Positions 1 through 64,000 of a DNA stretch of 64,000 bases are shown piece by piece. The notes under the pieces were generated by a model. It ran no database searches. It saw only the letters and a list, made by a program, of their open reading frames with translations, and was not told the origin of the DNA. The stretch covers positions 2,604,001 through 2,668,000 of the forward strand of contig NZ_CP069421.1 in assembly GCF_018118585.1 (NCBI RefSeq), in the 5' to 3' direction. The first letter of the stretch is position 1, and each line of letters opens with the position of its first letter. The DNA comes from Aristaeella lactis. GTDB taxonomy: Bacteria > Bacillota > Clostridia > Christensenellales > Aristaeellaceae. A program made the position numbers and the translations under genes.

Positions 1-1
1 T

Positions 2-1006
2 CTGTGGAAGGGCGGCGTGATCGCCGCTTCGGAGGTGGGTACTTTCTCCATGTTCATGTCTTATGCACAGGGCATGATGGAGCCTGTCCGCTGGATCGTG
101 GACGCGATCTCGGACGTGATCACCACCCAGGTGAACATCGAGCGCCTCACAAGGCTGCTCGGAACAAAATCCGACGTGACAGATACGCCGGAAGTGATTG
201 AAAAATACGGTGATTCCTTCTCTCCGAAGAAGGAAAACTGGGAACCCATCCGCGGGGATATTGAGTTTGAGGACGTCACCTTCCGGTATCCGGACGGAGA
301 CGAGAACGTGCTGGAGCACTTCAGCCTGAAGATCCCCTTTGGAAGCAATATTGCCATTGTAGGTGAAACCGGCGCCGGCAAAAGCACCCTGGTAAACCTG
401 GTCTGCCGCTTCTTTGAGCCCACGGAGGGCAAAGTACTGATCGACGGACGGGATGCCAGGGAAAGGAGCCAGCTCTGGCTCCACAGCGCCATCGGCTATG
501 TACTGCAGACGCCGCACCTGTTCTCCGGAACGATCCGGGAGAACCTGCTGTACGGCAACCCGAACGCATCGGAAGAAGACATCGAACGGGCTCTGAAGCT
601 GGTCTCCGCCGACAAGGTGGTAGCCAAAATGGAAAAGGGTATCGATACAGACGTTGGTGAGGGCGGTGACCTGCTTTCCACCGGTGAGAAACAGCTGATC
701 TCCTTCGCCCGGGCTATCCTGGCGGATCCCCGCATCCTGGTTCTGGACGAGGCGACCGCTTCCGTGGACACCCTGACTGAACAGCAGATCCAGTCCGCTA
801 TCGATGAGGTAATCAAGGGGAGAACATCCCTGGTGATCGCCCACCGGCTGTCCACTGTAAAGAATGCCGACCTGATCCTGGTGGTCCGGGACGGCAAGAT
901 CGTGGAGCAGGGCACCCATCAGGACCTGCTTGCCGCCAAAGGCGCGTACTACAGACTTTATACCAGGCAGTACGAGGACGAGGTGACAAACAGCATACTG
1001 CAATAA
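2..1006 (+). CDS. ABC exporter, C-terminal part (partial at window start)
   Basis: The frame is open from the first bases, so this is the last 334 residues of an ABC transporter with fused membrane and ATPase domains. The first ~40 residues are the end of the membrane domain. The nucleotide-binding domain has Walker A GETGAGKST, a Q-loop in YVLQTPHLF, a slightly unusual signature LLSTGEKQ, Walker B ILVLDEATASVD and the H-loop VIAHRLSTV, so all ATPase elements are present. It is probably one half of a heterodimeric exporter, as is common in Clostridia, with the partner upstream of the window. The substrate cannot be told. The last codons, CTG CAA TAA, lie inside the terminator stem that follows. 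Confidence 0.93.
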   Translation: MWKGGVIAASEVGTFSMFMSYAQGMMEPVRWIVDAISDVITTQVNIERLTRLLGTKSDVTDTPEVIEKYGDSFSPKKENWEPIRGDIEFEDVTFRYPDGDENVLEHFSLKIPFGSNIAIVGETGAGKSTLVNLVCRFFEPTEGKVLIDGRDARERSQLWLHSAIGYVLQTPHLFSGTIRENLLYGNPNASEEDIERALKLVSADKVVAKMEKGIDTDVGEGGDLLSTGEKQLISFARAILADPRILVLDEATASVDTLTEQQIQSAIDEVIKGRTSLVIAHRLSTVKNADLILVVRDGKIVEQGTHQDLLAAKGAYYRLYTRQYEDEVTNSILQ

Positions 1007-1036
1007 AATAAGGCCGAAAGGCCTTATTTTATTGCA
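999..1036 (+). terminator. Terminator stem containing the stop codon of the ABC exporter gene
   Basis: A perfect 17-bp inverted repeat (arm TGCAATAAAATAAGGCC, loop GAAA) starts within the last sense codons and includes the TAA stop. The 3' arm is T-rich, so it should work as an intrinsic terminator. A heptamer array begins immediately after it. Confidence 0.85.
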
Positions 1037-1067
1037 ATTCATGATTCATAATTCACAATTCATAATT
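1037..1067 (+). repeat. Heptanucleotide array, AATTCAY type
   Basis: Four consecutive 7-bp units (ATTCATG, ATTCATA, ATTCACA, ATTCATA) plus ATT follow the terminator stem of the ABC gene without a gap. See the finding on heptamer arrays. Confidence 0.85.
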
Positions 1068-1082
1068 ATGGATACTGCGCGA

Positions 1083-1116
1083 ATAATAAAAGCAGCGTTT
1101 CATATCGAATCGCTGC
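1083..1116 (-). terminator. Minus-strand intrinsic terminator for the PIN-TRAM gene
   Basis: On the minus strand a stem GCAGCG/CGCTGC, extended by TTC/GAA around a single mismatch, is followed by TTTTATTATT. It lies about 55 bp past the stop codon of the PIN-TRAM gene, after a heptamer array. Confidence 0.75.
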
Positions 1117-1140
1117 CTTATGTGTGGGTGAAACAAAATC

Positions 1141-1172
1141 ATTATGAATTATGAATTGTGAATTATGAATTA
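1141..1172 (-). repeat. Heptanucleotide array, AATTCAY type, starting at a stop codon
   Basis: Read on the minus strand, units AATTCAT and AATTCAC begin with the TAA stop of the PIN-TRAM gene (AAC TAATTCAT...) and end in AATGAT. There is no foldback between gene and array here. Confidence 0.85.
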
Positions 1173-2267
1173 GTTTTTCAGGCGGGCAAAGATCATGCGG
1201 CCGGCTGAGGTCTGCAGGACGCTGGTGACCAGGATGTCAGACTCTTCACCGACAAGGGATTTCGCGTTTTCCACAACGATCATGGTACCGTCATCCAGGT
1301 ACGCGACGCCCTGGCCGGCTTCCTTGCCTTCCCTGGTCAGGCGGACCCGCATTTCCATGCCCTGGACCACTGCCGGGCGGAAGGCTTCCGCCAGTTCGTT
1401 CACGTTCAGGCTTTTCACACCGCTGACAGCAGCGGCCTTCTGCAGGTTATAATCCACTGTAATCACGGTACCGCCGCAGTCCCGGGCCTGCCGAAGCAGC
1501 TTGACGTCCACATCCTGGATGTCTTCAATGTCGGCGGGATCGATCACCAGCTGTTTCAGGCTGTCCCGCATTTCCCGCAGGATTTCCAGTCCGCGCCTGC
1601 CCCGCTCACGCCGGGTATCATCGGAGGAATCGGCCACGTGCTGAAGCTCATCCACCACAAACTGGGGAATCACAAACTCTCCTTCGATAAAACCGGTTTT
1701 CGCGATCTCCAGGATCCGTCCGTCGATGATCGCGCTGGTGTCGATATATTTCCGGGAAGCATAGCCGTGTTTCCGGATCTTGCTCTTTTCCCGGGCACCG
1801 GACAGCCGCGTGATCATGGTGATGAATTCACGGCTCCGGCGTTTTCCGATGTTATATCCCAAAGCACCGAGGGTCAGGTACAGGATTGCGGTCAGGGCTG
1901 CGCCTGCGACGCCGTCACCGAGGAAGGAGACCATCTGCCGCAGCAGGGCCGCGACGATGAGCCCCAGGATCAGGCCGACAACCGCGCCGATCAGCTGGTT
2001 GGCCGGCATTTTGTCAAATTCCTTCTGCATCTCCAGGGAAAAGCTGCTCACGCGCCGGATGATGCGGCGGCTCAGCAGGAGCAGGAGCAGGCCGCCCACT
2101 ACCGCCATAGCGGAATAAGCAGCAACGGGTACCCAGGTGGGGATATCCGCGTTCTGATGGCTGAGCCGGTACAGGGCCAGGCCCAGCTGGGCAGCGGCCA
2201 GGCCTACGCCGATTCCCAGCAGCACCAGCAGGAAGCGTAACAGTTTTTCCATTGCTTTTGATCTCAA
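1170..2267 (-). CDS. Membrane PIN-TRAM domain protein (YacL type)
   Basis: A 365-residue protein with about four N-terminal membrane segments in the first ~150 residues, then a PIN ribonuclease-like domain. It begins KYIDTSAIIDGRI with the first acidic residues, has VVDELQ in the middle and ends with VITVDYNLQ. A C-terminal TRAM domain (from about PAVVQGMEMRVRL) probably binds RNA. This is the architecture of Bacillus YacL and of many Clostridial proteins encoded close to radA or disA. PIN domains cut RNA, but the target of this group is not settled. The start is either TTG at 2267, nine bases after GAGG, or ATG at 2252. A three-codon frame, ATG CAA TCT TGA, overlaps the TTG and could modulate initiation. 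Confidence 0.9.
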   Translation of the reverse strand: MRSKAMEKLLRFLLVLLGIGVGLAAAQLGLALYRLSHQNADIPTWVPVAAYSAMAVVGGLLLLLLSRRIIRRVSSFSLEMQKEFDKMPANQLIGAVVGLILGLIVAALLRQMVSFLGDGVAGAALTAILYLTLGALGYNIGKRRSREFITMITRLSGAREKSKIRKHGYASRKYIDTSAIIDGRILEIAKTGFIEGEFVIPQFVVDELQHVADSSDDTRRERGRRGLEILREMRDSLKQLVIDPADIEDIQDVDVKLLRQARDCGGTVITVDYNLQKAAAVSGVKSLNVNELAEAFRPAVVQGMEMRVRLTREGKEAGQGVAYLDDGTMIVVENAKSLVGEESDILVTSVLQTSAGRMIFARLKN

Positions 2268-2349
2268 GATTGCATACCTCGCTATCGATAATTATCCGGT
2301 ATATGAAAGCAGTTTTTTCAGATCCCTCCACACCGGGATGAACAAATCA

Positions 2350-2380
2350 ATTGTTCATTATTCATTGTTAATTGTTCATT
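2350..2380 (-). repeat. Heptanucleotide array, AATKAAY type
   Basis: Four perfect units on the plus strand (ATTGTTC, ATTATTC, ATTGTTA, ATTGTTC) plus ATT directly abut the inverted repeat at the 3' end of radA. The array is nearly identical to the one after asnS at 21985-22015. Confidence 0.88.
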
Positions 2381-2414
2381 GCGTAGTGTTCTGAAGGATT
2401 TCAGAACACTACGC
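2381..2414 (-). repeat. Inverted repeat at the radA 3' end, containing its stop codon
   Basis: A perfect 15-bp inverted repeat, arm GCGTAGTGTTCTGAA with a 4-nt loop. One arm consists of the last three sense codons of radA plus TGA. No T-run follows on the minus strand, so this is not a classical intrinsic terminator, unlike several other foldbacks in the window. Confidence 0.85.
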
Positions 2415-3771
2415 TTAACGCCTGTGCGACGGTATCCACACCGATCACCCGTACACCTTCCGGCGCTTTGATCCGCTGGGCGTTGGACCGGGGAATGATG
2501 ATGGTGGTGAAACCCAGGCGGGCACATTCGGAAATGCGCCGCTCACACTGGGGCACGGTGCGTACTTCACCCGCCAGGCCGACTTCGCCCATCACGGCGA
2601 TGTCGGGGCCGACAGGTTTTTCTTTCAGACTGGAAGCCACCGCCACGCACAGGGCAAGGTCCGCGGCAGGCTCGCTGAGCTCCAGTCCGCCGGCAACGTT
2701 GATATATACATCCTGGTTATAGGTCCGCTGGTTGGCACGTTTTTCAAGGACGGCCAGCAGCATTGCGACCCGTCCGCTGTCCGCACCGTTTACGGCCCGG
2801 CGGGGCGTTCCGTAGAAAGTGGGACTGGTAAGCGACTGGACGTCGCACAGCAGCGGACGGCTGCCTTCAATTCCGCAGAAAACGGTGCTTCCGCTGGCTC
2901 CCTTGGCCCGGTGGCTCAGCAGTTCCTCACTGGGGTTTTCCACTACCTGCATACCCTGTCCGGTCATCCGGAACACACCGAGTTCATTTACGGAACCGAA
3001 ACGGTTTTTCACAGCCCGCAGCAGGCGGTAATCCTGCTGCCGGTCTCCCTCAAAGTACAGAACCACGTCCACCATATGCTCCAGCATCCGCGGGCCGGCA
3101 ATGGCGCCGTCCTTGGTCACATGTCCCACCAGGAAGACGCTGGTCCCGGTTTCCTTGCACAGGCGCATGATCAGGCTTGTGCCTTCCCGTATCTGGCTGA
3201 CGCTTCCGGGAGCACTGGCCATTTCCGGACGATACATGGTCTGGATACTGTCGATCACAGCGGTGTCCGGCTGGAGCTCCCGGATCTTTTCCTCAATGGC
3301 GTCCAGGGCGTTCTCCGCCAGGACGTAGATATCGCTTTCGATCCCAAGCCGTTTCGCGCGCAGCTTGATCTGCCGGGCGGATTCTTCGCCGCTGATATAC
3401 AGCGTACGCTTTCCGCTTTTGGCCAGATGATCGCAGACCTGGAGCAGCAGCGTGCTCTTACCGATACCCGGATCGCCGCCGATCAGGATCAGGCCGCCCT
3501 CTACGATACCGCCGCCCAGAACCCGGTCCAGCTCGCTGATCCCGGTGCCGGTTCGCACGGTGATATCTTCCGGAATATCTTTCAGGGCAAGAGGTTTCGC
3601 ACCGGTACCCGGCCGCTGGTTCGCGGCAATCTTGCCGGAGGCTTTCTCCGGGACAGCCTGCAGGCTTTCTTCCAAAGTATTCCACGCGCCGCAGCCCGGA
3701 CAGCGTCCGACCCACCGGGGGCTTTCATAGCCGCAGGCGGTGCATGCGTAGGTGCTTTTGACTTTTGCCAT
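2401..3771 (-). CDS. radA: DNA repair protein RadA
   Basis: A 456-residue RadA, a RecA-like ATPase that helps branch migration and processing of recombination intermediates. It has the N-terminal zinc finger (CTACGYESPRWVGRCPGCG), Walker A GGDPGIGKST near residue 95, the RadA signature KNRFGSVNE and a C-terminal Lon-like domain, all at normal length. Two adjacent ATG codons (3774, 3771) follow GGAGAG; MAKVK at 3771 fits the family and has better spacing. TGTTATACT, an extended -10, lies upstream at about 3834-3842 in a segment that also exists as a second copy beyond the IS110 element. The gene ends inside a perfect inverted repeat. Confidence 0.97.
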   Translation of the reverse strand: MAKVKSTYACTACGYESPRWVGRCPGCGAWNTLEESLQAVPEKASGKIAANQRPGTGAKPLALKDIPEDITVRTGTGISELDRVLGGGIVEGGLILIGGDPGIGKSTLLLQVCDHLAKSGKRTLYISGEESARQIKLRAKRLGIESDIYVLAENALDAIEEKIRELQPDTAVIDSIQTMYRPEMASAPGSVSQIREGTSLIMRLCKETGTSVFLVGHVTKDGAIAGPRMLEHMVDVVLYFEGDRQQDYRLLRAVKNRFGSVNELGVFRMTGQGMQVVENPSEELLSHRAKGASGSTVFCGIEGSRPLLCDVQSLTSPTFYGTPRRAVNGADSGRVAMLLAVLEKRANQRTYNQDVYINVAGGLELSEPAADLALCVAVASSLKEKPVGPDIAVMGEVGLAGEVRTVPQCERRISECARLGFTTIIIPRSNAQRIKAPEGVRVIGVDTVAQALSVVF

Positions 3772-3788
3772 CATCGACTCTCCGATTA

Positions 3789-3812
3789 ATTCATAATTCA
3801 CAATTCATAATT
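3789..3812 (+). repeat. Heptanucleotide array upstream of radA
   Basis: Units ATTCATA, ATTCACA, ATTCATA plus ATT lie between the radA start codon and the first copy of the 70-bp direct repeat. Confidence 0.8.
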
Positions 3813-3884
3813 GAATATGGTTTTCCTCCATTTCAGTATAACACAAAAGGCAGAGCATTCGCTCCACCTTCTGTAAAAAGTATT
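3813..3884 (-). repeat. Direct repeat copy A flanking the IS110 region (terminator plus promoter)
   Basis: About 70 bp nearly identical to 5827-5894, with a few substitutions and one indel. On the minus strand it holds a hairpin (GGTGGAGC, loop GAAT, GCTCTGCC), the T-rich tail TTTTGTGTT, then TGTTATACT and GGAGG. This looks like the terminator of the upstream gene followed by the radA promoter. Both copies are flanked by heptamer-array sequence. Confidence 0.8.
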
Positions 3885-3924
3885 CATATTGTTGAGCAAC
3901 TGTCCAAATCTTTGATTTGGGCGA

Positions 3925-3964
3925 AGCTCTTTCGACTGCCAGTGGCAGAAATATCGAAAGAGCT
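3925..3964. repeat. Hairpin element with an AGT loop
   Basis: The outer arms AGCTCTTTCGA and TCGAAAGAGCT (11 bp, perfect) enclose an inner CTGCC-AGT-GGCAG hairpin. The GCC-AGT-GGC core recurs in two palindromes inside the coding sequence of the protein at 26658. Just upstream (3904-3920) is CCAAATC-TTT-GATTTGG. Confidence 0.7.
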
Positions 3965-4032
3965 GAGACTAACTATTAAAAGTCAAGCCCCTGAAAGGAG
4001 GAAATCGAAGAAAATTTCGTTATCCACCGCCG

Positions 4033-4159
4033 CTTTTGACAAACAGCATTCAAGTGCTGAAATTGGCCGAGCGAGGGCGATGGAGGGTATAGCAAACAAA
4101 GCCACAGCCGCCCTCGCAAAAAGGGAGTGTAGCACTTGAATGCTTCGATTTGTCAAAAG
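4033..4159. repeat. Long nested inverted repeat beside the IS110 transposase
   Basis: The outer arms (4033-4058 and 4131-4159) pair CTTTTGACAAA and AGCATTCAAGTGCT with their complements around a short asymmetric bulge. Inside, GCGAGGGCG (4071-4079) pairs with CGCCCTCGC (4109-4117). The 127-bp stem-loop could be a miniature mobile element or an RNA structure. No supported gene lies here. Confidence 0.65.
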
Positions 4160-4221
4160 TTCGCTACGCCGGCTGCTTGAGCGTCAGCGAACAAAGAGCT
4201 CAGGCTCCGAAGGGTATAGCA

Positions 4222-5395
4222 TCAGGTTGCCGGAGAATATGCCTGGCCGGACCTGACTAGCGCGAAAATCAATCTGACAAGTTTCTTTGCCGCATGAGAA
4301 ATGGCGACGTAGTAATGCTTTCCCTCAGCTCGCTTCTTTGCCAGGTATGCCGCGAAAGTCGGATCCCAGTTGCAAACGAACCGAGTGGCATTGAACAAGG
4401 CAAAGCGTAGATAGTGAGAGCCGTTTTTCCATGTGAGGATAAGCGTTATCCAGTTTGCCTGACTGGTATGTGGATGGAGAAAGGCCGGCATAAGCCAGGA
4501 TCTGGTCAGGTGAACTGAAACGAGAAAAGTCACCGATTTCTGCCAGGATCATGGCTCCCATCCGGTAGCTTATTCCGGGAATTGTGAGGATTGGAGAAGG
4601 ATCTGCATCCATGATTCGCTTGATTGAACTTTCGATTTCATTGATTTCCTCAGTGAGGACTTCAATCAGGTGAATGGTATGTTTTAACTCCATAGACTTG
4701 GCAGACATTACCGATCCAATGGAGTTTCTAGCAGCTTCTCGGATCTGAATGGCTTTGTCTCGTTTGTAACGACCTTTGGAGGATTCAGAAACCAGGTGAG
4801 TTAACCGAGTAAGATGACAGGATGCAAGTTGGCTTGCTCCCGGGAATTCGGCTAATAATGCATAAACTGTATGCACATGGAGTGTTGGTACAAGCCTATC
4901 CAATTCCGGGAACAGGATGCTGACGAGTCGGGCAACAGACGTTTTTAACTTAGCTCGTTCCTGAACCTTGTCGAATCTGTATCTTGTCAGTGACTTCAGT
5001 TCTTCATTGTGGTATGATTTGGCCGTGTAGGACGTGAGGACTACATTGGACATTATCATCTCTGCAATGGTACGCGCATCAATCGGATCAGTTTTCGTTT
5101 TGCGGATGTTGGCTGCCTTACGAAACAGATTGACGTGCAACGGATTTATGACATAGGTGTGGAGACCGTTGTCAAGAAGAAATCCGAGGATGTTGTAGCT
5201 GTAATGACCAGTAGCCTCAAGCCCTACTTTTACTTTGCTCAGATCCGGTGCTACAGACTTGAGTCTTTGGAGAAGCAGGTTGAAGCCGGCCTGGTCATTC
5301 GGGATGGTGAAAACATTCGCCAGGATTTCTCCATCCGAGTTTACGATGTAGCAGTCGTGCTTGTCTTTGGCGACATCAATTCCAAGGTATACCAT
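4222..5395 (-). pseudogene. IS110-family transposase, frameshifted
   Basis: The protein starts MVYLGIDVAKDKHD at 5395, seven bases after AGGAGG. It shows the DEDD RuvC-like residues in GIDVAKDK, VGLEATGHY and TDPIDARTIAE, and then the Transposase_20 region with ILTIPGISYRMGAMILAE and LAYAGLSPSTYQSGK, which carries the conserved serine region. Near 4424-4428 (an A5 run on the coding strand) the reading frame changes. The expected C-terminus, NGSHYLRFALFNATRF to the stop at 4222, continues in another frame. One extra or two missing bases at this site explain it. IS110 transposases are not known to need programmed frameshifting, so an inactivated copy or a sequencing error in the A-run is most likely. 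Confidence 0.88.
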
Positions 5396-5449
5396 GGTCA
5401 TTCCTCCTTTGGTTAATTGATGCTGCTGGGTCCACAGTACCTCTTGCAC

Positions 5450-5757
5450 TCGTAACCTCGTTCCACATAAACCGTCGAGCGGTATCTAACTGATTAACGA
5501 ACAAACAAGGGGGCTGTGGTTGGAGCCTCACCACAACCGTCTAGCGGTAGGTCAATCGCACCAATCCACAGCATCCCCAGCAGTGTAGCACAAGCTCTTG
5601 GAGAAGAGTTGATAAACTACTATTCAATAATACGAGGTCAATCGAAAGGGAGTAATCTCCACGGTGTGGAGTTACGACCTTTGAGATTGCGGTATACAGT
5701 TGCCATGCTACAGCTGTCAAAAGGCTTTTTAGCCTTTTGGTAACAGCGATCGCTGCA
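5450..5757 (-). ncRNA. Structured noncoding end of the IS110 element, candidate bridge RNA
   Basis: About 300 bp upstream of the transposase without a supported gene contains many stems: two similar ACCG(N5)CGGT hairpins (5471-5483, 5536-5548), TGTGGT/ACCACA (5515-5535), a composite stem at 5639-5689 (CAATC, AAAGG and GTAA-CTCCA paired with their complements), AAAAGGCT/AGCCTTTT (5719-5738) and CAGCGATCGCTG (5744-5755). IS110-group elements are known to encode a bridge RNA in the noncoding end upstream of the transposase. Assigning that role here is inference; the guide loops were not identified. Confidence 0.4.
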
Positions 5758-5826
5758 TTGTAAAAACTGAATTCCATTCAGTTTTCCATCGCCAAATCTC
5801 CAAAATCAACTCATAATTCATAATTG

Positions 5827-5894
5827 AATATGGTTTCCCACCATTTCAGCATAACACAAAAGGCAGAGCATTCGCTCCGCCTTCTGTAAAAAGT
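5827..5894 (-). repeat. Direct repeat copy B (terminator plus promoter-like sequence)
   Basis: Second copy of the 3813-3884 repeat. On the minus strand GGCGGAGC-GAAT-GCTCTGCC followed by TTTTGTGTT should terminate transcription from the secreted SH3 protein gene. The -10-like element is TATGCT here instead of TATACT. Array fragments (TCATA and ATTCATA) adjoin it at 5812-5826. Confidence 0.8.
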
Positions 5895-5932
5895 ATTCAT
5901 AATTCTGCATTCTGAATTCTGCATTCTGCATT
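5895..5932 (-). repeat. Heptanucleotide array, AATKCAG type
   Basis: Five units (ATTCATA, ATTCTGC, ATTCTGA, ATTCTGC, ATTCTGC on the plus strand) plus ATT, directly abutting the hairpin at the 3' end of the SH3-repeat gene. Confidence 0.88.
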
Positions 5933-5961
5933 GTAAAAACTGAATTCCATTCAGTTTTTAC
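5933..5961 (-). terminator. 3'-end hairpin containing the stop codon of the SH3-repeat gene
   Basis: A 12-bp inverted repeat, arm GTAAAAACTGAA, whose gene-proximal arm includes the TAA stop; the other arm has a T5 run. A near-copy of the hairpin lies at 5758-5783 on the IS110 side of the duplicated flank. Confidence 0.75.
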
Positions 5962-8594
5962 TTGTGTCCGTTGGGTGCGTGCTCATACGCGTACTGGATA
6001 GCCGCTTCGTGACCGCTGTCCACCTTGTTGCTGTTGTGGGTCTTACTGTTGGTAAAGTGGATACAGACCTGACCCCTCATGTCATTGTTGGGAATGGTAT
6101 CACCTTCGGGATAACCGTGGGGAATACCGAACAGGGAGCAGGCGAAGGTACGGGATCCGATGGTGACCAGCAGCGGACGGCGCTGGTACAGGTTCTTGCT
6201 TTCGATCTCCTGGGCGGTACTGACGCCGTAGCACTTGCACAGGCGTGCGGTATCGGCTGCGGTCAGCGGTTCCACGTCGGCGTGGTTGCCGCCGGACCAG
6301 CGGTGTGCCCACCAGACGATGCCGGTCTTCACGTCATATACCTTGTAGTTGCTGCCCTTGGCCCACAGTTCATTGATACCGCCGGTGTACCAGTCGATCT
6401 TTTCGGCCGGGTACAGGGTCATGCTCAGGTTGCTTGTATCGGCAGCACCGACAGGAACGGTGTTGAACAGCTTATGCTGGGTCGCGGCGCCGGCTATACC
6501 GTCCGCGGTCAGGCCTTTGGCCTTCTGGAAAGCCTTTACGGCGCTGGCAACAGCCGTGGTGTATTTGTTGGTTACGCTTCCGGAGAAATAACCCTGGTTC
6601 TTCAGCTCGGTCACCAGGTTCCGGACAGCGTCGCCGGTGGAGCCGGTCTTCAGCGTGGTATAGGTGGCTTCCGTCTGACTGTTGGTGTTGATGGGAGCCG
6701 GAGTGGTTCCGGGCGCGGGAGTCGGTGTCGCGATGGCGGTGCCGTCGGCATTGCACATGTTCACATAGGTTCCGTGCAGGTATCCGTAACCCAGGGTCGG
6801 ATGCTTGACACGGTACCAGAGGACGCCCTTGACTTTTGTCGGTTCTCCGAAGTAAGGAAGAACCACATTCTTGTCCACACGGCCGATGGTATCGGTATAA
6901 CCGGCCTTTTTCCGCAGGTTAACCCCGCCGGAGTTGGTCTTCAGGTAACCGGTGGGCTGTTCTTCCGCGGGAGCCACGGTCGGTGTCGGGGTCTCTGTTC
7001 CGGCAGCAGGGGTAGGTGTCGGTGTGTTGACCGGGGCGTTGATCACCTTGACCATATCACCGCGCAGGTAGCCGCGGTTTGCGCCGTCCTGGACAAAATA
7101 CCAGGTATAGCCGTTCTTCTGGACGGGCTCCAGCAGGTAAGGCAGGGTCACGTTTTTCTTGATCTGCTTGATAACAGTGCCGTTGATGGTGGCACGGAAG
7201 TTTACACCGCCCTTGATGGTCTGTACCCAGCCGATGCCGTTGGGATTAATCGTGGCGGTGGGTTCAGGCGTGGCAGTCGGTACAGCGGGGTTATCGCCTC
7301 CGGTCAGCTGTACGCAGTCGTTCCGGACATAGTAGGTCTTTCCGTCCTTCGATACAGGATACCAGGTATAATTCCCCTGGTTTACAGGATTTCCGGCGAG
7401 GGGCAGGATACTGCCCTTTCCCAGCCAGTCGTTCTTGTCATCGTAGTCCCCGCCGGGGGCGACCCGCAGGTGGCAGCTGGTCAGCTTAAGCTGTACGTTG
7501 CTGTAGACAGCCGGGGTAGCGGGCGCCGGAGCAGGGGTATCTGTCGCGGCAGCGGGAGCAGGCGTGGGAGTCGGGGCGGCCGGCGCCGCATTCGTGTCAG
7601 TGAACGGAGATACGCAGTCGTTCCGGACGTAGAAGGTTTTCCCGTCCTTGGAAACGGGATACCAGGTATAACCGCCCTGCTTTACAGGGACTCCGGCGAG
7701 GGGCAGAACAGAGCCCTTTCCCAGCCAGTCATTCTTGTCGTCATAATCTCCGCCGGGGGCGACCCGCAGGTGGCAGCTCGACAGGGTCAGTTTGACATGG
7801 GTATAGGTAAAGTTGGCGGCGGAAGACGCGCTGGACGCGGGAACCGGAGTAGCCGCGCTGGAAGCCGGCGCTGGTGTGGCGGTGACGACTTCGGAGCTTC
7901 CGCTGGCAGGGCCGCCGCTGATAATGGAGATAAAATCACTCATGATATAGCCGACGGTGCCGTTGTATTTAACTTTATAGAAGGTGCCGGATCCCACACC
8001 GCGGATGGACGGGATGGTCAGCAGTTCCACCTGGGTATTGCGGTCCAGGCGTTCGATGCTGTGGTATCCGGTGCCGGGTCCTTCCCGGAAGTTGGTACCG
8101 CCTGCGGTAACCGAACCGATGGATCCGGCGATCGCGGGCAGGTCCTGGCTCCTGCCGGCAGGTACGGGGGTAGGTGTCGGTGTAGGAGCTCCGCCGTTGG
8201 AGGCGGGAATGGGCGTAGGCGTGGAAACGCTGTTGCCCGCGTTATACTGGGTGATCTCCGCGGCGGTCAGCTCACGCATGAAATCGCCATGGATATAACC
8301 GGTATAGGTATTGCTGTTTTTACGGGACGGATCGGTAGTCCTGACTTTGAACCAATGAATCTTCTGTGCCGTTTTGTCTCCCAGGATCTCACAGACGTGA
8401 TTAGCCGGCAGTTCAAAAGCGATCTTCTGGTCGGTTCCGGCGCCGTAGCGCAGGTTGACCTTGTCCAGTGTGATGCCCATACGAACGTTTTCGGCATAGG
8501 CAGAAATCCGGCTGCCGGTTGCGGCAGGGATCAGCGTGATCAGCATGCTCAGCGCCAGAGCAAAACAAAGCAGGCGGCGGCGATACATGGTCAT
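5958..8594 (-). CDS. Secreted SH3-repeat protein with peptidoglycan-binding and C-terminal cysteine/histidine domain
   Basis: An 878-residue protein with a signal peptide (first ~34 residues), about six bacterial SH3-like repeats separated by TPTPAP-type linkers, a peptidoglycan-binding-1 domain (TGDAVRNLVTELKNQGYF, near residue 660) and a 160-residue C-terminal domain. Two SH3 repeats (near residues 268 and 365) are almost identical and share CHLRVAPGGDYDDKNDWLG, a recent internal duplication. The C-terminal domain has IPHGYPEGDT and GQVCIHFTNSKTH, a His/Cys arrangement that may be a distant L,D-transpeptidase or other wall-linked enzyme, but I cannot assign it. The protein is likely cell-wall attached. 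A good sigma-A promoter lies upstream, and the ATG at 8594 sits seven bases after AGAGGTGA. Confidence 0.88.
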   Translation of the reverse strand: MTMYRRRLLCFALALSMLITLIPAATGSRISAYAENVRMGITLDKVNLRYGAGTDQKIAFELPANHVCEILGDKTAQKIHWFKVRTTDPSRKNSNTYTGYIHGDFMRELTAAEITQYNAGNSVSTPTPIPASNGGAPTPTPTPVPAGRSQDLPAIAGSIGSVTAGGTNFREGPGTGYHSIERLDRNTQVELLTIPSIRGVGSGTFYKVKYNGTVGYIMSDFISIISGGPASGSSEVVTATPAPASSAATPVPASSASSAANFTYTHVKLTLSSCHLRVAPGGDYDDKNDWLGKGSVLPLAGVPVKQGGYTWYPVSKDGKTFYVRNDCVSPFTDTNAAPAAPTPTPAPAAATDTPAPAPATPAVYSNVQLKLTSCHLRVAPGGDYDDKNDWLGKGSILPLAGNPVNQGNYTWYPVSKDGKTYYVRNDCVQLTGGDNPAVPTATPEPTATINPNGIGWVQTIKGGVNFRATINGTVIKQIKKNVTLPYLLEPVQKNGYTWYFVQDGANRGYLRGDMVKVINAPVNTPTPTPAAGTETPTPTVAPAEEQPTGYLKTNSGGVNLRKKAGYTDTIGRVDKNVVLPYFGEPTKVKGVLWYRVKHPTLGYGYLHGTYVNMCNADGTAIATPTPAPGTTPAPINTNSQTEATYTTLKTGSTGDAVRNLVTELKNQGYFSGSVTNKYTTAVASAVKAFQKAKGLTADGIAGAATQHKLFNTVPVGAADTSNLSMTLYPAEKIDWYTGGINELWAKGSNYKVYDVKTGIVWWAHRWSGGNHADVEPLTAADTARLCKCYGVSTAQEIESKNLYQRRPLLVTIGSRTFACSLFGIPHGYPEGDTIPNNDMRGQVCIHFTNSKTHNSNKVDSGHEAAIQYAYEHAPNGHK

Positions 8595-8663
8595 GAATGG
8601 TTCACCTCTGTAAAATCATCAGTCTTCGGCACACAAACATAAGGTATCCAAAGATACAGAATC

Positions 8664-8692
8664 ATTCTATTACGGAAATGTTACAATGTCAA
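8664..8692 (-). promoter_or_regulatory. Sigma-A promoter of the SH3-repeat gene
   Basis: The minus strand has TTGACA (8692-8687), a 17-bp spacer and TAGAAT (8669-8664). This gives a leader of about 60 nt before the ATG at 8594. Confidence 0.85.
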
Positions 8693-8810
8693 TAAAATAT
8701 TAAAGAAAATATAGCGTTTTGCGTTCATTTTTTTAACAGAAATGAAAGCGAGCGAAGACAGAGATGCTGAAAAAGAATCAGGACAGGCCATTGGAATATC
8801 ACAATATATA

Positions 8811-8841
8811 ATTCTGCATTCTGAATTCTGAATTCTGCATT
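8811..8841 (-). repeat. Heptanucleotide array, AATKCAG type, after leuS
   Basis: Units ATTCTGC, ATTCTGA, ATTCTGA, ATTCTGC plus ATT on the plus strand, directly abutting the leuS terminator stem. Confidence 0.88.
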
Positions 8842-8887
8842 GTGAAATGAAACAGGGAGCGCTTTGCGCTCCCTGTTATCATTTCAC
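8842..8887 (-). terminator. leuS 3' foldback containing the stop codon
   Basis: GTGAAATGA (last codons plus the TGA stop of leuS), a bulged T and AACAGGGAGCGC pair with GCGCTCCCTGTT and TCATTTCAC around an AAA loop, giving 21 paired positions. The inner 12-bp stem with TTTCATTT after it would terminate transcription; the outer stem extends into the coding sequence. Confidence 0.85.
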
Positions 8888-11302
8888 TACGATATTTACG
8901 ATTCGACCCTTGACGTAGATCTCCTTGACGATGGTCTTGCCATCGATGAAGGACTGGACGTTCTTCATGGCGTGGGCTTTCTCCAGCACGCTGTCCTGTT
9001 CTTCATTCACACCGATCTCCACGGTGGCGCGGACCTTGCCGTTAACCTGTACGGGAATCTGGATCGTGTCTTCCTTGATCTTCTCCTCGTCCCAGGCGGG
9101 CCAGGGTTCATAGGCGATGGTGTCTTCATGGCCCAGCAGGCTCCACATTTCCTCGCCGATGTGGGGGCAGATGCAGCTGAGCATCTTCACAAAGGCTTCC
9201 GCGTAGGCTTTCGGGCAGGTACCGTTCTTGTAGCAGGCATTCACGAAGATCATCATCTGGCTGATGGCGGTGTTGAAGCCCAGTGTTTCGAAGTCTCCGC
9301 TGACCTTTTTCACGGTCTGGTGGAAGACCCGGTCCAGTGTTCCGTCGCTTTCGGCGGTGAGGTTGTCCTCATTGGTGAAGAAGGTCCAGACGCGGTTCAG
9401 GAACTTCCGGGCGCCTTCCACACCCTGGGGGCTCCAGGGCTTGGAAACTTCAAGCGGGCCCATGAACATTTCATAAAGCCGCAGGGTGTCCGCACCGTAT
9501 TTTTCCACGATGTCGCTGGGGTTGACCACATACTTGGGGAAGCGTTTTCCCATCTTGATGCCGTTCTCGCCCAGGATCATCCCCTGGTGGACCAGCTTTT
9601 TGAAGGGCTCCTTGACCGGGCTCAGGCCCTTGTCATACAGGTAGCGGTTCCAGATCCGGCTGTACATCAGGTGACCCACCGCGTGTTCCGGTCCGCCGAT
9701 ATACAGGTCGACCGGCAGCCAGTGCTCCAGCAGTTTGTAGTCCGCGAACTCCTTATCGTTGTGCGGATCGATATAGCGCATATAGTACCAGCTGCTGCCG
9801 GCTGAGCCGGGCATGGTACTGGTTTCCCGCAGGCCCTTCACGCCGTTTTTGTCATAGTGTTTCCACTCTTCGGCGTTTTCCAGGGGCGCTTTGCCGTTCT
9901 TTCCCTTATAGTCTTCCAGCTCGGGCAGGATGAGCGGCAGCTCATCATCCGGCAGGGGGTAGATCTTTCCGTCTTCGGTGTGCACCACCGGTACGGGTTC
10001 GCCCCAGTAGCGCTGGCGGGCGAAGATCCATTCACGGAAGTGGTAGTTGACAGTGCGCTTGGCCACGCCCATCTTTTCCAGTTTCGCGGTGATGGCTTCC
10101 TTGGCGTCTTCCACGGTCAGGCCGGTGAACTCCTCGCTGTTGATCAGCTTGCAGCCCTTGCCCAGGTAATCCTGCTTTTCAAAGGCGTGCTCGCTCACAT
10201 CGGCTCCGTCGATGACCTGGATCATGGGGATGTTATGGGCCACGGCGTATTCAAAGTCACGCTGATCGTGGCTGGGAACGGCCATGACCGCTCCTGTGCC
10301 GTAGCTGGCCAGTACGAAGTCACCGATGAACAGTTCGGCTTCCTTGCCGTTGACCGGGTTGATGCACTTGACACCCTCCAGGCGGCAGCCGGTCTTGCCC
10401 TTGTTCAGCTCGGTCCGGTCCATGTCGTTCTTTTTGCGGGTTTCCTCAATATAGGCTTTGACTTCTTCCTGGTTTTTGATGCGGGGCATCAGATCCTGAA
10501 CCAGCTGTCCGTCGGGCGCCAGCACCATGAAGGTGATACCGTAGATGGTCTCGATACAGGTGGTGAAGATGCTGAACTCACCGCCGCCGACGATCTGGAA
10601 CTTGACTTCAACGCCGGTGCTCTTGCCGATCCAGTGGCGCTGCATGTCCTTTGTGCTTTCCGGCCAGTCGATCTCTTCCAGGCCTTCCAGCAGCTTTTCC
10701 GCGAAGGCGGGCTGGTCGATGACCCACTGCTTCATGTTCTTGCGGACCACGGGATAACCGCCGCGTTCGCTCTTGCCATCGATGACTTCATCGTTGGACA
10801 GCACGGTGCCCAGTTCTTCGCACCAGTTCACGGGCATATCGATATACTGGGCGTAACCGTCCAGGTAGAGCTGTTTGAAGATCCACTGGGTCCACTTGTA
10901 GAACTCCGGATCGCTGGTGGCGATCATCTTGTCCCAGTCATAGTCAAAACCAAGCTCCTTCAGTTGGTGGCTGAAGGTCTTGATGTTTTCCTGCGTGAAG
11001 CCTTCCGGATGATGTCCGGTGGTGACCGCATACTGTTCCGCCGGCAGGCCGAAGCTGTCGTATCCCATGGGATGGAGGACGTTATAGCCCTGCATCCGCT
11101 TCATGCGGCTGACGATATCCGTGGCGGTATAGCCTTCCGGATGGCCGGCATGCAGGCCTACACCGCTGGGATAGGGGAACATGTCCAGGGCGTAGAACTT
11201 GGGCTTTGAGAAGTCCCATACGTCCGTTTTGAAGGTCTTATGCTCCTCCCAGTATTTCTGCCATTTCGGTTCAATGGCTTTCGGGTCATAAATGCGGTCC
11301 AT
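8879..11302 (-). CDS. leuS: Leucyl-tRNA synthetase
   Basis: An 807-residue class I synthetase that charges tRNA-Leu. The HIGH-type motif is in YPSGVGLHAGHPEG near residue 45, followed by the editing insertion and the tRNA-binding C-terminal domain (VQVNGKVRATVEI). The KMSKS loop reads NGIKMGKRFPKYVVNP: KMGKR replaces the usual KMSKS/KMSKR, a noteworthy substitution in a catalytic loop. Length and domain order are normal, so the gene is presumably functional. The promoter TTGCCC-17-TATACT gives a leader of about 30 nt, too short for a T-box. The 3' end is folded into the terminator. Confidence 0.97.
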   Translation of the reverse strand: MDRIYDPKAIEPKWQKYWEEHKTFKTDVWDFSKPKFYALDMFPYPSGVGLHAGHPEGYTATDIVSRMKRMQGYNVLHPMGYDSFGLPAEQYAVTTGHHPEGFTQENIKTFSHQLKELGFDYDWDKMIATSDPEFYKWTQWIFKQLYLDGYAQYIDMPVNWCEELGTVLSNDEVIDGKSERGGYPVVRKNMKQWVIDQPAFAEKLLEGLEEIDWPESTKDMQRHWIGKSTGVEVKFQIVGGGEFSIFTTCIETIYGITFMVLAPDGQLVQDLMPRIKNQEEVKAYIEETRKKNDMDRTELNKGKTGCRLEGVKCINPVNGKEAELFIGDFVLASYGTGAVMAVPSHDQRDFEYAVAHNIPMIQVIDGADVSEHAFEKQDYLGKGCKLINSEEFTGLTVEDAKEAITAKLEKMGVAKRTVNYHFREWIFARQRYWGEPVPVVHTEDGKIYPLPDDELPLILPELEDYKGKNGKAPLENAEEWKHYDKNGVKGLRETSTMPGSAGSSWYYMRYIDPHNDKEFADYKLLEHWLPVDLYIGGPEHAVGHLMYSRIWNRYLYDKGLSPVKEPFKKLVHQGMILGENGIKMGKRFPKYVVNPSDIVEKYGADTLRLYEMFMGPLEVSKPWSPQGVEGARKFLNRVWTFFTNEDNLTAESDGTLDRVFHQTVKKVSGDFETLGFNTAISQMMIFVNACYKNGTCPKAYAEAFVKMLSCICPHIGEEMWSLLGHEDTIAYEPWPAWDEEKIKEDTIQIPVQVNGKVRATVEIGVNEEQDSVLEKAHAMKNVQSFIDGKTIVKEIYVKGRIVNIVVK

Positions 11303-11338
11303 GCTCTTTCACCTGATCCTGTAAAAAATATTGAAAGC

Positions 11339-11367
11339 AGTATAGCACAAACAGCGTTGCGGGGCAA
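11339..11367 (-). promoter_or_regulatory. leuS promoter
   Basis: The minus strand reads TTGCCC (11367-11362), a 17-bp spacer and TATACT (11344-11339). The short leader leaves no room for a T-box riboswitch. Confidence 0.7.
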
Positions 11368-11445
11368 GGGAAACAAGCTGTATGGGCATGAAAAGGGATA
11401 CGGAAAATATCCTGTTATGGAAGTTGAATTGAATATCGGGAACGA

Positions 11446-12333
11446 TCAGTGATTCAGTATCTTCTGGAAAGGGGAAGCGGCGACGGGCCAGATCAGGGTG
11501 CCGGCGGCTTCCGCGCGGATGTTCTCTTCCGGCTTCATTTTGATCCGGCGGTACGGATAATCTTTGGAGAAACGGGGCCGCCGGAAGCTTCCGGCAGAAC
11601 CGGTTCCGCCGCTGGAAGCTTCATCGCCGGGAACCGGTTCATCCGGTTCCGGAACGGGAACAGCGGGAAGCTCTTCTTCGGGAGCGGCCGGGACATCGGA
11701 AGGTTCCTGGACCGCGGGAAGAACAGGCGCTTCCGGCTCTGCGGGTGTTTCGGGCTGGACCGGCTGTGCCGGCTGCACGGGCTGTTCAGGCTCCGCGGGT
11801 GTTTCCGGCTGAACGGGTTGTTCCGGGAGGACCACCGGTACTTCGGACTGGGGATCTTCTCCCGGCTGGTCGTTGTCATCTTTTCCGGGAAGAATGACCG
11901 GCGTTTCGGGGTCTTCGGGTGTTTCGGAACCGGCCGGAGTATCGGGGCTGTCAGGGGTATGGGGCGTATCCGGTGTCAGCGGCTGTTCCGGAACGGCCGG
12001 TCCGTCCGGGTTATCCGGCTGCGCGGGGGTATCCGGAGTGTCCGGAGTGACAGGGTCATCCGGGTTTGCCGGAATGTTGTTGTTGGGATCCAGAGGATCG
12101 TTGTTGAAAGGGTCAAGCAGTGCCGGCAGATCAAAGTGATCGTTGATCACCTCGTTACAGATCGGGCAGGACAGGATTCCGTAGCCGGGTATACCGGGCT
12201 GTGGTTCTTCAATGGTTGTAAGTACCCAGGAACTTTTGTGTTCATCCTCGTTTTTACAGCCCGCGCCGGCAGGAACACAAAAAAGCAGGGTCAGGATCAT
12301 GACTGTCAGGAAACAAAGAATCCGGTTCTTCAT
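11446..12333 (-). CDS. Secreted proline-rich repeat protein, function unknown
   Basis: A 295-residue protein with an N-terminal signal peptide (ILCFLTVMILTLLFCVPAGAG). A short region follows with three cysteines (one at the start and a CPIC pair) in the context GYGILSCPICNEVIND. From about residue 75 to 245 it is almost entirely low-complexity Pro/Glu/Asp/Thr repeats (PDTPDTPAQPDNP, PVQPETPAEPEQ). The tail is basic and then apolar. Such extended linkers usually span the cell wall. The CPIC pair and its surroundings resemble the small cysteine-pair secreted protein at 23678, but no known family is recognised. The promoter is TTGCCA-18-TACAAT, and AGGAGGGA precedes the ATG at 12333. Confidence 0.75.
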   Translation of the reverse strand: MKNRILCFLTVMILTLLFCVPAGAGCKNEDEHKSSWVLTTIEEPQPGIPGYGILSCPICNEVINDHFDLPALLDPFNNDPLDPNNNIPANPDDPVTPDTPDTPAQPDNPDGPAVPEQPLTPDTPHTPDSPDTPAGSETPEDPETPVILPGKDDNDQPGEDPQSEVPVVLPEQPVQPETPAEPEQPVQPAQPVQPETPAEPEAPVLPAVQEPSDVPAAPEEELPAVPVPEPDEPVPGDEASSGGTGSAGSFRRPRFSKDYPYRRIKMKPEENIRAEAAGTLIWPVAASPFQKILNH

Positions 12334-12383
12334 AGAGAAATCCCTCCTGCTTCATATCTGTTTTGTTCAGCTGCGTTTTCCCT

Positions 12384-12413
12384 ATTGTAGCAGGGCCAAA
12401 GCTGCTTTGGCAA
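12384..12413 (-). promoter_or_regulatory. Promoter of the proline-rich protein gene
   Basis: The minus strand has TTGCCA (12413-12408), an 18-bp spacer and TACAAT (12389-12384). It is divergent from the plus-strand promoter about 60 bp away. Confidence 0.65.
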
Positions 12414-12430
12414 TTCCCCTATATCTTGTG

Positions 12431-12474
12431 GCACAGGCGCTTTAGTTGTCATGATGATGGGCCTGTGCTATAAT
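12431..12474 (+). promoter_or_regulatory. Sigma-A promoter with an inverted repeat across it
   Basis: TTGTCA (12446-12451), a 17-bp spacer and TATAAT (12469-12474). The inverted repeat GCACAGGC (12431-12438) and GCCTGTGC (12461-12468) brackets the -35 and touches the -10, a good position for a repressor operator. The promoter also shows that translation begins at 12538, not at the earlier ATG codons inside it. Confidence 0.75.
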
Positions 12475-12537
12475 TCAGGCAGTATGTTCATTTTTGAGCT
12501 GAAACAAACATCCCCATCGGGAGGAGTGAAACCCGTT

Positions 12538-13710
12538 ATGATGAAGAGAATCCTGTGTCTGCTGGCAGCGCTGGCGATTGGTTTTGTGTTTTCCGCCGCG
12601 GCGGAGGAAGCAGCGGAACCGGTGACAGCAGCTGAACTGGGTGCGCTGCTGGACCATGTCCTGGCGGAGGCGCTGACCGCCGCCCCGCTGAACGATCCTG
12701 CTGAAGAAAGCGCCCAGGATGAGGACGGTACCTGCTTCTGGTATGAGAACGCGAGGATTTATGCCGACAGCACGGAACTGACTGCGGATACTCCAGTCAA
12801 CGCGCTGGTGTTTGAAAGCCTGGAAGGACCGATTTTCCGCGGAACAGGAATGGATACCCGGGTGGAGGATCTGCTGGCGGCTTATCCGCAGGACAATTAC
12901 GATCTCTCCGGCACCCGGGAGGAAGCGGTTCTTTACCTGCGGGAAGGCGCGGAAGGCGGATTCCTTTACGGCCGGATCCTGCGGGACGGACAGCGGATCA
13001 CTGCTGTGGAATACGGTGAGGTGCAGCCGGTGTGGGATCAGTTCCGCTGCGTGGCTGTGACTTATTCCATGCAGAACGGACTGGTGAATTCCATCCGGGT
13101 GGAAGGGCTGAACATTGCCCGGGACCTGATGGACGCCGCTTCCATGCAGGAAATGTATGATGAACTGATCAGCCTTGCGGACAAAAAGGATTACAGCGCG
13201 GTAAAGAGCAGCCTGATCGGCGAAGCCCTGACGCCCTTTGATGAGAATGACCTGGTTTTTGACGCTTTCTCCTATACCGCGCTGCAGCCGGATACGCTGC
13301 CCGGGTCACCGGAAACGGAACTTCTGGACAATGAGGACGGCACGTGGCTGCTGCGGTGTGACGGGGACGGATATGAAGCGGTTTTCCTCTGCGACGCCAA
13401 CGGGGAAAACGCGACTATCCTGAGTTTCTCCATCCTGGATGAGGAAATGGAAGGACCGCGGCGCGTGCGGATCGGCGATCAGTTCAATGAGGACTTCAAC
13501 CGGTTCCGCAACGGGGAAAACGAGATGGCGGAGGACATGACGGAGCTGCTTTACGGAACGGAAGGAACGGCTCCCTATGGAATCGCCAGCTATGACCCCT
13601 CCGAGATGAACCTGCGCTATGTGACGGAAACCGCGGACGGCCTCCAGGTGGAGCTGCTGCTGAAATACGAATACAACATCCTTACGGAGATCATCATCCA
13701 CACTGTATAA
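12538..13710 (+). CDS. Secreted protein of unknown function
   Basis: A 390-residue protein with a clear signal peptide (MMKRILCLLAALAIGFVFSAAAEE). I recognise no domain family. The mature part is acidic, with short beta-rich segments and a repeated layout of FRGTGMDTRVEDLLAAYP and RVRIGDQFNEDFNRF, which could be two related domains. The start is fixed by GGAGGAG at 12520-12526 and by the promoter at 12446-12474. A heptamer array separates it from the next gene, whose ATG is inside that array. The two may be cotranscribed because no terminator lies between them. Confidence 0.8.
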   Translation: MMKRILCLLAALAIGFVFSAAAEEAAEPVTAAELGALLDHVLAEALTAAPLNDPAEESAQDEDGTCFWYENARIYADSTELTADTPVNALVFESLEGPIFRGTGMDTRVEDLLAAYPQDNYDLSGTREEAVLYLREGAEGGFLYGRILRDGQRITAVEYGEVQPVWDQFRCVAVTYSMQNGLVNSIRVEGLNIARDLMDAASMQEMYDELISLADKKDYSAVKSSLIGEALTPFDENDLVFDAFSYTALQPDTLPGSPETELLDNEDGTWLLRCDGDGYEAVFLCDANGENATILSFSILDEEMEGPRRVRIGDQFNEDFNRFRNGENEMAEDMTELLYGTEGTAPYGIASYDPSEMNLRYVTETADGLQVELLLKYEYNILTEIIIHTV

Positions 13711-13712
13711 AT

Positions 13713-13740
13713 CATTATGAATTATGAATTGTGAATTATG
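13713..13740 (-). repeat. Heptanucleotide array that supplies the next gene's start codon
   Basis: Units AATTATG, AATTGTG, AATTATG on the plus strand. On the minus strand the array reads AATTCAT/AATTCAC and ends AATGAT. The last plus-strand unit contains the ATG (13738-13740) of the downstream gene. Confidence 0.85.
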
Positions 13741-15666
13741 AACTACATTGATTTAACCTGTCCGGCCGAAATCTTCCGTACGGCGATGCCAACGGAGGAA
13801 GTTCCCGCGGCTACCCTGACCCTGTTCAACCTCAGCGACCGGGTGATCACCTCGGTCGAGGTTTTGCTGCACCTTCTAGATGAAGACGGCGGCGAGACAG
13901 AGCGTCTGGCTTTTCGCGGAAGGGCACTGAACGGGCGGCCTCATTCCACTTTCCTGCTGACGGTTCCGTGCGCGCCGGCTGAGGGGCTGAAATCCATTAC
14001 AGCCTCGATTGAGAAGGTCTGGTACGCGGACAATGAAACCTGGCGGAGGGATCCGGCTGCCGCGGTTGAGTATGTACCGAACAATCTTCCGGTGAGCCCG
14101 GCGCTGACAAACCTGAAGTACGCGGCCGGCGAGACCGCGGTAGGCTACCCGAGCCAGCAGGACGGCCTGTGGGTTTGCGTCTGCGGCCGGCCCAATACGG
14201 ATGAAACAGAATACTGCGTCCGCTGCGGCCGGGACCGGAAAACCATTTTCACCCGCTTCAGCCCGGAAGCCGTGGAAGCGCAGATCAGCATGAAGGAACG
14301 GCAGCTGGACCTGAACAGCCGGAGTATGCGGGAGGATACGATCCGCCTGCAGCGGATCCGCGAAGAGGAATACCGGCAGAAGAAGGACCGCCGCGGAAGC
14401 CGTATCCGGACCGGTATCGCGGTGATCGCGGCAGCGGCCCTGACTGCCGGAGTGCTTTTCTTTGCTTCGCCCTGGCTCCGGCTGTGCGCCGGACGCAACG
14501 CGCTGGAAGAGGGCAAACCGGCCGAAGCGAAAGCGATCTTCAGCATGCTGGGAACCTACGGCGGAGCGGATGAAATGATCTCGGAGTGTGACTGGCGGAT
14601 TGCCCTGAAGGCGGCGGAGGAAGGCACAACCGCTGAGGCGCTGGCAGAGGCTTCCGCGATGCTGCGGGCAGTGGACAAGCCGGAAGCGGTGGACAAGGCC
14701 AATGAGACGGATCTGATCCGGGCCAGGATGCTGATGGAACAGGGAGACTGGCAGGGAACGCTGGATGCGCTGGCCTCGCTGCCGGAGGACTATGACGGAC
14801 GGACGGAGCTGGATCAGAAAGCCAACATGGCCCGGGCAGCCAAGCTGAAAGCGGATGGCAGCTACGATGATGCCCGGACGATCTTCCTGTCCCTGGGCAG
14901 TTACCCTGGCGCAAGGGAAGAAGCGTCCGCGTGTCTCTATGAACCCGCGAAGGAACTGATGGCGCAGAAAAACTGGGACGGCGCGATCGATAAGCTCAGC
15001 GGCATCCCGGATTACCAGGACAGCCGGGAACTGACGCTGGAGTGCCATTATCACAAGGCGGAAGATTTGCTGGAAGACGGGGATCCTGAAGGCGCAAGCC
15101 GGGAATTCCTGCTGGCAGGCAACTGGGGAGACGCGCCGACACGGTGCAAATCGCTGACCTATGCCCAGGCGGAGGAAAAGTATGCCGCCGGGGATATCAA
15201 GAGCGCCCAGAGCCTGTACGCGTCTATTCCGGATTACCTGGACAGCAATACCAAAGACCAGGAATGCCGGTACACGCTGGCGGAGGAAGCGGTTGCTGTA
15301 CGGGAATTTACCCGGACGCTGGAACTGCTGAGTGGTGTTCCGGATGACTATAAAAAAACAGCCGCCCTGCGGGCGGAAGCCTCCTATGAGAAAGCGAAAA
15401 ACGCGATTTACCAGGAGGACTGGGCTACGGCGGCGGAACTGCTGGGAAGCATGGACCGGGAAGGCCTGCGCCGGCAGTACCGGGATATAGAACAGCTGTA
15501 CCTGCAGGCCTGCGAAGGCGCCGGTATTGATCCGTATCCCACACCGGCAGCGGAGCCGGAGGTGCCGGCTGAAACGCCTGTACCCGCAGAAAACACCCCC
15601 GAACCGGAAGCCGCTCCGACGGAAACACCGGTTCCGGACCCTTTCCTGGTCACTGAGGACGAGTAA
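13738..15666 (+). CDS. Zinc-ribbon, single-membrane-segment protein with TPR-like repeats
   Basis: 642 residues. An N-terminal ~120-residue beta-rich domain is followed by a four-cysteine zinc ribbon (CVCGRPNTDETEYCVRCGR), a basic coiled stretch, one membrane helix near residue 225 (TGIAVIAAAALTAGVLFFAS) and then tandem helical repeats of about 35 residues (A-LKADGSYDDARTIFLSLG pattern), ending in a Pro/Glu/Thr tail. The repeats suggest a protein-interaction scaffold outside the membrane. The start codon lies in a heptamer array and no good ribosome site is visible; a start further in would remove the N-terminal domain. It is in one operon with the acyltransferase gene two bases downstream. 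Function unknown. Confidence 0.82.
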   Translation: MNYIDLTCPAEIFRTAMPTEEVPAATLTLFNLSDRVITSVEVLLHLLDEDGGETERLAFRGRALNGRPHSTFLLTVPCAPAEGLKSITASIEKVWYADNETWRRDPAAAVEYVPNNLPVSPALTNLKYAAGETAVGYPSQQDGLWVCVCGRPNTDETEYCVRCGRDRKTIFTRFSPEAVEAQISMKERQLDLNSRSMREDTIRLQRIREEEYRQKKDRRGSRIRTGIAVIAAAALTAGVLFFASPWLRLCAGRNALEEGKPAEAKAIFSMLGTYGGADEMISECDWRIALKAAEEGTTAEALAEASAMLRAVDKPEAVDKANETDLIRARMLMEQGDWQGTLDALASLPEDYDGRTELDQKANMARAAKLKADGSYDDARTIFLSLGSYPGAREEASACLYEPAKELMAQKNWDGAIDKLSGIPDYQDSRELTLECHYHKAEDLLEDGDPEGASREFLLAGNWGDAPTRCKSLTYAQAEEKYAAGDIKSAQSLYASIPDYLDSNTKDQECRYTLAEEAVAVREFTRTLELLSGVPDDYKKTAALRAEASYEKAKNAIYQEDWATAAELLGSMDREGLRRQYRDIEQLYLQACEGAGIDPYPTPAAEPEVPAETPVPAENTPEPEAAPTETPVPDPFLVTEDE

Positions 15667-15668
15667 CC

Positions 15669-16886
15669 ATGAGTGAGAGAAGACAGCGGATCCCCGAACT
15701 GGACGGGCTGAGGACCCTGATGATCTTTATCGTCAGCTGGTTTCATATCTGGCAGCAGAGCTGGCTGAGACCGGTGATCGGATCCTACAGCCTGGATTAC
15801 CTGGTGCGGTCCGGCTATGTATGGGTGGACGGTACGGTCCTGCTCAGTTCTTTCCTGCTGTTTCTTCCCTACGCGAAGGCGATGCTCGACCGGACTCCCG
15901 CACCGGACACAAGGGATTTTTATTTCCGCAGGGCAAGGCGGATCCTGCCCGGATATTATTTCATTATCCTTGTGACGCTGCTGGCGATCGCGATCCCGTG
16001 GAAGCTGTATGACAATCCGCAGTTCCTGGTCAAGGATGTGGCAACACACCTGACCTTTACTTTTCCCTTCTTTACGGATACCTATCTCCTGACACCGCTG
16101 GGGGCCGCCAGCTGGACCCTGGCGATCGAGGTGCAGGCCTATGCTTTGTTCCCGCTGATCGCCCGCGGCGTGATGAAAAAGCCGGTGCTTATGCTGGGTG
16201 TTTTGTGCGCGGTCTGCTTCGGATTCCGGGCGTGGTGCATCTGGGCGTTGACGGATTACAACATGGTCGTAAACCAGCTGATCAACTTCCTGGATGTTTA
16301 TACGGTGGGTATCCTGGCCGCAATGGTTTATGTACGCCTGGACGGAAAGCGCGCCGGGAGGACGGACGGGCAGCCGGAGACGGCAGAACCGCAGCGGAAA
16401 CCGGATTGGCGGAAGTACGGATACCAGGTGCTGGCAACATTTGTGTTTATCGTCGGATTCATTGCCCTCCTCCGGATGCTGCGCTTCCAGGCTTCCTCCA
16501 TGGATAACACGCAGATCCAGATGCGACAGATGATCTACCGGCCGGTCTTCGCCCTGTGCTTTGTCTCTTTACTGCTCTCGGCGCCTTTCGCGCTGCTGCC
16601 GCTGCGTAAACTGCTGGGAAATCCGGTCACGAAATTCCTCGGCGGTGTCAGCATGAATTATTACCTGATCCATCAGACGGTGATTGTTCATCTGAAACGA
16701 CTTCGCTTTCCGCCGTCGGTCAGCGATATGCCGAACATGGCCGGGGAACAGCCGTGGCAGAACCAGTATACGCTGGTGTCCTTCGTGCTTTCCCTGCTGC
16801 TGGCGATCCTTGTGACTTACGCCATAGAAAAACCCGCGGCTCGTTTACTCAACAAACTGCGGGCGAAATGGGTTCGTTCAGAGTGA
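15669..16886 (+). CDS. Membrane acyltransferase, family 3 (OafA type)
   Basis: A 405-residue polytopic protein with about ten membrane segments. It has the acyltransferase-3 hallmarks: IPELDGLRTLMIF near the N-terminus with a nearby WFH, the RRARRILPGYY segment, and SWTLAIEVQAYALFP. The family moves acyl groups, commonly acetyl, onto sugars of cell-surface polymers or peptidoglycan. The substrate cannot be inferred. The ATG follows the stop of the zinc-ribbon/TPR gene by two bases, so the two are translationally close and probably act on the same envelope process. Confidence 0.9.
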   Translation: MSERRQRIPELDGLRTLMIFIVSWFHIWQQSWLRPVIGSYSLDYLVRSGYVWVDGTVLLSSFLLFLPYAKAMLDRTPAPDTRDFYFRRARRILPGYYFIILVTLLAIAIPWKLYDNPQFLVKDVATHLTFTFPFFTDTYLLTPLGAASWTLAIEVQAYALFPLIARGVMKKPVLMLGVLCAVCFGFRAWCIWALTDYNMVVNQLINFLDVYTVGILAAMVYVRLDGKRAGRTDGQPETAEPQRKPDWRKYGYQVLATFVFIVGFIALLRMLRFQASSMDNTQIQMRQMIYRPVFALCFVSLLLSAPFALLPLRKLLGNPVTKFLGGVSMNYYLIHQTVIVHLKRLRFPPSVSDMPNMAGEQPWQNQYTLVSFVLSLLLAILVTYAIEKPAARLLNKLRAKWVRSE

Positions 16887-16899
16887 GGCGGTATCTATA

Positions 16900-16923
16900 A
16901 TTCTGAATTCTGAATTCTGAATT
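16900..16923 (-). repeat. Heptanucleotide array, AATTCAG type
   Basis: Three identical ATTCTGA units plus ATT between convergent genes. A small stem, TGCCG-GAA-CGGCA (16924-16936), joins it to the stop codon of the AraC gene; no T-run follows on the minus strand. Confidence 0.85.
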
Positions 16924-16936
16924 TGCCGGAACGGCA

Positions 16937-17848
16937 TTATTTCTTCTTCGCCTTCGGCGCGACGCCGCGGATGGTGGCGTTGGGCACGGAGGCCTGTTTC
17001 ATGAAGGCGCTGGGGCTGATGCCCACGATGTGCTTGAACTGCTTGGAGAAATGGTAGGGATCCTGCATGCCGACTTCCGCGCCGGCCTGGCGGACAGAGC
17101 AGTTCTGGTCCCGCAGGAGTTCTTTCGCCCGTTCCATTTTGCAGTGGAGCACATAGCTGAGGGGCGGCATACCCACTTCCGCCACAAAGCGTTTCCGGAA
17201 GGTTTCCATGGGCATGCGGGAGATCGCGGCCATGTCGGCCAGGGAGAAGTTGTCTTTATACTGGTTGGCGCGGAGCATGTCCACCACCTTGGCGATCTCG
17301 TGGGAGAGCATGGCATCCATAGCCACGGGCTGTCCCCAGTGGGACGCGATCATGCCGTAGAGCAGGTGCTGCAGCTGGTAGGTTGCGTCCGCGGTGCCGC
17401 TGTGGCGGACAATGACCTGGACGATCTGCTCCGCCAGGTAGATCTGGCTGGGCAGCGCGCCCTGCTTGAGCGGCATATGGAGAAGCGCGCCCATCTTGCG
17501 GACGACCATGGGACTGAGCGGTCCTTCCAGCGCGATCCACAGGCAGCGGGTATCTTCTTCCGTGGAGATTTCACAGCGTTTGTCTCCCCCGGGCAGGAAG
17601 CAGGTGGAACCGGCGGACAGGGCGAGTTCGTGATTGTCCCAGAGCAGGACAATGTTTCCCTTTTCCACGGCAAGCCAGACCCACTGATCATGGGGATTCA
17701 GGGGCCAGGTTCCTTTTTCCAGCACGAAAGAGCCGGCTGAGTGGATCCACGCGCCGCTTGCCTGCGTGAGGCTGCCGGGTTTATGATAGCCTTCCACGGC
17801 CAGTGCAGCCAGGTGATCCGGGATCTCTTTCAATAAATAGGAATGCAT
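16937..17848 (-). CDS. AraC-family transcriptional regulator
   Basis: 303 residues. The N-terminal half (~1-190) looks like a cupin-type ligand domain (GSFVLEKGTWPLNPHDQWVW, then LSAGSTCFLPGG). The C-terminal ~100 residues hold two helix-turn-helix motifs: FSLADMAAISRMPMETFRKRF, and VRQAGAEVGMQDPYHFSKQF, which ends in the typical GISPSAFMK. The start is ATG 17848, preceded by AGGGGGAA, rather than the ATG at 17884. The promoter overlaps that of the divergent glycosyltransferase, so it may control itself and that gene. The ligand is unknown. Confidence 0.92.
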   Translation of the reverse strand: MHSYLLKEIPDHLAALAVEGYHKPGSLTQASGAWIHSAGSFVLEKGTWPLNPHDQWVWLAVEKGNIVLLWDNHELALSAGSTCFLPGGDKRCEISTEEDTRCLWIALEGPLSPMVVRKMGALLHMPLKQGALPSQIYLAEQIVQVIVRHSGTADATYQLQHLLYGMIASHWGQPVAMDAMLSHEIAKVVDMLRANQYKDNFSLADMAAISRMPMETFRKRFVAEVGMPPLSYVLHCKMERAKELLRDQNCSVRQAGAEVGMQDPYHFSKQFKHIVGISPSAFMKQASVPNATIRGVAPKAKKK

Positions 17849-17885
17849 GGTTATTCCCCCTGCGAACTTTACCAAATATGACAAA

Positions 17886-17924
17886 TTGTGGAATCAGTAT
17901 ACATCGCGTATAATAGTTTGTCAA
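17886..17924. promoter_or_regulatory. Overlapping divergent sigma-A promoters (araC-like / glycosyltransferase)
   Basis: Plus strand: TTGTGG (17886-17891), 17 bp, TATAAT (17909-17914). Minus strand: TTGACA (17924-17919), 17 bp, TATACT (17901-17896). The two promoters interleave within 39 bp, so polymerase should occupy only one at a time. Confidence 0.82.
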
Positions 17925-17979
17925 TGCGCAGTGGTTTGAAATACAAGTTTAATAAGGATTATAGCAGAAGAACAGAGGG

Positions 17980-19656
17980 ATGGAAATGGGAGCGATTGAC
18001 AGGATCCGGGAGTACAGGCAGAGCCACGGGACCGTCTATACGCTGAAGCGGCTGGGGCAGAAAGCGGCCCAGCAGTTTCTGGGTACCTATGACCGCCGGT
18101 GGAAGCGGGAAAGGGCTTCGGAAGCAGAACTGAAAGCGCAGCGGGAAAACCAGCCGGCGGCGGGACTCATCAGTGTGGTGATCCCGGTCTATAACACGGA
18201 TCCGGGCATGCTGAACGCGCTCCTGGACAGCCTGGAAAACCAGACTTACCTGGATTTTGAGGCGGTGCTGTATGACGGGGCGAGCACCCGGGCGGAAACC
18301 GCGGCGGTGCTGCGCGAAAGAAGTGAAAAACAGGCACGTTTCCGCGTGATCCGCGGAGAGGAAAACCGGGGAATCAGCAGCAACACCAATGAAGCACTGA
18401 AACTGGCCCGGGGAGAGTATATTGCCCTGTGCGATCATGACGACCTGCTGAGCCCGGATGCCCTGTGGCGTGTGGCTGAATGTATCGCGGAGAAACATCC
18501 GGATCTGGTTTATTCCGATGAAGACCGGATCACCCAGAACGGCCGGAGGCATATGGATCCGCATTATAAGCCGGACTACTGCCCGGACAACCTGGTCAGC
18601 GACAATTATATCTGCCATCTGGCAGTCATCCGCAAGGCAGTGCTGGAAGAGATCGGCGGTCTGCGCAGCGGTTTTGACGGCAGCCAGGATCATGACCTGT
18701 TCCTGCGGGTGGCGGAAAAGACGGACAGGATTGAACATCTCCCCTATATCCTTTACAGCTGGCGGGAGGTCTTCAGCAGCGCAAGCCACCGGAACCTGGA
18801 AATCTGCCTGCAAAACGGATGCCGCGCCGCGGTGGAGCATGAGGCAGCCCTGGGACGGAAGGCGGAAGCCGTTCCGGTGAACAAGGAGATCCGGCTGTGG
18901 TATGAGATCCCGCGGGATGTGACCGTGGAGGCGATTGTTCACGGGGATACCGAAGAAGAGTGCCAGGAATGCCTGGGTGAGCTGCAGTTCCGGACGGACT
19001 GGCCGCAGCTGACCGGCAGTATTATCGTCGCGGGAGAGGAAGATCGGATCTCCCTGCTGAATGAGGCCGCCCGGACAAGCACAGCGGATTACCTGCTGAT
19101 CCTGGACGCAAGGGTCACGGAGATGAACCGGTATTTCATCCGGGAGATGCTGATGTTTGCGCAGCGGGATGATGTGGCCGGAGTCACGGGCGTCCTGACG
19201 GACCGGAAGAAGCATATTACCCACGGAGGGTTTGCCCTGGGCATGGAACACACGGCCCAGTGTGTGAACGAGGGTATGTATGTGACAGCCGGCGGCTGGC
19301 ACGACATGATGAACAAAGTGCATAACGTCAGCGCGGTGAGCCTTTGCTGCCTGATGGTGAAGCGGGAAAACTGGCTGGACCTGGACGACGGATACCGGGG
19401 CGGACTGGCGGCTGTGGACCTGGGCCTGCGGCAGAAACAGGCCGGGCTGCGGTATGTCTTCACGCCTCATGCGCAGGCGCGCCTGGAACGCTGCTCCCTG
19501 CTGCTGTCCGGAGAAGAACGGATCGCGGAGGATGTTGCCCGCTTTGAGGAACGCTGGGGAACAACGGTGCATGATCCCTGCTACAGCGAACGGTTTGGGA
19601 AGAAGAAAGCGAATTATGATTATTCCGGCAGAAGCCGGAATAAAGGTAGGAAGTAG
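17980..19656 (+). CDS. Glycosyltransferase family 2 (rhamnosyltransferase-like)
   Basis: 558 residues. A GT-A domain starts near residue 65 with ISVVIPVYNTDPGML and has the acidic metal site LCDHDDLLS. A second, degenerate GT-A-like half (SIIVAGEEDRISLLN, LLILDARVTEMNRY) follows, as in two-part GT2 enzymes that decorate surface glycans. The last residues, YDYSGRSRNKGRK, are encoded by a palindrome (TTATTCCGGC-AGAA-GCCGGAATAA) and the first units of a GTAGGAR heptamer array, and the TAG stop is itself in the array. The original C-terminus may therefore have been replaced. The gene is divergent from the AraC regulator, with interleaved promoters. Confidence 0.88.
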   Translation: MEMGAIDRIREYRQSHGTVYTLKRLGQKAAQQFLGTYDRRWKRERASEAELKAQRENQPAAGLISVVIPVYNTDPGMLNALLDSLENQTYLDFEAVLYDGASTRAETAAVLRERSEKQARFRVIRGEENRGISSNTNEALKLARGEYIALCDHDDLLSPDALWRVAECIAEKHPDLVYSDEDRITQNGRRHMDPHYKPDYCPDNLVSDNYICHLAVIRKAVLEEIGGLRSGFDGSQDHDLFLRVAEKTDRIEHLPYILYSWREVFSSASHRNLEICLQNGCRAAVEHEAALGRKAEAVPVNKEIRLWYEIPRDVTVEAIVHGDTEEECQECLGELQFRTDWPQLTGSIIVAGEEDRISLLNEAARTSTADYLLILDARVTEMNRYFIREMLMFAQRDDVAGVTGVLTDRKKHITHGGFALGMEHTAQCVNEGMYVTAGGWHDMMNKVHNVSAVSLCCLMVKRENWLDLDDGYRGGLAAVDLGLRQKQAGLRYVFTPHAQARLERCSLLLSGEERIAEDVARFEERWGTTVHDPCYSERFGKKKANYDYSGRSRNKGRK

Positions 19657-19680
19657 AAGGTAGGAGGTAGGAGGTATAAC
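19620..19680 (+). repeat. Palindrome plus GTAGGAR heptamer array within a gene end
   Basis: The 10-bp palindrome arms TTATTCCGGC (19620-19629) and GCCGGAATAA (19634-19643) are followed by units GTAGGAA, GTAGAAG, GTAGGAG, GTAGGAG (19646-19673). It has the same palindrome-then-heptamers layout as the AATKMAN arrays but a different unit. It contains the stop codon of the glycosyltransferase gene. Confidence 0.8.
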
Positions 19681-19771
19681 ACCCCGGCGGGACGCCGTCT
19701 CAGGCATGTTGCCGGCATGAAAACAGCTGCGCAGATAAGACATCGTACGCAGCCAGTGGAAACACTATATC

Positions 19772-19802
19772 ATTCTGCATTCTGCATTCTGAATTCTGCA
19801 TT
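19772..19802 (-). repeat. Heptanucleotide array, AATKCAG type, after rny
   Basis: Units ATTCTGC, ATTCTGC, ATTCTGA, ATTCTGC plus ATT, directly abutting the rny terminator; on the minus strand it ends AATGAT. Confidence 0.88.
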
Positions 19803-19851
19803 GAAATAAAAAATCGGCAGGAAGTGTCCTTCCTGCCGGCCTTTTTATTTC
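19803..19851 (-). terminator. rny 3' foldback and terminator containing the stop codon
   Basis: The inner stem CGGCAGGAAG/CTTCCTGCCG has a GACA loop. The outer arms GAAATAAAAA and TTTTTATTTC hold the last AAA codon plus the TAA stop of rny and, on the other side, the T-run. Confidence 0.88.
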
Positions 19852-21410
19852 GCATATTCCGTGCTTCTGGTTTCGCGGATGACGTTGACCCGGATCTGTC
19901 CGGGATATTCCATCTGCTCCTCGATGCGCTTGGCGATCTCTTTGGCCAGGACCTTGATGCCTTCATCGTTGACATCTTCCGGCTTGACCATGATACGCAC
20001 CTCACGGCCGCTCTGGATGGCGTAGCACTTATCCACACCGTCGAAGCTGTTGGCGATCTCCTCCAGCTTCTCCAGACGCTTGATATAGTTTTCCAGGCTC
20101 TCGCGGCGGGCACCGGGACGGGCAGCGGAAATAGCGTCCGCGGCCTGTACCAGCACCGCTTCCACGGTCTGGGGTTCCACGTCATTGTGGTGGGCCATGA
20201 TGCAGTGCACTACATCCGCGTTCTCGTGATACTTCCGGGCGAGGTCCGCGCCCAGGGTCACGTGGGTGCCTTCACTTTCGTGGTCAACGGCCTTGCCGAT
20301 ATCATGCAGCAGGCCGGCACGCTTCGCCAGCTGGACATCCGCGCCGAGTTCCGCGGCCATCAGGCCGGCCAGGTGGCTGACCTCGATGGAGTGCTTCAGC
20401 ACGTTCTGGCCGTAACTGGTGCGGTACCGCAGGCGGCCCAGCAGCTTGACCAGTTCGTGGTGGATACCGTGCTGGTTGGTTTCGAATACGGCGTTTTCAC
20501 CGGCTTCACGGATCTGGTTGTCAACTTCCTTGCGGGCCTTTTCAACCATTTCTTCGATCCGCGCCGGATGGATCCGGCCGTCCATGATCAGTTTTTCCAC
20601 AGCAACCCGTGCCACTTCACGGCGGACCGGATCAAAGGCGGAGACGATCACGGCTTCGGGGGTATCATCAATGATCAGGTCAACACCCGTGGCAGTTTCC
20701 AGCGCGCGGATGTTCCGGCCTTCACGGCCGATGATGCGGCCCTTCATGTCATCGTTCGGCAGGCTGATCACGCTGACAGTGCTTTCAGCCACATGGTCGG
20801 CTGCGCACTTCTGGATCGCCAGGGCGATGATGTTGCGGGCTTTCTTTTCTCCTTCTTCCTTCGCCTGGGTTTCGATCTCACGAACCTGGGCGGCGGCGTC
20901 ATGGAAGGCTTCCTTCTGGACGCGGTCGATCACGATCTGCTTCGCTTCATCGCGGCTCAGGCCGGCGACCCGTTCCAGTTCAGTCATCTGCTTTGCTTTC
21001 AGCTCATCCAGTTCCGTTTCTTTCCTGGTGAGATCAGCAAGCTTGTTGTTCAGGGTTTCTTCCCGGGTTTCCAGGTTGCTGGCTTTCTTGTCCAGGGTTT
21101 CTTCACGCTGGATCAGGCGGCGTTCGTTCTTCTGGATCTCGTTGCGGCGTTCACGGATTTCCCGTTCGTTTTCCGCGCGTTCCCGGTCATTTTCAGCCTT
21201 GGCCTTCAGGATTTCCTCCTTGGCCTCCAGCACTTTTTCCTTCTTGTAGTCTTCAGCCTTGCGAACCGCGTCGTCATACAGCCGCTTGGCGTAGTCTTCA
21301 GTCCGTTCAATCTTTTTCTCTGTAAAGCTCTTCCGGTAAGAGTATCCCACCAGGCCGCCGAGCAGGCAGCCCACAACCGCGGCAATGACCGCGGCAATGA
21401 TTGGACTCAT
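19845..21410 (-). CDS. rny: Ribonuclease Y
   Basis: 521 residues, the usual length. There is an N-terminal membrane helix ([20 protein letters not shown]), a long charged coiled coil to about residue 200, a KH RNA-binding domain ([20 protein letters not shown]) and an HD domain ([17 protein letters not shown], then [12 protein letters not shown]). RNase Y is the membrane endonuclease that begins mRNA decay and processing in many Bacillota. GGGGAGGGAAC precedes the ATG. A long leader with a strong terminator just before the ribosome site suggests the gene is controlled by attenuation. The 3' end lies within its terminator stem. Confidence 0.97.
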
Positions 21411-21467
21411 AAGTTCCCTCCCCTTCTCTTCAGATTCTCAATTTCATATTCAGGTATCGGCGCACAG

Positions 21468-21498
21468 AAAAAACCGTACGAAAAAATGCTTCGCACGG
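21468..21498 (-). terminator. Intrinsic terminator inside the rny leader
   Basis: The minus strand reads CCGTGCGAA, a short loop, TTCGTACGG (one G-T pair) and then TTTTTT. It lies about 60 nt before the rny start codon with no promoter-like sequence in between. Confidence 0.8.
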
Positions 21499-21800
21499 CT
21501 GTACGCTGCTTCGACCGAGGGACTCCCGGTATCGTAACATCTTCTCCGCGGGGAAACGCATTGCCTGAAAATGCGTGGCTGTCATTCCGGGCGGTGACGG
21601 AGAATCCCTGAATGAAAGATTCTCACATTCGCCTGTATACAGGAACAACAGATATATGTTTCCTGCTGCGGAAGTCATCTTATGCGGTTCGCCGTAAGGC
21701 GTCCGAAAGAAAACAGATCGTGGGGCAACGCTCCACGGTGGTACATTTGGGGGAAGCTCTATCGATAACAGCGGCGGTCATCAAAAACCGCACAGCCGAA
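21474..21800 (-). ncRNA. Candidate leader or attenuator RNA upstream of rny
   Basis: About 330 nt between the TTGACA-17-TAATAT promoter and a strong terminator. I see no supported gene and match no known riboswitch. It contains local hairpins (GAGAATC/GGATTCTC at about 21601-21625; ACCG/CGGT at about 21517-21534) and a copy of a dispersed GATTCTC...GGAATGACA repeat. It may be a separate small RNA or a regulated leader of rny. Confidence 0.45.
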
Positions 21801-21807
21801 CATAATA

Positions 21808-21836
21808 ATATTACAGGCAGTGCAGACAATTGTCAA
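21808..21836 (-). promoter_or_regulatory. Sigma-A promoter upstream of the rny leader
   Basis: The minus strand has TTGACA (21836-21831), a 17-bp spacer and TAATAT (21813-21808). Transcription would start near 21800, about 390 nt before rny. Confidence 0.75.
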
Positions 21837-21881
21837 GGTTTGGCAAAATATGTAAACGAAAAAGAAACACAGGTATATTTA

Positions 21882-21909
21882 ATTCACAATTCATAATTCA
21901 TAATTCATA
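21882..21909 (+). repeat. Heptanucleotide array, AATTCAY type
   Basis: Units ATTCACA, ATTCATA, ATTCATA, ATTCATA, ending AATGAT, between the rny leader promoter and the asnS terminator. No gene is seen in this gap. Confidence 0.85.
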
Positions 21910-21945
21910 ATGATAATAGTCTCCGGGGCTACAGCCGGAAGTAAA

Positions 21946-21974
21946 ACGGAGTGTGCGGTAACCGCACACTCCGT
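21946..21974 (-). terminator. asnS intrinsic terminator
   Basis: Perfect 14-bp arms ACGGAGTGTGCGGT and complement; on the minus strand the stem runs into CCGTTTTAC. It lies about 65 nt after the asnS stop, beyond the foldback and heptamer array. Confidence 0.8.
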
Positions 21975-21984
21975 CAGGTTTATC

Positions 21985-22015
21985 ATTGTTCATTATTCAT
22001 TGTTAATTGTTAATT
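21985..22015 (-). repeat. Heptanucleotide array, AATKAAY type, after asnS
   Basis: Units ATTGTTC, ATTATTC, ATTGTTA, ATTGTTA plus ATT, one base different from the array after radA; on the minus strand it ends AATGAT. Confidence 0.88.
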
Positions 22016-22047
22016 GATTTCTGATTTTGCCTGCAAAATCAGAAATC
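22016..22047 (-). repeat. asnS 3' foldback containing the stop codon
   Basis: A perfect 14-bp inverted repeat, arm GATTTCTGATTTTG with a 4-nt loop. One arm begins with the last sense codons GAT TTC and the TGA stop of asnS. No T-run follows; the true terminator is about 40 nt further on. Confidence 0.85.
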
Positions 22048-23418
22048 GCAGTTCATTGGTGTACGGAAGTACGGGATGACATCACGGATGTTATCCACAC
22101 CGGTGAGGTAGATCAGCAGGCGCTCGAAGCCCATGCCGAAACCGGAGTGAGTGCAGCCGCCGAACCGGCGCAGGTTGACATACCAGTACATCTCTTCCTT
22201 GCTGATGCCCAGCTCATCCATCCGCTGTACCAGCAGGTCATACCGGGTTTCTCTCTGGCTGCCGCCCATCAGCTCACCGGAGCCGGGAACCAGCAGGTCC
22301 ACTGCCGCGACGGTCTTTCCGTCATCGTTCTGGTACATGTAGAAGGCTTTGATATCCTTTGGCCAGTTGTAAACGAATACCGGGCTGTGGAAGTATTCTT
22401 CGGTCAGGTACTTCTCGTGCTCCTTGGCGGTATCCTCGCCGAACTTCGGCTCAAACTTGAATTCGGTTCCGTTCTCCATGGCCTTGCGCAGGATGGCGAT
22501 GGCTTCCTCGTGGGTCACACGGGCACAGGTGCTGGTGAGCAGGGTGTTCAGCTTGTCCAGCAGTCCGCCGCCGGTGAACTGGTCCAGGAACTTCAGCTCG
22601 TCCGGGCATTTTTCCAGGACGGTCTTCACGATGGCTTTCAGGAAGTCTTCCTCCAGGTCCATCAGCTGGTCCAGGTCGCAGAAGGCGATTTCCGGCTCGA
22701 TCATCCAGAATTCCGCGGCGTGGGTCTTGGTGTTGCTGTTCTCGGCGCGGAAGGTGGGTCCGAAGGTGTAGATCTTGGAGAAGGCCATGGCGAAGGTTTC
22801 GCCTTCCAGCTGGCCGGTGACTGCCAGGCTCGTGGGCTTGCCGAAGAAGTCTTCGGACGCGTCCGCGGTGGAGCCCTTGGGCAGGGTGGTTACGGTAAAG
22901 GTGTTGCCGGCGCCCTCAGCGTCATTGCCGGTGATCAGGGGTGTATGGACATAAACATATCCCCGGTCCTGGAAATAGGTGTGGATCGCCATGGAGGCAA
23001 CGCTCCGTACACGGAAGACCGCCTGGAACAGCCGGGTCCGCGGACGCAGGTAAGCGATTTCCCGCAGGTATTCCACGGTGTGGCGCTTGGGCTGCAGCGG
23101 ATAATCTTCCGGGCAGTCGCCTTCAAGGGTGATCTCACTGGCCTGGATCTCAGGGGTTTCCGGATCCTTGTAGCTGGGGACGACTTTGCCGGTCACCTTC
23201 ACAGCGCTGCCAACCCGGAGGGCCTGCACCGTCTCGAAGTCCGGCAGGGTATTATCATAGACCACCTGGGGATTCTTGAAGCAGGTTCCGTCAAAGAAGT
23301 CGACAAAGCCCATGTTCTTCTGTTTCCGATGATTGCGGATCCAGCCCAGCAGGGTAACTTCCTGGCCCTGCAGGTCCTGAAGCCGCTCCTTCAGTTCCCG
23401 GGTGGTGATGGTAGTCAT
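22039..23418 (-). CDS. asnS: Asparaginyl-tRNA synthetase
   Basis: A 459-residue class II synthetase for tRNA-Asn. The N-terminal OB-fold anticodon-binding domain (EVTLLGWIRNHRKQKNMGFV) is followed by the catalytic core with motif 2 in FRAENSNTKTHAAEFWMIE and motif 3 in GFGMGFERLLIYLTG. The length is normal. AGGGGGAAA precedes the ATG. The promoter TTGAAT-17-TAGAAT gives a leader of about 110 nt that includes a degenerate heptamer array; no T-box signature was found. The last codons form one arm of an inverted repeat. Confidence 0.97.
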   Translation of the reverse strand: MTTITTRELKERLQDLQGQEVTLLGWIRNHRKQKNMGFVDFFDGTCFKNPQVVYDNTLPDFETVQALRVGSAVKVTGKVVPSYKDPETPEIQASEITLEGDCPEDYPLQPKRHTVEYLREIAYLRPRTRLFQAVFRVRSVASMAIHTYFQDRGYVYVHTPLITGNDAEGAGNTFTVTTLPKGSTADASEDFFGKPTSLAVTGQLEGETFAMAFSKIYTFGPTFRAENSNTKTHAAEFWMIEPEIAFCDLDQLMDLEEDFLKAIVKTVLEKCPDELKFLDQFTGGGLLDKLNTLLTSTCARVTHEEAIAILRKAMENGTEFKFEPKFGEDTAKEHEKYLTEEYFHSPVFVYNWPKDIKAFYMYQNDDGKTVAAVDLLVPGSGELMGGSQRETRYDLLVQRMDELGISKEEMYWYVNLRRFGGCTHSGFGMGFERLLIYLTGVDNIRDVIPYFRTPMNCDF

Positions 23419-23438
23419 TGGTGTTTCCCCCTAAATCA

Positions 23439-23473
23439 ATTCATAATCCATAATTCATAATTTACAATTACGA
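23439..23473 (+). repeat. Degenerate heptanucleotide array upstream of asnS
   Basis: Units ATTCATA, ATCCATA, ATTCATA, ATTTACA, ATTACGA. The 7-bp phase is kept but the units have diverged. It lies in the asnS 5' leader. Confidence 0.7.
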
Positions 23474-23532
23474 ATTACTTCTCTGACCGACAGATTATCC
23501 CGATGGAAATCCCTGTTCGGAATAATGCAGCA

Positions 23533-23561
23533 ATTCTATCACAAGAAGTAAGCAAATTCAA
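23533..23561 (-). promoter_or_regulatory. asnS promoter
   Basis: The minus strand has TTGAAT (23561-23556), a 17-bp spacer and TAGAAT (23538-23533). Confidence 0.7.
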
Positions 23562-23589
23562 CAGAAACAGCGTGCAAAACCGTCCCGAC

Positions 23590-23619
23590 TTGACGATTTT
23601 ATATTAATAGAAGTAAAAT
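23590..23619 (+). promoter_or_regulatory. Promoter of the small secreted protein gene
   Basis: TTGACG (23590-23595), an 18-bp spacer and TAAAAT (23614-23619), with a leader of about 50 nt to the ATG at 23678. Confidence 0.65.
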
Positions 23620-23677
23620 ATACGGAACATGGGGGAATATACTCCATGCGAAGATTGAGGAGGATTCCGGTATCAGG

Positions 23678-24490
23678 ATGATGAAGAAATCACTCGCTTT
23701 TGCGATGCTTATGCTCCTGCTGACGATGCTTTCCGGTATAGCCGCAGCAGAAGAAACAGATCCGGCGACGCCGACGGATCTGACCTGTCCGCATGAGAAC
23801 ACAAAGGTTATTATCTATTTCTATGACAGCCCTGCCTACAGCGCGACGGGTTCCAGGACCCACCGTGTTTACGGCCCTGCGTCCATTGTGACAGTATGCC
23901 AGGACTGCGGGCAGGAGATTGCCCGTGAAGAAGGCGAAGCTGAAGAGTACCGCCCCCATACCATGAAAAAAGGGGTCTGTGTGCTGTGCGGGTATCATGA
24001 ACAGGCCAGTGAACCTACCGCGGCGCCTGAGGACATTCCAGGGGAGCGTACCCTGTATGCCGGCCAGGCATCAGATGAAGACATGCTGAGCCTGACGCTG
24101 ACTTATGACGATCTTTCCGCGCTGAACAGCGCAAAGGTAAACACTGTGCTGGTTAAGGGAAAGAAGGGCTCTGCCGCGATCGCCCTGAATGTGGCGGATA
24201 TGATGACGCAGACGCGGAAAACCGGCGGATCCCTGTATCTGATGCTCGCGGAGCAGGAAGACAAGAGCCTGTTCGCGGGTCTGTACCTGGTGATCGATTC
24301 CAACACCCGGGAAGAGCCGGATGGAGAAGGAATCAGTCTGCGCTTTTACCAGGAAAACCGGGCGGATGTGCAGGTATCCCTTGTGCTGGCTGACAGCGAT
24401 GAGCCGGTAAAGACCGAAACCGTTTGGAATGAGAACGGCTACTGGTCTGTTCAGTACCTGGAAGAAGGAACCTATATGATTTTGCGGTAA
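23678..24490 (+). CDS. Small secreted cysteine-pair protein, function unknown
   Basis: 270 residues with a signal peptide (KKSLAFAMLMLLLTMLSGIAAAEE). The first ~110 residues contain CPHENTK, CQDCGQ and CVLCGYHE, paired cysteines like a small zinc-ribbon fold outside the cell. After a short Pro/Ala linker comes a ~150-residue beta-rich domain (TYDDLSALNSAKVNTVLVKG...YWSVQYLEEGTYMILR). I recognise no family. It has its own promoter and terminator. The last codons, ATG ATT TTG CGG TAA, build the terminator stem and loop. Confidence 0.8.
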   Translation: MMKKSLAFAMLMLLLTMLSGIAAAEETDPATPTDLTCPHENTKVIIYFYDSPAYSATGSRTHRVYGPASIVTVCQDCGQEIAREEGEAEEYRPHTMKKGVCVLCGYHEQASEPTAAPEDIPGERTLYAGQASDEDMLSLTLTYDDLSALNSAKVNTVLVKGKKGSAAIALNVADMMTQTRKTGGSLYLMLAEQEDKSLFAGLYLVIDSNTREEPDGEGISLRFYQENRADVQVSLVLADSDEPVKTETVWNENGYWSVQYLEEGTYMILR

Positions 24491-24510
24491 CGCAAAATCA
24501 TTTTATTATC
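24476..24510 (+). terminator. Terminator whose 5' arm is the end of the coding sequence
   Basis: Arms ATGATTTTGCG and CGCAAAATCAT (11 bp) surround a GTAA loop that contains the stop codon, followed by TTTTATTA. Confidence 0.85.
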
Positions 24511-24595
24511 AGACAGGAAGAGTTTCCGCATTCACCAGGATGAACGAACCCGCGGGATCGTTACGAACGGAATGACGGAGACAAGAGGTGACAGA

Positions 24596-26602
24596 ATGAA
24601 AGCACTGATCCTGAATTCCGGGCTTGGAAGCCGTATGGGTGTCCTGACATCCGAGCATCCCAAGTGCATGACGGAGATCTCCCCGCGGGAAACGATCCTT
24701 TCCCGCCAGCTTCGCCAGCTTTCCGAAGCCGGAATCCGGCAGGCAGTCATTACCACCGGCTATTATGACGAGGTGCTGGTGAACTACTGCAGGGCGCTGG
24801 ACCTTCCGCTGGACTATACCTTTGTGAAAAATCCTGTCTATGACCAGACAAACTATATCTATTCCATCTACTGCGCAAGGGAGTACCTGGACGATGACAT
24901 CGTGCTGATGCACGGTGATCTTGTTTTTGAGAATGAAGTATTTGACAAGGTGCTGGCTTCCGAATCTTCCTGCATGACGGTTTCCTCCACCCTTCCGCTG
25001 CCGGAAAAGGATTTCAAGGCGCAGGTGAAGGACGGTATGGTCATGCGGGTCGGCGTGGACATTTTTGAGGACGCGCTGGAAGCCCAGGCTCTGTACAAAC
25101 TGAATAAAAACGACTGGAAGGTCTGGCTGGACAAGATTGTTGAATTCTGCGAAGCCGGAAACCGGAAGGTTTATGCGGAAAACGCCCTGAACGAGCTGAA
25201 CGGCGCCGCGAATATTGCCGCGCTGGACGTGGGCGACCTGCTGTGCGCGGAGATCGACAACCCGGAGGACCTGGCGGCTGTTTCCGCGAAACTGAAGACC
25301 GTGGAAAACCGGACGGTCTATATGTGTTTTGCCTCAGACATTATCCACGGCGGGCACATCAAGATCATCCGCCGGGCACAGCGGCTGGGAAAACTGGTGA
25401 TCGGCGTCCTTTCGGATGAGGCGGTGGCTTCCTATAAGCGGTTCCCGCTGGTTCCGGAAGCGGAACGGATGCGCCTGTTTGAGAATATTGCCGGTGTCTC
25501 CAAAGTGGTGGAACAGCGGACCCTCAGTTACCGGGAAAACCTGGAGAAGTATCATCCGGACATCGTTGTTCACGGGGATGACTGGTGCACCGGGTTCCAG
25601 CAGCCTGTCCGGGATGAAGTGGTTTCCATCCTGGCGTCCTATGGTGGAAAACTGGTGGAATATCCCTACAGCCATGATGAGAAATACCGGGAACTCCAGC
25701 GCCGGGAACGGGCGGAACTGGCCATGCCGGATATGCGCCGGGGACGGCTGCGCCGCCTGCTGGACGTGAAGAGCCTGGTGACAGTCATGGAAGCCCATGA
25801 CGGTCTGACCGGCCTGATCGTGGAGAACACCGTGGTGCATGAAAACGGCGGCGCCCGCCAGTTTGACGCCATGTGGCTTTCCTCCCTGTGTGATTCCACG
25901 GCCAAGGGCAAGCCGGATATCGAGCTGGTGGATATGACCTCCCGGTTCCGCACCATAGACGATATCATGGAAGTGACCACCAAGCCGATTATTTTTGACG
26001 GAGATACGGGCGGATTAACGGAACATTTTGTGTATACGGTACGTTCTTTAGAGCGTATGGGTGTTTCCATGGTGATCATTGAGGACAAGACCGGGCTGAA
26101 GAAGAACTCCCTTTTCGGTACGGAGGTTGTCCAGACCCAGGACACCATTGAGAACTTCTGCGCGAAGATCCGGGCGGGCAAAAAAGCCCAGCGGACGCAG
26201 GAGTTCATGATCTGTGCGCGGATCGAATCCCTGATCCTGGAGCAGGGCATGGAGGATGCCCTGACGCGGGCTTTCGCTTTCGTGGAAGCGGGAGCGGACG
26301 CCATTATGATCCACAGCCGGAAGAAGGATCCGTCCGAAATTCAGGAATTCATTGAAAAGTTCCGGGCAAAGGACAGCACGACACCCATCGTGCTGGTTCC
26401 CACCAGCTTCAACTCCGTGACGGAGGAAGAATGGAAGGAACGGGGAGCCAACATTATTATTTACGCCAACCAGCTGATGCGGGCGGAGGTTCCCGCCATG
26501 CAGAAGGCCGCGGAGATCATCCTGAAAAACCACAGGGCAGAGGAATGCGATGAGATGCTGATGCCCTTCAAGGAGATCATCCGGCTGATTCCCGAAGAAT
26601 AA
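24596..26602 (+). CDS. pepM: Nucleotidyltransferase - cytidylyltransferase - PEP mutase fusion
   Basis: 668 residues in three parts. Residues 1-~235: sugar/choline-P-type nucleotidyltransferase (MKALILNSGLGSRMG, HPKCMTE). Residues ~240-370: TagD-like cytidylyltransferase with HGGH at 251-254 and VVHGDDW. Residues ~385-668: PEP mutase with EDKTGLKKNS at 496-505, the EDK(X5)NS signature that separates PEP mutase from isocitrate lyase-like relatives. It should convert PEP to phosphonopyruvate, and the N-terminal domains should activate a phosphonate with CTP. The start is ATG 24596 after AGAGGTG. The first ~370 residues closely match the gene at 61780, and the PEP mutase part matches the gene at 53785. 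It stands ~37 kb from the rest of the pathway. Confidence 0.92.
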   Translation: MKALILNSGLGSRMGVLTSEHPKCMTEISPRETILSRQLRQLSEAGIRQAVITTGYYDEVLVNYCRALDLPLDYTFVKNPVYDQTNYIYSIYCAREYLDDDIVLMHGDLVFENEVFDKVLASESSCMTVSSTLPLPEKDFKAQVKDGMVMRVGVDIFEDALEAQALYKLNKNDWKVWLDKIVEFCEAGNRKVYAENALNELNGAANIAALDVGDLLCAEIDNPEDLAAVSAKLKTVENRTVYMCFASDIIHGGHIKIIRRAQRLGKLVIGVLSDEAVASYKRFPLVPEAERMRLFENIAGVSKVVEQRTLSYRENLEKYHPDIVVHGDDWCTGFQQPVRDEVVSILASYGGKLVEYPYSHDEKYRELQRRERAELAMPDMRRGRLRRLLDVKSLVTVMEAHDGLTGLIVENTVVHENGGARQFDAMWLSSLCDSTAKGKPDIELVDMTSRFRTIDDIMEVTTKPIIFDGDTGGLTEHFVYTVRSLERMGVSMVIIEDKTGLKKNSLFGTEVVQTQDTIENFCAKIRAGKKAQRTQEFMICARIESLILEQGMEDALTRAFAFVEAGADAIMIHSRKKDPSEIQEFIEKFRAKDSTTPIVLVPTSFNSVTEEEWKERGANIIIYANQLMRAEVPAMQKAAEIILKNHRAEECDEMLMPFKEIIRLIPEE

Positions 26603-26657
26603 ACGAGACAGGAGAACCCCATTGAACATGACCCGGAATCCCGAAGGAGGAGCCTTC

Positions 26658-29600
26658 ATGCCAATTCGTACCGGAATGACACGGAGGATCATATCACTGC
26701 TGCTGGCACTGTGCCTGCTGCTGTCTGTGTTTCCTGCGGCCGCGGAGGCTGCCTGGAAAACGCAGGAGACGCCCTACGGCGCGAAACTGAAGGCAGGTAC
26801 GGTTTTTTATACCAATTCTGAACTGACAGAAGAACTGGGCACCCTGCAGAAGGGGGCTGTGGTTGAAGTATCCGAAATCCGGGACCGGGCGGCCCGGATT
26901 GTTTATACGGTCAAAGAGAAAACTGAAAAAGCCTGGGTCGCGGGAACAGATCTGATCCTGCTTTCTGTTGCGACGCCTACAGACCTGGAAGACCTGACCC
27001 GCAAAGAGGATGTCATCCTGTTTGCCCCGATTGTCCCGGATGAACCAGAACAGCTTGAGGCAGATGAAATTGTTCCGGATGTCATTCCAGCTGAAGATGA
27101 AGACAACCCTTCCACGGGTGTTGTTCCAACGGATGTTGAAGAACCCTCCGCTATCGATGTCATTCCGACCGAAGGTTCGGAACGCCCGGAGGAAGAGCCA
27201 GTGGCTCTTCCTCAGTGGAGAACGGGCGGCAGCCCCGTTCGCGGAAGCGAGGAATCTCCCACGGATTCAGAGTCTGACCTGCAACAGGAGGAAGAAGAAT
27301 CCGCGCCAGTTGTTATTCCGGGCAGCGTTGAGGAATCTCCCACGGATTCAGATTCCAACTCACAGCAGGAAGAGGATGACCTCACGCCCGGTGTCATTCT
27401 GAACGGAGCCGAAGGCGAAAGTGAAGAATCTCCTTCGGAACCTCTTTCTGACGGCGAATCGGAAGAGGAACCCGCTTCTCCTTCTGTCATTCTGGGGTTC
27501 GAAACGCCCGGAGAACTGTCCAGTGGACAGTTCTCAGAGGAGAACGGGCGGCAGCCCCGGGTCGACGAAGTCGAAGTCGAGGAATCTCCCGCGGATTCAG
27601 ATTCCAACCCGCAGCAGGAGGACGTCTCCGCCGCTTCCGCTGTTCTTTCCGCCGTGACCGAAGACTCCCCTGTCATCGAAACCGTGGAAGAATCCGAAAC
27701 GGACGTCAGCTTTGGCAGCATTGAAGACACAATCGTGCTGGAAGTGATCACCGGAGAGGAAGCCCGGCAGGCTGCGGAGGAAGCGGAAAAAGCGGCCGCG
27801 GCGGAAACTGGCAACAGCTATACCATTACAGAAACCGGCGCGATGGTTTCGCCCGACTTCAGCAACAAGGATATCCTGCCGGCGCCCCGGAACCAGAATC
27901 CGTTCGGAACCTGCTGGATCTTTTCCAGCATCGGCGGCCTGGAGGCCGACCTGATCAAGGGCGGCGAGAGCAAGGATATTGACCTTTCCGAGTTTTTCCT
28001 GGCCTACTATACAGCGCATAATTATCCTTATCCGAAGGGCATATCAGACGATGATATCAGCCTGAAAAAAGAATCGACGAACTGGAGAAATTATCTCAGT
28101 TACGGCGGAAACAGGGAACTGGCCCTTTATTACCTGACGGTTCTCATCGGTACCACCACTGAGGTGGACAATCCTTACGGCAGCATCGTAAAGACGACGC
28201 CGCAGAATGTGACGGATATCGCGGCCCAGATGACCGGCGCCTACCGGATCGATCCTACGAACAGGGATCAGATCAAGCAGATGATCAAGGAACACGGTGC
28301 CGTCGGAGCTTCGGTTGCCATGCCGGACAGCAGTAACAAAGGGAAGGTTTATCGCAAGGACGGCCTTTACCTGTACGGCGAAACCACAACCAGCAACCAT
28401 TCCGTCCTGCTGGTGGGATGGAAGGATGACCTGGCTGTATCCAATTTTGACACCAGGCTGCAGCCGGCGGGACCGGGTGCCTGGCTGGTGCGCAACAGCT
28501 GGGGTGAAAGCGACGGAGAAGGCGGTTATTTCTGGGTATCCTATTATGATTATGCCCTGAACGACAAAACCATGCACGCCTATGACGCGGTGAGCGGTGA
28601 CAGCCAGATCGATGACTACTGCTACAGCTACGCGAGGGTCATCGATCCCCAGCGTTCTTACAGCGCGTATGACAAAATCACCCTTGTCCAGGCATTTACG
28701 GTGGACGGGGATGAACAGATCCGCGCGGTAGGCGTGGATGTGGATACAGAAAACGTGACCGTATCGGCTGTGATCCGGGTAAACGGACGGAAAGTGGCTG
28801 AAACAAAACCCTGTACCGCGTCCATAGCTGGTTTTTACCGGCTGGAGCTGACTTCCCCCTGGCTTGTCAGCAGCAAAACAAAAGTCGATGTGGAAGTGAC
28901 TTACCAGGCCCGGAAGGAAGGCACGCTGCTCAGGATCTGGTACCAGAGGCCCGGAAGCGCAAGCGTTACTGACGGACTGATTACCACTACAAGCGTTATT
29001 GACAGCGGCGGATTTACAGCGAACGGGAACCATGTGGACGGTGACAGCCTGCTCCGCCTGTATACAGAACGGAAAGCCAGCTCGAAGCTGGTCCAGAGCG
29101 TGACCCTGGACAAAAAGAGCATTTCCCTGCAGAGCGGTGAAAGCATCAAGCTGACCGCAACGATCACGCCTTCTGACGCGTCAAACCAGACGCTTTCCTG
29201 GTCTTCCTCCAATAACAATATTGCCTGGATCGACGAAAACGGTATTGTGGTCGGCGGCAGGGAAAAGGGCAAGGCTGTCATTACGGCCATGAGCTCCAAC
29301 GGCAAATATGCCACCTGCGAGGTCAGCAATACAGCCGTGGATGTTCCGGCCACGACGGTGAAGATTGCAGGTAAATTTATCAGCGCGGGTACCACGCAGT
29401 ATACGATCCGGACGTCCGCAACCGGGATCATGGGCGGTGACATCTTTGACCTGGAAGCGGTGATGGATCCGAAATACAGCACCGATTCCCTTGTGTGGAC
29501 GACTTCGGACACCAGTGTGGTTTCGCTTGTAGCCCTGAACGGGAAGAAGCACACCTGTACGTTCAGAGCCAACGGAAACGGCACGGCAGTGATCACTGTG

Positions 29601-30665
29601 GAAGCCAAAGGGGCAGACAATACAGTCCACGCGACGGCCAAACTGAATCTGACCCTGGACATGACGATCCCTGTGAAGGCGGTGCTGGTGAATCCCTATG
29701 CCTTTGTCTATTATGAAGGAGAAACGCAGCAGCTGACAGCGCTCATCTATCCTTCAGACGCGACGGATCAGCGGGTAACCTGGACTTCTTCCAATCCGTC
29801 TGTGGCCACAGTGTCTTCTGACGGTATGGTCCAGTGTGTAATGGAAGGCAAAGCGGTTATCACTGCCACAACAAAAGACGGCGGTTATACGGCTACGTGC
29901 GATGTGACAGTTCATCCAAGAAGGGATCCGGTGGAGGCCTTCCTTTTCCGGATGTACAGGACCTGCCTGCTGCGGCTTCCGGATGATATAGGTCTCAGGT
30001 ACTGGATCAAAGAGATCAGGAGCGGGCGGCAGAGCGGCGCACAGGCTGCTTTCAACTTCTTCTTCAGCAATGAGATGATTGCCCGGAACCTGCCGGATGC
30101 CGAATACCTGGAACGTGCTTATGAAGCCATCCTGGGCCGGGCGTCTGACGCGGGCGGAAAGCAGTACTGGATGCAGCGGATGAAGGCGGGTTTCTCCCGC
30201 CAGGCGATCATCAGCGGCTTTACCAGTTCGGATGAATTCAGCGCCATCTGTGCCCGTTACGGGATTAACCGCGGATACTACCAGGTATCCGAACCGCGGG
30301 ATCAGAATTACGGGATCACAGCCTATGTCAGCCGCCTGTATACCAAGATGCAGGGACGGGATTTTGACATCGGCGGACTGAACTACTGGTGCAATATCAT
30401 CCTGAAGAAGCCCACCAAGGCGACGCTGGTGCAGGTCGCGGTGGACGGTTTCATGCATTCCAATGAATTCAAAGCCAAGGGGCTGGATGACACAGCCTTT
30501 ATCAAGGTCATGTACCGTACCTTCCTGGACCGTGAGGCGGAACCGGAAGGACTGCTGTACTGGCTGAACAAGCTGGCTTCCGGCATGAGCCGGGAGAATG
30601 TGGCCGCCGGTTTCGCGGCGTCCAACGAATTTGGTGCCATTATGGCACAGTTCGGTTTTAACTAA
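26658..30665 (+). CDS. Secreted papain-family protein with BIG2 and DUF4214 domains (paralogue 1)
   Basis: 1,335 residues. Signal peptide (IISLLLALCLLLSVFPAAAEA), a ~75-residue SH3-like region (AKLKAGTVFYTNSELTEELG), a ~280-residue acidic repeat linker, and a peptidase C1 domain with Cys419 (PFGTCWIF), His581 (SNHSVLLVGW) and Asn613 (VRNSWG). A lectin-like beta domain follows, then BIG2 Ig-like domains (ITPSDASNQTLSWSSSNNNIA; second near LIYPSDATDQRVTWTSSN) and DUF4214 repeats to the end. The catalytic triad is complete. Probably a surface-attached peptidase or adhesin; the target is unknown. ATG 26658 follows GGAGGAG by five bases. The linker holds two palindromic elements (27189-27237, 27511-27559). 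First of three tandem paralogues. Confidence 0.92.
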   Translation: MPIRTGMTRRIISLLLALCLLLSVFPAAAEAAWKTQETPYGAKLKAGTVFYTNSELTEELGTLQKGAVVEVSEIRDRAARIVYTVKEKTEKAWVAGTDLILLSVATPTDLEDLTRKEDVILFAPIVPDEPEQLEADEIVPDVIPAEDEDNPSTGVVPTDVEEPSAIDVIPTEGSERPEEEPVALPQWRTGGSPVRGSEESPTDSESDLQQEEEESAPVVIPGSVEESPTDSDSNSQQEEDDLTPGVILNGAEGESEESPSEPLSDGESEEEPASPSVILGFETPGELSSGQFSEENGRQPRVDEVEVEESPADSDSNPQQEDVSAASAVLSAVTEDSPVIETVEESETDVSFGSIEDTIVLEVITGEEARQAAEEAEKAAAAETGNSYTITETGAMVSPDFSNKDILPAPRNQNPFGTCWIFSSIGGLEADLIKGGESKDIDLSEFFLAYYTAHNYPYPKGISDDDISLKKESTNWRNYLSYGGNRELALYYLTVLIGTTTEVDNPYGSIVKTTPQNVTDIAAQMTGAYRIDPTNRDQIKQMIKEHGAVGASVAMPDSSNKGKVYRKDGLYLYGETTTSNHSVLLVGWKDDLAVSNFDTRLQPAGPGAWLVRNSWGESDGEGGYFWVSYYDYALNDKTMHAYDAVSGDSQIDDYCYSYARVIDPQRSYSAYDKITLVQAFTVDGDEQIRAVGVDVDTENVTVSAVIRVNGRKVAETKPCTASIAGFYRLELTSPWLVSSKTKVDVEVTYQARKEGTLLRIWYQRPGSASVTDGLITTTSVIDSGGFTANGNHVDGDSLLRLYTERKASSKLVQSVTLDKKSISLQSGESIKLTATITPSDASNQTLSWSSSNNNIAWIDENGIVVGGREKGKAVITAMSSNGKYATCEVSNTAVDVPATTVKIAGKFISAGTTQYTIRTSATGIMGGDIFDLEAVMDPKYSTDSLVWTTSDTSVVSLVALNGKKHTCTFRANGNGTAVITVEAKGADNTVHATAKLNLTLDMTIPVKAVLVNPYAFVYYEGETQQLTALIYPSDATDQRVTWTSSNPSVATVSSDGMVQCVMEGKAVITATTKDGGYTATCDVTVHPRRDPVEAFLFRMYRTCLLRLPDDIGLRYWIKEIRSGRQSGAQAAFNFFFSNEMIARNLPDAEYLERAYEAILGRASDAGGKQYWMQRMKAGFSRQAIISGFTSSDEFSAICARYGINRGYYQVSEPRDQNYGITAYVSRLYTKMQGRDFDIGGLNYWCNIILKKPTKATLVQVAVDGFMHSNEFKAKGLDDTAFIKVMYRTFLDREAEPEGLLYWLNKLASGMSRENVAAGFAASNEFGAIMAQFGFN
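27189..27237 (+). repeat. Intragenic palindromic element, copy 1
   Basis: Arms GAGGAAGAGCC and GGCTCTTCCTC with an AGT loop, followed by a conserved tail ending GAACGGGCGGCAGCCCCG. It lies in coding sequence and is read as ...RTGGSPVR. Confidence 0.75.
27511..27559 (+). repeat. Intragenic palindromic element, copy 2
   Basis: Arms GAGAACTGTCC and GGACAGTTCTC with an AGT loop, then the same 24-bp tail as copy 1 with one substitution. The arms differ from copy 1 but remain perfectly paired. The tail is read in a different frame (ENGRQPR). Confidence 0.75.
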
Positions 30666-30690
30666 GCATTATTGAGGAGGCTATCCCGAA

Positions 30691-33600
30691 GTGACTCGTA
30701 ACCATAGAATCACCCGTTTCCTGGCTGTCCTGACGGCCTTGTGCCTGCTGCTTTCCGCTGTTCCGGCAGCGCCCGCGGCAGCAGGGGAAGCCTGGCAGGA
30801 GCAGGCCCTTCCGTATGCCGCGAAGCTTCGGGCAGGCGTAGCTTTCTGTGCCGATCCTGAGCTGACGGAGGAAACGGGTATCCTGCAGCAGGATGCTGTG
30901 ATCCTGGTTACGGAAACACGGGGAAACGCTGCCCGGATTACCTATACAGTCCAAAAGCAGAACAGGCAGCAGGCCTGGGTCAGGGGAAAGTACCTGATCC
31001 TGCTTTCTGCTGCCACGCCTACGGATCTGGATGCCCTGATCCCTGACGATGATGTGCAGCTGGCCGCTCCGGAGATCCCTCCGGAAGAGGAGGAACAGCC
31101 GGCTGAAGACGAACCCGCGGACGAACCGGCCGAAGAGGAAACAGAGGAATCTCCTTCTGAACCTTTTACTGACGGCGAATCGGAAGAAGAGACCATTCCT
31201 TCAGGTGTCATTCTGAACGAAGTCGAAGACGAAAGTGAAGAATCTCCCGCGGATTCAGATTCCGACCCTGAACAGGAGGAAGATGAACCAGTTCTCGTTT
31301 CCGTCCAGACTGAAACAGAAGAATCTCCTTCGGAACCTCTTTCTGACGGCGAACCGGTCGAAGACGAACCAGCCTCCCCCGATGTCATTCCGACCGGAGT
31401 GGAGGAATCCCCTGCGGATTCAGATCCTGACCCCAAACAGGAGGAAGAATTCCCTGCTCCCGTAGCCACCCCTACGGATATCCGGGAAGAGGAAGCCCCT
31501 TCCGTCCCTGAAAACGAAGATGAGATTTCCGAAATCTCCTTTGAGGAAATCACTGCTGAACCTCAGTCGGGTGAAAGCCTGAACGGCAATGCGGTCTACA
31601 CGGTTACGGAAGCCGGCCAGCTGGAGATGGCGGACTACGGTGATCCAGAATATGTCACAGAAGAACTGCCCGAAGTCAGGAATCAGGGAGACTATGATAC
31701 CTGCTGGGCGTTTGCCGCCATTGGCGGGCTGGAAGCCTATCTGACAAAGCAGAACAACGCAGGAAGCAGTATCGACCTTTCCGAGTTTTTCCTGCTGTAC
31801 TTCTCCGCCCATAATTTCCCGAACCCCAAGGCCGGCGGTGAAGGCGATGAGGTTACCTATAACGGGGACGGCAGCTATCTTGACAACGGCGGATTCAGCC
31901 GCCTTGCCTATCATATCCTGGCTACCCTGATCGGTACCACCTCGGAATCGGACAATCCCTATCCTGATGCGGATGGAGTGGATCAGCAGGTTAACACCAA
32001 TGCGGATATCGCTGCCCAGATCACCGGTGCGTATAACCTGGATGTTTCAAACATCAGCCTGATTAAGCAGCAGATCATTGAAAACGGGTCGGTCAAGGCC
32101 AGCATCTGGGCTCCGGAGAATATGTCAACGGCAACTACCGGCATTATCAAGTCATACACGAGCAATGGAGAAGTTGTTGGCAAAGTAGGATATAACAAAT
32201 CCAAAGCGGCATATTACGGAACATATAAAAGAACAAATCATGATGTGCTCCTGATCGGCTGGGATGATGAATACCCGGCGGAAAACTTTGTTTCCGGTCT
32301 TCGTCCTTCCGGCAAGGGAGCCTGGAAAGCCCGGAACAGCTGGGGTTCCGGCTGGGGAATCAGCGGGGAATTCTGGATCTCTTATGAGGATGCTTCCCTG
32401 CGTTCCGGCCAGGCGGTGTCCTTTACCGCGGAAAACGACTCGGACAAGATGGCGGATTACTGCTACAGCTATGATAAGGGCCTGTCCTCAAGCGCCGCAG
32501 TGGTGGATAACCAGGCGGTGATCAGCCAGTCCTTTACAGTGGACGGACAGGAAGTCCTGCATTCCATCGGTATTGAAACAACGGAATATACAGATAAAGA
32601 CAGCGGCCAAAAAGTCTTTGCTCCCATGACCCTTTCCGCTGTGGTAAAGAACGCGGAGGGCCAGGTGATCGCCTCCACCGGCAATGTGGACGCGAACTAC
32701 AGCGGCTTCTACCTGCTGAATCTGAAGGATCCCTGCGTGCTGAACGCGGCTTCGACCGTGGAAGTGGTGGTTACCTGCAAAACAAAACAAACCGGTAAGG
32801 TAGCGGTGCTTTACCAGAAAAACAAGAGCACAAGCAAGGCGGGAGATATCGCGATGACCGCATCAACCGCCAGCAGCGGAGTTATTGTCAACGGCACAAA
32901 GCTCAAGGATGAAGACAATGTTGCCTGTGATTCCACCATCAAACTGTATACGAAGCGGAACAACTCCACCGGCCTGGTGACAGGGGTGAGTCTGAATAAG
33001 ACGTCCCTTGGTCTGAAAACCGGTGAGAATGAAACGCTGAAAGCAACCATAACGCCTTCCAACGCGACAAACCAGTCACTGCGCTGGTACTCCTCAGACA
33101 CCAGCATTGCCACCGTGGATGAAAACGGCAAGGTGGTGGGCATGGCGAAGAGCGGAACCGCGGTTATCACCGCGGTGAGTTCCAACGGCAAATCCGCCGC
33201 CTGCAATGTGGAGGTTGTCTATCAGAACCTGCCGGTGACGAAGGTAAAGATCTCCGGTTTTGATTCCCATACCAAACGGATCGATCATTCCACCGACGCG
33301 GGCATCAAGCTTGGCGACAAGCTGACACTGACGGCGGTGCTGACACCGGAATACACCACCCAGCCGGGGATTGAATGGAAGAGTTCCAATCCGTCTGTGC
33401 TGTCCATTGAAAAGACAGAAGGCAGGACATGCACGATCAGGCTGAACAAAAACGGCTCCGCGCGGATCACCCTGCAGTCAACCGAAAACACAAGCCTGAG
33501 TGACTGGGTGGACTTCACGGTTTATCTGCCGGTGCTGGTTTCCGCGGTTAAGCTCGAACCGTCAGCCGCGGCCCTCTGGGAGGGCGGAAATCAGCAGCTG

Positions 33601-34524
33601 ACAGCGACAGTACAGCCGGAAAACGCGGAAAACAAAAAGATTAAATGGAGTTCCTCCAATCCGGCAGTTGCCACGGTGAATGATATGGGCGTTGTGACCG
33701 GCGTGAAGGACGGTACAGCCGTGATCACCGCGGCCAGCGAGGACGGGAACGCGTCCGCCTCCTGTGTGGTGCTGGTTTCCACCCAGGATCAGATCCAGGC
33801 CTTTGTGTACCGGATGTACCGGGTGTGCCTGCTGCGTGAACCGGATGATATCGGCTTTGTTTACTGGATCGACAAGATCCGGAGCGGTGAACGGTCCGGT
33901 GCCCAGGCGGCCTTTGAGTTCTTCTTCAGCAACGAGATGATTGCCCGGAACCTTTCTGATACGGATTATGTGGAACGGGCTTATGAGAGCATCCTGGGCC
34001 GGGCTTCCGATGCGGAGGGTAAGGCATACTGGATGCAGCGGCTCCAGGCGGGCTTCTCCCGGAAGGCGCTGATCAGCGGCTTTATCAGCTCCAATGAGTT
34101 TGGTGCGATCTGCGCCCGTTACGGGATTGAGCGCGGTTCCTATGCCCTGACGGAGCCCCGGGATCAGAACTACGGAATTACGGCATATGTCAGCCGACTG
34201 TATACAAAGATGCAGGGCCGGGTGTATGATGTCGGCGGATTGAATTACTGGTGCAATATTATCCTGAAAGATCCGAAGAAAGAGACGCTGGTACAGGTGG
34301 CGGTGGACGGCTTCATGCACTCCAACGAGTTTAAGGCGAAAAACCTGAGCGATACGGAGTTTGTGAAGGTCATGTACCGTACTTTCCTGGACCGGGAGGC
34401 GGAACCTGCCGGCCTGCAGTACTGGCTGAACAAGCTGGCTTCCGGTATGACCCGGGAGAATGTGGCCGCCGGGTTTGCGGCATCGGATGAATTTGGCGCC
34501 ATCATGGCGAGATACGGTTTCTGA
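30691..34524 (+). CDS. Secreted papain-family protein with BIG2 and DUF4214 domains (paralogue 2)
   Basis: 1,277 residues, starting with GTG ten bases after TGAGGAGG. Same plan as the previous gene: signal peptide (FLAVLTALCLLLSAVPAAPAAA), SH3-like region, acidic linker (~residues 110-290), peptidase C1 domain with Cys338 (YDTCWAF), His517 (TNHDVLLIGW) and Asn549 (ARNSWGSGWG), lectin-like domain, BIG2 domains (ITPSNATNQSLRWYSSD; VQPENAENKKIKWSSSN) and DUF4214 repeats (VYRMYRVCLLREPDDIG onward). It is 25 bp from the previous gene, so likely cotranscribed. It shares a 145-bp identical stretch with the third paralogue. Confidence 0.92.
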   Translation: MTRNHRITRFLAVLTALCLLLSAVPAAPAAAGEAWQEQALPYAAKLRAGVAFCADPELTEETGILQQDAVILVTETRGNAARITYTVQKQNRQQAWVRGKYLILLSAATPTDLDALIPDDDVQLAAPEIPPEEEEQPAEDEPADEPAEEETEESPSEPFTDGESEEETIPSGVILNEVEDESEESPADSDSDPEQEEDEPVLVSVQTETEESPSEPLSDGEPVEDEPASPDVIPTGVEESPADSDPDPKQEEEFPAPVATPTDIREEEAPSVPENEDEISEISFEEITAEPQSGESLNGNAVYTVTEAGQLEMADYGDPEYVTEELPEVRNQGDYDTCWAFAAIGGLEAYLTKQNNAGSSIDLSEFFLLYFSAHNFPNPKAGGEGDEVTYNGDGSYLDNGGFSRLAYHILATLIGTTSESDNPYPDADGVDQQVNTNADIAAQITGAYNLDVSNISLIKQQIIENGSVKASIWAPENMSTATTGIIKSYTSNGEVVGKVGYNKSKAAYYGTYKRTNHDVLLIGWDDEYPAENFVSGLRPSGKGAWKARNSWGSGWGISGEFWISYEDASLRSGQAVSFTAENDSDKMADYCYSYDKGLSSSAAVVDNQAVISQSFTVDGQEVLHSIGIETTEYTDKDSGQKVFAPMTLSAVVKNAEGQVIASTGNVDANYSGFYLLNLKDPCVLNAASTVEVVVTCKTKQTGKVAVLYQKNKSTSKAGDIAMTASTASSGVIVNGTKLKDEDNVACDSTIKLYTKRNNSTGLVTGVSLNKTSLGLKTGENETLKATITPSNATNQSLRWYSSDTSIATVDENGKVVGMAKSGTAVITAVSSNGKSAACNVEVVYQNLPVTKVKISGFDSHTKRIDHSTDAGIKLGDKLTLTAVLTPEYTTQPGIEWKSSNPSVLSIEKTEGRTCTIRLNKNGSARITLQSTENTSLSDWVDFTVYLPVLVSAVKLEPSAAALWEGGNQQLTATVQPENAENKKIKWSSSNPAVATVNDMGVVTGVKDGTAVITAASEDGNASASCVVLVSTQDQIQAFVYRMYRVCLLREPDDIGFVYWIDKIRSGERSGAQAAFEFFFSNEMIARNLSDTDYVERAYESILGRASDAEGKAYWMQRLQAGFSRKALISGFISSNEFGAICARYGIERGSYALTEPRDQNYGITAYVSRLYTKMQGRVYDVGGLNYWCNIILKDPKKETLVQVAVDGFMHSNEFKAKNLSDTEFVKVMYRTFLDREAEPAGLQYWLNKLASGMTRENVAAGFAASDEFGAIMARYGF
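31181..31325 (+). repeat. 145-bp exact direct repeat, copy 1
   Basis: Identical by eye to 35009-35153 over 145 bp, within the acidic linker of paralogue 2; in the same reading frame in both genes (begins EEETIPSGVILNEVED). Confidence 0.85.
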
Positions 34525-34566
34525 TATTCCGGGGTACCTCACTGATCTGAACAAGGAGTCTTCGTC

Positions 34567-37500
34567 ATGACGAACCGCGCGACCGACCTGAACAGGATCC
34601 TGCTTCTTCTGCTTTGTACCTGCCTGCTGCTTCCCCTTTTCCCGGGAGCCGCGGCGGAGGAAAGCCTGCCGTGCGCGGCCGAACTATCGGCCGGCGCGGT
34701 TTTTTATACCGGCAGTGACCTGAAAGAAGTGATCGGTACCCTGGAGAAAACCGCGGTGGTCAGGGTGACAGAGACGGATAGCGAAGCGGCCCGGATCACC
34801 TGCCGCCTGGCTGGAAAACCGATCGAAGCCTGGGTGAACCGAAAAGACCTGCGCCTGATTGATCCCGCGACGCCCACCGACCTCCGGACAGACGATCTTC
34901 TCCTGCCCGCTGTTCCGACGGAAGAAGAACCGGCTCCCGAAGTCATTTCGACAGAGGAAAAAGACGAAGCCGATGAATCTCCTGCTGAGCCTCTTCCTGA
35001 CGGCGAACCGGAAGAAGAGACCATTCCTTCAGGTGTCATTCTGAACGAAGTCGAAGACGAAAGTGAAGAATCTCCCGCGGATTCAGATTCCGACCCTGAA
35101 CAGGAGGAAGATGAACCAGTTCTCGTTTCCGTCCAGACTGAAACAGAAGAATCCCCTCTCACCATAGAAGAAACCCCGGTTTCCTTTGGTTCCCTTCCGG
35201 ACGGGACCATCCTGTCCGCGGACAGCCTTTCTGTTGAAGAACCGGAAGCAGGGACTGAGTATGTGGTCACGGAGGGAAGCCTGGTTGCGGTCCGGTATGA
35301 GAATAACGAGCTTCCCGCGATCCGGGACCAGGGATTCTACAACACCTGCTGGACTTTCGCGGCGGTAGGCGGTATGGAGGCGGACCTGATCCGGGCCGGC
35401 GCGAACCTTTCCATTGACCTTTCGGAATTCTTCCTTGCCTATTATTCCGCCCACAATTACGCGTATCCCAAGGCCGGCGGGGATGGCGACAGCGTGGCTT
35501 ACAAGGGAAAGGACAGCTACCTGAACAACGGCGGCCACAGTGACCTGGCCTGGCATATCCTGGCCACCCTGATCGGAACCACCACGGAGTCGGACAACCC
35601 CTATCCGGCGGACAACGATCCGGACAAGCTTCCGTCCGCATATACCTCTATCGCTGCCCAGATCACCGGCGCGTATAACCTGGACATTACCGACCGGGAT
35701 CTGATCAAACAGCAGATCATGGCCCACGGCGCGGTAAAGGTCAGCATCTGGCTTCCGGATGATCCGGAAAGCCGGATCTACTCCGTCGGAGGCGGCCGGG
35801 TTGGCTATAACGCTTCAACAGCGGCGCTGTACGGCACCAATACCGTAACCAATCATGACGTGCTGCTGGTGGGCTGGGATGATCAGTACGGAACAGGAAA
35901 CTTTATCAACGGCCTGCGGCCGAAGACAGAAGGCGCCTGGAAGGTCCGCAACAGCTGGGGAACCTCCTGGGGTATGGGCGGCTATTTCTGGCTGTCCTAC
36001 GCGGATGCTTCCGTTTCCAAAGCCGCTTCCTTTGACGCGGATATGACGGATAAGTCGGATTTCTGCTACAGCTATGACAAGTCTTACGCCCCCACCTCGA
36101 TCATTGCTGATCCGGAGCAGCCGGACAAAGCGGTGGTCCGCCAGAAGTTTACGGTGGACGGGCAGGAAACGCTCCACGCTGTGGGTGTGGAAACAGTGAC
36201 TGACGGGCTGGCACTGACGGCTTCCGTGCGGATCGGCGGGAAAGTGGTTGCTTCCAGCGACACGGTTTCCGCGGCACATAACGGTTTCTATCTTCTTAAT
36301 CTGAAAACGCCCTATGTGGTATCCGGCCGGACGGAGGCTGAAGTGGAAGTCACTTATGCCGCGCAGGCGCCCGGAGCCCTGGTTTATATCCCCTATCAGT
36401 ACAAGGGTGAAAAGTACCTGGCACAGACCGATATCCTCTTTACCTCGGATGTGGGCGGCGGCGGATTCACGATCAACGGGAAAAACGTGAACCGGGGCGA
36501 CTCAACGATCAAGCTGTATACCAAAAAACACGGGGCTGAGGGCCTCGTGACTGAGATCAGCCTGGATAGGCCGGCCCTGGCGCTCGCCACCGGGGAAACG
36601 GTTACCCTGACTCCAAGTATATCTCCTGCGAACGCGACCAACACGTCGCTGCGCTGGTACACCTCGGATGAAAACGTCGTTTATCTTTCCGGGGACGGAG
36701 TGGTGACCGCGGGACCGAAGGGCGGTACGGCGGTAGTGACTGCGGTCAGCTCCAACGGCGTGACGGCCACCTGCGTCATCAGCGTCAATTCCGGCCTGAA
36801 ATCCGTAAAGATCAAGGGCTTTGACAACCGGATCAATCCGGTAAAGGAAAACTCAGGCATTATTGAGGGCCTGGGAAGCCGCCTGACCCTGAACGCGGAG
36901 CTGACACCGGCGAAGAACAACGGGACTGACCTGATCTGGACCACTTCCGATCCGTCGGTGATCTCCATTGTCCGGACAGACGGCGGTTCCTGCGAGCTGT
37001 GCTTTATCCGGAACGGAAATGCCCGGATCACTGTGACAGCCCGGAATGTTCCGGGAATTACGGACTGGGTGGAGTTCAGGGTGGACCTGCCGGTTCATGA
37101 ACTGGAGATCTCCCTGGACCAGGATGCCGTGGTGATGCCGGAAGGCGAAGGAGTACGGCTGACCGCCGTCATCCAGCCGGAAGGGGCATGGAAAGGAAGA
37201 CCTGTCTGGACTTCCTCCAATCCGTCTGTGGCATCCGTCACAGACCGGGGCTATGTGACCGGCCTGCGGGACGGTACCGCCGTGATCACCGCTTCCGCGG
37301 GGGACAAAACCGCTTCCTGCCGTGTGACCGTGACCACCCGGGATCCGGTGAAGGCCTTTGTGTACCGGATGTACCGGGTCTGCCTGCTGCGGGAACCGGA
37401 TGAAGGCGGACTGGTCTACTGGACCAACCTGCTGAAAGGCCGTAAGCAGACCGGCGCGGAAGTGGCTTTCGGCTTCTTTACGAGCAATGAGATGACCGCC

Positions 37501-38079
37501 CGCAACCTGAATGACGCGGATTATGTGGAGCGGGCCTATGAGAGTATCCTGGGCCGTGCTTCAGACCAGGGTGGAAAGGCGTACTGGCTGCAGAAACTGG
37601 AATCCGGGATCTCACGCAAAGCGCTGATCAGCGGCTTTGCCGCTTCCGATGAGTTCGGCGTGATCTGCAGGGAATACGGTATTGTGCAGGGTTCCTGCGC
37701 TGCGACGGAGGACCGGGACCGGAACCATGGCGTTACCGCCTATGTCAGCCGGCTGTATACCCGGATGCAGGGCCGGAGCTTTGACATAGAGGGTCTGAAT
37801 TACTGGTGCCGGATCATCCTGAAGGCGCCCTCCAAGGCAACGCTGGTCCAGGTGGCTGTGGACGGATTTATGCATTCCAATGAATTTATTGCCAAGAAAC
37901 TGAACGATACAGAGTTTGTGAAGGTCATGTACCGCACCTTCCTGGACCGGGAGGCGGAACCCGCCGGCCTGCAGTACTGGCTGAACAAGATCGCGTCCGG
38001 CATGAGCCGGGAAAGCATCGCGGCCGGCTTTGCGGCCTCCGATGAGTTCGGTGCCATCATGGCCCGGTTTGGTTTCTGA
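34567..38079 (+). CDS. Secreted papain-family protein with BIG2 and DUF4214 domains (paralogue 3)
   Basis: 1,170 residues, ATG eight bases after AAGGAG. Signal peptide (ILLLLLCTCLLLPLFPGAAAEE), SH3-like region, shorter acidic linker (~residues 110-210), peptidase C1 domain with Cys261 (YNTCWTF), His430 (TNHDVLLVGW) and Asn462 (VRNSWGTSWG), lectin-like domain, BIG2 domains (ISPANATNTSLRWYTSD; IQPEGAWKGRPVWTSSN) and DUF4214 repeats. The triad is intact. The C-terminal ~240 residues are nearly the same in all three paralogues, whereas the linkers differ in length, which points to repeat expansion and contraction. A strong bidirectional terminator follows. Confidence 0.92.
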   Translation: MTNRATDLNRILLLLLCTCLLLPLFPGAAAEESLPCAAELSAGAVFYTGSDLKEVIGTLEKTAVVRVTETDSEAARITCRLAGKPIEAWVNRKDLRLIDPATPTDLRTDDLLLPAVPTEEEPAPEVISTEEKDEADESPAEPLPDGEPEEETIPSGVILNEVEDESEESPADSDSDPEQEEDEPVLVSVQTETEESPLTIEETPVSFGSLPDGTILSADSLSVEEPEAGTEYVVTEGSLVAVRYENNELPAIRDQGFYNTCWTFAAVGGMEADLIRAGANLSIDLSEFFLAYYSAHNYAYPKAGGDGDSVAYKGKDSYLNNGGHSDLAWHILATLIGTTTESDNPYPADNDPDKLPSAYTSIAAQITGAYNLDITDRDLIKQQIMAHGAVKVSIWLPDDPESRIYSVGGGRVGYNASTAALYGTNTVTNHDVLLVGWDDQYGTGNFINGLRPKTEGAWKVRNSWGTSWGMGGYFWLSYADASVSKAASFDADMTDKSDFCYSYDKSYAPTSIIADPEQPDKAVVRQKFTVDGQETLHAVGVETVTDGLALTASVRIGGKVVASSDTVSAAHNGFYLLNLKTPYVVSGRTEAEVEVTYAAQAPGALVYIPYQYKGEKYLAQTDILFTSDVGGGGFTINGKNVNRGDSTIKLYTKKHGAEGLVTEISLDRPALALATGETVTLTPSISPANATNTSLRWYTSDENVVYLSGDGVVTAGPKGGTAVVTAVSSNGVTATCVISVNSGLKSVKIKGFDNRINPVKENSGIIEGLGSRLTLNAELTPAKNNGTDLIWTTSDPSVISIVRTDGGSCELCFIRNGNARITVTARNVPGITDWVEFRVDLPVHELEISLDQDAVVMPEGEGVRLTAVIQPEGAWKGRPVWTSSNPSVASVTDRGYVTGLRDGTAVITASAGDKTASCRVTVTTRDPVKAFVYRMYRVCLLREPDEGGLVYWTNLLKGRKQTGAEVAFGFFTSNEMTARNLNDADYVERAYESILGRASDQGGKAYWLQKLESGISRKALISGFAASDEFGVICREYGIVQGSCAATEDRDRNHGVTAYVSRLYTRMQGRSFDIEGLNYWCRIILKAPSKATLVQVAVDGFMHSNEFIAKKLNDTEFVKVMYRTFLDREAEPAGLQYWLNKIASGMSRESIAAGFAASDEFGAIMARFGF
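35009..35153 (+). repeat. 145-bp exact direct repeat, copy 2
   Basis: Second copy of 31181-31325. The flanks diverge at once, so this is either recent gene conversion or duplication of the repeat unit. Confidence 0.85.
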
Positions 38080-38130
38080 TAATATCGCCCGGGTATTCAG
38101 AGACGGATACAGAGACGAATCAGCAGCATA

Positions 38131-38166
38131 AAAAAATCAGATCTCCGGAATGGAGATCTGATTTTT
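38131..38166. terminator. Bidirectional terminator between convergent genes
   Basis: A stem of about 14 bp (CAGATCTCC, loop GGAAT, GGAGATCTG) has an A-run on one side and a T-run on the other. It serves the plus-strand peptidase operon and the minus-strand CAP gene. Confidence 0.9.
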
Positions 38167-38180
38167 CTTGTTTAGGCTTC

Positions 38181-39557
38181 TTACTTGCCGAGTTCGGCGT
38201 AGAAGTTCTGGGCCCAGTTGGTCTTGGCATACAGGCTTGTGGCAACCGTGTTGTACAGGGTGGACATGATGCTGGCCCTGTGGTCAACGGAGTTCAGCCA
38301 GGCATTCACAACGTCCTTCTCGTTCTTGTAGCCGAAGGCGATGTTTTCAGCTTCGTAGGATTCCGGGAAGCCGGCTTCATCATAAGCGGTGAAGCAGGAA
38401 GTTCCGTTCGGCCGGACATGGCTGAAGGACTTTTTGACTTCCTGGGCACGAACCTTGGCAACGCGCTCCCACAGATCCTCACGGGTGGTCAGGGCAGGCA
38501 GGCCGGCCTTGGCACGCTCGGTGTTGATCAGGGAAAGAACCAGGATGTTGGCTTTCCAGTCGCGGCTGGTATCGGGTTCGGCAATCTTCTTGCCGACCTT
38601 CAGTCCGGCAGACGCGCACTTGGCAGCAAATTCGTTGCTGGTCATGAAGCCGTTGAGGGCCTTTTCACGGGAAATCGTGAAATTCAGCTGATCCAGCCAG
38701 TACTTCTTGCCGGCGGGTTCGGAATCCCTGCCCAGGATGGCCCGGTACAGCATTTCAACGAACTTGTCATTGTCCGCCAGGCGGTTCTTGTACTCATTGC
38801 TGAAAACAAAACCGGAAGCGATCTGCGTTCCGCCGGTGCCCTTGTTCAGCTTGTCGCACCAGTATTCCAGGCCGTCGACTTCAGGATCCCGATCCAGGCA
38901 GTCCTTGTACAGCCGATACACGAAGGCGGTACGCACATAGCTCTGGTCACGGGCCTTTGTAAGAGTGATTTTACCGGTCTTGATGCCGTACTGGGCAGCC
39001 AGCTTGATGAACTCGTTGCTGCTCACGAATCCGGAGCAGACAGCGTCGGCGGTCATACCGACATTCAGACGGGCCATCCAGTAATCTTTGCCTTCGGCGT
39101 CAGGAGCACGGTTGAGCATTGCCTGATAGCAGTCAACAACAACGGCGTCGTTGTTCTTCTTCATGGCAATGTACTCATTGGAATTGAAGAAGCCGTTCAC
39201 AATTTCCGCGGCACCGACCTCGCCCTTTTCCAGCTTGCTTACCCAGTAGTCAAAACCGACAGCATCGGGCTCACGGCCGAGGACGGTTGTGTACATCCGG
39301 TAAACAAAACCCTTGGTGCTGTTTTCGTTTGCCAGGGGATTCGTGGAGGAACCCGTGGAGGCAGGAGCAGTGGTGGTTGCGCCTTTGGAAGCGGGAGCGC
39401 TTGTCGCGGGCAGCACAGCCTGCTCAACAGACATCGTGGTCGTGGTGGGTACACGGGATGCCGCTTCTCCGATACCGCATTCTTCCGCAACGGCCAGGCC
39501 GCTCAGCATCAGACATACGGCACAAAGTGCGCACATCCATCTCAGGAACTTGTTCAT
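38181..39557 (-). CDS. Secreted DUF4214 - CAP domain protein
   Basis: 458 residues from the ATG at 39557, eight bases after GGAG. Signal peptide (FLRWMCALCAVCLMLSGLAVAEE), a short Thr/Ala/Ser linker, about four DUF4214-type repeats (FVYRMYTTVLGREPDAVGFDYW; AMLNRAPDAEGKDYW; DCLDRDPEVDGLEYW; AILGRDSEPAGKKYW), then a C-terminal CAP/SCP domain (ILVLSLINTERAKAGLPAL, HVRPNGTSCFTAYDEAG, NAWLNSVDHRASIM). DUF4214 is shared with the three neighbouring peptidases, suggesting a common surface location or partner. CAP proteins are extracellular with varied roles; no specific substrate can be given. Confidence 0.9.
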   Translation of the reverse strand: MNKFLRWMCALCAVCLMLSGLAVAEECGIGEAASRVPTTTTMSVEQAVLPATSAPASKGATTTAPASTGSSTNPLANENSTKGFVYRMYTTVLGREPDAVGFDYWVSKLEKGEVGAAEIVNGFFNSNEYIAMKKNNDAVVVDCYQAMLNRAPDAEGKDYWMARLNVGMTADAVCSGFVSSNEFIKLAAQYGIKTGKITLTKARDQSYVRTAFVYRLYKDCLDRDPEVDGLEYWCDKLNKGTGGTQIASGFVFSNEYKNRLADNDKFVEMLYRAILGRDSEPAGKKYWLDQLNFTISREKALNGFMTSNEFAAKCASAGLKVGKKIAEPDTSRDWKANILVLSLINTERAKAGLPALTTREDLWERVAKVRAQEVKKSFSHVRPNGTSCFTAYDEAGFPESYEAENIAFGYKNEKDVVNAWLNSVDHRASIMSTLYNTVATSLYAKTNWAQNFYAELGK

Positions 39558-39627
39558 CTCTTTCACTCCTTTAATCGACATGAGTCAGACGACTCTACTA
39601 TATTAGACGAACGAAAAGCCACTTTTT

Positions 39628-39655
39628 ATTCTAATTACGAAAAAAAAGTTGTCAA
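39628..39655 (-). promoter_or_regulatory. Promoter of the DUF4214-CAP gene
   Basis: The minus strand has TTGACA (39655-39650), a 16-bp spacer rich in T and TAGAAT (39633-39628). Confidence 0.75.
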
Positions 39656-39724
39656 ATTTTTTTCGCGGGCAAAATCTGTTCATTTCCGCCGGTCCGGCGA
39701 ACCCTCCCGGAGGGCCCGTTTTCA

Positions 39725-39753
39725 TTGACATAGATTGGTAGAAACACTATAAT
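39725..39753 (+). promoter_or_regulatory. Near-consensus promoter of the polysaccharide locus
   Basis: TTGACA (39725-39730), a 17-bp spacer and TATAAT (39748-39753). It is the only strong promoter I see for the long plus-strand locus. Confidence 0.88.
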
Positions 39754-39759
39754 TTACTC

Positions 39760-39949
39760 TGTATAGGTATGTGGGCAGAGTCTGCCCATTCCGCCCTTCC
39801 ACGGTCCGCCCGCGGTGGCTTGCCGGGGCAAAAAGGACCATCCTTTTCCCGAAGCAGAAGCCTCTGCTCCGGACGGCGGAGCCATGCTGTTTTTCCCGTA
39901 TTATTACGGATTCAGAATAACTGTTGTGAGGTGAAGATCCATCAGCCGT
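39760..39949 (+). promoter_or_regulatory. Structured 5' leader of the polysaccharide operon
   Basis: About 190 nt between the predicted transcription start and the first gene. It holds the stems GGGCAGA/TCTGCCC, AGCAGA/TCTGCT, CTCCG/CGGAG and CCGTA/TACGG. A T5 run comes seven bases after the CTCCG/CGGAG stem. No gene is seen. It may be an attenuator or antitermination leader, which is inference. Confidence 0.4.
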
Positions 39950-41770
39950 TTGAAAAAATACTTCTGGCCTATGCTGGACGCTGTCTTCATCTTTATCGGC
40001 CTCCTGATTTCGCTGGAGTTTTATTTCTCCCTGAGGGTTCCGGAAGGACATGTATATCATCTGTGGCGGACGATGCCGCTGCTTCTCGTAACCACGTTGA
40101 CCGCGCTGGCTGTCAGCGGGATCTACCGTACCATTCTTGCCTATGCCGGACAGGATATTCTCCTGCAGAGCGGGATCAGCACCCTGGCAGGTACCGGCAT
40201 CACCTATCTGGTCTCCCTGATTATCTACCTGTTCCGGGATCAGATCGGAACGAATTTTTTCCTGATGCCCCGTCCGGTCTATTTTATCCAGTGGGTTATC
40301 ACGTTCTTCCTGGTGGGCGCGTCCCGCTTCCTGATCCGTTACCGGACCGCGGGCAGCCGCAGGAAAGAGGACAAGGAAACCAAACGTATCCTTATTATTG
40401 GCGCCGGTTATGCCGGTTCCACCGTGATCCGCGATATCCAGAACGGCCGTTACGGCAACGCTACGGCTGTGGCGATTCTGGATGACGATCCCGCCAGGCA
40501 GCATTCCTCCATTTCGCGGGTTCCGATCGTGGGCGGAACGGACATGGTAGCTGAAACCGCCGAAAGATACAATATCAGCGAGATTATCATCGCCATTGCC
40601 ACCCCCAACGGGGATATTACCACGCTCCTGAATGACTGCATCGGAACGGGCGCTCATGTGATGATCTATTCCGGCGTCCGGGAAGGCGCCGAAGCCCGGG
40701 ACGTCAATATTGCGGACCTGCTGGGCCGCGCGGAGCAGCACCTGGACATGACGGAGGTGCACGCCTACCTGACCGGCAAGACCATCCTGATCACCGGCGG
40801 AGGCGGAAGCATCGGTTCTGAACTGTGCCGGCAGATCCTGGCCTTTACCCCGAAAAAACTGATCCTTTACGATATATCCGAAAACTATATGTATGACCTG
40901 TTCTTCGAACTGAAAGAAAAGTACGGGGAACTGGTGGCCAACACGCTGGTCCTGGAGGTCGGCAGTGTCCGGGATGAGGAATCCCTCTGGCGGGTGATGG
41001 GGAAATACAAGCCGGACGTTGTGATCCATGCCGCGGCGCATAAGCATGTTCCCCTGATGGAAACCAGCAGCGAACAGGCGATCCTGAACAACGTGTTCGG
41101 CACCTATAAAACCGCGAAAGTGGCTATTGAATGCGGAGTAAAACGCTTTGTCATGATCTCTACGGACAAGGCTGTGAATCCCACCAATGTTATGGGCGCT
41201 TCCAAACGCCTGGCGGAGATCATTATTACTTCCATCCCGAACAAGAAAACTGAATTCATGGCGGTGCGCTTCGGCAACGTGCTCGGTTCCCATGGCTCTG
41301 TGGTTCCGATCTTTGAACGCCAGATTCGTGCCGGAGGTCCGGTGACCCTTACGGATCCCAATATCATCCGGTACTTTATGACGATTCCCGAAGCGGCTTC
41401 CCTGGTACTTCAGGCGGTCAGCATCGCAAAGGGCGGAGAAGTCTTTATTCTGGATATGGGTGAGCCTGTCCGGATCAAAGACCTGGCTGAGAAGATGATC
41501 CATCTTTACGGCACCGGCCGGGAAAAGATCGTCTGCACCGGCCTTCGCCCCGGGGAAAAGCTCTATGAGGAGCTTCTCCTTGACAAGGAAAATGACCAGG
41601 CAACTGAACGGGACCGGATCTACGTCGCAAAACAGGACCATTATGACTGGGAGACTGTTGAGCAGATGCTCCGCGAACTAGAGGATACCCTGGAGCGCCA
41701 TGGTGATATCCGCCAGTGCCTCCATAAGCTTCTTCCAACCTTCCGGGAACCGGAAAAGACGTCACCGTAA
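39950..41770 (+). CDS. Membrane nucleotide-sugar 4,6-dehydratase (CapD/WbpM/PglF type)
   Basis: 606 residues. There are four N-terminal membrane segments (to ~residue 130), a first Rossmann-like CoA-binding region (RILIIGAGYAGSTVIRDI), and a C-terminal extended SDR domain with TGGGGSIGSEL near residue 282 and STDKAVNPTNVMGASK near residue 395, the Met/Lys catalytic arrangement of inverting 4,6-dehydratases. It probably makes a 4-keto-6-deoxy sugar, often the first step to bacillosamine-like or QuiNAc sugars. The start is TTG at 39950. GAGGTGA sits 15 bases upstream, better spaced for the ATC at 39941, so the exact start is uncertain. First gene of the operon. Confidence 0.9.
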   Translation: MKKYFWPMLDAVFIFIGLLISLEFYFSLRVPEGHVYHLWRTMPLLLVTTLTALAVSGIYRTILAYAGQDILLQSGISTLAGTGITYLVSLIIYLFRDQIGTNFFLMPRPVYFIQWVITFFLVGASRFLIRYRTAGSRRKEDKETKRILIIGAGYAGSTVIRDIQNGRYGNATAVAILDDDPARQHSSISRVPIVGGTDMVAETAERYNISEIIIAIATPNGDITTLLNDCIGTGAHVMIYSGVREGAEARDVNIADLLGRAEQHLDMTEVHAYLTGKTILITGGGGSIGSELCRQILAFTPKKLILYDISENYMYDLFFELKEKYGELVANTLVLEVGSVRDEESLWRVMGKYKPDVVIHAAAHKHVPLMETSSEQAILNNVFGTYKTAKVAIECGVKRFVMISTDKAVNPTNVMGASKRLAEIIITSIPNKKTEFMAVRFGNVLGSHGSVVPIFERQIRAGGPVTLTDPNIIRYFMTIPEAASLVLQAVSIAKGGEVFILDMGEPVRIKDLAEKMIHLYGTGREKIVCTGLRPGEKLYEELLLDKENDQATERDRIYVAKQDHYDWETVEQMLRELEDTLERHGDIRQCLHKLLPTFREPEKTSP

Positions 41771-41802
41771 ACATCCAATAACCGGCAAGAGAGGATACAG
41801 CA

Positions 41803-43191
41803 TTGAGTAAACAGCAGTCATGGACCCCGGCCAGGATCATCTATGCCGTTCTGATGAGCGGCCTGCTTCTGGGCTATATGGCGGTCATAGCTACCTACAA
41901 GGATCCCACGACAACCGGGACAACTTTCTATTTCCCGGGATTTGTCTGGGTGATCCGTATCATCACCGCCGTGCTGGCGGTCTGGCTGGGCAAACTGTGG
42001 AAGGATAAAGGTTTCTGGCTCCTGATGGTTTACCTGCTCCTGAAAACAGTCCGGGTGGCAGTTCCAAATCTGCAGAATCTGTTTATTGAGAGCGTAAGCG
42101 ATGACCTTCTGACCGGACTTTGGGTATTCTGCGCCTGCTACGGTCTTGCCAGGGTGTTTTCGAAAGAACAGCTGAAAAAGTTCCTGGGCATTAACGCTGC
42201 CCTGTGGACCGCCGGCATGGTGGCCAACAGCTGCCTGGGGATCTATGCTGCTTGGAAAGACCAATGGATTTATACGATAGGCGAAGGCGCCATCTGGGGC
42301 CTTGTAGACGGACGGCTGTGGCTGACCTATTATGTGACCAATTCCGGCTCGGTGCTGAGCGTTTCTGTTCTCGTTGCCCTGAGCTGTATATTCATCCTGA
42401 AGAATAAAACAGGGAAACTTCTTTACTTCCTTTCCCTCATTCCCATGATGATCGCGCTGAGCCTCACAGACTCCCGCTGCGCGCAGGTGACTGTGGCAAC
42501 CGGCATCGCTGTGCTGATCGGCCTCTTTGTGCTGTATAAGCTCAGGGACAGGTTCCGGGAAAAAGGGAAAAAGGAATGGAAGGCCTGGATTCCCGCGATC
42601 GCGGTAACAGGTGTTGTTTTTGTTGCTGTGGTCCTGTGCAGCATGAAAACAATCTCCCTGTTTAACCAGGCCAGAACCAGAGGGTTACTGATCCCGCACG
42701 CACTTGCTGATACGGGTGACGGCGGCACACTGGTTTCCAACCGCGGCTATACCGGCACCAATATTCTGACAAGCAGGCCGATGATCTGGAATGCGGCGAT
42801 TCAGATCATTAAAGCGAATCCCCGGTATCTGCTGTATGGTACCTCCATACTGAACCCGATGAATGAAATCAACGCTTCCCAGTGGATGACATTCAAAGCG
42901 GCACATTGTCACTGCATGCCCCTGATGATCCTTCTGGAAAGCGGGATCCCGGGTGTTCTGCTGATGGGTGCTTTCCTGGTAACGATTGCTGTGAAGATGT
43001 TCCGGATGATCCGGGATACATCATATACCTGGGACAAAACAGCTATTGCGATCGTTATTTCCATTGCAGCCGGAGAATTGATCGAGTGCTTTACCTGGCT
43101 GCGTTCCGGACAGACCTGTGTTCTTCCTTTCTTCTTCGTGGCACTTGGAATTATCAGCGCTGCGAAAAGCGGCCGAAAAACCGCGGAGTAA
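41803..43191 (+). CDS. O-antigen ligase/polymerase-like membrane protein
   Basis: 462 residues with about ten to twelve membrane segments and a larger outside loop (MKTISLFNQARTRGLLIPHA to ASQWMTFKAAHCHCMPLMILLESGIPGVLL). The loop's HCHCMPLMILLESG region resembles the H-N-x-x-L-x-x-L-x-x-x-G motif of the Wzy/WaaL superfamily. It likely polymerises or ligates glycan units at the outer face of the membrane. A TTG start at 41803 follows GAGAGG; the gap to the previous gene is 32 bp. A second Wzy-like protein is encoded at 50082. Confidence 0.75.
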   Translation: MSKQQSWTPARIIYAVLMSGLLLGYMAVIATYKDPTTTGTTFYFPGFVWVIRIITAVLAVWLGKLWKDKGFWLLMVYLLLKTVRVAVPNLQNLFIESVSDDLLTGLWVFCACYGLARVFSKEQLKKFLGINAALWTAGMVANSCLGIYAAWKDQWIYTIGEGAIWGLVDGRLWLTYYVTNSGSVLSVSVLVALSCIFILKNKTGKLLYFLSLIPMMIALSLTDSRCAQVTVATGIAVLIGLFVLYKLRDRFREKGKKEWKAWIPAIAVTGVVFVAVVLCSMKTISLFNQARTRGLLIPHALADTGDGGTLVSNRGYTGTNILTSRPMIWNAAIQIIKANPRYLLYGTSILNPMNEINASQWMTFKAAHCHCMPLMILLESGIPGVLLMGAFLVTIAVKMFRMIRDTSYTWDKTAIAIVISIAAGELIECFTWLRSGQTCVLPFFFVALGIISAAKSGRKTAE

Positions 43192-43232
43192 CAGACAGAG
43201 ATGACCGAATTCCTGTAATGAGGTGACAGCTA

Positions 43233-44672
43233 ATGCAGATTAAGAGCAAGTATTCCTGGGCGAAGCATCTGGATTTTATGGTTGTGGACCTGGTTGCCTT
43301 GTTTATCGCGTTTATTATTTCTTATTTTCTGAAATTCCACGAATGGGATTTCTATACAAATGATGAATGGACGCGATATCTGTTCATTGTCCTGATCCTC
43401 AGTATTGTGATTAATTTCTTTGTGAATCCGTACAGCGGTATTATGCGCCGCTCGTATTATATGGAGCTGATCCGGGCGTTTCAACTGACGATCTATAACC
43501 TGCTGATCGCCAGCCTGATCTTTTATGCCTTTAAGATCGGCGCCACTTATTCCCGGGAAATGTCTTTTGTGATGTATGGCATCTACTTTGTTTTGTCTGT
43601 TATCCTGAAGTTCCTGTGGAAAAAGCTGCTGGTGTCCGGAAAGGTCGTAGTAAAGACAACAAAACAGATTCCGCTGTTTGTAGTTGGCAAAATAGACAGT
43701 ATCGAAAAAACAATCCGGAACGTTACAGCCGGGGATTTCAAACTTTACGATATTATTGGCATTCACCTGATCGACAGTGAACAGGAAAGCCTGGATGTGG
43801 AGGAAATCGGTACTATTCCGGTATATGGCCGGGATGTATATGAGAAACATATCCTGGATCATAACATTGAAGAGGTGCTGATCGCGGTACGTCCCGGAGA
43901 GGTTGAACCGGGTGTCATGGAACGACTGAATGCCAACGGTGTGGGCCTGAATATGGTTGTGGAATCCGCTATCGGCTTCCAGCCGGAGGACCAGTACATC
44001 CAGAACTTCGGCGTCTATAAAGCCTTGAGTATCGGCGCGTTCTCTTTCCGGCCTGGTCAGCTGCTATATCTGGGAATCAAGCGATTTATGGATATCGTGT
44101 GCGGCCTGATCGGTACGATCCTGCTGATTCCGATAACGATTATTGTGAAACTGGTATATCTGCTGACCGGTGACAAGGCGAAGATCTTCTACCGCCAGAA
44201 GCGTGTCGGACAAAATGGTAAAGAAATCAAAATCTGGAAGTTCAGATCCATGGTTCCCAACGCGGATGATATCCTCCAGGAAATGCTTAAGGAAGAAAAA
44301 TGGCGGAAGCAGTGGGAAGAAAACCAAAAGTTTGAAAACGACCCGAGAATAACCAAAGCCGGAAAGATTCTGCGGAAAACCAGTATCGACGAACTGCCAC
44401 AGCTGTTGAATGTTCTCAAAGGCGATATGAGCCTGGTTGGACCGCGGCCTCTGGTTGAGGGAGAACTGGAAGAGCATGGCGGACTAAAGCTTTACCAGAA
44501 GGTGAAGCCCGGTATTACCGGCTGGTGGGGCTGCAACGGCAGAAGCAACATTGATTACAGGGAGCGCCTGGAACTGGAATATTACTATGTGAAGAACTGC
44601 AGCCTGTATCTGGATGCTCTGTGTATAATCAGGACAGCTCTGGCGGTTATAAAAAAAGACGGTGCACAGTAA
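43233..44672 (+). CDS. Polyprenyl glycosylphosphotransferase (initiating sugar transferase)
   Basis: 479 residues. There are four to five N-terminal membrane segments, a Rossmann-like central part ([18 protein letters not shown]) and a C-terminal bacterial sugar transferase domain from ~residue 280 ([38 protein letters not shown], then [20 protein letters not shown]). This family moves a sugar 1-phosphate from a nucleotide sugar to undecaprenyl phosphate and so starts the repeat unit. GAGGTGACAGCTA precedes the ATG. Only this one initiating enzyme is seen in the locus. Confidence 0.95.
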
Positions 44673-44691
44673 AGGGAAGAAGGACGAAGCA

Positions 44692-45447
44692 ATGAGTATC
44701 AGGATTATTATTGCCACACATAAGCAGTATTGGATGCCGGATGATCCCATGTATCTTCCCGTTCATGTGGGTGCCGCCGGAAAAGAGAGCATAGGTTACC
44801 AGCGGGATGATGAGGGAGAGAATATCAGCGCAAAGAATCCCAATTACTGTGAGTTGACAGGCTTGTACTGGGCATGGAAAAACCTAAATGCGGATTATGT
44901 CGGACTTGCCCATTACCGCAGGCATTTTTCAAACGGGAAATGGTTCGGGGACAAGAAAGACAAAGTCATCAATGGCGCGGAAATGGAAAAGAAACTGCAG
45001 GAAACGGATATTCTGCTGCCTACTCCCCGCAACTACTGGATTGAGACAAACTACAGCCAGTATGCTCACGCACATCATGCCATCGACCTTGACATAACCC
45101 GGGAGATTCTGCAGGAGAAATATCCGCAGCATATCGCGGCTTGGGATTCCAGCATGAAAAAAACTACCGGACACCGCTTTAACATGTTCGTGATGAAGAA
45201 AGAGCTCTTTGATCAATATTGCAAATGGCTCTTTGATGTGCTCTTTGAACTGGAAAACAGGCTGGACATCAGCTCCTACAACAAGAATGACAGCCGTGTA
45301 TTCGGATTTGTCAGCGAACGGCTTCTGGATGTATGGCTTGAAACAAACCACCTCCCATACAAAGACACAGGATATGTATTCATGGAAAACCAGAACTGGC
45401 TTGTTAAAGGCGGAAACTTTATCAAGAGAAAACTTGGAAGGAAATGA
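44692..45447 (+). CDS. DUF4422-family glycosyltransferase-like protein
   Basis: 251 residues from MSIRIIIATHKQYWMP, matching the DUF4422 pattern: NPNYCELTGLYWAWKN, GLAHYRRHF, DILLPTPRNY and ending FMENQNWLVKGGNF. DUF4422 proteins sit in capsule loci and are thought to be glycosyltransferases. ATG 44692 after GAAGGA is preferred to the earlier ATG at 44662, which overlaps the previous gene. This is the last GC-rich gene before the AT-rich block begins within a few bases of its stop. Confidence 0.85.
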   Translation: MSIRIIIATHKQYWMPDDPMYLPVHVGAAGKESIGYQRDDEGENISAKNPNYCELTGLYWAWKNLNADYVGLAHYRRHFSNGKWFGDKKDKVINGAEMEKKLQETDILLPTPRNYWIETNYSQYAHAHHAIDLDITREILQEKYPQHIAAWDSSMKKTTGHRFNMFVMKKELFDQYCKWLFDVLFELENRLDISSYNKNDSRVFGFVSERLLDVWLETNHLPYKDTGYVFMENQNWLVKGGNFIKRKLGRK

Positions 45448-45457
45448 GGTGTTTTCT

Positions 45458-46348
45458 ATGGAAAAATCATATGCTGTAATTGTGGTAACCTATAATAGAA
45501 AAGAGCTTCTTAAAGAAAACATTGAGTGTTTGTTGTCTCAGAGACCAGTGATACCACATATTATTATCATTGATAATCACAGCACTGACGGTACAAAAGA
45601 GTATATAGCTGATTATATTTCCGAGGAGAAAATAGAATATTGTGATACCGGCTCAAATCTTGGGGGAGCTGGAGGCTTTTCTTTCGGCATAAAATATGCT
45701 GCTGAAAAGGACTATGATTATATATGGGTGATGGATGATGATTGCATGCCCACAGAAAACGCTCTGGAAGAATTTATAAAAGCAGATAAAGAATTGAATG
45801 GCCAATATGGTTTTTTGTCAAGCAAAGTTCTATGGAAAGATGGAAGCATCTGTACTATGAATTTGCAAAGAAAAACACTAACTAAAACTCTTGAATGCTT
45901 TGATAATAATATTAATCAAGTTGTAATGGCTTCATTTGTTTCCCTGTTTCTTAAACGTGAAATAGTAGTGGAAATGGGACTTCCGATAAAAGAGTTTTTC
46001 ATTTGGACGGATGACTGGGAATATACCAGAAGAATATCATTAAAGTATCCCTGTTATGCAGTCAGAGACAGTGTTGTTATTCACAAATCAAAAAGCAATA
46101 TAGGTGCAAACATAGCTTCTGAGAGCGCGGACCGTTTGGACCGTTTTAATTATCTCTACAGGAATGATGTATATCTTTATAGGCGTGAGGGAATAAAGGG
46201 ATTCTGTTATGAAGCGACTCGCCTGACAGGCCATTGCATAAGAGTGCTGACAAAGAGTAAGGATAACAAGGGGAAACGTTTAGCGAAGATATACAAGGGA
46301 ACAATCTCTGGGCTTAAGTTTAAACCTGAGATTGAATACATAACGTGA
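45458..46348 (+). CDS. Glycosyltransferase family 2 (GlfT2-like)
   Basis: 296 residues starting MEKSYAVIVVTYNRKELL. It has the GT-A nucleotide-sugar fold, IIIDNHSTDGT, DTGSNLGGAGGFSFG and the metal motif WVMDDDCMP, then WTDDWEYTRRI in the acceptor region. The N-L-G-G-A-G-G pattern is typical of GlfT2-like galactofuranosyl and rhamnosyl transferases. The true start is the ATG at 45458 after ATGAGGTG. It is in the operon ten bases after the DUF4422 gene, but its base composition is clearly more AT-rich, a sign of separate origin. The next ~260 bp (46349-46607) hold no gene or clear promoter. Confidence 0.9.
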   Translation: MEKSYAVIVVTYNRKELLKENIECLLSQRPVIPHIIIIDNHSTDGTKEYIADYISEEKIEYCDTGSNLGGAGGFSFGIKYAAEKDYDYIWVMDDDCMPTENALEEFIKADKELNGQYGFLSSKVLWKDGSICTMNLQRKTLTKTLECFDNNINQVVMASFVSLFLKREIVVEMGLPIKEFFIWTDDWEYTRRISLKYPCYAVRDSVVIHKSKSNIGANIASESADRLDRFNYLYRNDVYLYRREGIKGFCYEATRLTGHCIRVLTKSKDNKGKRLAKIYKGTISGLKFKPEIEYIT

Positions 46349-46607
46349 CCTAATTAATTATGTAGTTTAATAAAATGATAAACTAGCAAGCTGATATGTA
46401 CAAGGCTAGCAGATATATCTTGTATAGTATGTTGCCGAACCAATATTCTTTTATTATTCGGTCTACATTTATAAATGCTAAGAGATTGTTGCCTTAAGAG
46501 GTATAAGTTTGCGTAAAGCAGATGATTTTAAGAGCATTTAGAAAATGTAAAATAATAGAGGTGCAAGTTATACTAAGTGATATTATTATACAGAAAAGGG
46601 TATGCGA

Positions 46608-47711
46608 ATGAATGTAATAGAAATCACAGGAGAGCCTATTTTACATGGAGGCCAGGAAAAATTTATATTGAATGTAATTGAAAACATAGATTACTCTGGT
46701 TTATCAATAGATGTATTAACTCCCTATATTTGTGATAATGAAGGCTTTCGAAAACTGCTCATATCCAAGGGAGGAAATGTATACGAGTTAGGCTTGGAGT
46801 TTAAACCTGGAGAGAGTAGAAAGCTACTCTTAAATCCAATTACGCAGTTTCTTAAGGAACACCATTATGATGTTGTTCATATACATTCAGGATCAATATC
46901 TGTTCTTGCATATACAGCTCTTGCAGCTAAGCATGCGAGTGCCAGGAAAATAATAGTTCATTCACATAGTACAGGGATTTCATCAATAAAGCATAAAGTG
47001 ATCCGTTTTATCTTTGGCTTTTTACTGAAGAAGTGTGCCACAGACTTCCTTGCTTGCTCAAAGCAGGCGGGGGAAATGAAGTATCCAAGATCGATAGTTA
47101 AGAACGATTTGAAAATTATCGAAAATGGTATTTCCATTGATGAATATAAAAGGAATGATGAAATACGCAAAAGCAAAAGAAATGAGTTAAATATAGCGGA
47201 TGACAGCTATGTAATAGGTCATGTTGGAAGATTTTCACAAGAAAAAAACCATTCATTTATAGTAAGTCTATTTGGTGAGATTCATGAGAAAATTCCCATA
47301 AGCAAATTATTGTTAGTGGGAGATGGAGAACTGCTTACTGATGTAAAAGAAGAAGTTAAAAGAAAACATTTAGAGGATTCTGTGATATTCACTGGGAATG
47401 TTGATAATGTACCGGATTATTATCAAGTAATGGACATATTTGTTCTTCCTTCTCTTTATGAAGGGTTTTCTTTTGTAACACTAGAGGCACAGGCTGCAGG
47501 ACTGCCTTGTATAATATCTACAGGTGTTCCCCAAACTGTAGTACTCGGGCAGAATGTTGATCAAATAAGTCTGGAAGACATAAATGGATGGATTGAAAGA
47601 GCTATATATTACAAAGATATCGAACCTGTAGATAATTCCACAGTCATCAGAGAAAAAGGCTATGACATTAAACAAACAGCAGCAAAAATCAAAAATCTAT
47701 ATGAAGGGTAA
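46608..47711 (+). CDS. Glycosyltransferase family 4 (GT-B fold)
   Basis: 367 residues. The N-terminal part starts MNVIEITGEPILHGGQEKF, a common opening of family 4 enzymes. The C-terminal GT-B half has GHVGRFSQEKNHSFIV near residue 205 and the EX7E-type region PSLYEGFSFVTLEAQAAGLPCI near residue 285. It transfers a sugar to the lipid-linked repeat. Of two close ATG codons, the second (46608) is better spaced after AAAAGGG. The coding region is strongly AT-rich compared with Region 1. Confidence 0.92.
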   Translation: MNVIEITGEPILHGGQEKFILNVIENIDYSGLSIDVLTPYICDNEGFRKLLISKGGNVYELGLEFKPGESRKLLLNPITQFLKEHHYDVVHIHSGSISVLAYTALAAKHASARKIIVHSHSTGISSIKHKVIRFIFGFLLKKCATDFLACSKQAGEMKYPRSIVKNDLKIIENGISIDEYKRNDEIRKSKRNELNIADDSYVIGHVGRFSQEKNHSFIVSLFGEIHEKIPISKLLLVGDGELLTDVKEEVKRKHLEDSVIFTGNVDNVPDYYQVMDIFVLPSLYEGFSFVTLEAQAAGLPCIISTGVPQTVVLGQNVDQISLEDINGWIERAIYYKDIEPVDNSTVIREKGYDIKQTAAKIKNLYEG

Positions 47712-47719
47712 ATTCAGAT

Positions 47720-48724
47720 ATGAATAATAAACTATTAACAATTTCAATAGCTTCTTACAATATTGAGAGATTTATACGCGATACTGTAGGGTCACTTATT
47801 GTAAACAATGATGATTTAAAAAAAATGGAAATCATCATTGTGGATGATGGTTCGAAAGACAATACGAATAAAATAGCGCATGAACTGAGCAGTCGGTTTC
47901 CAGAATCCATCATTGTTATTGATAAAGAGAACGGTGGTTATGGATCTACTATCAACGCGTCTCTTTCCATAGCAAAAGGGAAGTATTATAAACTGCTGGA
48001 CGGAGATGATTGGTTCAAAACAGACGAATTACCGTCTTTTCTTAAGTTTTTAGACAAGACAGAGGCCGATTTAGTTGTTACGCCATATATAGAAATAAGA
48101 GATAAGGAAGAGAAGCTAATTGATAATCATCCTGAAATATCGTCGGATGATAACGCTATAATTGACCTTCATATAGATAAAAAGCCTTTTTTGATGCATG
48201 AGATAGCAATCAAAACAGAAACACTCAGAAATTTGAATAAGCCAATAGCTGAACATTGTTTTTATACTGATTCTGAATATGTGTTTTATTGTATAATTGC
48301 AGCAAAGAGCATATCGCGTTATGAAAGCCCCATATATCGTTACAGGTTAGGAGTTGAAGGTCAAAGCGTTAGTCTTGAAGGAATACGTAAGCATCAAAAA
48401 GATTTGCCGATTGTAGCCAGAAGAATTATGTCAGCATATGTGGGAGCAGATCCGGAAAATTCTGGAGCGAAAAAAGACATTCTTAATTTGTGCATAACCA
48501 ATATAACATATCATACATATCGATCTTTTCTTCTGATACAAGATCCTGAGGATTACCGAAACGATCTTATAAAGCTCGATAAAGACATATATGAAAAATA
48601 TCCTATAGTTTATCAAATTGGAAGTAAGAGCAAACTTGTTAGATTGGTAAGAAAACTTCATTTCAGACCGTATAGAATATTATGCAGTATAGCATTAAAC
48701 ATGTTTAAAAAAGAAAACTTATAA
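47720..48724 (+). CDS. Glycosyltransferase family 2
   Basis: 334 residues. GT-A domain with LTISIASYNIERFIRD, IIIVDDGSKDNTN, ENGGYGSTINAS and the metal-binding segment YKLLDGDDWF. The C-terminal half has YTDSEYVFYCIIAA, common in family 2 transferases that add sugars to capsule units. It starts eight bases after the preceding gene, so the two are cotranscribed. The following 173 bp are very AT-rich and hold no gene. Confidence 0.92.
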   Translation: MNNKLLTISIASYNIERFIRDTVGSLIVNNDDLKKMEIIIVDDGSKDNTNKIAHELSSRFPESIIVIDKENGGYGSTINASLSIAKGKYYKLLDGDDWFKTDELPSFLKFLDKTEADLVVTPYIEIRDKEEKLIDNHPEISSDDNAIIDLHIDKKPFLMHEIAIKTETLRNLNKPIAEHCFYTDSEYVFYCIIAAKSISRYESPIYRYRLGVEGQSVSLEGIRKHQKDLPIVARRIMSAYVGADPENSGAKKDILNLCITNITYHTYRSFLLIQDPEDYRNDLIKLDKDIYEKYPIVYQIGSKSKLVRLVRKLHFRPYRILCSIALNMFKKENL

Positions 48725-48897
48725 ACGCAAAGGGCATAACACTTAAGTAAAAGGATATATTTACTATTACAGGGACTATATACAGAAATAATGTAGTATA
48801 TAAGCTATGTGTAAAAAGACATTTGGGCATATATTATTTTTGTATTATTGTAAAGCAGATATATAAATTCAATGAATAATAAAAGGATGGCATAATA

Positions 48898-50004
48898 ATG
48901 CATTTGGCGAGTAAAAATACAGGTCGACTTGATTATATTGATATGGCTCGTGGATTAGGTATGCTTTCTATTATTATTGGTCATATGGGAAGTTCAGTAG
49001 TTTCTGATATTGTATTTACCTATCATGTGCCATTGTTCTTTTTGATAAGTGGTTTTTTCTATAAAGATAAAATAGAAACAGTAAAAAAATATGCCTGTAG
49101 ACTTTTGAAACCTTATTTTATTACCTGGATTTTACTTATTGTATTATGCACAATAAAAGCTGGAGTAAAAGCCATAGCGAACTCGGAAGAAGTAGGGGGT
49201 GTAATTACCTATAGCATAAAGTATTGGCTAGTCGCAGGACTTTATGGCGGAGGAAGTACATACGCTAACAGTTTTTGGGGATATAACGATATTCCTATTA
49301 TAGGTGCAACTTGGTTTTTTATCGCATTATTATGGGCGATAATCCTACTGTTTTTAATAGAGAAACTAGATATAAAAACATGGAGTAAAACGCTGTTAAG
49401 AGTAATTAAAACATGTATAGTTGGTATTATTTTTTTTGTTGGCTGGTTTTCTGCAAAGTACTCGTGGTGGCCGTTATCAATTCAAGCAGGTTGTACAGGA
49501 CTTGGCTTTCTTTACATTGGATACATGTATCGTTTGTGGAAATTAGATCATAAGAGAGAAGAGGAATATAATAAGTCCAAGTGGTCACAATGGATAATTG
49601 CTATAATAGCTATATTATTGTGGCTACAATCTATTGTTAGAGCTATAAATGTTGAAGATGACACTTCAATGTCACTTGTACGAAACTGGTTTTCGAATCC
49701 TATATTGGACATTGTCGGTGCAGTTTCTGTATCATGGTTAATTGTGCAGGGAATGATAAAAATAGAAAAAAATAGCGAGAAAAAAGCCACGTTGCATATA
49801 ATAAAACGTATACTGGTTTTTTTTGGTGTTTATAGTGATATTATTCTTTGCATACATTTAATTGACATGAATATTATGCCTTGGGACAAGATTTATAGTT
49901 ATGTTCCATTTTATGCTATTGCATTTATATTGATATTCATTTTCAAACTAAGTCTTTATTATGGAGTAACAAAAATCATAACGAGAAGAAAATGTATACT
50001 TTAA
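48898..50004 (+). CDS. Membrane acyltransferase family 3
   Basis: 368 residues, about ten membrane segments. Near the N-terminus are RLDYIDMARGLGMLSIIIGHMG, with the conserved His, and HVPLFFLISGFFYK, both diagnostic of acyltransferase-3 proteins. It probably O-acetylates a sugar of the repeat unit. It is distinct in sequence from the acyltransferase at 15669. AAAAGGATGG precedes the ATG. Confidence 0.9.
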   Translation: MHLASKNTGRLDYIDMARGLGMLSIIIGHMGSSVVSDIVFTYHVPLFFLISGFFYKDKIETVKKYACRLLKPYFITWILLIVLCTIKAGVKAIANSEEVGGVITYSIKYWLVAGLYGGGSTYANSFWGYNDIPIIGATWFFIALLWAIILLFLIEKLDIKTWSKTLLRVIKTCIVGIIFFVGWFSAKYSWWPLSIQAGCTGLGFLYIGYMYRLWKLDHKREEEYNKSKWSQWIIAIIAILLWLQSIVRAINVEDDTSMSLVRNWFSNPILDIVGAVSVSWLIVQGMIKIEKNSEKKATLHIIKRILVFFGVYSDIILCIHLIDMNIMPWDKIYSYVPFYAIAFILIFIFKLSLYYGVTKIITRRKCIL

Positions 50005-50081
50005 TAAATTCTATTTAGGGCAAAAGGAAGAAATTGTATAATCGTATATAATCAGATATATAGTTTATGGAGAAACTAGTA

Positions 50082-51239
50082 ATGAAGATAAAGATGCGAA
50101 CAAATGAAACAATATATATAGGTTGCTATATATTATTTATAGCGACTTGTTATATTTTTCAAGAGATTTTCTATAAACCCCGTGCCATATGGCTGTTTTG
50201 TCCGATTATAGCAATTGGTGTTATTTTATCCATTGTTTTAAACAACCAATGTACAAAAAAAGAGATGATATTGCGTATTTCAATTATTCTGATATTCGGA
50301 ATGGCTGCAATAGTAGATTCAAATGCTAAGATGTTAGTATATGCAGCGCTTTTGTGCGGAGCAGATATGACTTCATTTCGCAGAATTATTAAATGCAGTT
50401 ATTGGACTAGCTTAATAATTGTTGTGTGTACAATGTTGTTAAGTTTTGTCGGCATACTTCCTAATACCGGCGAGTGGGAGCGAAATGGTGTAGTCATTTG
50501 GACCTTTGGATTTGGTTATTATTCGGGTTTGCCATATGCTTTTTTTTATTTGGTACTGGAGCACCTTTATCTTAAGAAAAAGAAAGCGGCATGGTCTGAA
50601 TTGATTGTAATATTGGGCTTAAATTATATAATCTATAAATTAAGCACATTGAGACTTACATATTATCTAATATATCTTGTAATTGTTTTGTATATTGTAT
50701 TAATAAAATTCAATTGGTTCAATTTAAAGAAAAAGTTTTTGCATTATTTGACCATCCTTGTGTACCCTATCACATTTATAGTATCAATATGGGTTAATCA
50801 TGCATTTACTTTCGATAATCCCAGACTGGCAGCAATAAATAAGATGCTTTCGGATCGCATATATTTAGGCCATCAAGCGATGACGTTGTACAAAATAAAA
50901 CTATTTGGTAATAAAATCGAAACGTACAATAATGGTCCATCAGAATATTTTTACGTTGATTGTGGATTTTTGTATTCCCTTTTGGGATATGGCCTTATTT
51001 TTACAGGATTGGTATTGGTCTTTTATGTTTTCCTGCATAATTATTCTGCCCGTACCAATAATAAAATACTATTTATTTGGCTGACGGCAGTAGCAGCGTT
51101 CAGCTTTAGTAATAACACATGGATCAGCATACAATACAATCCGATTCTTCTTTTATTCCCAATTGTGTTGAAAGAATACAGAAGGAAAAAAGCATTATTC
51201 GGAAATGCAAAAAGCGAATTTGACATCGCTTTATGTTAG
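50082..51239 (+). CDS. Polysaccharide polymerase-like membrane protein (Wzy candidate)
   Basis: 385 residues with about ten to eleven membrane segments and little sequence conservation, as is normal for Wzy. A loop before the last segments reads NGPSEYFYVDCGFLYSLLGYGL, and the segment (D-C-x-F-x-x-x-L-x-x-x-G) resembles the C-terminal pattern of EpsG/Wzy-like proteins. ATG 50082 has GGAG nine bases upstream; the ATG at 50067 is possible. Assignment as polymerase comes mainly from topology and its place next to the flippase gene. Confidence 0.65.
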   Translation: MKIKMRTNETIYIGCYILFIATCYIFQEIFYKPRAIWLFCPIIAIGVILSIVLNNQCTKKEMILRISIILIFGMAAIVDSNAKMLVYAALLCGADMTSFRRIIKCSYWTSLIIVVCTMLLSFVGILPNTGEWERNGVVIWTFGFGYYSGLPYAFFYLVLEHLYLKKKKAAWSELIVILGLNYIIYKLSTLRLTYYLIYLVIVLYIVLIKFNWFNLKKKFLHYLTILVYPITFIVSIWVNHAFTFDNPRLAAINKMLSDRIYLGHQAMTLYKIKLFGNKIETYNNGPSEYFYVDCGFLYSLLGYGLIFTGLVLVFYVFLHNYSARTNNKILFIWLTAVAAFSFSNNTWISIQYNPILLLFPIVLKEYRRKKALFGNAKSEFDIALC

Positions 51240-51329
51240 GCTATAGATAGAACAGAATAATATAACGGTTAAATAATTGTGAATAAAACGAACAGAATGT
51301 ACTATGAAAAAACGGAAAGAAGAACAGAA

Positions 51330-52778
51330 ATGCCACAGAAATCTGGACTAAAGAAAAATTTGTTTTTAAGCACATTTTATCAAGTGCTAAAGATGGTTCT
51401 GCCATTGATAACAGCTCCTTATGCGGCTCGTGTTCTTGGAGTGGATGGAACCGGAATATATAGTTATACACACGCTTATGTAACGTATTTTATGCTGTTT
51501 GGAGCATTGGGCATGGTGTCATATGGCGGAAGAGAAATTGCCAGGCATCGAAATAATAAAGATGAGCGGAGTCAGATATTCTGGGAAATTGCCATATTGA
51601 CATTTATCACAACGACAATTTCTCTTTTGGCGTGGGGAATATGGATTCTGTTTAACAGAGAATACAGGATATACTACATTATTCTTACATTTTATCTTGT
51701 GGGGACCATGTTTGATATTTCATGGCTCTATGGTGGAATGGAAGAGTTTAAGTATACGGTCACGCAGAATAGTCTTTTCAAAATTCTCGGTACAATATCA
51801 ATCTTTGTTTTTGTTAAAAAAGCGGAAGATCTCTGGATCTATATACTGATCATGTCTTTAACCGCATGTCTGGCAAATATATCAATGTGGATATATTTGC
51901 CAAAGTTTGTGAATAAGGTGCCTCTAAAGGGAATACGGCTGAAAAAGCATCTAAAGGAAACTTTTATATATTTCATACCTACAATTGCCATATCGGTTTA
52001 CACCATTCTCGATAAAACACTCATAGGATTGATTACACAAGACACAAGCGAAAACGGAAACTATGAGCAAGCGACAAAGATTGTTAATATGGCTAAATCG
52101 GTATGCTTTGCAGGTGTAAACGCAGTATTGCATTCCAGAATCTCTTATCTTTTTACAGAGAAAAAATATGAAGAGATTAAACAAAGAATATCTGCATCCA
52201 TGGATTATATTCTTTTTATTGGAATAGGTATCTGCTTTGGAATAATCGGTGTGGCTCAGAGATTTGTACCGCTATATTTTGGCCCCGGCTATGAAGCAAC
52301 CATACTATTGCTCCAATTAATGTCCCCATTAATCATAATCGTTGGGATTAGCAATTGCTTGGGAGATCAATACTATAATCCGGCGGGATTAAGGGCGCAA
52401 AGTGCAAAATATATTATTACCGGGTCTGTTATAAACTTAATACTAAATCTTATTTTTATACCAAGATTAAAAAGTACAGGAGCCGTAATAGCAACACTTA
52501 TAGCTGAAACGGTTATCTCTGTTTTATATTTTAGCAATTGCAGTGGATATTATCGTCTAAATGTATTTATAAGACAGATATCACGAAAACTGTTTGCTGG
52601 TATAGTAATGATGATTGTAGTATTATTATTGGGAAGTGCGATTGATAATGCTTTTGTATCTGTAATAGTTCAAATACTTACAGGATGTATTGTTTACTGC
52701 GTAAGTCTTCTTTTAATGAAAGATTCGTTCATGACTGATGTAGTTATATTGAATCTGAAAAAACTGATCAAAAAGTAA
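51330..52778 (+). CDS. Wzx-type polysaccharide flippase
   Basis: 482 residues from MPQKSGLKKNLFLSTFYQVL, about twelve to fourteen membrane segments. It has the oligosaccharide-flippase N-terminus PLITAPYAARVLGVDGTGIYSY, typical of the PST family that moves undecaprenyl-linked repeat units across the membrane. The ATG at 51330 is chosen by similarity to the family start and by GGAAAG upstream; an earlier GTG (51279) would add 17 polar residues. With the Wzy-like genes it defines a Wzx/Wzy assembly route. Confidence 0.93.
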   Translation: MPQKSGLKKNLFLSTFYQVLKMVLPLITAPYAARVLGVDGTGIYSYTHAYVTYFMLFGALGMVSYGGREIARHRNNKDERSQIFWEIAILTFITTTISLLAWGIWILFNREYRIYYIILTFYLVGTMFDISWLYGGMEEFKYTVTQNSLFKILGTISIFVFVKKAEDLWIYILIMSLTACLANISMWIYLPKFVNKVPLKGIRLKKHLKETFIYFIPTIAISVYTILDKTLIGLITQDTSENGNYEQATKIVNMAKSVCFAGVNAVLHSRISYLFTEKKYEEIKQRISASMDYILFIGIGICFGIIGVAQRFVPLYFGPGYEATILLLQLMSPLIIIVGISNCLGDQYYNPAGLRAQSAKYIITGSVINLILNLIFIPRLKSTGAVIATLIAETVISVLYFSNCSGYYRLNVFIRQISRKLFAGIVMMIVVLLLGSAIDNAFVSVIVQILTGCIVYCVSLLLMKDSFMTDVVILNLKKLIKK

Positions 52779-52835
52779 CAGTGTTATTCGCACTTGAATT
52801 ATAGATGCTAAAGGCAGGAGGAACAGGAGTAGAAT

Positions 52836-53762
52836 ATGAGCCAATTACCAATAAAAATACACCTTCCGGACGGTTTCCTTGACGAAGAAATAAGAAATGG
52901 ATACACAATCAGTCATGAAATGAAAGAAATATGGGCTGTTGAATTGGATTTGCTGGTGGAATTTGATAGAGTCTGTAAAGAAAACGGATTAAAATACTTT
53001 GCCAGTTGCGGAACAAAACTGGGAGCGGTAAGACATCATGGCTTTATACCGTGGGATGATGATGTCGACGTAATGATGCTGCGTGATGAATACGATAAAC
53101 TATGTAAGATTGCGCCACAGTTATTTGCCTATCCTTATTTTTTCCAGACGGAAGAGACGGACAAAGGCAGTGCGCGGGGACACGCACAGCTTCGCAACAG
53201 TAAAACTACAGCCATATTAAAAAGTGAAGCCAGCATGGGCTTTAAATATAATCAAGGAATATTCCTGGATATTTTCCCGCTGGACAATATTCCTGACGAC
53301 AAAAAACTGTTCGAGGAACAAAGAGAAAAAGGCAATAAAATACATCGAAAACTACTCATGCATTTAAATAAATATCATCCGGAAAATCCTACGTTACGGG
53401 ACAGGCTGATAGTTTTACGGAATCAAGCTCTGTATTATATTAATAGAAATGGATACCAGAAATACTATTATGAGTTTGAAAACATATGTAAGCAATATAA
53501 TGACTCAGAAACAGAATATGTAGCGATGTTAACTTTGGGTTTTAATGACCGCGCATATAGGTTAAGAAAGGATTTTGAGGAATCCATTGATATGGATTTT
53601 GAGTTCATAAAAATACCGGTACCTAAAAACTATGAAGATGCTTTAACCAGGGTTTATGGTGATTGGAGAAAGATTGTTGTTGGTGAAAATGACCACGGTG
53701 AAGTTATTTTTTCTGCAACTGAACCATATACAGAGTATTTTAAGGGAAAGCATTCCCGATAA
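52836..53762 (+). CDS. LicD-family phosphotransferase (first of three)
   Basis: 308 residues. LicD/fukutin-type domain with ELDLLVEFDRVCKENGLKYF, GTKLGAVRHHGFIPWDDDVDV, whose acidic cluster binds metal, and then GIFLDIFPLDNIP. Known LicD proteins transfer phosphocholine from CDP-choline to teichoic acid or lipopolysaccharide sugars. Here no choline genes are seen, but CTP-activating and phosphonate enzymes are next door, so the donor could be a CMP-phosphonate. The gene is still in the AT-rich block and lies 22 bp before the cytidylyltransferase-PEP mutase gene. Confidence 0.93.
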   Translation: MSQLPIKIHLPDGFLDEEIRNGYTISHEMKEIWAVELDLLVEFDRVCKENGLKYFASCGTKLGAVRHHGFIPWDDDVDVMMLRDEYDKLCKIAPQLFAYPYFFQTEETDKGSARGHAQLRNSKTTAILKSEASMGFKYNQGIFLDIFPLDNIPDDKKLFEEQREKGNKIHRKLLMHLNKYHPENPTLRDRLIVLRNQALYYINRNGYQKYYYEFENICKQYNDSETEYVAMLTLGFNDRAYRLRKDFEESIDMDFEFIKIPVPKNYEDALTRVYGDWRKIVVGENDHGEVIFSATEPYTEYFKGKHSR

Positions 53763-53784
53763 AGATAATCAGGAGGTATAAAAA

Positions 53785-55077
53785 ATGGTTTACACATGTT
53801 TCTGCACAGACATTATTCACGAAGGACACCTGAACATCATAAACGAATGCAAAAAACTTGGGGGAAAGCTTGTAGTCGGAGTCTTATGCGATTCAGAAAT
53901 GGTGCGATACAACAGATTTCCAACAATATCTCAGCAAGAGAGAGTTGAACTTGTAAAATCGATTGCCGGTGTTGACGAAGTTGTTGTGCAAAACCATATT
54001 TTTTACGATGAAATCTTCGAAAACTTACATCCTGATTATATTGTTCATGGCAATAACTGGTCATCTGATTCTATGCAGACAATCAAAAAGAATATAGAAA
54101 GTCTCATAGAGAAGCACGGTGGTAAACTTGTTGAGGTTCCTTATACAAGAAATCCTGACATCCAGAAGATTGACAGACAAATGCATGAGAAACTCTCTAT
54201 GCCTGAATTCCGGAGGGGAAGGCTCAAGAAGCTTATTAATATAGTCCCTATTGTGAAAACTTGTGAGGTTCATAGCGGGCTGACTGGTCTGCTGGTTGAG
54301 AAAACAGTGGTCAGTAATGGGGAAGCAATAGATCAGTTTGATGCTATGTGGGTCAGCTCTCTTTGTGACAGCACAGAAAAAGGAAAGCCCGACATAGAAC
54401 TCGTTGATATGACCAGCCGTTTTCGTACAATTGAAGATGTAATGGAAGTAACAACAAAGCCGATCATTTTCGATGGTGATACTGGGGGCCTGACGGAGCA
54501 TTTTGTTTATACTGTTCGCAGTCTGGAGCGGATGGGCGTCAGCGCTGTAATTATCGAAGATAAAACAGGATTGAAAAAGAACAGCCTGTTTGGAACAGAG
54601 GTTGAACAAACTCAAGCTAGTATTGAAGAATTCAGTGCTAAAATTGCGGCCGGGAAAAATGCACAGTTATCTGATGATTTTATGATTATTGCGAGGATCG
54701 AGAGCCTGATTCTCGAAAAGGGTATGGAAGATGCATTGGCGAGAGCCAGGGCATTTGTTAAAGCCGGAGCAGATGGTATTATGATTCACAGCCGCCGTAA
54801 AGAACCCGATGAGATTCTGGAATTCTGCGACAGGTTCCGCGCAGAAAATAAGAAAACACCCATTGTAGTAGTTCCAAGTTCATTTAATGTAATTACAGAA
54901 GAAGAATTGGCAAAGCATGGAGTGAATATTTGTATTTATGCCAATCAGCTTCTCAGGGCTGCCTTCCCGGCTATGGAGAATGCGGCCAGAAGTATCCTTA
55001 CTCATCATAGGGCTAAAGAAATCGACAGTGAATTAATGCCGATCAAGCAGATTATTACATTAATCGATGAACTGTAA
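53785..55077 (+). CDS. pepM: Cytidylyltransferase - PEP mutase fusion
   Basis: 430 residues. Residues 1-~130 are a TagD-like cytidylyltransferase (MVYTCFCTDIIHEGHLNII, HEGH motif, later YIVHGNNW). From ~150 a PEP mutase domain follows with DGDTGGLTEHFVYTVRSLER and EDKTGLKKNS at 258-267, the PEP mutase signature. It makes phosphonopyruvate from PEP. It is like the protein at 24596 without the first nucleotidyltransferase domain, which is here supplied by separate or fused genes nearby. AGGAGGT is seven bases before the ATG. PEP mutase equilibrium favours PEP, so the decarboxylase at 60614 should pull the reaction. Confidence 0.94.
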   Translation: MVYTCFCTDIIHEGHLNIINECKKLGGKLVVGVLCDSEMVRYNRFPTISQQERVELVKSIAGVDEVVVQNHIFYDEIFENLHPDYIVHGNNWSSDSMQTIKKNIESLIEKHGGKLVEVPYTRNPDIQKIDRQMHEKLSMPEFRRGRLKKLINIVPIVKTCEVHSGLTGLLVEKTVVSNGEAIDQFDAMWVSSLCDSTEKGKPDIELVDMTSRFRTIEDVMEVTTKPIIFDGDTGGLTEHFVYTVRSLERMGVSAVIIEDKTGLKKNSLFGTEVEQTQASIEEFSAKIAAGKNAQLSDDFMIIARIESLILEKGMEDALARARAFVKAGADGIMIHSRRKEPDEILEFCDRFRAENKKTPIVVVPSSFNVITEEELAKHGVNICIYANQLLRAAFPAMENAARSILTHHRAKEIDSELMPIKQIITLIDEL

Positions 55078-55089
55078 TGAGGAATTGCT

Positions 55090-55950
55090 ATGAAAAAAGG
55101 CACAGGGGTTATAACCGGTGAAGATTTCCGTAGAATGCAGCTGCTGGAATTGGATATGTTGGTTGAGATGGACAGAATCTGTCGGAAACATAATATCCGA
55201 TATACTATAACAAGCGGAACACTTCTGGGTGCTGTCAGACATAAGGGATATATACCCTGGGATGACGATGCAGATGTAGCAATGCTACGGGAAGAGTATG
55301 AAAAGTTCAGGAGAGTATCCCATGAATTGAACCCTGAAATATGTTTTTTTCAGGATCATGATACTGAAAAAGAATACATATGGGGATACGGAAAACTTCG
55401 AAGGACAGGAACGACATATATCCGGCCCGGCCAGGAAAAACAGAAGTTCAGAACTGGGGTTTATGTGGATATTATGCCCTGTGATGATATCCCCAAGTCG
55501 GTTCCCGGTCAGATGATTATGGATTTTTATTGCTTTTGTCTCAGAAAGATTCTCTGGTCCAACATCGGGAAAGATGATACGAAAAATCCAATCCTTGAGA
55601 GGATAATGTATAAAATGCTGTCAAGGATTAATCCGGAATTCGTGTTTAAACGTATTGGTAAAATGGCTGCGAGAAGTTCAAATAAAAGTCCAAATCTTGT
55701 TCGGGTACTGATGTTGCCATCAGGTGGAAAAGAACGGAAGTTATATTCCGGGAAAAATAGTGTGTCTACCCGATATGGCAGTCCCAAAGAATGGTACCTG
55801 GATGTGATAGAAATGGACTTTGAAGGGCATAAACTGTATGGAACGAAAAACTATGATCAATACCTGATATCACGTTATGGAGATTACATGGCTCTTCCTC
55901 CGGAGGAGAAACGGATTGGAAAAGCCCCTGCGTCAATCTGGGAGTTTTAA
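55090..55950 (+). CDS. LicD-family phosphotransferase (second of three)
   Basis: 286 residues with ELDMLVEMDRICRKHNIRYT, GTLLGAVRHKGYIPWDDDAD and VYVDIMPCDDIPKS. It is clearly paralogous to the LicD at 56685, with the same order of motifs and length (for example WGYGKLRRTG versus WGYGKIRKTG) and a nearly identical C-terminal ending PPEEKRIGKA/PPEEKRIPKV. ATG 12 bp after the PEP mutase stop, with GAGGA upstream. Role inferred: transfer of a phosphoryl or phosphonyl group from a CMP donor to glycan. Confidence 0.93.
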   Translation: MKKGTGVITGEDFRRMQLLELDMLVEMDRICRKHNIRYTITSGTLLGAVRHKGYIPWDDDADVAMLREEYEKFRRVSHELNPEICFFQDHDTEKEYIWGYGKLRRTGTTYIRPGQEKQKFRTGVYVDIMPCDDIPKSVPGQMIMDFYCFCLRKILWSNIGKDDTKNPILERIMYKMLSRINPEFVFKRIGKMAARSSNKSPNLVRVLMLPSGGKERKLYSGKNSVSTRYGSPKEWYLDVIEMDFEGHKLYGTKNYDQYLISRYGDYMALPPEEKRIGKAPASIWEF

Positions 55951-56682
55951 ATGAGCAGAATAGCAATCCTGTCAGATATACACGGAAATTTATACGCACT
56001 GGAGAAAGTTGTACAAGATATGGACTCACGCTGTATTGATCAGGCGATTCTTTTGGGTGATCTGATTGACTATGGCATGCAGTCAAATGAAGTGGTTGCT
56101 TATATTATGAACCATTTTCATTATCCTCTTGTATGCAGTATATGGGGGAATCATGAAAAAGCCATTTTGACTTCAAATTTCAATGGCTTTTCCAGCCAAC
56201 GCGGGGTGGACTGTGCTAAACATACCGCCTCTTTACTTACCACTGAAACGACTGATTATTTGAACCGGGAACTGATTCATGATGGTTTCTGCGAATTCAG
56301 TCTGGATAATAAAAAAGCTCTGGCGATTCATGGATCGCTTGATAATCCCTACTGGAAAGCGATTATGCCCGGTAATCTGCGCGGGGATTACAGGGAATAT
56401 GACATTGTGCTGTCCGGCCATTCTCATTATCCCCATGTATTAACAGAGTTCTATGACAACGAGGACCCGGTACACAGGAACAAGCATGCGGTTATATTTA
56501 TCAATCCGGGGTCGGTAGGACAGCCAAGAAATCACAATCCCGCTGCACAATATGCCATTCTGGATACCGATACTTTTTCTGTCAGTCTTATAGCAGTAAA
56601 ATATGATGTTGTATCAGCAATGGCACTGTATGATGATAGTGTTGATTCGTTTTACAGGACAAGACTTGAAACTGGAGTATAA
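55951..56682 (+). CDS. Metallophosphoesterase between two LicD genes
   Basis: 243 residues of the calcineurin-like fold: AILSDIHGNLYALEKV (D-x-H), LLGDLIDYG (G-D), SIWGNHEKAIL (G-N-H) and VLSGHSHYPH (G-H-x-H), so all metal ligands are present. It starts on the base after the preceding stop and the next gene starts two bases after its stop, so the three genes form a tight unit. It resembles YfcE/MJ0936-like phosphodiesterases. It might remove phospho- or phosphono-diesters or recycle a by-product; substrate unknown. Confidence 0.9.
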   Translation: MSRIAILSDIHGNLYALEKVVQDMDSRCIDQAILLGDLIDYGMQSNEVVAYIMNHFHYPLVCSIWGNHEKAILTSNFNGFSSQRGVDCAKHTASLLTTETTDYLNRELIHDGFCEFSLDNKKALAIHGSLDNPYWKAIMPGNLRGDYREYDIVLSGHSHYPHVLTEFYDNEDPVHRNKHAVIFINPGSVGQPRNHNPAAQYAILDTDTFSVSLIAVKYDVVSAMALYDDSVDSFYRTRLETGV

Positions 56683-56684
56683 GT

Positions 56685-57566
56685 ATGGAAGGAATGCTGA
56701 CTGATTTTAGCAGAATCTATGTGGATAAGGAAAATGATGCGCCTTTATCCCAGGAGGAATTTAGAAGGCTGCAGCTGGTCGAATTATGTATCCTGAAGGA
56801 ATTTGATCGGATATGCCGGAAAAACCAAATAAATTATACCATCAGTTGCGGCACCCTTCTGGGAGCTGTCAGACATAAGGGATTCATTCCGTGGGATGAT
56901 GATGCGGATATTTCCATGTTGCGGGAAGACTATGAGAAGTTCCGTAAAGTAGCGAATCAGATGGATCCGGATATATGTTTTTTTCAGGATCATAATACGG
57001 ATCCGGGATATCTTTGGGGTTATGGGAAAATCCGTAAAACAGGAACATGTCATATCCGTTCAGGGCAGGAACATATTAATTGCAAAAACGGAGTATATAT
57101 TGATATATTTCCGCTGGATGGAATTCCGCGAAGCACGGTTGGACAGATTATGCAGGATATCCATTGTTTTTTTGTTCGTAAAATGCTGTGGGCCCGGGTC
57201 GGCAAGGAAACTGCTAAAGGATTGCTGAAAATATGGTATAAATGTGTTTCTCATATTCCCGTAGAAAAAATCTATCAGCATTTAAACAAAATGATCAAAA
57301 AGTATAACGAGAAAAACCCGGAAAGGGTAAGACTGCTTATGTATCCGTCATTTGGAAAGCTTTATGTAAAAAACACACTGAAAACCCGTTTTGGAATGCC
57401 AAGAAAATGGTATACAGATCTCATTGATTATCCTTTTGAAGATACTGTGCTTCGAGGAATGAGAGATTATGATGCTGCCATGAAATACATGTATGATGAC
57501 TATATGACACCACCGCCGGAGGAAAAACGTATTCCCAAAGTATCATTTTCAAAAATCCGTTTTTAA
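56685..57566 (+). CDS. LicD-family phosphotransferase (third of three)
   Basis: 293 residues with LVELCILKEFDRICRKNQI, GTLLGAVRHKGFIPWDDDAD and VYIDIFPLDGIPRS. Closest relative in the window is the LicD at 55090. Three LicD genes in 5 kb suggest either three acceptor positions on the repeat unit or different donors. GGAG is seven bases before the ATG. Confidence 0.93.
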   Translation: MEGMLTDFSRIYVDKENDAPLSQEEFRRLQLVELCILKEFDRICRKNQINYTISCGTLLGAVRHKGFIPWDDDADISMLREDYEKFRKVANQMDPDICFFQDHNTDPGYLWGYGKIRKTGTCHIRSGQEHINCKNGVYIDIFPLDGIPRSTVGQIMQDIHCFFVRKMLWARVGKETAKGLLKIWYKCVSHIPVEKIYQHLNKMIKKYNEKNPERVRLLMYPSFGKLYVKNTLKTRFGMPRKWYTDLIDYPFEDTVLRGMRDYDAAMKYMYDDYMTPPPEEKRIPKVSFSKIRF

Positions 57567-57616
57567 TATGTTAAATAAATAAGCGCCTGAAAGGGCATCG
57601 GAAGGAGAACAGAAAA

Positions 57617-58618
57617 ATGAAACTGTATGTAATTAGTGGTGTAACAGGGATGACAGGTAATGAACTTGTGCGTCAGATTCTGGTGGATGGATCCAAGGAT
57701 AAGGTGATCGGTTTTGATAATTTCTATGCATCCTCAATTGAGACGGTCAGTGACCATATTGATGACGAGCGGTTTATATTTTTTGAATATGATCTGAACA
57801 ATAAACAGCAGATGGCGGAGATTGAAAAGATTGTAAAAGCACAGAAGAGCCAATATGATGAAGTAATTTATATCAATTGTGCTGCTGTTGTTCATACTGA
57901 ACATTTCTATCATGTTTATGAAACCTTTGAGACCAACGTTGAAGGAATGAACGCATTTCTTCAGCAGGCCATCCGAGTCGGAGCACATAAATTTATCAAC
58001 TGTTCGACTTCGGAGGTTTATTCCATGAATTCCTGGAATGAAGACGGCGGTGTGAAAGAAAACGATTATCTTACCATGGCAGTTGCAGAACATAGCCAGA
58101 GGACCAGTTATGCTACAGGTAAACTGTTGACAGAGTTTTTCATCAAAGATGCGGTGGATACCGGAAAGATTCTGGGCTGCTCTATCCGCTTTGCAAATGT
58201 TTATAGCCGGAATGAAAGATTTCCCAAACATATTATTCCTTTCATTATTAACAGCTTTAAAAATGAAGGGAAAGTAGTTCTGCTTGAAAACAGCAGAAAG
58301 AACCGCAGGACTTTTCTAAATAATTATGATAGCTGTAGTGCCGTCCTTGCTCTGGCAGGAACGAACAGTGCATTGGACGGGACAGTTTATAATGTGGCTA
58401 CGGATGAGGAGATTTCCATTATTGATCTGGCACGGCTGTGTGCAAAGAAGATGGGAATAGAAAATCCGAAGATTGAATTCAGCGGTTATCGGGAATCTGA
58501 TCCGGAAAGAAGGTTGCTGTCTACCAGGAAGATTCGTGAGAGAACGGGCTGGAAACCTCAGGTTGATCTGGAGAAGGGTCTGAATGAATGCATTGAAAAC
58601 TATCTGGCGGAGAACTGA
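57617..58618 (+). CDS. Extended-SDR NAD-dependent epimerase/dehydratase
   Basis: 333 residues. Rossmann motif GVTGMTGNELVRQIL at the start (G-x-x-G-x-x-G), FEYDLNN region, NCSTSEVY, catalytic SYATGK (Y-x-x-x-K near residue 172) and RFANVYSRNERFPKHI. This is a typical nucleotide-sugar epimerase or dehydratase and could make a sugar of the repeat unit. AAGGAGAAC precedes the ATG. Whether its substrate is a sugar or a phosphonate cannot be judged from sequence. Confidence 0.9.
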   Translation: MKLYVISGVTGMTGNELVRQILVDGSKDKVIGFDNFYASSIETVSDHIDDERFIFFEYDLNNKQQMAEIEKIVKAQKSQYDEVIYINCAAVVHTEHFYHVYETFETNVEGMNAFLQQAIRVGAHKFINCSTSEVYSMNSWNEDGGVKENDYLTMAVAEHSQRTSYATGKLLTEFFIKDAVDTGKILGCSIRFANVYSRNERFPKHIIPFIINSFKNEGKVVLLENSRKNRRTFLNNYDSCSAVLALAGTNSALDGTVYNVATDEEISIIDLARLCAKKMGIENPKIEFSGYRESDPERRLLSTRKIRERTGWKPQVDLEKGLNECIENYLAEN

Positions 58619-58620
58619 TT

Positions 58621-59382
58621 ATGAGAGCAGCAATTATTACTGTGGCCGGAATATCCAGCAGATTCAATGAAGGAATTCCCGAAGAGCAGAAAATACTTAA
58701 GGCAATCTATAATGAACATAATCCACAAGACACACTTTTGGTTCACTTGATTGAAAAATGTGCTTTTGCTGATCGGATCATTATTGTTGGAGGATATATG
58801 TTTGATCAGCTGCAAAGCTTTGTATCTGTGAATCTGCAGAAAAGCTTTCCGCAGCTTGTTCTCGTCCGGAATGATCACTATGCGGATCTTGCTTCCGGTT
58901 ATAGCCTTTATCTTGGAATTAACAAAGCGTTGGATCTTGGTGCAGATGAGCTGCTTTTTGTAGAAGGTGATCTGGATATCGATGACGAGTCCTTTAAAAA
59001 GATTGTGGATGCAGAACATACAGTATTAACGTACACAACTGAACCGATTTATGCTAACAAGGCAGTTGTTTTGTATAAAAATGAGGAGGATCGTTTTCAG
59101 TATGCATTCAACAGTGTCCATGGGTTGCTGCGTATTGATAATGCCTTTTCCTGTATTTTAAACTCTGGCCAAGCCTGGAAATTTGATAATATGGAAGCGC
59201 TTAAAAAAGCCAATGAATTGTTTTTCAGCATGAAAAAAGATGGCACAAATCTATGGATTATTCAGCAATACATAGACAGCGTGCCTTCGGATACTATCAG
59301 CTTGGTTAAGCTGGAAAGATGGACTAACTGTAATACCAGAGAAGATTACAATAAAATCTTGGAAGGCTGGAGGAAAAAATAA
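58621..59382 (+). CDS. Stand-alone nucleotidyltransferase-like protein
   Basis: 253 residues. The N-terminus MRAAIITVAGISSRFNEG is a nucleotidyltransferase signature (x-G-x-x-S/T-R), and LLFVEGDLDIDDESF supplies the acidic metal-binding segment. The glycine-rich loop is less canonical (AGISSRFN) than in the fused domains (NSGLGSRMG). It may be a LicC-like CTP transferase for the phosphonate or for a polyol phosphate. Its stop overlaps the start of the next gene (TAATG), so the two are translationally coupled. Confidence 0.75.
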   Translation: MRAAIITVAGISSRFNEGIPEEQKILKAIYNEHNPQDTLLVHLIEKCAFADRIIIVGGYMFDQLQSFVSVNLQKSFPQLVLVRNDHYADLASGYSLYLGINKALDLGADELLFVEGDLDIDDESFKKIVDAEHTVLTYTTEPIYANKAVVLYKNEEDRFQYAFNSVHGLLRIDNAFSCILNSGQAWKFDNMEALKKANELFFSMKKDGTNLWIIQQYIDSVPSDTISLVKLERWTNCNTREDYNKILEGWRKK

Positions 59383-60563
59383 TGAAGGCATTGCAGACAA
59401 GGCTGGCAACGGTTGAGAGAAATATCAAAAGCCAGGCTATAACCGTGATGATTATTGGACTGGGAAGCGTTGGTACATATTTGCTGGATTATCTTGTGGG
59501 AAGCAACGATGAAGCTATCAGAGTAGTTGTTGTCGGACGGAACCGTGACAAAATGGAGCAGAACGTGAATATAGTTCGGGTTGCTGCTCTGATTCGTGGT
59601 CGGAACAAAACAAGAGTTGATATCCAGGATGGTGTGGATCTTGAGGATATTGCTTCTATTCAGGCAGCCATAGAAAAGCAAAAGCCGGATTTTATTGTGA
59701 ATTCAAGCCGAGCTTATCCGGGATTGAAATACGGAAGTATCAGCTGGACCAATGTACGTGCTTACGGAATCTGGACGCCTCTTTCTATCCGCTTTACGAA
59801 AAATGTTATGGAAGCCTGCAATAAAGCAGACTCTGATGCTATTGTAATCAATACATCATATTCTGATGCTGTTATTCCATGGTTGAAAAGCGCGGGTAAA
59901 GCATATCCGGACTTTGGTTCCGGGAATCTGAATCATCTGATCCCTCGTATTAAATTTGCCGCAGCCCAAATGCTTGATGTGAAGGACTTCTGGAATATAG
60001 ATGTTGCTTTTGCTGCAGGCCATTTCCATGATGTATGTATCAGCAAGGAAGGCCAGACGGAGGGGGTGGAGTTGCCGCTGAAGATTTATTACCACGGAGA
60101 AGAAAAGACATTGGATCATCAGCAGATCTACAGCCGCTGTAAAATTCCGATGCCTGTAGATGCACAGCGGAACATGATGAACGCCTCGAGTAATTACCGG
60201 ATTATTGATGCAATCATATCAGCCATCCGCACCGGAAAAGAAGAGAGAATTTTTTCTCCTGGTGTCTTTGGTGAAATCGGTGGTTATCCTGTATTGATTG
60301 GTTGCCGGGATGGAAAGACAGATGCCTGGATAGATGAATCTGTCTTCACATTTGATGAAATGAACAGAGCCAACAGAGCATCCATGTTTTTGGATGGCGT
60401 GGAAGATGTCAGGGATGGAACACTTTTTTATACAGAACAATTGATTGCCAAAGCCAAAAAGGCTTTCGGAGTGGAACTTCCCAAAAAAGTCGCATTTGAG
60501 GATATTGAGGATGTTGCCAGATTTATTATTGAAAGGATTATAAAACCACAGTTGGGGCAATAA
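59382..60563 (+). CDS. NAD(P)-binding oxidoreductase of unknown substrate
   Basis: 393 residues. A Rossmann motif is near the N-terminus (VMIIGLGSVGTYLLDYLVG), followed by VVVGRNRDKMEQN, so it binds NAD or NADP. Features such as DFIVNSSRAYPGLKYG and INTSYSDAVIPWLK suggest a lactate/malate or saccharopine dehydrogenase-like fold, but I recognise no precise family. It is coupled to the nucleotidyltransferase gene by a one-base overlap and lies directly upstream of the phosphonopyruvate decarboxylase, so a role in phosphonate tailoring is a reasonable guess only. Confidence 0.7.
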   Translation: MKALQTRLATVERNIKSQAITVMIIGLGSVGTYLLDYLVGSNDEAIRVVVVGRNRDKMEQNVNIVRVAALIRGRNKTRVDIQDGVDLEDIASIQAAIEKQKPDFIVNSSRAYPGLKYGSISWTNVRAYGIWTPLSIRFTKNVMEACNKADSDAIVINTSYSDAVIPWLKSAGKAYPDFGSGNLNHLIPRIKFAAAQMLDVKDFWNIDVAFAAGHFHDVCISKEGQTEGVELPLKIYYHGEEKTLDHQQIYSRCKIPMPVDAQRNMMNASSNYRIIDAIISAIRTGKEERIFSPGVFGEIGGYPVLIGCRDGKTDAWIDESVFTFDEMNRANRASMFLDGVEDVRDGTLFYTEQLIAKAKKAFGVELPKKVAFEDIEDVARFIIERIIKPQLGQ

Positions 60564-60613
60564 TATCTGAATGAATTCAAAACACTAGAAAGTCTGGGAG
60601 TTGGAAGAATAAT

Positions 60614-61735
60614 ATGAACGTTGATAAATTGATTAAAATTATTGGTTCTGATTTCTATACCGGTGTTCCGGACAGCCAGCTCAAAGCACTGTGCAATTAT
60701 CTGATGGCAACCTATGGTATAGATCCAAAGCATCATATCATTGCCGCAAATGAGGGCAACTGTACTGCACTGGCGGCCGGATATCATCTGGCGACCGGAA
60801 AAGTTTCGGTTGTCTATATGCAGAATTCCGGAGAGGGTAATATCATCAATCCGGTGGCAAGTTTGCTGAACGACAAGGTATACGCTATTCCTGTGGTTTT
60901 TATTGTGGGCTGGCGCGGCGAACCCGGAATTCATGATGAACCGCAGCATATTTATCAGGGCGAAGTAACGGTCAAGCTCCTGGAGGATATGGATATTGCT
61001 ACCTTCATCATTGGGAAGGATACCACGGATGAAGAAGTGGAGGAGGCAATGGAAAGCTTCAGGGCCGTTCTGGCAACCGGCAAGGATGTTGCTTTTGTAA
61101 TTCGGAAGGGTGCTCTGACGAATGCACCTAAAGTGGAATACAAAAACAACAATACCATGGTGCGAGAGAAGATTATCCAGCATATTGTTAAGGCGAGCGG
61201 AGAAGATCCGATTGTCAGCACTACGGGCAAAGCCAGTCGGGAATTGTTTGAAACGAGAGTAGCGAACGGACAGAGCCATAAATATGATTTCCTGACGGTT
61301 GGTTCCATGGGCCATAGTTCCTCTATTGCATTGGGAGTAGCTATCAACAAGCCGGAACAGAAGATCTGGTGTGTGGACGGTGACGGCGCTGTATTGATGC
61401 ATATGGGTGCTATGGCAGTCATGGGGGTAAACAAACCGAAGAATCTTGTGCATGTGGTCATCAATAATGGTGCCCATGAAACTGTCGGAGGAATGCCCAC
61501 AGTGGCAGGCAGTGTTGACCTGGTGGGTATTGCGAAGGCCTGCGGTTATCCGTATGCTGTAAGGGTGGATAGTTTTGAAAAGCTTGATAAAGAACTGCAA
61601 GCAGCAAAAGAACGCAATGAACTAAGCATGATTGAAGTAGCCTGCTCTATCGGGGCAAGAGAGGATCTGGGAAGGCCGACAACAACAGCACGGGAAAATA
61701 AGCAGAACTTTATGACTTATTTATCCACTTTGTAA
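60614..61735 (+). CDS. ppd: Phosphonopyruvate decarboxylase
   Basis: 373 residues of the thiamine-diphosphate enzyme family. The N-terminal half has FYTGVPDSQLKALCNYL, IAANEGNCTALAAGYHLATG with the catalytic Glu, and QNSGEGNIINP. The C-terminal cofactor domain has VGSMGHSSSIALGVA and the ThDP motif GDGAVLMHMGAMAV. These are hallmarks of phosphonopyruvate decarboxylase (AepY/Ppd), which makes phosphonoacetaldehyde and drives the PEP mutase reaction forward. The related sulfopyruvate decarboxylase is usually split in two subunits, and PEP mutase is nearby, so Ppd is preferred. Confidence 0.94.
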   Translation: MNVDKLIKIIGSDFYTGVPDSQLKALCNYLMATYGIDPKHHIIAANEGNCTALAAGYHLATGKVSVVYMQNSGEGNIINPVASLLNDKVYAIPVVFIVGWRGEPGIHDEPQHIYQGEVTVKLLEDMDIATFIIGKDTTDEEVEEAMESFRAVLATGKDVAFVIRKGALTNAPKVEYKNNNTMVREKIIQHIVKASGEDPIVSTTGKASRELFETRVANGQSHKYDFLTVGSMGHSSSIALGVAINKPEQKIWCVDGDGAVLMHMGAMAVMGVNKPKNLVHVVINNGAHETVGGMPTVAGSVDLVGIAKACGYPYAVRVDSFEKLDKELQAAKERNELSMIEVACSIGAREDLGRPTTTARENKQNFMTYLSTL

Positions 61736-61779
61736 ATCATAATAAGTAGAGTAAAAGAAAATATAAGCGAGGTTTGGCA

Positions 61780-64000
61780 ATGAAAGCGTTGATTCTGAAT
61801 TCAGGCATGGGAACACGAATGGGTGTTCTTGCTTCAGAACATCCGAAATGTATGACCGAAATCTCTCCTCAGGAAACTTTACTCAGCAGACAGCTCAATC
61901 AATTATATGAGGCGGGAATACGTGAAGTAGTTATGACAACCGGCCGGTTTGAGCAGGTTCTGGTAAACTATTGTGAGTCTTTGGATTTGCCGATTAATAT
62001 TATCTATTGCAATAATCCCCGTTTCGCAGATACCAATTATATCTATTCGATCTATCTGGCAAGGGAATATCTGGATGATGATATTCTGCTTATGCATGGA
62101 GATCTGGTAGTTGACAGCGAGATTCTGGAAAATATTCTGGCCAATAAAGGAAGCTGTATGGCCGTTAGTTCAACAGTTGCGCTTCCGGAAAAGGATTTCA
62201 AGGCTGTTATAAAAAACGGTAAAATAACGAAAGTTGGTATTGAGTTTTATAATGACGCTGAGGCTGCTCAGCCTTTATACAAACTGGACAGAAAGGATTG
62301 GCAGATTTGGCTGGATAAGATAATTGAATACTGTGAATCAGGAAATACATCCTGTTATGCTGAAAATGCCTTCAATGAGGTGTCTGAGAACTGCTGCATT
62401 TATCCTTATGATTGCAAGGACATGCTCTGCGGTGAGGTGGATACAGCGGAAGATCTGGCAGTGATGAAAAATCGTCTGCAGGAAATTAAAAACCGCAGCG
62501 TATATATGTGTTTCGCCACCGATATTATTCATGCGGGTCATATGAGCCTGATCAAAAAGGCTCGTAAATTGGGAAAGCTAACGGTAGGTATTCTTTCAGA
62601 TGAGGCTATATCCCAATACAGGCGGGCTTCTGTTCTTTCAGCAGAGGATCGTAAAGAAATGATGAGCAATATTGTCGGTGTCAGTCGGGTTGTGGATCAG
62701 GACACACTTTCATATAAGAAGAATCTTCTTAAGCTAAAACCAGACATTGTTGTGCACGGGGACGACTGGAAAACGGGATATCAGAAAGAAATCCGTGAGG
62801 AAGTAATTGCCATTCTGTCTACCTATGGCGGAAAACTTGTTGAGTATCCTTATACACATGATGAAAAATATGAGTTCATCGATCGTAAAATTGAAAATAG
62901 TCTTTATGCAAACCATCGTGTTTTGGAAGCATCGCCGAATTATGCAGAACTGGACGGATATATCCGCGGTAAAGAATTACATAAAATTATGCTGGTTCAT
63001 GGTGCTTCTCTGAATCGTTTTCCTCTGAAAGAATACTTTTATCAACTACCTCACAGGCTTAACACACAAATCGTCTACTTCAGCGATTTCAAACCCAATC
63101 CCGCTTACGAATCTGTGGTTAACGGTGTTCGGCTTTTTAAGGAATCAGGCTGTGACGGCATTATTGCTATTGGCGGCGGAAGCGCAATGGATGTTGCCAA
63201 ATGCATTAAACTGTTTGCTAACATGAAGGATGACGAGGATTTTCTGGACCAGAAAATTGTGCCCAATGAGATTCCGCTGATTGCCATTCCTACAACAGCT
63301 GGAACGGGTTCAGAGGCGACGAGATTTGCGGTTGTTTACCGGAAAGGAGAAAAACTTTCCATTACGGATTCAAGTTGTATTCCTGCTTTGACTTTATTTG
63401 ATGTATCTTTGCTTGATTCCCTGCCATTGTATCAGAGAAAGGCTACCATGATGGATGCGCTCTGTCATGCGATTGAAAGCAGCTGGTCTATAAACAGTAC
63501 AGAAGAAAGCAGTAAATATGCTCACTCCGCGATTGAACTTGTGATTAAGTATAAAGATGCTTATCTAAACAATGAAAAGCAAGGCAATCGCGGGATGATG
63601 GAGGCAGCTTATCTGGCGGGTAAAGCCATCAATATTTCCCAGACTACCAGTGCTCATGCCATGAGTTATAAACTTACCAGTCTTTTCGGATTAGCGCACG
63701 GACATGCTGTGGCTATTTGCCTTAGGAAGATTTTCCCTTATATGCTGAAGCATCTGGATAAAACAGTTGATCCACGAGGAAAAGGTTATCTCAGGGATGT
63801 TTTTCAGCAGATATCGGAATGCCTTGGATGTCGGAATCCCGAAGAAGGCGCTTTGTATTTGGAAAACATGATAAACGCGTTGGAGTTTGATATTCCAGAG
63901 CCTACTGAGGAACAGTACCGGATTCTGGCACATTCGGTAAATGTAATCAGACTGAAAAACAATCCTGTGGAGTTGTCTGTTGAAGATATTGATGAACTAT
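61780..64000 (+). CDS. Nucleotidyltransferase - cytidylyltransferase - iron alcohol dehydrogenase fusion (partial at window end)
   Basis: At least 740 residues; the frame is open to the last base. Residues 1-~235: nucleotidyltransferase (MKALILNSGMGTRMG, HPKCMTE). Residues ~240-370: cytidylyltransferase with HAGH at 251-254 and VVHGDDW, aligned residue for residue with the protein at 24596. From ~400: iron-dependent alcohol dehydrogenase with GGGSAMD at 465-471, PTTAGTGSEATRF, and metal ligands around His563 (LCHAIES) and HGH 640-642. Related dehydrogenases reduce phosphonoacetaldehyde to 2-hydroxyethylphosphonate. The enzyme may make the alcohol and activate it as a CMP derivative in one chain. 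ATG 61780 follows GAGG. Confidence 0.9.
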   Translation, partial: MKALILNSGMGTRMGVLASEHPKCMTEISPQETLLSRQLNQLYEAGIREVVMTTGRFEQVLVNYCESLDLPINIIYCNNPRFADTNYIYSIYLAREYLDDDILLMHGDLVVDSEILENILANKGSCMAVSSTVALPEKDFKAVIKNGKITKVGIEFYNDAEAAQPLYKLDRKDWQIWLDKIIEYCESGNTSCYAENAFNEVSENCCIYPYDCKDMLCGEVDTAEDLAVMKNRLQEIKNRSVYMCFATDIIHAGHMSLIKKARKLGKLTVGILSDEAISQYRRASVLSAEDRKEMMSNIVGVSRVVDQDTLSYKKNLLKLKPDIVVHGDDWKTGYQKEIREEVIAILSTYGGKLVEYPYTHDEKYEFIDRKIENSLYANHRVLEASPNYAELDGYIRGKELHKIMLVHGASLNRFPLKEYFYQLPHRLNTQIVYFSDFKPNPAYESVVNGVRLFKESGCDGIIAIGGGSAMDVAKCIKLFANMKDDEDFLDQKIVPNEIPLIAIPTTAGTGSEATRFAVVYRKGEKLSITDSSCIPALTLFDVSLLDSLPLYQRKATMMDALCHAIESSWSINSTEESSKYAHSAIELVIKYKDAYLNNEKQGNRGMMEAAYLAGKAINISQTTSAHAMSYKLTSLFGLAHGHAVAICLRKIFPYMLKHLDKTVDPRGKGYLRDVFQQISECLGCRNPEEGALYLENMINALEFDIPEPTEEQYRILAHSVNVIRLKNNPVELSVEDIDEL

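Follow-up and report, generated by a model that had tools for sequence, protein, structure and literature searches.

Phosphonate, LicD and importer genes in a horizontally exchanged surface-polysaccharide cassette of Aristaeella lactis

The Lic pathway for phosphocholine consists of LicB-LicA-LicC-LicD, and in the fosfomycin pathway Fom1, a 2-hydroxyethylphosphonate (HEP) cytidylyltransferase-PEP mutase, is reported to make CMP-HEP. The cassette described here shares with the former the logic of import, CTP activation and LicD, but a kinase would be dispensable if a phosphonate is imported, and its own LicC has the PntC-type Glu. With Fom1 it shares the architecture of cytidylyltransferase (CyTase) and PEP mutase; here, however, the Fom1-type CyTase is fused to an iron alcohol dehydrogenase (FeADH), the CyTase of the PEP mutase lies outside the Fom1 clade, and the context is that of a polysaccharide. 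PEP mutase, nucleotidyltransferase fusions and a CMP-activated phosphonate are also common to the Pnt pathway, and its description (Rice et al. 2019, PMC6697681) has, as here, LicD-like phosphotransferases or glycosyltransferases nearby and a proposed surface target. As presented there, the Pnt pathway uses AEP with a transaminase, whereas our cassette lacks a transaminase and has a Fom1-type CyTase joined to an FeADH, besides an importer and the type-B module defined below. The AepSTU, AepXVW and PhnSTUV transporters (PMC8316502) resemble the importer found here in their PF13343 binding protein, and AEP models are its best matches. They feed AEP to the cell as a nutrient, whereas this importer adjoins an activating enzyme and scores under the equivalog cut-offs.

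The window is a stretch of 64,000 nucleotides (contig NZ_CP069421.1, positions 2,604,001 to 2,668,000), and the genes placed below between 52836 and 64000 are on the + strand. As the original prediction had stated, there are three genes for LicD-family phosphotransferases, LicD1 (52836..53762; 162 bits, with a WDDDVD stretch recognised by eye), LicD2 (55090..55950; 139.8 bits) and LicD3 (56685..57566; 149.1 bits), against a PF04991 cut-off of 22.6. LicD1 is followed by a CyTase (PF01467)-PEP mutase fusion with Fom1-like architecture (53785..55077). Its PEP mutase and the phosphonopyruvate decarboxylase (Ppd, 60614..61735) had both been named correctly, scoring 402.5 bits against 319.6 (TIGR02320) and 462 bits against 312.5 (TIGR03297). 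The type-B module comprises a calcineurin-type metallophosphoesterase (55951..56682; PF12850, 78 bits), an extended SDR similar to NDP-sugar dehydratases/epimerases (57617..58618), a DUF6564 protein that is a predicted nucleotidyltransferase of the PntC/LicC fold (58621..59382; PF20202, 345 bits) and SacDH, a dehydrogenase of predicted LDH/MDH fold (59382..60563). A trifunctional protein composed of NTP_transferase, Fom1-type CyTase and FeADH starts at 61774 and runs to the window edge at 64000, the gene ending at window-equivalent 64020. The two kinds of cytidylyltransferase domain (PF01467 twice, PF12804/PF00483 once) and the iron alcohol dehydrogenase expected from the first reading are present, the latter as the FeADH part of this fusion. 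A further PEP mutase, which the original prediction had overlooked and which takes the form of a triple fusion, lies elsewhere in the window at 24572-26602.

These genes are part of a 25 kb block, from the initiating sugar transferase to the importer (43218 to window-equivalent 68697, with 43218..64000 inside the window, + strand). Its DNA is 97.6-98.8% identical to that of a sister species (G175), whereas the aligned pieces flanking it show 64-87% identity. The block therefore moves as one polysaccharide cassette. It holds the initiating sugar transferase, glycosyltransferases, an acyltransferase, an unassigned membrane protein and a flippase (PF02397, PF14393, PF00535, PF00534, PF01757 and PF01943), together with the LicDs, the phosphonate genes, LicC and the importer; 50067-51239 had no Pfam match. 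Of the proposal that LicD attaches the phosphonate to the glycan, the glycan part is supported by this co-transfer of phosphonate and polysaccharide genes, while transfer of the phosphonate by LicD is plausible.

A route to HEP is well supported by the domain fusion, the Fom1 clade, a substrate-site residue and the absence of an AEP transaminase. The PEP mutase has the EDKxxxxxNS motif in the form EDKTGLKKNS. Its attached CyTase is 34.2% identical to that of Fom1 and falls outside the Fom1-type clade, and the CyTase of the trifunctional protein, with 49.2% identity and the HxGH motif as HAGH, belongs with Fom1 to a clade of 31 members (support 1.0 in a set of 117 domains). This clade is formed by Fom1, 25 domains from NTP-CyTase-PEP mutase or NTP-CyTase-FeADH fusions and five CyTase-PEP mutases from the phylum sample (L077, L078, L079, L085 and L088); in four of these five loci the nearby FeADH matches reach just 27-30%, under the count limit. 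Members other than Fom1 are 47.5-60% identical to it, against 34-47% for the other 86 CyTase domains, and the same separation was obtained (UFBoot 100) with a smaller set of 93 sequences that leaves out several domains and all of the phylum loci. The AEP transaminase PhnW is missing from 25 of the 28 other loci in the clade, and the three that have it (L103, L108 and L109) each also carry another CyTase-PEP mutase that is not of this kind. Among 19 family loci with the triple fusion, FeADH and Ppd adjoin in nine and PhnW in none. Twenty such loci had been chosen among strong matches, and L031 was not counted because it is a sister copy of this cassette; several of the stretches end at contig ends, which lowers the counts of LicD and other neighbours. 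The site of PntC E104 / LicC D105, an amine contact according to PMC6697681, is His in 8/8 NTP domains counted (rows L086, L087 and L089, trimmed at the wrong end of the fusion, excluded), and the LicC-like domain of the trifunctional protein has no amine-contact acid of the AEP enzymes. No AEP transaminase, the mark of the AEP form of the Pnt pathway, was found in the locus or the genome (TIGR03301, best 43 bits against 360.8; four transaminases of relatives gave 447-460 bits), so that its predicted absence holds genome-wide. Long open frames had suggested a single four-domain NTP-CyTase-PEP mutase-FeADH protein, which was rejected, as the neighbourhoods show separate adjacent genes. The occurrence of NTP domain and CyTase together in one protein was counted against the overall reading given below. 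Synthesis and CTP activation of HEP, as originally proposed, are thus supported. HEP as the only product is probably too simple, because just past the window edge there is a PntC-like LicC, together with an importer akin to those for AEP, and the four type-B genes are a separate recurrent phosphonate module.

The type-B module was found in 9 of 80 named PEP-mutase loci. These 80 scored best among 580 confirmed relatives, which favours close kin of our PEP mutase, and they are not a random sample. Within that set none of the nine has PhnW or FeADH; the present cassette has an FeADH in addition to the module. The phosphoesterase is present in eight of the nine, and the ninth (L119) ends at a contig end. 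The SDR is 65-83% identical to that of the window across eight other type-B loci, and its comparison matched dehydratases, decarboxylases and epimerases alike, giving type B no substrate. The DUF6564 model (pLDDT 91.8) has PntC (6pd2) as Foldseek rank 1, E 6.8e-13, nearly tied with an inositol-phosphate cytidylyltransferase (4jd0, 9.3e-13) and LicC (1.3e-12). Identity to PntC and LicC chains is 13-19%, and hhalign gave 79% over 108 N-terminal columns. The modelled protein is therefore predicted to have the PntC/LicC fold, a feature that the original prediction had missed; the fold does not point to one substrate. No PLP enzyme was seen in the module, so its product is probably without an amine, but the amine site of DUF6564 is Glu and not His (3/3 aligned), which speaks against such a product. 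For SacDH (pLDDT 86.9), 50/50 among the Foldseek matches listed are lactate or malate dehydrogenases, with TM 0.48-0.56 on the query. A saccharopine-dehydrogenase fold was discarded, since Pfam matches the Rossmann part only and the structural matches listed are of the LDH/MDH type. Sequence searches of the PDB with SacDH gave weak matches only, and distant relatives on plasmids (15 records) had no annotated PEP mutase in the six neighbourhoods read. DUF6564 and SacDH each occur in 1 of 398 phylum genomes, their own. The type-B route looks undescribed, and the cassette points to a function class for DUF6564.

Beyond base 64000 the operon continues with genes that the original prediction had missed: a LicC/PntC-like gene (window-equivalent 64078-64971) and an ABC importer with binding protein (64981-66096), ATPase (66183-66977) and permease (66943-68547). 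The LicC is homologous to LicC 1jyk (E 2.5e-22), and has the metal Asp and the PntC-type Glu, with EAD at the amine-contact site; this Glu is invariant in 24/24 aligned LicCs, its own included. Among LicC relatives with at least 48% identity, PhnW accompanies 30 of 32 and an importer without PhnW the other two; the clade of our LicC (35 members, support 0.994) has 30 PhnW-linked and 5 importer-linked members. The LicC-importer pair was found again in L133 and L138. In L133 a 26% PhnW match was discarded under the 40% limit that applies to these LicC counts and to the PhnW loci counted below, and L131, whose 38% match is probably a LicC-transaminase fusion, was counted as having no PhnW, being below the same limit. 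Importer and LicC together perhaps form a kinase-free system for AEP scavenging.

Taken together, the locus likely encodes a surface polysaccharide with phosphonate decorations and is exchanged horizontally as a cassette. From the family assignments, PEP mutase would form phosphonopyruvate and Ppd would convert it to phosphonoacetaldehyde. Fusion, clade and residue suggest that the trifunctional protein carries out the next two steps, with its FeADH part reducing phosphonoacetaldehyde to HEP and its Fom1-type CyTase converting HEP to CMP-HEP. In parallel, LicC may convert AEP taken up by the importer to CMP-AEP; with AEP imported, kinase and transaminase would not be needed. SDR, MDH-fold dehydrogenase, DUF6564 and phosphoesterase may produce an additional, probably amine-free phosphonate and activate it. 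With the CMP-phosphonates as donors, the LicDs would then attach phosphonyl groups to the glycan or to its lipid-linked repeat, and export through the encoded flippase would follow.

Other readings were weighed. A small secreted phosphonate antibiotic, made as fosfomycin is with Fom1, would agree with the Fom1-type CyTase, but it is very improbable: no fosfomycin-type late enzyme was seen among the annotated genes of the block, and the phosphonate genes sit within and move with polysaccharide genes. The donor of the LicDs may instead be a conventional CDP-alditol or CDP-choline, with another transferase of the locus attaching the phosphonate, so that phosphonate and phosphate substituents coexist. 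This would fit the only NCBIfam model that matches the LicDs, cholinephosphotransferase, which scores 72-81 bits, under its cut-off of 225, and the absence of LicD from 51/61 PhnW loci (best 80 of 580 relatives). We consider it unlikely. No choline kinase of the Lic phosphocholine pathway was found genome-wide above the PF01633 cut-off (a single match, 24.6 bits against 29), as had been predicted, and among the genes annotated here the glycerol-3-phosphate cytidylyltransferase model matched only the two phosphonate CyTase domains (31 and 42 of 165 bits). LicD is also commoner beside type B (6/9 loci) than beside PhnW (10/61), within the best 80 of 580 (p 0.003, uncorrected for relatedness). 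LicD as a general partner of PEP mutases was rejected on the PhnW count; it is also absent from 16 of the 19 family triple-fusion loci. By descent, LicD1 groups with the LicDs of L095 and L108 (support 0.76), LicD2 and LicD3 are sisters (0.99), and agreement of LicD clades with locus types is weak (supports 0.36-0.76); the two other LicDs of the genome share a clade with those of PEP-mutase loci L045 and L108 (0.95). LicD-like phosphotransferases near CMP-AEP genes are already on record in Rice et al. (PMC6697681).

The importer leaves room for another cargo, such as a sugar phosphate, phosphocholine or iron, which is possible but doubtful. None of its three proteins reaches the equivalog cut-off of the AEP importer set (TIGR03261/03265/03262): the binding protein has 172 bits against 393, and the other two 311 against 458 and 357 against 593. 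The solved structures nearest to the binding protein are described in their depositions as binders of iron(III) and of pyridoxal phosphate, and its Pfam family also includes iron and sulphate binders (PMC8316502). Against this, AEP type-2 models lead clearly for the permease (357 bits, next model 116) and the binding protein (172 bits, next 54, itself an AEP model), while for the ATPase a polyamine model follows the AEP model closely, at 287 bits. The binding protein contains PF13343, the family of AepX, AepS and PhnS (PMC8316502), and adjoins this LicC where PhnW is missing. By its best-scoring models the importer would be related to the AEP importer family, and only that. A single product is also conceivable, if rather improbable: type B as well as the trifunctional protein would supply CMP-HEP, redundantly or stepwise, and the importer-LicC pair would be a leftover. 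Both routes have the same PEP mutase and Ppd, and by its modelled fold SacDH could be an alternative phosphonoacetaldehyde reductase; type B, however, brings a predicted PntC-fold protein of its own, whose amine-contact site has Glu in place of His, and the pairing of LicC with an importer has counterparts in L133 and L138.

We therefore keep the reading of a phosphonate-decorating cassette in which, probably, three routes, one known, one based on scavenging and one seemingly undescribed, feed CTP-activated phosphonates to the surface sugar coat. A bolder version, offered tentatively, is that three CMP-phosphonates (own HEP, scavenged AEP and a third made through SDR, MDH-fold dehydrogenase and DUF6564) supply up to three LicDs, so that a single polysaccharide bears a mosaic of phosphonates; in that case DUF6564 would represent a novel branch among the phosphonate cytidylyltransferases, and the importer together with LicC would amount to a Lic pathway free of kinase. 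The cassette offers pairs for study, the trifunctional protein with LicD for HEP and importer, LicC and LicD for AEP, and type B is a compact module of a handful of genes. In these bacteria, phosphonate chemistry would move between species within a surface-polysaccharide cassette.

The region carries, on one strand and in this order, LicD1, a CyTase-PEP mutase fusion, LicD2, a metallophosphoesterase, LicD3, an extended SDR, DUF6564, a dehydrogenase of predicted LDH/MDH fold (here called SacDH, 59382..60563), a phosphonopyruvate decarboxylase (Ppd) and a trifunctional NTP_transferase-CyTase-FeADH fusion (61774 onward). LicD, PEP mutase and Ppd exceed their profile cut-offs, and the PEP mutase of the CyTase-PEP mutase fusion has the EDKxxxxxNS motif. 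The LicD motif was recognised by eye, and the FeADH metal site, judged likewise, is probably intact. The window sits within a 3.4 Mb contig, and the operon extends beyond base 64000, where a LicC-like gene is followed by three genes for an ABC importer. Functions of all locus proteins were predicted from sequence, neighbourhood and modelled structure. Some names of metagenome contigs may be wrong; L115, L123 and L131, on contigs labelled Methanobrevibacter, have PEP-mutase/LicD loci resembling those on Lachnospiraceae-labelled contigs, and these labels are probably incorrect.

The stretch from 43218 to window-equivalent 68697 is 97.6-98.8% identical to that of another genome of the genus (G175). 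Identity is 64-87% in the aligned pieces of the left flank, with 84% at the triple fusion described below, and 72-84% in those of the right flank; a conserved 3.1 kb ribosomal region shows 95%. The block starts at an initiating sugar transferase (PF02397) and ends just beyond the permease. Therefore the phosphonate genes, LicDs, glycosyltransferases, flippase (PF01943) and importer moved together, and this joint movement is the strongest argument for this polysaccharide as the destination of the phosphonate.

The original prediction was that the cell makes 2-hydroxyethylphosphonate (HEP), activates it with CTP and attaches it to the glycan through LicD. The best solved relative of the trifunctional protein is Fom1 (5x3d), matched through its CyTase with 125 bits; the CyTase fused to PEP mutase reaches 84.5 bits. 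The Fom1 CyTase yields CMP-HEP, according to excerpts of PMC6697681. A tree of 117 CyTase domains, including phylum-sample loci, has a Fom1 clade of 31 members (support 1.0): Fom1, 25 domains from NTP-CyTase-PEP mutase or NTP-CyTase-FeADH fusions and five phylum-sample CyTase-PEP mutases. The remaining 86, our own PEP-mutase-fused CyTase among them, lie outside. Besides our locus, the clade draws on 28 loci, 25 of which lack the AEP transaminase PhnW; the three that have it, L103, L108 and L109, also encode a second CyTase-PEP mutase, which is of the other kind. FeADH and Ppd adjoin the NTP_transferase-CyTase-PEP mutase triple fusion in 9 of 19 fetched loci of the family, and none of the 19 has PhnW. 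The LicC-like domain of NTP-CyTase fusions has His at the site of the amine-contacting Glu104 of PntC and Asp105 of LicC (8/8 counted). Because, in addition to the Fom1 clade and the His site, no AEP transaminase exceeded the cut-off in a genome-wide profile search, the HEP route is kept as the best reading of the predicted branch of the trifunctional protein.

Five loci (L077, L078, L079, L085, L088) have Fom1-clade CyTase-PEP mutase fusions without PhnW, four of them with distant FeADH (27-30%) and NTP genes close by, and are probably further HEP loci. In the window, a second PEP mutase (24572-26602) is a triple fusion with a Fom1-type CyTase and no directly adjoining FeADH or Ppd. It is immediately followed by three consecutive very large paralogues (26622-38079) with papain-like (C1) protease, Big_2 and DUF4214 domains. 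A second Ppd (L005 11851-12981; G000:C1:941851-942981), 52% identical and with 429 bits to TIGR03297, adjoins a class I aminotransferase and a PGA_cap capsule-type protein, far away from the genome's two PEP mutases.

An AEP branch may act beyond the window. In 32 of 95 PEP-mutase loci (80 named, the best 80 of 580, and 15 of the phylum sample), a LicC shares 48% identity or more with our own. Thirty of these have PhnW, two (L133, L138) have the importer without PhnW, as does our locus, and none has neither. The transaminases of four PhnW loci score 447-460 bits (cut-off 360.8). Our LicC falls inside a PhnW-linked clade (35 members, support 0.994) and carries the PntC-type Glu at the amine-contact site. 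The importer binding protein belongs to PF13343, a family that covers proteins binding iron or sulphate as well as AepX, AepS and PhnS (PMC8316502), and all three importer proteins missed the AEP equivalog cut-offs. We infer, with moderate confidence, that ready-made AEP is taken up and directly CMP-activated by LicC. We read a putative helix-turn-helix at the N-terminus of our LicC; a Pfam search of it gave no such domain. In L133 (4095-5935) and L138 (4098-5932), a tandem LicC pair precedes the importer; one member carries Asp at its second acid site where the other has Glu (WDQ vs WEQ), and perhaps the two make different CMP donors.

CyTase-PEP mutase, phosphoesterase, SDR, DUF6564, SacDH and Ppd co-occur in nine of the 80 named loci (best 80 of 580), here called type B, with PEP mutase in the first or the penultimate position. 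No PhnW of at least 40% identity and no FeADH of at least 36% occurs in any of the nine, two of which (L115, L119) are truncated by contig ends. Type B is joined to the FeADH fusion in our locus and its G175 copy. SacDH and DUF6564 each occur in one of 398 phylum genomes, that of the window. Within the genus, 2 of 45 genomes have SacDH. The DUF6564 model (high confidence, pLDDT 91.8) matches PntC first in Foldseek, with inositol-phosphate cytidylyltransferase and LicC scoring almost equally, so the predicted fold would indicate a nucleotidyltransferase and not its substrate; its profile agrees with the LicC set over the N-terminal part. For SacDH (pLDDT 86.9), the 50 matches listed are lactate or malate dehydrogenases (TM 0.48-0.56 on query). 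Type B may make a third phosphonate. The module shows no PLP enzyme, which suggests an amine-free product, although the Glu that DUF6564 has at the amine site (3/3 aligned) speaks against this. Rhizobial plasmid relatives of SacDH (L175-L178, 25-31% identical) adjoin alanine racemase and HAD hydrolase genes, two of them near FAD/2Fe-2S oxidoreductase genes.

LicD is present in 6 of 9 type-B loci versus 10 of 61 PhnW loci (Fisher p 0.003, ignoring relatedness and with counts lowered by short contigs), and in 3 of 19 triple-fusion loci of the family. Three of the genome's five LicDs lie in this region. The other two cluster with LicDs of PEP-mutase loci L045 and L108 (support 0.95), one lies among glycosyltransferase-like genes, and no phosphonate panel gene was found within about 8 kb of either. 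LicD is, on these counts and neighbourhoods, a frequent but not general partner of phosphonate loci, with a putative use of CMP-phosphonates.

According to Rice et al. 2019 (PMC6697681), a fusion with a nucleotidyltransferase domain is present in about 60% of PEP mutases; PF01467 is the partner in 23.6% and both kinds of domain in 2.9%. The paper also mentions LicD-like phosphotransferases in AEP neighbourhoods. In the open-licence literature this was the only paper found for LicD with phosphonate; none was found for LicD, phosphonate and PepM together, for DUF6564 by name or, by title and abstract opening, for a HEP-LicD locus. Parts of PMC9381506, PMC8931226 and PMC12413058 discuss polysaccharides or dissolved polymers that carry HEP or AEP, and part of PMC10035134 a Methanocorpusculum cluster of adh, PPM and PPD. 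The cassette as a whole most likely belongs with the Pnt pathway, as a variant, and type B is the part likeliest to be new.
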